Part shown: positions 1-13,920 of the stretch, in pieces
Position numbering within the stretch: the stretch's first letter is position 1
Layout: each line of letters starts with the position of its first letter
Assembly (NCBI GenBank): GCA_022704585.1
Contig: JAKJGD010000009.1
Location: 1-13,920, forward strand
DNA length: 13,920 nucleotides
Direction: 5' to 3'
DNA from: Spirochaetota bacterium
GTDB lineage: Bacteria; Spirochaetota; UBA4802; UBA5550
Program-made: the position numbers and the translations under genes
Notes under the pieces: model-generated
Databases searched by the model: none
Told to the model about the DNA's origin: nothing
Seen by the model: the letters and a program-made list of their open reading frames with translations, nothing else

Positions 1-300
1 GACGTCACGGAATTCAACGGGATGAAGAAGGCCTTCGGCGATTCCCTGCCCCCCTTCTCCGGCATTAAACCCTATATCGGCCATACCGTGGGGGCAAGCG
101 GTGTGATCGAGCTTGTCATTATCATTGAATCGATCGCGCGGGGCTTTTTTCCGGCCACGCCCGGGTTCGAGGAGGCCGATGACGAGATCGGCGCGCGCCC
201 CCTGACAGAACCCTTGCCCATGACCGGGGGCACTGTCATGCTGAACTTCTTCGGATTCGGGGGCAACTGCACCTCTTATATCGTCACCAACAAGGACTGA
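1..300 (+). CDS. Beta-ketoacyl-ACP synthase, C-terminal end (5' truncated by window)
   Basis: The last 99 residues of a condensing enzyme that extends an acyl chain by decarboxylative condensation with malonyl-ACP. The reading frame is open from base 1 to a TGA at 298-300. The motif KPYIGHTVGASGVIELV holds the second catalytic His (GHT.GA.G), and the closing NFFGFGGNCTSYIV matches the oxyanion/NxFGFGG tail of KAS II-type enzymes. The catalytic Cys and first His lie outside the window, so full activity cannot be judged. The next gene starts 5 bp after the stop with no strong separate ribosome site, so the two are probably translationally coupled. The neighbour is a Cys-less KS homologue, which suggests a KS/chain-length-factor pair as in aryl polyene or type II polyketide systems. 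Family assignment is secure; the exact subfamily is not. Confidence 0.9.
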   Translation, partial: DVTEFNGMKKAFGDSLPPFSGIKPYIGHTVGASGVIELVIIIESIARGFFPATPGFEEADDEIGARPLTEPLPMTGGTVMLNFFGFGGNCTSYIVTNKD

Positions 301-305
301 GAACC

Positions 306-1175
306 ATGTATATTCATTCATTTTCGCCCTTCATCTGCGATCCAATTGACGACATCGAGGGCCTCAAGGCGGATTTAAAGAACTACACCGACTTTTTCTT
401 CCGCCGGGTGAACAAGTTCATCCTGCTGTCGCTCTTGGGAGTGCACAAGTGTATCCATGGGAAGATGATCGACAGGAACATCGCCGTGTATCTCACGACT
501 GAAAACGGGAACCTGGGCGATACCGAAAACGTGCTCCACCAGATGTACGACGAGAACTCGTTCCCCAAGCCCTTCAACTTCATCAATACCATGAGCAATA
601 CCGCGTCCTTTTATGTGGCCCAGAGCCTGAAGTCCCTGGGACGGAGCATCACCGTGTCAAGCAAGAACGTGTCGTTCGAGCGCGGCCTTGAGCTGGCGGC
701 CGTGGACCTCGAGCGCGGCCATGTCAGGGAGGCCCTCGTCGGGGGCGTGGACGAGGCCGTGATATCCCGCGAACATTTCATGAAGAAATACGATACATTC
801 TATCATGATACCAGGTTCGTGGAAGGAAGCAGCTGGCTTTATCTTACCGTTGAAAAAAACGGCTCCATTGGTGAGATTACCGGGATTAGGACATGTCAAT
901 CACGGGAAGCAGCCATTCAATGGATACAGGACAAAACAGGGACCCCCTCAGTCATTGCCTTCGGTATTCTGATACCACCCGTAGAAAAAGATATTTTCAA
1001 AATGGGGTGCAAGGCTGAAACGGTGTTGGACTATCTTGGTGGATATGGTTATTACGATACCGCAGCATCATTCGCCACTGGGAAATTCCTTGAGTCAGCC
1101 ACGGGCGGGACCTTCGCCCATATCAACAAAAACATACACGGAAGCTACGTAATTTTTACCTGCAAAAAGTATTGA
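306..1175 (+). CDS. Short ketosynthase-like protein without catalytic Cys (chain-length-factor-like)
   Basis: A 289-residue protein related to the N-terminal half of beta-ketoacyl synthases. Residues 116-150 align without gaps to the active-site region of the intact KS at the right end of this window: TVSSKNVS here against TVTTACSS there, followed by the shared G..R..L.GG.D. The nucleophile position is therefore Asn121. Near the C terminus GYYDTAAS takes the place of the KS GHTVGAS, so that His is also lost. At 289 residues it is much shorter than a KS (about 400) and resembles the short KS-like proteins of aryl polyene clusters. Likely role (inference): a non-catalytic partner of the upstream KS that shapes chain length. 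Starts at an ATG 5 bp after the KS stop. GC content falls visibly from about base 780 onward within the gene. Confidence 0.75.
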   Translation: MYIHSFSPFICDPIDDIEGLKADLKNYTDFFFRRVNKFILLSLLGVHKCIHGKMIDRNIAVYLTTENGNLGDTENVLHQMYDENSFPKPFNFINTMSNTASFYVAQSLKSLGRSITVSSKNVSFERGLELAAVDLERGHVREALVGGVDEAVISREHFMKKYDTFYHDTRFVEGSSWLYLTVEKNGSIGEITGIRTCQSREAAIQWIQDKTGTPSVIAFGILIPPVEKDIFKMGCKAETVLDYLGGYGYYDTAASFATGKFLESATGGTFAHINKNIHGSYVIFTCKKY

Positions 1176-1209
1176 AAACGGAGCGCTGCATTTTTCAAAT
1201 AGGGATCCA

Positions 1210-2232
1210 TCATTTCCACTTTATTTTTTTCAGCAATAGATAAGCCGCCTTCTCTTCCTCCGCGCATTCGCGATATAATTGGGCAGTTTTTTCAAGATCC
1301 ACCTCGTCGGTTTTACCCTGGATGAACTTCCCGCAGGTTGAAGCGGCAAGCCTCCACTTGTCCCCGATCGCCACGAATTTTTTTGAGGCTTCCAGGAGCT
1401 CCGGGATCTTCAATATATCGTAGGCTTCACGAAGAAAGGCCGCATATATGTACCGGAATCCTCCGCCGCCGGTGCCGACCTCCTCCTGGAAAAGGACTAT
1501 GTGGTAGAAAAGACCCCTGACAAACTTAGTGTTTGGATTTTTCTGGAGCCGCTGTATCATCCTTGCAAAGGTTTTAATTCCAAGGATTCCGTAATAGGGG
1601 AACATCGGCTGCAGCATCATGAAGAGAACGCGTTTGATCGATTTTCTTATCGCTTTTTTATAATCTATCGTTTCAGGAAACTCAAGGGGATAAAACATGA
1701 AACCTTTCGGCGCCTGAGGTCCCCTGGAAAAACGTGCCATCTTAAGATCATCACGGTGAACCCTTGTCATATGGTCCCACAGGGGATCATTGATCAGGTA
1801 TTCATCCCCCTCCTTGCCGGTGACAATGGTCATGTGACTATTGTTGGGAATACGGAACTCCCCCAGAAAATATTTCAGATAGGCCACGGAACCCTGGATT
1901 CCAACCGGTTTGCCTTCATCCAGCAGCCGGTCCAGCTCTTTCATGGCCTCCTCTTCCTGATTGTAATCATAGGTCTTGATGCAGAATTTGATGCCGAGGC
2001 GTTTTTGCACTCCCTTGACTATGCTCTGAGGAAGCATCCGCCACGAGATCAGGGGCCTGCCCCAAATCTTGACGAAGGGGAGGTACACGAAACCGATATT
2101 GCTGGAGATGCCGAAGGCCATGGGTTCCGATAGGTCAAAGCCGTAATTGGTCACAACGGAGGAAACGGACCCTGACTCGCAGTGCCCCCCCTGGTAATGC
2201 CTGTATGGTTTCTGGGCTATTGCTTTTTTCAT
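1210..2232 (-). CDS. BtrH-like acyltransferase / C39-like Cys-His-Asp protein, copy 1
   Basis: A 340-residue protein with a BtrH N-terminal-type domain (family known from butirosin BtrH, which moves an acyl group from an ACP to an aminoglycoside amine). The papain-like signature is visible: Cys18 in GGHCESGS, His133 in NNSHMTIVTG, and Asp149 in YLINDP. The first 190 residues form this domain. The C-terminal half holds a Gly-rich stretch (EEVGTGGGGFRY) shared with copy 2 and ends in LLKKIKWK, as copy 2 does. No signal peptide or membrane segment, so cytosolic. Its ATG overlaps the stop of the upstream HTH-like gene by 4 bp (ATGA), indicating coupling. It converges on the KS-like gene with 34 bp between them. 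The acceptor substrate is unknown; acyl transfer from a carrier protein is inferred from the family and from the FAS-type neighbours. An amidase or protease role is the main alternative. Confidence 0.8.
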   Translation of the reverse strand: MKKAIAQKPYRHYQGGHCESGSVSSVVTNYGFDLSEPMAFGISSNIGFVYLPFVKIWGRPLISWRMLPQSIVKGVQKRLGIKFCIKTYDYNQEEEAMKELDRLLDEGKPVGIQGSVAYLKYFLGEFRIPNNSHMTIVTGKEGDEYLINDPLWDHMTRVHRDDLKMARFSRGPQAPKGFMFYPLEFPETIDYKKAIRKSIKRVLFMMLQPMFPYYGILGIKTFARMIQRLQKNPNTKFVRGLFYHIVLFQEEVGTGGGGFRYIYAAFLREAYDILKIPELLEASKKFVAIGDKWRLAASTCGKFIQGKTDEVDLEKTAQLYRECAEEEKAAYLLLKKIKWK

Positions 2233-2633
2233 GATAGGGTACTCTTGAATTTCATGATAATTTCAACGTCAGTGTGCAGGATATGGGCGTACCGCGCGAG
2301 GGTGGCATCGTCCAGTTTTTCGAATCCCTTAGGTGTTAAATGCTTTTTCACTTTTCGCCATGGTATCTCGGTAAATTGGGCCAGGCCGACAGGATCCAGA
2401 TATGCACAGTACATGAAGTATTCAAGCGGTGATGACTGACCATTTTTAATTCTTTCCTTTGCCTGTTCCGCCAGTTCCCTGAACTCCTCCTGGAGATTGA
2501 GTCCTGCATAGTATCCCGGATCCCATCCATCTGATTGAACTTTTTCAAATTTACCCTCGTCATTCTCCGCGTATTGGACAAGGGTTGTCTTGAGCATCCT
2601 TTTACCGTCTTGAGGAACTTCTTTAACTTTCAT
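2229..2633 (-). CDS. Small HTH-like protein paired with BtrH homologue, copy 1
   Basis: A 134-residue protein of no named family that I recognise. The first 50 residues look like a variable, acidic lead. Residues 61-125 resemble a helix-turn-helix of the XRE kind: SPLEYFMYCAYLD, LAQFTEIPWRKVKKHL, then F..LDD..LARYA. The same pattern recurs in the paralogue before the second BtrH gene (SPLEYFM, R.VKKH, D..L.RYA). Starts at an ATG with AGGG about 8 bp upstream, and its TGA overlaps the BtrH start by 4 bp. Upstream lies a minus-strand TTGACA element (2688-2683). Two roles are possible: a DNA-binding regulator of its own operon, or a protein partner of the acyltransferase. The obligatory pairing seen twice here fits either. 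No catalytic residues are evident. Confidence 0.7.
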   Translation of the reverse strand: MKVKEVPQDGKRMLKTTLVQYAENDEGKFEKVQSDGWDPGYYAGLNLQEEFRELAEQAKERIKNGQSSPLEYFMYCAYLDPVGLAQFTEIPWRKVKKHLTPKGFEKLDDATLARYAHILHTDVEIIMKFKSTLS

Positions 2634-2682
2634 ATTAACACCCTGTTACATGATTCAGTACCTTTATTTCAAAATATGTTTT

Positions 2683-2694
2683 TGTCAACATAAA
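2683..2694 (-). promoter_or_regulatory. Candidate -35 element and conserved TTTATGTTGACA motif upstream of HTH/BtrH copy 1
   Basis: Read on the minus strand the sequence is TTTATGTTGACA, a perfect TTGACA preceded by TTTATG. It lies about 50 bp before the ATG of the HTH-like gene. A convincing -10 at 16-18 bp is not visible (best is TAAAGG), so this is either an activator-dependent promoter or an operator. Nearly the same block stands upstream of both methyltransferase genes. Confidence 0.35.
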
Positions 2695-2713
2695 ATCCAG
2701 CGAAGAATCCCCT

Positions 2714-2731
2714 GTAATCCTGATGGATTAC
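2714..2731. repeat. Perfect 7-bp inverted repeat
   Basis: GTAATCC and GGATTAC separated by TGAT form a perfect palindrome with a 4-nt centre. It sits in the divergent space between the HTH/BtrH operon and methyltransferase 1, about 80 bp from the HTH start. It could be a binding site for a dimeric regulator or a small hairpin. Confidence 0.4.
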
Positions 2732-2766
2732 CAACTTATTGATCACAGTACATTACCATATCAACC

Positions 2767-2847
2767 TGTCATTTCGAACGAAGCGAGAAATCATTCCCCG
2801 GTTATTTATAAAAGATTTCTCAATCGCTGTGCTCCTTCGAAACGACA
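2767..2847. repeat. REP/MITE-like imperfect hairpin repeat
   Basis: The left end TGTCATTTCGA and the right end TCGAAACGACA are inverted repeats with one mismatch. Inside them GAAGCGAGAAATC is answered by GATTTCTC, then an unpaired bulge, then CTTCG. This layout (TGTCATTTCGAACGAAGCGAG ends folding into a bulged stem) resembles dispersed intergenic hairpin elements in many bacterial genomes. The TGTCAT end also has a second possible partner, ATGACAGG at 2889-2896. Only one copy is in the window. Confidence 0.55.
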
Positions 2848-2906
2848 ATACGCCATATGTTTGTCTAATTTCTAATAGGTCCAAACAGGATGACAGGGAT
2901 TGCTTA

Positions 2907-2924
2907 ATTGAATTTATGTTGACT
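2907..2924 (+). promoter_or_regulatory. Conserved upstream block of methyltransferase 1, containing TTGACT
   Basis: ATTGAATTTATGTTGACT stands 94 bp before the ATG. It differs by one base from the block 87 bp before the methyltransferase 2 start (3910-3927). The TTGACT (2919-2924) can serve as a -35 hexamer, but no good -10 is placed at 16-18 bp. The block may be a shared promoter or operator, or a relic of the duplication that made the two genes. Confidence 0.4.
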
Positions 2925-3000
2925 ATATCACTGCAAACAGTACACTCAAAAAACTGCTGTAGAATATGTTCATCAATAATCTAATTATCACGAGGTTATC

Positions 3001-3825
3001 ATGGAAGCAGATAAATGGTGGAGCACCTGGGCCCCGGTTTGGGACCATATCGAAGACAGGCATTTCGGCACCACGACCACCGAATTACTTATGGACCAGA
3101 TAAAACCTGAAGTCCTGGTAATAGGCGCCGGCCAGGGGCTTATCGTACGGTATTTAAAGAATAAAGGCATCAGCGCAACGGGCCTTGATATTAATCCCGA
3201 CATGGTCAAAGTCGCGAAAGATAAATATGATCTCGCCATAGTTGAAGGCGATGCCGGAAAACTGCCCTTCCAGGATGATTCATACGCCACCGTTATTATT
3301 TCTTCGGGCGTGGTCGATTACGGAGCCGATGAAGCAGCCATTACCACCTTCATAAACGAAGCGAAAAGGGTCTGCCGAAGGGGCGGAAAGATCCTGGCGG
3401 CCTTTTATAAAATTACCGGGCGCATTGAAAAAATATACAAGAAGATCGGCGTCATCGATTCGGACAGCATGTACCGCATGAAGAGAATCTTCGAGATCAA
3501 CGAAATAGCCGAGAAATTCCCCCCTCTCTGCGCCATCCCCATACAGAAATGGACGGGTAAAAGCATGGCGCGGGTCAATTTCGAGTGGCTCATTGTCGGC
3601 CTGACGCAGCCAAAGGAATTCAAGACCGAAAGAAAATGGATCAATGCCCTGTTTAAAAACGCCAGGAAAATAGGCCTGGAAAAAAAAGTCATGCTCGAAA
3701 GCGTCCCGGACTCGATACCCTATCGCACTACGGTGCAGGTTAAAGAATTAATGGAAAAAATCCATGTCGGGTACCGGGAAATAAAAGAATATGATGATTC
3801 CTCGGTCGTGATCATCGAAAAATAG
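3001..3825 (+). CDS. Class I SAM-dependent methyltransferase, copy 1
   Basis: A 274-residue soluble methyltransferase. The Rossmann core follows a distinctive leader WWSTWAPVWDHIEDRHFGT: motif I is VLVIGAGQG (residues 38-46), the acidic ribose-binding residue is Asp63 in GLDINPDM, and VEGDAG (81-86) and LPF follow, as in Methyltransf_11-type enzymes. The C-terminal 110 residues vary more and probably set the substrate. Starts at an ATG with GAGG 5 bp upstream. It is transcribed away from the HTH/BtrH pair. About two thirds of its residues, by eye, match copy 2, the N-terminal half most strongly. Because small-molecule methyltransferases often travel with tailoring enzymes, it probably methylates the product or head group of the pathway; the substrate is not deducible. 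Confidence 0.85.
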   Translation: MEADKWWSTWAPVWDHIEDRHFGTTTTELLMDQIKPEVLVIGAGQGLIVRYLKNKGISATGLDINPDMVKVAKDKYDLAIVEGDAGKLPFQDDSYATVIISSGVVDYGADEAAITTFINEAKRVCRRGGKILAAFYKITGRIEKIYKKIGVIDSDSMYRMKRIFEINEIAEKFPPLCAIPIQKWTGKSMARVNFEWLIVGLTQPKEFKTERKWINALFKNARKIGLEKKVMLESVPDSIPYRTTVQVKELMEKIHVGYREIKEYDDSSVVIIEK

Positions 3826-3845
3826 CGTCACGGGCTCTCAATGAA

Positions 3846-3908
3846 GGCTTGCCGTACCAGGTCCAGTATCTCGGGTTTATCCACAATCGTGTGACTGCAC
3901 CAGGGCTG
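3846..3908 (-). pseudogene. Decayed fragment of a B12-radical SAM gene
   Basis: On the minus strand this short stretch reads QPWCSHTIVDKPEILDLVRQA and soon meets a TGA (3830-3828). The intact radical SAM protein encoded at 6314-7597 contains WCSHTIEDKPEVLDMARQA: 15 of 19 positions from W to the final A are identical, and the DNA is also similar. Upstream on the same frame a stop appears within about 15 codons. There is no CxxxCxxC motif, no start and no room for a domain, so this is an internal relic of a second radical SAM gene left between the two methyltransferases. It implies that the duplicated block once carried its own radical SAM gene. Confidence 0.7.
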
Positions 3909-3909
3909 T

Positions 3910-3927
3910 ATTGAATTTATATTGACT
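3910..3927 (+). promoter_or_regulatory. Conserved upstream block of methyltransferase 2, containing TTGACT
   Basis: ATTGAATTTATATTGACT, one base different from the block before methyltransferase 1. It lies 87 bp before the chosen start at 3997 and next to the radical SAM relic. A possible -10 (GATAGA near 3942) follows the TTGACT at about 15-17 bp but is poor. The TTG inside this block should not be taken as a start codon. Confidence 0.4.
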
Positions 3928-3996
3928 TCAGCAGAGCGACTGATAGAAAATCAGACTGTTATTGAGAGGCTGCAATCCAATTTTCACGAGATCGGC

Positions 3997-4824
3997 ATGA
4001 AAACTGACAGATGGTGGAGCACCTGGGCGCCGGTATGGGATCATATAGAGGACCGCCACTTCGGAACCAGGACAACAGAAGCACTTAGTGACAGAATTAC
4101 ATCCGATGTACTGATAATCGGCGCCGGTCAGGGGCTGATTGTTCGCTACCTGAAAGACAAAGGAATCAGGGCGGTCGGCCTCGACATCAACCCCGACATG
4201 GTCAGGACCGCGAAGGAAAAATACAATATTGACATAGTTGAAGGCGATGCCGGCAGCCTGCCCTTCGATGATGAGACGTTCAATACGGTCATCATTTCAT
4301 CAGGCGTGGTAGATTACGGTGCGGATGAAGCCGCGATTGCACGTTTCATCAGCGAGGCGAAACGGGTATGCCGGATCGGCGGAATAATATTTGCGGCATT
4401 CTACCGCATAGTGCCGCCCATAGAAAAGATATACCGGCAGATCGGCGTAATCGACAATCATAACATCTACCACATGATACGGATCTTCGAGGTCAACGAG
4501 ATAGGCGCACGGCGCCCGTTCAAATGCATGTACCGGATACATCAATGGTCCGGCATGGACCTCATTCGGGCCTTTTTTTACTGGACATGGGTGGGTATTA
4601 CCCTTCCGAAAGAATTCATGGGCGAACGGGACTGGATCAACGACATTTTCAGAAAGGCAGCGGAAATGGGTATTGAGAAAAAAACCCTCCTCGACAGCGT
4701 GCCGGATAAAATTCCATACCGTGCCAAAACCGACATCGAGGCGCTGCTCGGCAGGATCAATGTCCGGTATCGCGAGATCATGGAATTTGACGACTGCTCT
4801 GTCGTCGTCATAGAGAAAGCATAG
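3997..4824 (+). CDS. Class I SAM-dependent methyltransferase, copy 2
   Basis: A 275-residue paralogue of the preceding methyltransferase. The same leader (WWSTWAPVWDHIEDRHFGT), glycine motif IGAGQG (41-46), Asp63 in GLDINPDM and VEGDAG are present. The ATG at 3997 is chosen because it lines up exactly with the copy 1 start (TCACGAG, 6 bases, ATG in both), although an in-frame TTG at 3922 would add 25 unconserved residues. The ribosome site (CGAGA) is weaker than in copy 1. The C-terminal half differs noticeably (for example QWSGMDLIRAFFYWTW against KWTGKSMARVNFEWLI), suggesting different acceptors or different methylation positions. It converges on BtrH copy 2 with 51 bp between the stops. 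Confidence 0.85.
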   Translation: MKTDRWWSTWAPVWDHIEDRHFGTRTTEALSDRITSDVLIIGAGQGLIVRYLKDKGIRAVGLDINPDMVRTAKEKYNIDIVEGDAGSLPFDDETFNTVIISSGVVDYGADEAAIARFISEAKRVCRIGGIIFAAFYRIVPPIEKIYRQIGVIDNHNIYHMIRIFEVNEIGARRPFKCMYRIHQWSGMDLIRAFFYWTWVGITLPKEFMGERDWINDIFRKAAEMGIEKKTLLDSVPDKIPYRAKTDIEALLGRINVRYREIMEFDDCSVVVIEKA

Positions 4825-4845
4825 GCCACTCAATGTGCCATGCTG

Positions 4846-4867
4846 CCGGTCAGCGGACTGCTACCGG
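4846..4867. terminator. Weak hairpin between convergent genes
   Basis: CCGGTcAGC and GCTACCGG form an 8-bp stem with one bulged C and a GGACT loop. It lies in the 51-bp gap between methyltransferase 2 and BtrH copy 2. There is no T-tract on either side, so intrinsic termination is uncertain. Confidence 0.25.
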
Positions 4868-4875
4868 TCGAGCGG

Positions 4876-5898
4876 TCACTTCCACTTTATCTTTTTCAGG
4901 ATGAGATAGACTTTTTTCTCGGATTCCGCCCATTCCCGCACGAGTGCGGCCAGGGGCATGAGATCGAAATCGTCCTTCCTGGCCTTCACGATTTGCGCAC
5001 ATACATTGGCGATATTCCGCATGAGGCCCGCAGTCTCGGCCATCTGCATCTTCGCCTCTTCAAGCTCCGGGATGCCGAGGAGTCGGGAAGCCTCCTGCAA
5101 GAACGCCGCGAACATGTAGCGGAACCCGCCGCCGCCCGTGCCCACTTCCTCCTGGAACATGAGCAGGTTGCCCAGGAAGCCGCGCACGTACTTCTTGTCC
5201 GGACTCCTATGGAGCTTCTCGATTTTCCGCGCGAGGGTTTTGATTCCCTTGATCCCGACGATCGGGAAGATCGGCTGGAGCATCATGCTGACGGTCTGCT
5301 TTATACCCTTCTGTATCGCGTGCCGGTAGTCTATCGAAGCGGGGACCGATTCAGGGTAGAATATAAAGCCGCGCGGCGCGAACATACCTTTCTCGAAACG
5401 TGCCTTGCGCAGATTTTCGGCGTTGAGTCTCATTGGATGATCAATCATAGAGTCGCTGATAAGGTAATAATTCCCTTCCTTTCCGTAAATTACAATTGTG
5501 TGACCGTTGAAAAAGACGCGAAATTCGAGTTTTAAATATATGAGATAGTTCATGCAGGTCTGCAGACCCACCGGCTGGCCCTGGGCCAGGAGCGCGTCCA
5601 GCTCATCCATTGCTTCCTGCTCGTCGCTATACGTTTTCGTTACGAATTGTATTCCAAGCCGCTTCTGAATTTTTTTCAGAATCATGCTCGGCGGCATACG
5701 GTAGGATATCATCGGGTGACCCCACACCTTGACAGGGGGAAAGTAAAAAAAAATGAGTGCACTGGCGATCCCGAATATCAGCGGCTCAGAAATTTCGAGT
5801 CCTGAATTCTTCAGCATGTTACAGACGGCCCCTGATTCACAGTGGGCCGCCTCATAATGAACGTATGTCCGGTCATCTTTCTTGTTCATGTCAATCAT
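4876..5898 (-). CDS. BtrH-like acyltransferase / C39-like Cys-His-Asp protein, copy 2
   Basis: A 340-residue paralogue of the protein at 1210-2232, of exactly the same length. The triad is kept: Cys20 in AAHCESGA, His133 in FNGHTIVIYG and Asp149 in YLISDS, so both copies look active. It also shares EEVGTGGGGFRY and the C-terminal LILKKIKWK. The N-terminal BtrH-type domain (about 1-190) is cytosolic, with no signal peptide. Its ATG overlaps the upstream HTH-like stop by 4 bp, as in copy 1, and it is the third gene of the operon radical SAM - HTH - BtrH. In the known family member BtrH the enzyme takes an acyl group from an ACP, and ACP and KS genes lie in this window, so carrier-protein unloading is a reasonable but untested role. 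Sequence differences around residues 120-150 could reflect a different acceptor. Confidence 0.8.
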   Translation of the reverse strand: MIDMNKKDDRTYVHYEAAHCESGAVCNMLKNSGLEISEPLIFGIASALIFFYFPPVKVWGHPMISYRMPPSMILKKIQKRLGIQFVTKTYSDEQEAMDELDALLAQGQPVGLQTCMNYLIYLKLEFRVFFNGHTIVIYGKEGNYYLISDSMIDHPMRLNAENLRKARFEKGMFAPRGFIFYPESVPASIDYRHAIQKGIKQTVSMMLQPIFPIVGIKGIKTLARKIEKLHRSPDKKYVRGFLGNLLMFQEEVGTGGGGFRYMFAAFLQEASRLLGIPELEEAKMQMAETAGLMRNIANVCAQIVKARKDDFDLMPLAALVREWAESEKKVYLILKKIKWK

Positions 5899-6293
5899 AC
5901 CTTGTAATTCTTTATCGTATCAATGTCGATCAGAAACGCCTGTGCGTAACGCTGCAACACGTCGTCACCCAGGGTTTTAAAAACGCCCGGTTTCATATGC
6001 TTTTTCACCTGCCGCCGGGAATAGCCGGTCAGGGCTATGACCAGCTCGATCTCTATATTAGCTTGATGCATGAAATACTCCAGCGGCGACGTCTTCCCCT
6101 GCCTGATCCGCTCCCGCGCATCTTCGGCCCGGTCCCGGTACATATCAAACAGGTTCTCTGCAACGATGACCCCGTATTCAGTCATCTCCTCATACTCCTC
6201 GAACACATTTCCCCTGCCATCCACCGTATACCTGACCCGCCTGCTATTTGCATCAAACAGATTACCGTTCTTATCAGTATCAAGAATTTTCAT
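5895..6293 (-). CDS. Small HTH-like protein paired with BtrH homologue, copy 2
   Basis: A 132-residue paralogue of the protein at 2229-2633. The C-terminal 70 residues carry the shared pattern RIRQGKTSPLEYFM, IALTGYSRRQVKKHM and F..LGDDVLQRYA, which reads like an XRE-type helix-turn-helix. The N-terminal 50 residues are divergent and acidic. Starts at an ATG with GGAG 7 bp upstream, 20 bp after the radical SAM stop, and overlaps the BtrH start by 4 bp. I do not recognise a named family. It could be an autoregulator or a dedicated partner of BtrH. Confidence 0.7.
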   Translation of the reverse strand: MKILDTDKNGNLFDANSRRVRYTVDGRGNVFEEYEEMTEYGVIVAENLFDMYRDRAEDARERIRQGKTSPLEYFMHQANIEIELVIALTGYSRRQVKKHMKPGVFKTLGDDVLQRYAQAFLIDIDTIKNYKV

Positions 6294-6313
6294 GAATCAC
6301 TCCAATTCCGCCG

Positions 6314-7597
6314 TTATTGATTCACTTGATCCGCTCCGTCTATCGCCGAGCCGAAGGCCTGCCGCATAAGGTCGCGCCGCCGGGGCTTGTAGGTACCCAG
6401 AGTCCGCTCCCGCTCAACAACCTTCTGGATGAGCCGGAACATCTTGTACTGCTGCGGCTCGTCCTGGTAGAAACGCTCCCACGCGAAGTAGTAGAGTTCC
6501 TGGAGCCGCTCCGGGCTCAGGAGCTTCGGCCGGTACACGACCCTGCCGGCATTGTAGTTGTTCCAGTCGCGGTCGGTGATCCGCTTCTGCTTGACCATGT
6601 CGTCCCAGGCCTTGGTGTGCGGAAACGGTGTGAGGACAGTAAATTCCGCCAGGTCAAGGTCGATCTCCAGGAGAAAGTCGATGAGCCGCTTGACGTACTC
6701 CTCGTCGTGGTTGTCCATGCCAAGCAGGATCGTGCCCTCGACCGCGATGTCGTGGTCGTGGTAGCGCTTGATGCGCTCCTTGATGAAGTCCGACGTGTCG
6801 AACACGGCCTGGTACACGTACCAGGCGCCTGCCTGCCGCGCCATGTCGAGCACCTCTGGCTTGTCCTCTATGGTATGGCTGCACCAGTTCTTCTTCAGGG
6901 GAATCATCTCCCGGAAGAGATCGAGCTCCCATTGCGTATCCTGTGCCAGCGAATTATCCACCACGAAGAGCCGGTTGTTGTCCACCAGGGCAATTTCTTC
7001 AATGGCCTTATCTATCGGGCGCGGTCTGAATTTTCGTCCGCCCAGATAGGCAACGGCACAGGGATAGCAGTTGAACCGGCAGCCGCGCGAGGCATGGACC
7101 AGGTCAACCATCTGCACGCCCTTGTAATAATAGAGGTCGCGCTTGTATATGCTTCGCCGTGCCGGGCCTACGCTCTCGATCGGGGGAAGGTCCGCGATGT
7201 AATTATACACGCTCTTGAGGGCGCCGGTCCTGAAATCGGTGAACACCTCCTCCATGTGTCCCTCGGCCTCCCCGAGGAAAACCGCGTCCGCGTGCTGGAG
7301 CGTCTCCTCGGCATGCAGCATGGTCGAGATGCCGCCGAAGATCACCTTAACGCCCCGTTTCCGGTATTCGTCCGCAATGGCCCACCCCCGCTTGACCTGC
7401 GTGGTAAGCATCATGGATATGCCCACGAAATCCACCGGGTCGTCAAAGCTGAAAGATTCCAGATTCTCGTCAACGAACTCAACGTGGACATAATCAGGAA
7501 GCGCGGCAGCCATGACCGCCGGGCCGTGTGGCGGCAGGTTGAAGGTGGTCTGCTCCGGGAGCTTTTCCCAGCGCGGATAAATGAGCCTGAATTTCAT
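6314..7597 (-). CDS. B12-binding-domain radical SAM protein
   Basis: A 427-residue radical SAM enzyme of the cobalamin-binding type. The N-terminal part (about 1-150) looks like a B12-binding fold: LPPHGPAVMAAALPD, FVGISMM, VIFGGISTMLHAEE and DAVFLGEAEG. The 4Fe-4S cluster motif CxxxCxxC is GCRFNCYPC (cysteines near 173, 177 and 180). A TIM-barrel part follows (FVVDNSL, VEGTILLGMDNHDEE, EFTVLTPFPHTKAWD) and then a basic tail. The ATG at 7597 is preferred because AAGGAG lies 6 bp before it; a TTG two codons upstream overlaps that spacing. First gene of an operon with HTH and BtrH copy 2. Members of this class do methyl transfers or C-C bond rearrangements; the substrate here is unknown. A fragment of a second such gene survives at 3846-3908. 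Confidence 0.85.
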   Translation of the reverse strand: MKFRLIYPRWEKLPEQTTFNLPPHGPAVMAAALPDYVHVEFVDENLESFSFDDPVDFVGISMMLTTQVKRGWAIADEYRKRGVKVIFGGISTMLHAEETLQHADAVFLGEAEGHMEEVFTDFRTGALKSVYNYIADLPPIESVGPARRSIYKRDLYYYKGVQMVDLVHASRGCRFNCYPCAVAYLGGRKFRPRPIDKAIEEIALVDNNRLFVVDNSLAQDTQWELDLFREMIPLKKNWCSHTIEDKPEVLDMARQAGAWYVYQAVFDTSDFIKERIKRYHDHDIAVEGTILLGMDNHDEEYVKRLIDFLLEIDLDLAEFTVLTPFPHTKAWDDMVKQKRITDRDWNNYNAGRVVYRPKLLSPERLQELYYFAWERFYQDEPQQYKMFRLIQKVVERERTLGTYKPRRRDLMRQAFGSAIDGADQVNQ

Positions 7598-7622
7598 GGA
7601 CAACTCCTTTTTCGATTCACAT

Positions 7623-7643
7623 CTCCCTGGTTTTATCAGGGAG
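7623..7643. promoter_or_regulatory. Palindrome next to TTGACA, upstream of the radical SAM operon
   Basis: CTCCCTG and CAGGGAG, separated by GTTTTAT, form a perfect 7-bp inverted repeat. On the minus strand it directly follows a TTGACA (7649-7644) and precedes the radical SAM ATG by about 25 bp. An overlapping pair TTGAAA - 16 bp - GATAAA is an alternative promoter reading. The position fits an operator that blocks RNA polymerase, or a hairpin at the 5' end of the mRNA. A second inverted repeat, TGATC-ATAC-GATCA, lies at about 7663-7676. Confidence 0.45.
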
Positions 7644-7849
7644 TGTCAAGCATTTTCAAAAATTGATCATACGATCATATTGTTCAAACGGACGCGTAAT
7701 GTAAATAAATATTCCGAATACTTGTCCGGAGGAATATATTTTTACCATCAATCAATTTCATCCGGGGGCCCTGTTCCCGGTTTTCATGATGTTTTTCATC
7801 GATATTGATTTTAACTGCTTGCAATATTTTTTTAATTGCACAGTATATG

Positions 7850-7855
7850 TATAAT
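7850..7855 (+). promoter_or_regulatory. Possible -10 box of the PAS histidine kinase gene
   Basis: A perfect TATAAT lies 13 bp before the chosen ATG, but no -35 hexamer is found at 16-18 bp (only a T-run). If used, the leader would be about 6 nt. The surrounding intergenic stretch, 7656-7849, is AT-rich and shows nothing else recognisable. Confidence 0.3.
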
Positions 7856-7867
7856 CACGGAAAGCCC

Positions 7868-10405
7868 ATGCCAACTAAAAAGAAACCGGGAAAGGCCACT
7901 CCCCATGTCTCTTCACGGGCGCCTAAGGATAAGTATAAGGTACTCTTCGAGAGCTCTGCTACAGCCAATGCAATCATCGCCGAAGACTCGACTATTCTGC
8001 TTGTAAATTCAAATTTTGAAAAACTCCTCGGGTATTCGCGCGAGGAGATACAGGGCAGGATGAAGTGGACCTCCTTCGTGACCGAGGAATACCTCGCGGA
8101 CATGAAAGAATACTATGACCACCGAAAAGAAGAATACAGCACCCTGCCCCAGAGCTATGAATTCAGCGCCAGGGTCCGATCCGGTGAAATCAAACAACTC
8201 TATATCAGCATTGCACTGATCCCTGAAACGAATGAAAGCATGATTTCGCTGATCGATATTACCGGGCGCAAAAAGATGGAAGAAGCCCTCAAACAGAGCG
8301 AGGAGCGGTTTCGGGACCTGGCGCGGCTCCTGCCCGAGTCGGTGTACGAAGCGGACCTCGAGGGAAGGATCATCTATGTGAACGATGTTGCCCTGGAGCG
8401 ATTCGGATATACTCGCGAGGATATTTCAGCCGGCCTGACATTACTGAAGCTTGTCCTTCCTGAACAACGGGCCCGGGCTCAGCAGAATATCGGCAAATTA
8501 TTAAAGGGGGAAAAGCTCGGCCTCAATGAATATATGATAATCCGAAAGGACGGGACCAGCTTCCCCGCCCTGGTCCATTCCACTCCCATAATGCAGAACG
8601 GCCAGGCTGTCGGTCTCAGGGGCTTCCTGGCGGACATCTCCAGCATCAAGCGGGTTGAAGAAAACCTGAAATTGTTCCAGTACACCATTGACCAGGCCTC
8701 TGAAGTCATCTTCTGGCTCACGCGCGACGGAGGGTTCGAATATGTCAACGACGAGGCCTGCCGCTCCCTGGGGTATACGCGCTCAGAGCTGCTTGGCATG
8801 AAACTTTGGGACATAGATCCCGTCCTCTCCATCGAAAAATGGGAATCGGACCAGGCCCGGTATCATTTAAACAGGCAGGGCGGGTCGGACACCTTCGAAA
8901 GCGTTCACCGGTGCAAGGACGGCACCCGGTACCCGGTCGAGGTAAAAACCCAGTTCCTCTGGTTCGGCGAGCATGAGATGCATGTCGCCGTCGTGCGGGA
9001 CATTTCAGAACGCAAGCAGGCCGAGAAGGAATTGCACGAAAGCGAGGAACACTGGCGTTTTGCAATAGAGAGGACCGGCCACGGATTGTGGGACTGGAAC
9101 ATGGAATCGAATGCCGTCTATTATTCGCCCCAGTGCAAGGCCATGCTCGGATATACCGATGATGAAATGGGAACCGGGATAGAGGAATGGATAAACCGCG
9201 TTCATCCCGATGATTTTAATCGAGCCAACCGCGCTCTTGAAGATCACCTGAACGGCACCACGCCCATGTATTACAGTGAGCACCGCTGCAGATGCAAGAA
9301 CGGCGAATACCGGTGGTTCCAGGACCGGGGAATGGTCATGAGACGCTCGCCTGAGGGCAAACCGCTCCGGATGATCGGCACGCAAACGGATATAACCGGG
9401 CACCGGCAGGAGCTTGCACGCTATTCGTCCTTCATCAAATTTGCCCTGGACGGTCTCGTGGTATTTGACAGGTCCGGCCACATCGTGGAAGCCAATGAAT
9501 CGTATGCGAAAATGCTCGGTTATAACCAGGACGAGCTAATGGGGATGTTCCTTGGTGATCTCGATGCCAGGTTCAATCTTGAGGAAATGCATTCCCTCAC
9601 CGAAATCATGATGAGAGAGGGATCGGCGCGGTTCGAGACCCAGCATCGCAGAAAGGACGGCGGCGTCATAGATGTGGAGGTCAGCATCAGGCTCCATGAA
9701 AAGGAATACGACTACCTTTTTGTGATCATTCGCGATATAACAGAGAAAAAGAAAGCTGCCGCAGCCCTTGAAAATTCCCTGCAGGAAAAGCAGGCCCTCC
9801 TGAAAGAGCTGCAGCACCGGATGAAAAACAGCCTGGCGATGATAACAAGCATAGTAGCAATAGAGAGCGAGAGGCCGGAAAACGCCGGCGCCCGGAAGAT
9901 ACTGGACATATTAAGGGGGAGGATCGATTCACTGGCTAACCTTTATACCATCCTGTTTCAATCAGAGCAGGCGGCACTGGTGAACCTGGACCAGTATGTT
10001 TACGCCATCATCAGGTCGCTTGCCAGCACCTATGTTACTGCTGCCAGCGGCATAACAATAAAACCTGATTGCACCCCGGTTTGCACAGATACAAAAAGTG
10101 CCACCGCCTGGGGTCTTATCACCAACGAATTGCTTACCAATGCCCTCAAATACGCCTTTCCGAAGGGCGGGGGTGTAATCCGTGTCATTCTCGGACACTC
10201 GAACGGGAACATTGAACTTGCGGTAACTGACGATGGTCCGGGGCCTGCGCCCGGATTCGACATTGAGCACCCGACCGGGTTCGGCCTGCTCCTGGTGGGA
10301 ATGCTCGCAAAGCAGCTGGGAGGATCATTCACCTTCGAGCGAGGGCGGGAAAACATGTTTCTTGTGCGCGCGCTTGAAACGGTTGATGCAACGAAGTGCC
10401 TCTAA
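7868..10405 (+). CDS. Soluble multi-PAS sensor histidine kinase (HisKA_2/HWE-like)
   Basis: An 845-residue sensor kinase without membrane segments. Five PAS-like repeats start near residues 22, 147, 267, 395 and 515; most show the N....LGY(T/S)..E pattern and end in a DI(T/S).(R/K)K-type linker. The fourth (HVHPDD-like VHPDDF and YRWFQDRG) resembles PAS_3. The phosphoacceptor is His650 in LLKELQHRMKNSLAMI, a HisKA_2-type dimerisation box. The ATPase part has the N box TNELLTNALKYAF (about 751) and TDDGPGP, then GFGLLLVGMLAKQLGG. The ATG at 7868 is chosen for the nearby GGAAAG; an upstream TTG and an ATG at 7847 lack a ribosome site. No receiver domain and no adjacent response regulator. It is probably a cytosolic redox, ligand or light sensor signalling to an unlinked regulator; a link to the biosynthetic genes is only positional. 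Confidence 0.9.
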   Translation: MPTKKKPGKATPHVSSRAPKDKYKVLFESSATANAIIAEDSTILLVNSNFEKLLGYSREEIQGRMKWTSFVTEEYLADMKEYYDHRKEEYSTLPQSYEFSARVRSGEIKQLYISIALIPETNESMISLIDITGRKKMEEALKQSEERFRDLARLLPESVYEADLEGRIIYVNDVALERFGYTREDISAGLTLLKLVLPEQRARAQQNIGKLLKGEKLGLNEYMIIRKDGTSFPALVHSTPIMQNGQAVGLRGFLADISSIKRVEENLKLFQYTIDQASEVIFWLTRDGGFEYVNDEACRSLGYTRSELLGMKLWDIDPVLSIEKWESDQARYHLNRQGGSDTFESVHRCKDGTRYPVEVKTQFLWFGEHEMHVAVVRDISERKQAEKELHESEEHWRFAIERTGHGLWDWNMESNAVYYSPQCKAMLGYTDDEMGTGIEEWINRVHPDDFNRANRALEDHLNGTTPMYYSEHRCRCKNGEYRWFQDRGMVMRRSPEGKPLRMIGTQTDITGHRQELARYSSFIKFALDGLVVFDRSGHIVEANESYAKMLGYNQDELMGMFLGDLDARFNLEEMHSLTEIMMREGSARFETQHRRKDGGVIDVEVSIRLHEKEYDYLFVIIRDITEKKKAAAALENSLQEKQALLKELQHRMKNSLAMITSIVAIESERPENAGARKILDILRGRIDSLANLYTILFQSEQAALVNLDQYVYAIIRSLASTYVTAASGITIKPDCTPVCTDTKSATAWGLITNELLTNALKYAFPKGGGVIRVILGHSNGNIELAVTDDGPGPAPGFDIEHPTGFGLLLVGMLAKQLGGSFTFERGRENMFLVRALETVDATKCL

Positions 10406-10446
10406 GTATGGAAAATCATACCAATAACAATTAAACGAAAAACGTG

Positions 10447-11094
10447 TCATCGCAGCGGCTCCGCCTCTATCAGGTCAAGAAGCAGCGAATAGCCGATTGC
10501 ACCGTGCGCCTCGAGCTCGATTCCGCCCGGCAGCCCGTCGCCCCGGATTCGAACAAACCGCGCGGTGCGCGACTTGCGTTCCCCTGAATACGAAACGACG
10601 TCAACAGTCCCGTCCGGCGCGGGAGAGATGTCCGTCACGTCTCCGCCGGACCGGTACCGGCACGTTTGCCTGCCGCGCGCCAGGCCGATTTCGGCCGGAA
10701 CACCCGCAGGGGCGAAGAGCATAAACCTGATGTCCCGCACCATCCCCATCACCATGTCCGGGTTCGAGAAGGGGCCGATGCCGCGCAGAATGACCAGCTT
10801 CCCGTCATAGGTTGCATCGCAGAGTACCAGCCCCTCCACGGACATCAGCACGCAGCGGAGCCGGCCAGATGAAGGCAGCGCCTCGGTCACGCCGATCATG
10901 GTCGTACCGCCCCCGCCGGGGAACGAACCGCTTATGGAATGGACGAGCCGCCATCCTTTTTCGAGAAAGGGCGCGCTGCACTGCTCGGGGTGTGCGGAGC
11001 TATCATCGCCCGGCGCGGGCCTGAGTTGTGGTATGCCCGAGCAGGCAACGAACAGGGGGAGCAGGAGACATGCGAGAGCGCGGTTGCATCCCAT
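10447..11094 (-). CDS. DUF3261-like predicted lipoprotein
   Basis: A 215-residue protein with a lipoprotein signal: the basic start MGCNR, a Leu-rich core, and FVAC with the modifiable Cys at 18 followed by SGIPQL. The body is rich in short beta-strand-like segments, and the C-terminal GGIELEAHGAIGYSLLLDLI resembles the DUF3261 lipoproteins of aryl polyene clusters, which may act like LolB at the outer membrane. Last gene of the minus-strand operon. Its ATG shares one base with the stop of the LolA-like gene (TGATG); a GTG one codon earlier gives a 4-bp overlap instead. Converges on the kinase gene with 41 bp between. The lipoprotein call is fairly secure; the DUF3261 assignment rests on weak C-terminal similarity plus position. 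Confidence 0.7.
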   Translation of the reverse strand: MGCNRALACLLLPLFVACSGIPQLRPAPGDDSSAHPEQCSAPFLEKGWRLVHSISGSFPGGGGTTMIGVTEALPSSGRLRCVLMSVEGLVLCDATYDGKLVILRGIGPFSNPDMVMGMVRDIRFMLFAPAGVPAEIGLARGRQTCRYRSGGDVTDISPAPDGTVDVVSYSGERKSRTARFVRIRGDGLPGGIELEAHGAIGYSLLLDLIEAEPLR

Positions 11095-11711
11095 CACATT
11101 TTCCGGAATACCGCTTCCGGGATCTTTTCGTTCAGCTTCACATCGCTGAACGAGATCACGGTGCGGGACTTTTCGCTTTCATATATCGTGACCGAGCGGA
11201 TCACGCCGGGCCTGTCAGAAAGCTTCAGCTCGATTTTCGTTATAATATCCGACATTCCTTTTTCCTTCGGCGTGAGGAGGATCGTCCGGCCGGCCTTGAG
11301 CTCGGCCCTGAAAGCGGGGTTCGTATCGAAATTCCCCTTCATCCAGAGGGCTATCTCCTGGATCACGACCCGCATCGACTGGAGGCGGGCGGCAGAATCC
11401 TGCACAACGGCATCGCCCCGTTTCACGTAGCGACTTATCGAGCTGCCGTGCACCAGGAGAACGCTCCACACGGGCGAGGAATATTCCCACCGCAGCGAGC
11501 CGGGCGCCTGGTAATAGAGCTTCCCTTTTGATACCAGCGGCTTCGCCAGGATCTCCATCTGCTTTATCTGCGTGAAGCCGGCCTCAACGGAGGATATGTT
11601 CCCGGCACCCTTCTTGATCGCGTCCCAGGAATCGCCCCACCCGATGAGGAGGAGGGAGAGAAGAATGGTGGCCATGATTCGCATCAAGGCATTTGTATGT
11701 TGATGTTTCAT
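11094..11711 (-). CDS. LolA-like periplasmic lipid/lipoprotein carrier
   Basis: A 205-residue protein with a signal-peptide-like start (hydrophobic residues about 10-25, MRIMATILLSLLLIG) and a LolA-type body: SSVEAGFTQIKQMEIL, then SKGKLYYQAPGSLRWEY, which is the hallmark F.Q......G.....P...RW.Y region. Then come RTILLTPKEKG and a final ISFSDVKLNEKIPEAVF. LolA-like proteins carry hydrophobic cargo across the periplasm. In aryl polyene clusters a LolA-like gene is thought to deliver the product to the outer membrane. Starts at an ATG with AAGGA about 9 bp upstream, just after a 40-bp perfect hairpin. Overlaps the lipoprotein gene. The MMPL-type exporter often found nearby in such clusters is absent here. 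Confidence 0.8.
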   Translation of the reverse strand: MKHQHTNALMRIMATILLSLLLIGWGDSWDAIKKGAGNISSVEAGFTQIKQMEILAKPLVSKGKLYYQAPGSLRWEYSSPVWSVLLVHGSSISRYVKRGDAVVQDSAARLQSMRVVIQEIALWMKGNFDTNPAFRAELKAGRTILLTPKEKGMSDIITKIELKLSDRPGVIRSVTIYESEKSRTVISFSDVKLNEKIPEAVFRKM

Positions 11712-11728
11712 TTATTTTTTTCCTTACC

Positions 11729-11768
11729 GTTCTGATAGCGTGCGGTTCAAACCGCACGCTATCAGAAC
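11729..11768. repeat. Perfect 19-bp hairpin between fabG and the LolA-like gene
   Basis: Arms GTTCTGATAGCGTGCGGTT and AACCGCACGCTATCAGAAC are perfectly complementary with a 2-nt centre (CA). It starts 6 bp after the fabG stop and ends 17 bp before the LolA-like ATG. No T-tract follows on the minus strand (GGTAAGGAAAAA), so it is not a typical terminator; a REP-like element or mRNA-processing hairpin is more likely. Confidence 0.75.
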
Positions 11769-11774
11769 GCCCTC

Positions 11775-12512
11775 CTACATCATCCCGCCGTTCACGGAGA
11801 TAACCTGGCCGGTAATATACGAGGCGTCGTCCGAGCAGAGAAAACGTACGACTTTCGCCACCTCCTCCGGTTTTCCGATCCGTCCCATGGGGATGACGTT
11901 CTTGATGAACTCGACCGGCGCGTCCTTGATCATGTCCGTCTCTATAAGCCCGGGCGCGACCACATTCACCCGTATGCCCTTCTTGGCGATCTCCGACGCA
12001 ACGGAGCGGCTCGCTCCGATCAGGCCCGCCTTGGCGGCGGAATAGTTTGCCTGTCCCTTGTTGCCGATAAGCCCGGCCACGGAAGCGATCGAGACCACGG
12101 ACCCTTTTTTCCGCCTGAGCATCTTCTTCAAAACCGGCTTGGTCATGTTGTAAAAGCCCTTGAGGGTCGTGCCGATGACCGCGTCCCAGTCCGCTTCCGG
12201 CATCATGAGGAACAGGTTGTCCGCCGTTATGCCCGCGTTGTTGACCAGCACATCTATCGTTTCGAAGCGCTGCATCATCTCCTCCACCGCCTTCCCGGCC
12301 TGCGCCGAGTCAGCGATATCGAACTTCGCGATCTCGCCGTCGCCGCCCCGCGCGCGGATCAGAGCGAGCGTCTCTTCGGCGGCCGCGTCATTCGAGCGAT
12401 AGTTCGCGACCACGTAGTATCCGTCGGCTGCGAGCTCCAGGACTATGGCGCGGCCGATGCCCCGGCTCCCTCCGGTTACGATGGCGACTTTCTTTTCCTG
12501 CCCTTCGCTCAT
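11775..12512 (-). CDS. fabG: 3-oxoacyl-ACP reductase (FabG/ApeQ-like)
   Basis: A 245-residue short-chain dehydrogenase/reductase that reduces the beta-keto group of an acyl-ACP with NADPH. The nucleotide motif TGGSRGIG is at residues 13-20, NNAG at 91-94, and the catalytic Ser144, Tyr157 and Lys161 stand in SIASVAG and NYSAAKAG. The C-terminal half has the usual VNVVAPGLIETDM and ends with ITGQVISVNGGMM, the standard FabG length and end. Its ATG overlaps the dehydratase stop by 4 bp, so translation is coupled. Within this cluster it corresponds to the reductase step (ApeQ) of an aryl polyene-type iterative synthase rather than to the housekeeping FabG, though that cannot be proven from one gene. 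Confidence 0.93.
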   Translation of the reverse strand: MSEGQEKKVAIVTGGSRGIGRAIVLELAADGYYVVANYRSNDAAAEETLALIRARGGDGEIAKFDIADSAQAGKAVEEMMQRFETIDVLVNNAGITADNLFLMMPEADWDAVIGTTLKGFYNMTKPVLKKMLRRKKGSVVSIASVAGLIGNKGQANYSAAKAGLIGASRSVASEIAKKGIRVNVVAPGLIETDMIKDAPVEFIKNVIPMGRIGKPEEVAKVVRFLCSDDASYITGQVISVNGGMM

Positions 12513-12952
12513 GGCATTGCTCCTTGATCGGATTCCTGTTCCGGACGGAACACCTGCAGCTTGATCTGGCCGACCGTCTCGTCGCCGATCCGGGCGGTTC
12601 CGGCTATCTCGGCATAGGTCCCTCCGCGTTTACGGTCATTGATCGTAACCTCGATGCGGGAGCCGACCGGTATCCGGTCCAGAAAGAACTCGGCCTTCTT
12701 GATGCCCACGATCCAGCCCACCTTCCCCGCTGCCGGGTCCCCTTTCCGCATCTCGTCCCATCCGAAATGCGCGCCCGCGGTCTGTGCCGCCAGCTCGATC
12801 AGTATGATCGGATCGACAAAGCCGTCCTCGCACAGGGGCCAGCGGTCCGACGCGGTGGACGCGGTCACGCACCGTTCATCATCCATAACGGTGATTTCGC
12901 CGATGAGCTTCATGGCTCCGCGGTGGGGGATCAGTGTTTCGATATCGTGCAT
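12509..12952 (-). CDS. Hotdog-fold 3-hydroxyacyl-ACP dehydratase (ApeP-like)
   Basis: A 147-residue hotdog protein of the FabA/FabZ/ApeP kind that would remove water from 3-hydroxyacyl-ACP. The opening IETLIPHRGAMKLI (His10) matches the LPHR.P..L start of the family, and ILIELAAQTAG holds Glu53 and Gln57. The FabZ GHFPxxP segment with its catalytic His is not seen; the equivalent reads CEDGFVDPI. Activity may therefore need a second, outside partner subunit, as described for the ApeI/ApeP pair. The ATG at 12952 is chosen because homology starts there and a promoter ends just upstream; a TTG at 13042 would lie before that promoter. First gene of the operon with fabG, LolA-like and lipoprotein genes. 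Confidence 0.8.
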   Translation of the reverse strand: MHDIETLIPHRGAMKLIGEITVMDDERCVTASTASDRWPLCEDGFVDPIILIELAAQTAGAHFGWDEMRKGDPAAGKVGWIVGIKKAEFFLDRIPVGSRIEVTINDRKRGGTYAEIAGTARIGDETVGQIKLQVFRPEQESDQGAMP

Positions 12953-12981
12953 GGCAAATTTCCGGCCGTCAATGGTACAAT

Positions 12982-13011
12982 ACCATAGTTGCACCGGCGG
13001 ATTGATGTCAA
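12982..13011 (-). promoter_or_regulatory. Promoter of the dehydratase-fabG-LolA-lipoprotein operon
   Basis: On the minus strand TTGACA (13011-13006), 18 bp, then TATGGT (12987-12982). This is a good sigma70-type match, and the predicted transcript start falls about 23 bp before the ATG at 12952. Confidence 0.6.
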
Positions 13012-13021
13012 TAAAAATATC

Positions 13022-13052
13022 TTGACACCAGGCCGGTATCAAATTCTATTCT
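13022..13052 (+). promoter_or_regulatory. Divergent promoter of the ACP-ketosynthase operon
   Basis: Plus-strand TTGACA (13022-13027), followed by TCTATT at 17 bp or TATTCT (13047-13052) at 19 bp. The -35 box is strong, the -10 weak. It stands 10 bp from the -35 of the opposite promoter, so the two -35 hexamers form an inverted repeat (TGTCAA-10-TTGACA) where one regulator could control both operons. Confidence 0.5.
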
Positions 13053-13078
13053 AGAGAACCACACGACCGAGGAACCCA

Positions 13079-13336
13079 ATGGAACAATTGATTTCCGAAC
13101 TTAAAGAAAAAATAATCGAGACGCTTGACCTTATCGATGTCAAGCCATCCGACTTCAAGGAAGACGAGCCGCTTGTCGGCGGACCGCTCGGCATCGATTC
13201 CATCGACATTCTCGAGCTTGCCATGATGATCGACCGCGACTACGGGATTAAAATCGACAACAAGGAGCTGGGGCAGAAAGTCTTCGTATCCCTCAGGACC
13301 CTGGCAGAGCATATCCAAAAAAACAGAAACAGGTAA
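13079..13336 (+). CDS. Acyl carrier protein
   Basis: An 85-residue acidic helical protein. The motif PLGIDSIDILEL carries the Ser that takes the 4'-phosphopantetheine arm (DSI.ILEL), followed by MMIDRDYGIKID, as in ACPs of aryl polyene and other type II FAS-like clusters. It tethers the growing chain while KS, reductase and dehydratase act on it, and it is the natural donor for the BtrH-like acyltransferases in the same window (inference). Starts at an ATG with GAGGAA 5-6 bp upstream. The next gene begins 5 bp after its stop, in one operon with the KS. Confidence 0.92.
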   Translation: MEQLISELKEKIIETLDLIDVKPSDFKEDEPLVGGPLGIDSIDILELAMMIDRDYGIKIDNKELGQKVFVSLRTLAEHIQKNRNR

Positions 13337-13341
13337 CACGC

Positions 13342-13920
13342 GTGAACCGCACTCGGGTTTTCATAACCGGCATGGGGATAACCAGCTCGCTCGGGGAGGG
13401 CGTGGCCGCGCACCTGGACGCGCTGAAGAACAACCGCACCGGCATCCGGCCGCTCGGCCTCTTCACCGTGTCCGAGGGCAACCTGTTCCCGGCCGGCGAA
13501 ATCGCCGGGTTCCGCGCTCCGGCCGGAATTCCCCGCACCCACGCGCTCGCGCTCGCGACGGCGCGCCAGGCGGTCCCCGCCGGCGCGGTACCTGACGCAA
13601 TCATACTGGGCACGACCACCGGCGGCATGCCGTCCACGGAAGAATCCCTCAGGAAGGGAGAGACCGGACCGGATGCCTACCGCCTTCATTCAACTTCGTC
13701 CGTCGCCGAGCTGCTGGCGGCTGAAACAGGCTGCACCGGACCAGTCATGACCGTTACCACGGCCTGCTCGTCGGGAACGGCTGCGATCAAGCTCGCCCTT
13801 GAATTGCTGCGGAACGGGATGGCCCGGCGTGTCCTGGCTGGCGGCGCCGACGCGCTTTGCCGCCTCACCTATTACGGATTCAATTCCCTCCAGCTCATCG
13901 ACCCGGCGGGCGCGCGCCCG
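13342..13920 (+). CDS. Beta-ketoacyl-ACP synthase, N-terminal part (3' truncated by window)
   Basis: The first 193 residues of a condensing enzyme, open to the last base. It starts at a GTG 5 bp after the ACP stop: MNRTRVFITGMGITSSLGEG is the classical V.ITG.G..S.LG start of KAS II-type proteins. The nucleophile Cys142 lies in TVTTACSSGT, and LAGGADALCRLTYYGFNSL follows, so this half is intact. The two His residues are beyond the window. GC is high, like the dehydratase operon. In this context it is the chain-extending KS (ApeO- or ApeR-like); its partner may be the Cys-less protein at 306-1175 or lie to the right. Confidence 0.9.
   Translation, partial: MNRTRVFITGMGITSSLGEGVAAHLDALKNNRTGIRPLGLFTVSEGNLFPAGEIAGFRAPAGIPRTHALALATARQAVPAGAVPDAIILGTTTGGMPSTEESLRKGETGPDAYRLHSTSSVAELLAAETGCTGPVMTVTTACSSGTAAIKLALELLRNGMARRVLAGGADALCRLTYYGFNSLQLIDPAGARP

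What the first reader, a model, noticed from the sequence alone, without database searches (positions are those of the whole stretch)
1210..7597. Duplicated BtrH/HTH island with methyltransferases and a B12-radical SAM inside an aryl-polyene-like cluster
Two BtrH-type Cys-His-Asp proteins, two small HTH-like partners, two methyltransferases and a B12-radical SAM gene lie between aryl-polyene-type parts (KS and Cys-less KS on the left; dehydratase, reductase, LolA, lipoprotein, ACP, KS on the right). BtrH is known to take acyl groups from an ACP to an amine. A polyene or acyl chain handed to a methylated polar acceptor would be a product not covered by the standard aryl polyene scheme. Gene identities are seen; the pathway is inferred.
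Basis: partly seen in the sequence, partly recalled or inferred. Interest (0 to 1): 0.75.

Follow-up and report, generated by a model that had tools for sequence, protein, structure and literature searches.

The report
Doubled polyene-transfer genes in a spirochaete
Two copies of a gene pair known from yellow-orange bacterial pigments sit in a pigment-type gene cluster of an uncultured spirochaete whose examined relatives lack the genes for the molecule that the pigment chain is normally attached to, so the product may be an undescribed pigment lipid.

Summary
The two "BtrH + HTH" pairs are DarH-DarG (NF053550 and NF053536, all four over cut-off), the pair of flexirubin/arcuflavin-type clusters, where an aryl polyene is esterified to a dialkylresorcinol (DAR). 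So the pair is not new, and a known scheme covers handing a polyene to a second lipid.

The context departs. Of 80 loci with DarH, 53 carry the DAR gene DarA, 51 in the order DarA-DarB-DarG-DarH. In the 7 Spirochaetota genomes over the DarH cut-off no DarA and no full DarB was found, and 296 genomes of the phylum gave no DarA match above 33 bits. Nine other genomes also lack DarA. The same cluster carries B12-radical SAM genes.

Best reading: DarH moves the polyene, through an acyl-cysteine, from an ACP to an acceptor not made by DarA/DarB; two diverged pairs suggest two transfers. The acceptor is unknown. The B12-radical SAM belongs to the polyene cluster rather than to an island, and the methyltransferases are a rare family. 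Against: draft genomes, a distant DarB-like KSIII in some, and the window's own genome is not held.

The parts
1210..2232 (-). DarH1: BtrH_N + DUF4872 protein, triad C18/H133/D149
   Evidence: NF053550 356 bits, cut-off 300; Pfam; triad
2229..2633 (-). DarG1: partner with XRE-like HTH domain in its model, overlaps darH1 by 4 b
   Evidence: NF053536 111.5 bits, cut-off 70; model
3001..3825 (+). MT1: class I SAM methyltransferase of a rare family
   Evidence: Pfam Methyltransf_11; 42 homologues at E<=1e-20 among 1205 candidates
3846..3902 (-). 19-residue remnant of the B12-radical SAM gene (79% identical to its residues 240-258)
   Evidence: tblastn
3922..4824 (+). MT2: paralogue of MT1, 64% identical; likely start ATG 3997
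4876..5898 (-). DarH2: second copy, triad C20/H133/D149
   Evidence: NF053550 380 bits; C20 and H133 invariant and D149 invariant in the 40-row alignment; fold like AziU3, CtaG, CcbD
5895..6293 (-). DarG2: partner of DarH2, overlaps darH2 by 4 b
   Evidence: NF053536 85 bits, cut-off 70
6314..7603 (-). B12-binding radical SAM protein of the polyene cluster (ATG start 7597)
   Evidence: Pfam B12-binding 33.9 bits, cut-off 32.1; Radical_SAM 23.2, under cut-off 29.5; 67-88% identical in 13 of 16 genomes, 69% over 251 residues in a 14th, none in 2
1..300 (+). end of a ketosynthase gene
   Evidence: Pfam Ketoacyl-synt_C 32.6 bits
306..1175 (+). KS-like / chain-length-factor-like protein, converging with DarH1
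   Evidence: Pfam ketoacyl-synt 25.3 bits; homologue in 56 of 80 DarH loci
7805..10405 (+). multi-PAS histidine kinase
10447..11097 (-). small cluster protein, lipoprotein-like by eye; no Pfam or NCBIfam match
   Evidence: homologues in L001 and L007, 2 of 80 loci
11094..11711 (-). LolA-like carrier
   Evidence: Pfam LolA 63 bits; NF053544 LolA2_flexi 100 bits, under cut-off 125
11775..12512 (-). 3-ketoacyl-ACP reductase; best NCBIfam match FlxB
   Evidence: NF053542 313.6 bits, under cut-off 340; NF004200 FabG 304.9, over cut-off 273
12509..13042 (-). ApeP-like dehydratase
   Evidence: PF22817 26.6 bits, just under cut-off 27; no NCBIfam match
13079..13336 (+). acyl carrier protein
   Evidence: PF00550 31 bits; NF006617 76.5 bits, cut-off 70
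13342..13920 (+). start of a ketosynthase gene
   Evidence: PF00109 69.2 bits

Best explanation
The window is part of an aryl-polyene-type cluster of an uncultured Spirochaetota bacterium. The two pairs are DarG-DarH. DarH takes the finished polyene acyl chain from an ACP onto its active cysteine and hands it to an acceptor; DarG is its partner, by docking or by control. In flexirubin-type clusters the acceptor is a dialkylresorcinol made by DarB and DarA. Those genes were not found in the relatives, so the acceptor here is probably something else. Two diverged pairs in one locus point to two transfers or two acceptors. The B12-radical SAM protein belongs to the polyene assembly line of this (probably anaerobic) cluster, and the methyltransferases decorate the chain or the acceptor. 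Shown: family membership, triad, fold of the model, pairing, absence of DarA and of full DarB in the genomes searched, the two copies falling in different groups of the tree. Inferred: the transfer reaction, the ACP donor, the non-DAR acceptor, double acylation, roles of the methyltransferases and radical SAM, anaerobic life.
Against: The window's own genome is not held. The relatives are drafts of unstated completeness. A DarB-like KSIII (85-114 bits, cut-off 450) lies about 9 kb from the type-2 DarGH in 5 of 7 genomes, and on another contig in a sixth; it might make a resorcinol-like acceptor, though G001 has none over 37 bits. Four of the 16 DarA-less genomes have a strong DarB hit (420-588 bits), so loss of DarA need not mean loss of DAR. 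Type-1 DarGH is in 5 of the 7 genomes only. Four of 80 loci show no DarG; two of these begin at DarH, two (L031, L048) do not. No product is known.
Confidence: 0.55

Rival explanations
1. Ordinary flexirubin/arcuflavin-type pigment: the acceptor is still a resorcinol, made by enzymes unrelated or only distantly related to DarA/DarB (for instance the KSIII of the type-2 locus, with a radical SAM in place of the aromatase), or DarA/DarB were missed in drafts.
For: The rest of the DAR-type layout (DarGH, CLF, KS, ABC) is kept. A DarB-like KSIII at 85-114 bits lies near type-2 DarGH. Strong DarB without DarA in the genomes of L005, L006, L019 and L057 hints that DarA can be replaced.
Against: G001, which shares the window's double arrangement, has no KSIII over 37 bits, and its three full DarH copies are all type-1. 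The KSIII lies with type-2 DarGH, not with the window-type locus. DarA is missing in 7 of 7.
Confidence: 0.25
2. DarG-DarH is not a transferase pair: DarG is an XRE-type regulator and DarH a papain-like release enzyme or hydrolase.
For: The DarG model has an HTH fold like SinR and ClgR. The N-terminal half of DarH also matches C39-type peptidases.
Against: The best full-length matches of DarH are AziU3, CtaG and CcbD, the last solved with a carrier domain. HppE shows that an XRE-like domain can sit in an enzyme. Pairing in 76 of 80 loci fits a complex.
Confidence: 0.1
3. DarGH works with the lipid-A-type acyltransferase and GT2 of the cluster and acylates an amino sugar lipid as an amide, as BtrH does on an aminoglycoside. 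This is one concrete form of the non-DAR reading.
For: G001 has a Lip_A_acyltrans gene and a GT2 gene on the same contig, about 22 kb from DarH. BtrH acts on an amine (passage).
Against: The E. coli aryl polyene cluster, as listed in Table 1 of PMC8253772 (passage), has glycosyl/acyltransferase genes and no BtrH-type gene, so such anchoring does not need DarGH.
Confidence: 0.2

Closest known systems
Flexirubin / arcuflavin (DAR-polyene) clusters: darA-darB-darD-darE of Azoarcus, DarA-DarB-DarG-DarH of Bacteroidota and others
   Same: DarG-DarH pair in the same order, KS, KS-like partner, ABC transporter (in relatives), polyene reductase/dehydratase/ACP, LolA
   Different: No DarA and no full DarB in the relatives searched; DarGH doubled; B12-radical SAM genes and a rare methyltransferase family
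BtrH (butirosin), CtaG (closthioamide), CcbD, AziU3
   Same: Papain-like fold with Cys-His-Asp; BtrH is described as ACP:aminoglycoside acyltransferase (passage), CcbD is solved with a carrier domain (title); the rest of their roles is recalled
   Different: Identity 12-15% to the three solved proteins; acceptor unknown; partner DarG is an XRE-like HTH protein
E. coli-type aryl polyene (ape) cluster
   Same: KS, reductase, ApeP-like dehydratase, ACP, LolA-like protein
   Different: No BtrH-type and no radical SAM gene in the published E. coli list (passage)
Kuenenia / Desulfotalea radical-SAM type II fatty-acid clusters (PMC2649909, passages)
   Same: A TIGR04072 (rSAM_ladder_B12) gene in G001 on the same contig as the window-type locus; several radical SAM genes, KS paralogues, a polysaccharide deacetylase
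   Different: Phytoene-desaturase-like genes not looked for; 'butirosin' does not occur in that paper

Membership tests
DarH (NF053550) | score over the curated cut-off of 300 bits | tested here: met
   356 and 380 bits
DarH (NF053550) | Cys-His-Asp triad of BtrH-type proteins | tested here: met
   C18/H133/D149 and C20/H133/D149
DarG_fam (NF053536) | score over 70 bits, gene directly upstream of darH | tested here: met
   111.5 and 85 bits, 4-b overlap
flexirubin DarG (NF053545) | score over 170 bits | tested here: not met
   100 and 83 bits
DAR-polyene (flexirubin-type) cluster | DarA | tested here: not met
   no hit in the window nor in 7 of 7 related genomes; the window's own genome is not held, so this speaks for the lineage
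DAR-polyene (flexirubin-type) cluster | DarB | tested here: inconclusive
   0 of 11 over cut-off, but a distant KSIII in part of the genomes; own genome not held
DAR-polyene (flexirubin-type) cluster | polyene-resorcinol ester as product | not testable with these tools
   needs lipid chemistry
Aryl polyene cluster | KS and KS-like partner, reductase, dehydratase, ACP, LolA | tested here: met
   dehydratase 0.4 bit under its Pfam cut-off
Aryl polyene cluster | aryl starter enzymes (ammonia lyase or chorismatase, ligase) | tested here: inconclusive
   not seen in the window; in G001 an AMP-binding enzyme and an aromatic amino acid lyase on the same contig; the lyase scores 426 (TAL BagA) and 414 (HutH), both under cut-off
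BtrH-type acyltransferase | transfer from a carrier protein to an acceptor | not testable with these tools
   fold and triad only
TIGR04072 (rSAM_ladder_B12) | window radical SAM protein over 360 bits | tested here: not met
   45 bits; a separate gene is over cut-off in 6 of 7 related genomes, 310 bits in the seventh

The most novel reading that the evidence does not exclude
A radical-SAM-rich, probably anaerobic branch of the polyene-pigment family uses doubled DarG-DarH pairs to put two acyl groups (two polyenes, or a polyene and a fatty acid) on a non-resorcinol acceptor, giving an undescribed class of double-chain polyene lipid in Spirochaetota; relatives in other anaerobic lineages do the same with one pair.
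Probability: 0.3. Interest if true: 0.7.

Novelty: new variant of a known kind. Interest (0 to 1): 0.5.

Why it matters
If true, the transfer pair of flexirubin-type pigments is a module that can be parted from its resorcinol acceptor. That points to new membrane lipids in a radical-SAM-rich branch that shares a gene family with ladderane-type clusters, and it makes the role of DarG-DarH, for which I saw no experiment in the papers opened, testable with small purified proteins.

Tried and rejected
Reading the seven genes as one island: rejected. The B12-radical SAM gene is conserved at 67-71% in 6 genomes outside Spirochaetota, two of them with DarA (G306, G307), and lies 5-22 kb from a TIGR04072 gene in 7 genomes.

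Tying the methyltransferase to the doubling: it first looked so (window, L001, L162), but a phylum search found it in 5 of 296 genomes, among them G136 with a single type-1 pair. Of its 42 homologues 13 share a longest-contig length with a listed DarH or radical SAM protein, which suggests shared contigs but is only an inference. Only 6 of the 42 carry an organism name: 5 Spirochaet-, 1 Chrysiogenales.

tblastn against plasmids gave 63 records, 45 of them Acinetobacter, at 25-29% identity in the 20 rows shown. A repeat-like stretch near 2760-2860: one 21-b piece had no exact match in 182 loci. Promoter- and terminator-like sites (13 each, shuffles 8.2 and 6.7) gave nothing clear.

Literature, ten searches: (flexirubin + BtrH) gave one paper; (DarG/DarH) five, of which PMC3949708 alone is on topic (PMC10312091 and PMC11187115 opened as passages are not; the other two judged by title). 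Searches listed no title on this system among the rows shown (up to 20 of 39, 10 of 180, 15 of 54, 8, 11, 1, 12 of 39 and 11). Preprints and most subscription papers are not held, so absence from print is not claimed. Read: PMC3949708 passages and section 18; passages only of PMC3992019, PMC2649909, PMC8253772, PMC10318531, PMC8430323 and PMC2922099. The roles of CtaG and AziU3 and the meaning 'ladderane' for the TIGR04072 name are recalled.
Full report
What is there. The window holds, on the minus strand, two gene pairs whose products match DarH (NF053550, 356 and 380 bits, cut-off 300) and DarG_fam (NF053536, 111.5 and 85 bits, cut-off 70). In each pair the stop of the first gene overlaps the start of the second by 4 bases. 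Between the pairs lie two methyltransferases, 64% identical, in a tandem DNA repeat (2978-3511 against 3974-4507, 73%). A B12-radical SAM gene follows. On the left lie a ketosynthase end and a KS-like protein; on the right a histidine kinase, a small protein without a family, LolA, a reductase whose best match is FlxB (under its cut-off), an ApeP-like dehydratase, an ACP and a ketosynthase start.

Host. A protein identical to the radical SAM protein is named as from a Spirochaetota MAG, and the nearest relatives of DarH2 that carry an organism name are Spirochaetes MAGs. No genome is held for the window.

What the pair is. Of these 80, DarG is in 76, DarA in 53, DarB in 56 (55 over 100 bits), the KS-like protein in 56 and the ABC permease in 62; 51 show the order DarA-DarB-DarG-DarH within 5 kb. 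This is the DAR cluster of flexirubin-type pigments; in Azoarcus the same genes are darA, darB, darD and darE ("BtrH-like peptidase"), beside ABC, ACP and KS genes (PMC3949708, section 18). That paper predicts an ester bond between polyene and DAR (passage); darE occurs in it once, in that table.

What is missing. Of 296 genomes of the phylum, 7 pass the DarH cut-off and 24 more match below it. The 7 are also the ones found among 46 genomes of one order. None of the 7 has DarA (one 23-bit hit in G043 disregarded) and none a full DarB. In the phylum 16 of 296 genomes give weak DarA matches of 33 bits or less, all to the N-terminal part, which I take for flavodoxin-like proteins. Nine further genomes lack DarA (L002, L003, L005, L006, L007, L008, L012, L019, L057), so 16 of the 30 examined lack it; four of these nine (L005, L006, L019, L057) have a strong DarB hit. 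The 30 were chosen by me: the 7, and 23 of the 80 loci, 20 of them without DarA in the fetched stretch. Six other loci without local DarA (L013, L023, L031, L034, L056, L068) were not searched genome-wide. All are of unstated completeness, so a single absence means little; the weight lies in 7 of 7.

Where it sits. G001 (L001, contig of 143,778 b) repeats the window's layout: dehydratase, reductase, LolA, a PAS-rich kinase (by eye), radical SAM, DarG-DarH, methyltransferase, DarG-DarH, CLF, KS, ABC. Farther out are an AMP-binding enzyme, two more radical SAM genes, KS genes, a deacetylase and a TIGR04072 protein (408 bits, cut-off 360) on one side, and an aromatic amino acid lyase, a lipid-A-type acyltransferase and GT2 on the other. 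G103 (L162) has two DarGH pairs in tandem, then the methyltransferase and the radical SAM; G043, G136 and G163 have one pair of this type. G001 has also a lone third pair and a decayed copy. Six genomes carry a second kind of DarGH in another locus, with a DarB-like KSIII about 9 kb away in five. G098 and G123 have only this second kind, although they keep both B12-radical SAM types.

TIGR04072 is over cut-off in 11 of 16 DarA-less and 7 of 31 DarA-bearing genomes (47 genomes: the 30 and 17 added for their local DarA). This follows kinship and perhaps life style, so it is no independent proof. The window's radical SAM type is found at 67-88% identity in 13 of 16 genomes, as a 251-residue piece at 69% in a 14th, and not (at E<=1e-30) in Solimonas or Flavobacterium.

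Age of the doubling. In a tree of 95 DarH the ten Spirochaetota type-1 sequences form one supported group (100/100). Window DarH1 falls with copies of G103, G136 and the lone copy of G001 (100/99), window DarH2 with another copy of G001 (100/100). The simplest reading is that the two copies parted before these species did, and both keep full triads. A 19-residue remnant of the radical SAM gene lies between the methyltransferases in the orientation of the converging methyltransferase/radical SAM pair seen in G103 and G136, a trace of past rearrangement.

Verdict. The finding is real. New to my knowledge is the pair without the resorcinol genes, doubled, in a radical-SAM-rich polyene cluster. 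The acceptor is the open question.

Noticed in passing
window 3846-3902 (-): 19-residue remnant of the B12-radical SAM gene between the two methyltransferase genes.
   Followed up: yes
L156-L161 (G043, G098, G103, G123, G136, G163): A second kind of DarGH locus; in L156 with a DarB-like KSIII, enoyl-CoA hydratase, 3HCDH, an HtrA-like protease and a second PDZ_3 protein, a DUF2279 protein, B12-radical SAM genes and an O-methyltransferase; L161 is arranged differently.
   Followed up: partly
genomes of L005, L006, L019, L057: Strong DarB without DarA; DarA may be replaced in these lineages.
   Followed up: partly
L001:9128-9527: Decayed third DarG-DarH pair upstream of the two intact ones.
   Followed up: partly
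window 6314-7603: The B12-radical SAM belongs to a very large family (6,156 homologues at E<=1e-60 among 7,999 scored) and passes no NCBIfam cut-off.
   Followed up: partly
window 11728-11769: 42-b self-inverse repeat (95%) between the reductase and LolA genes, terminator-like.
   Followed up: no
window 2760-2860: Stretch that looks like a dispersed inverted-repeat element; one 21-b piece has no exact match in 182 loci.
   Followed up: partly
plasmid records: Distant BtrH_N proteins in 63 plasmid records, 45 of them Acinetobacter (25-29% identity in the 20 rows shown).
   Followed up: no
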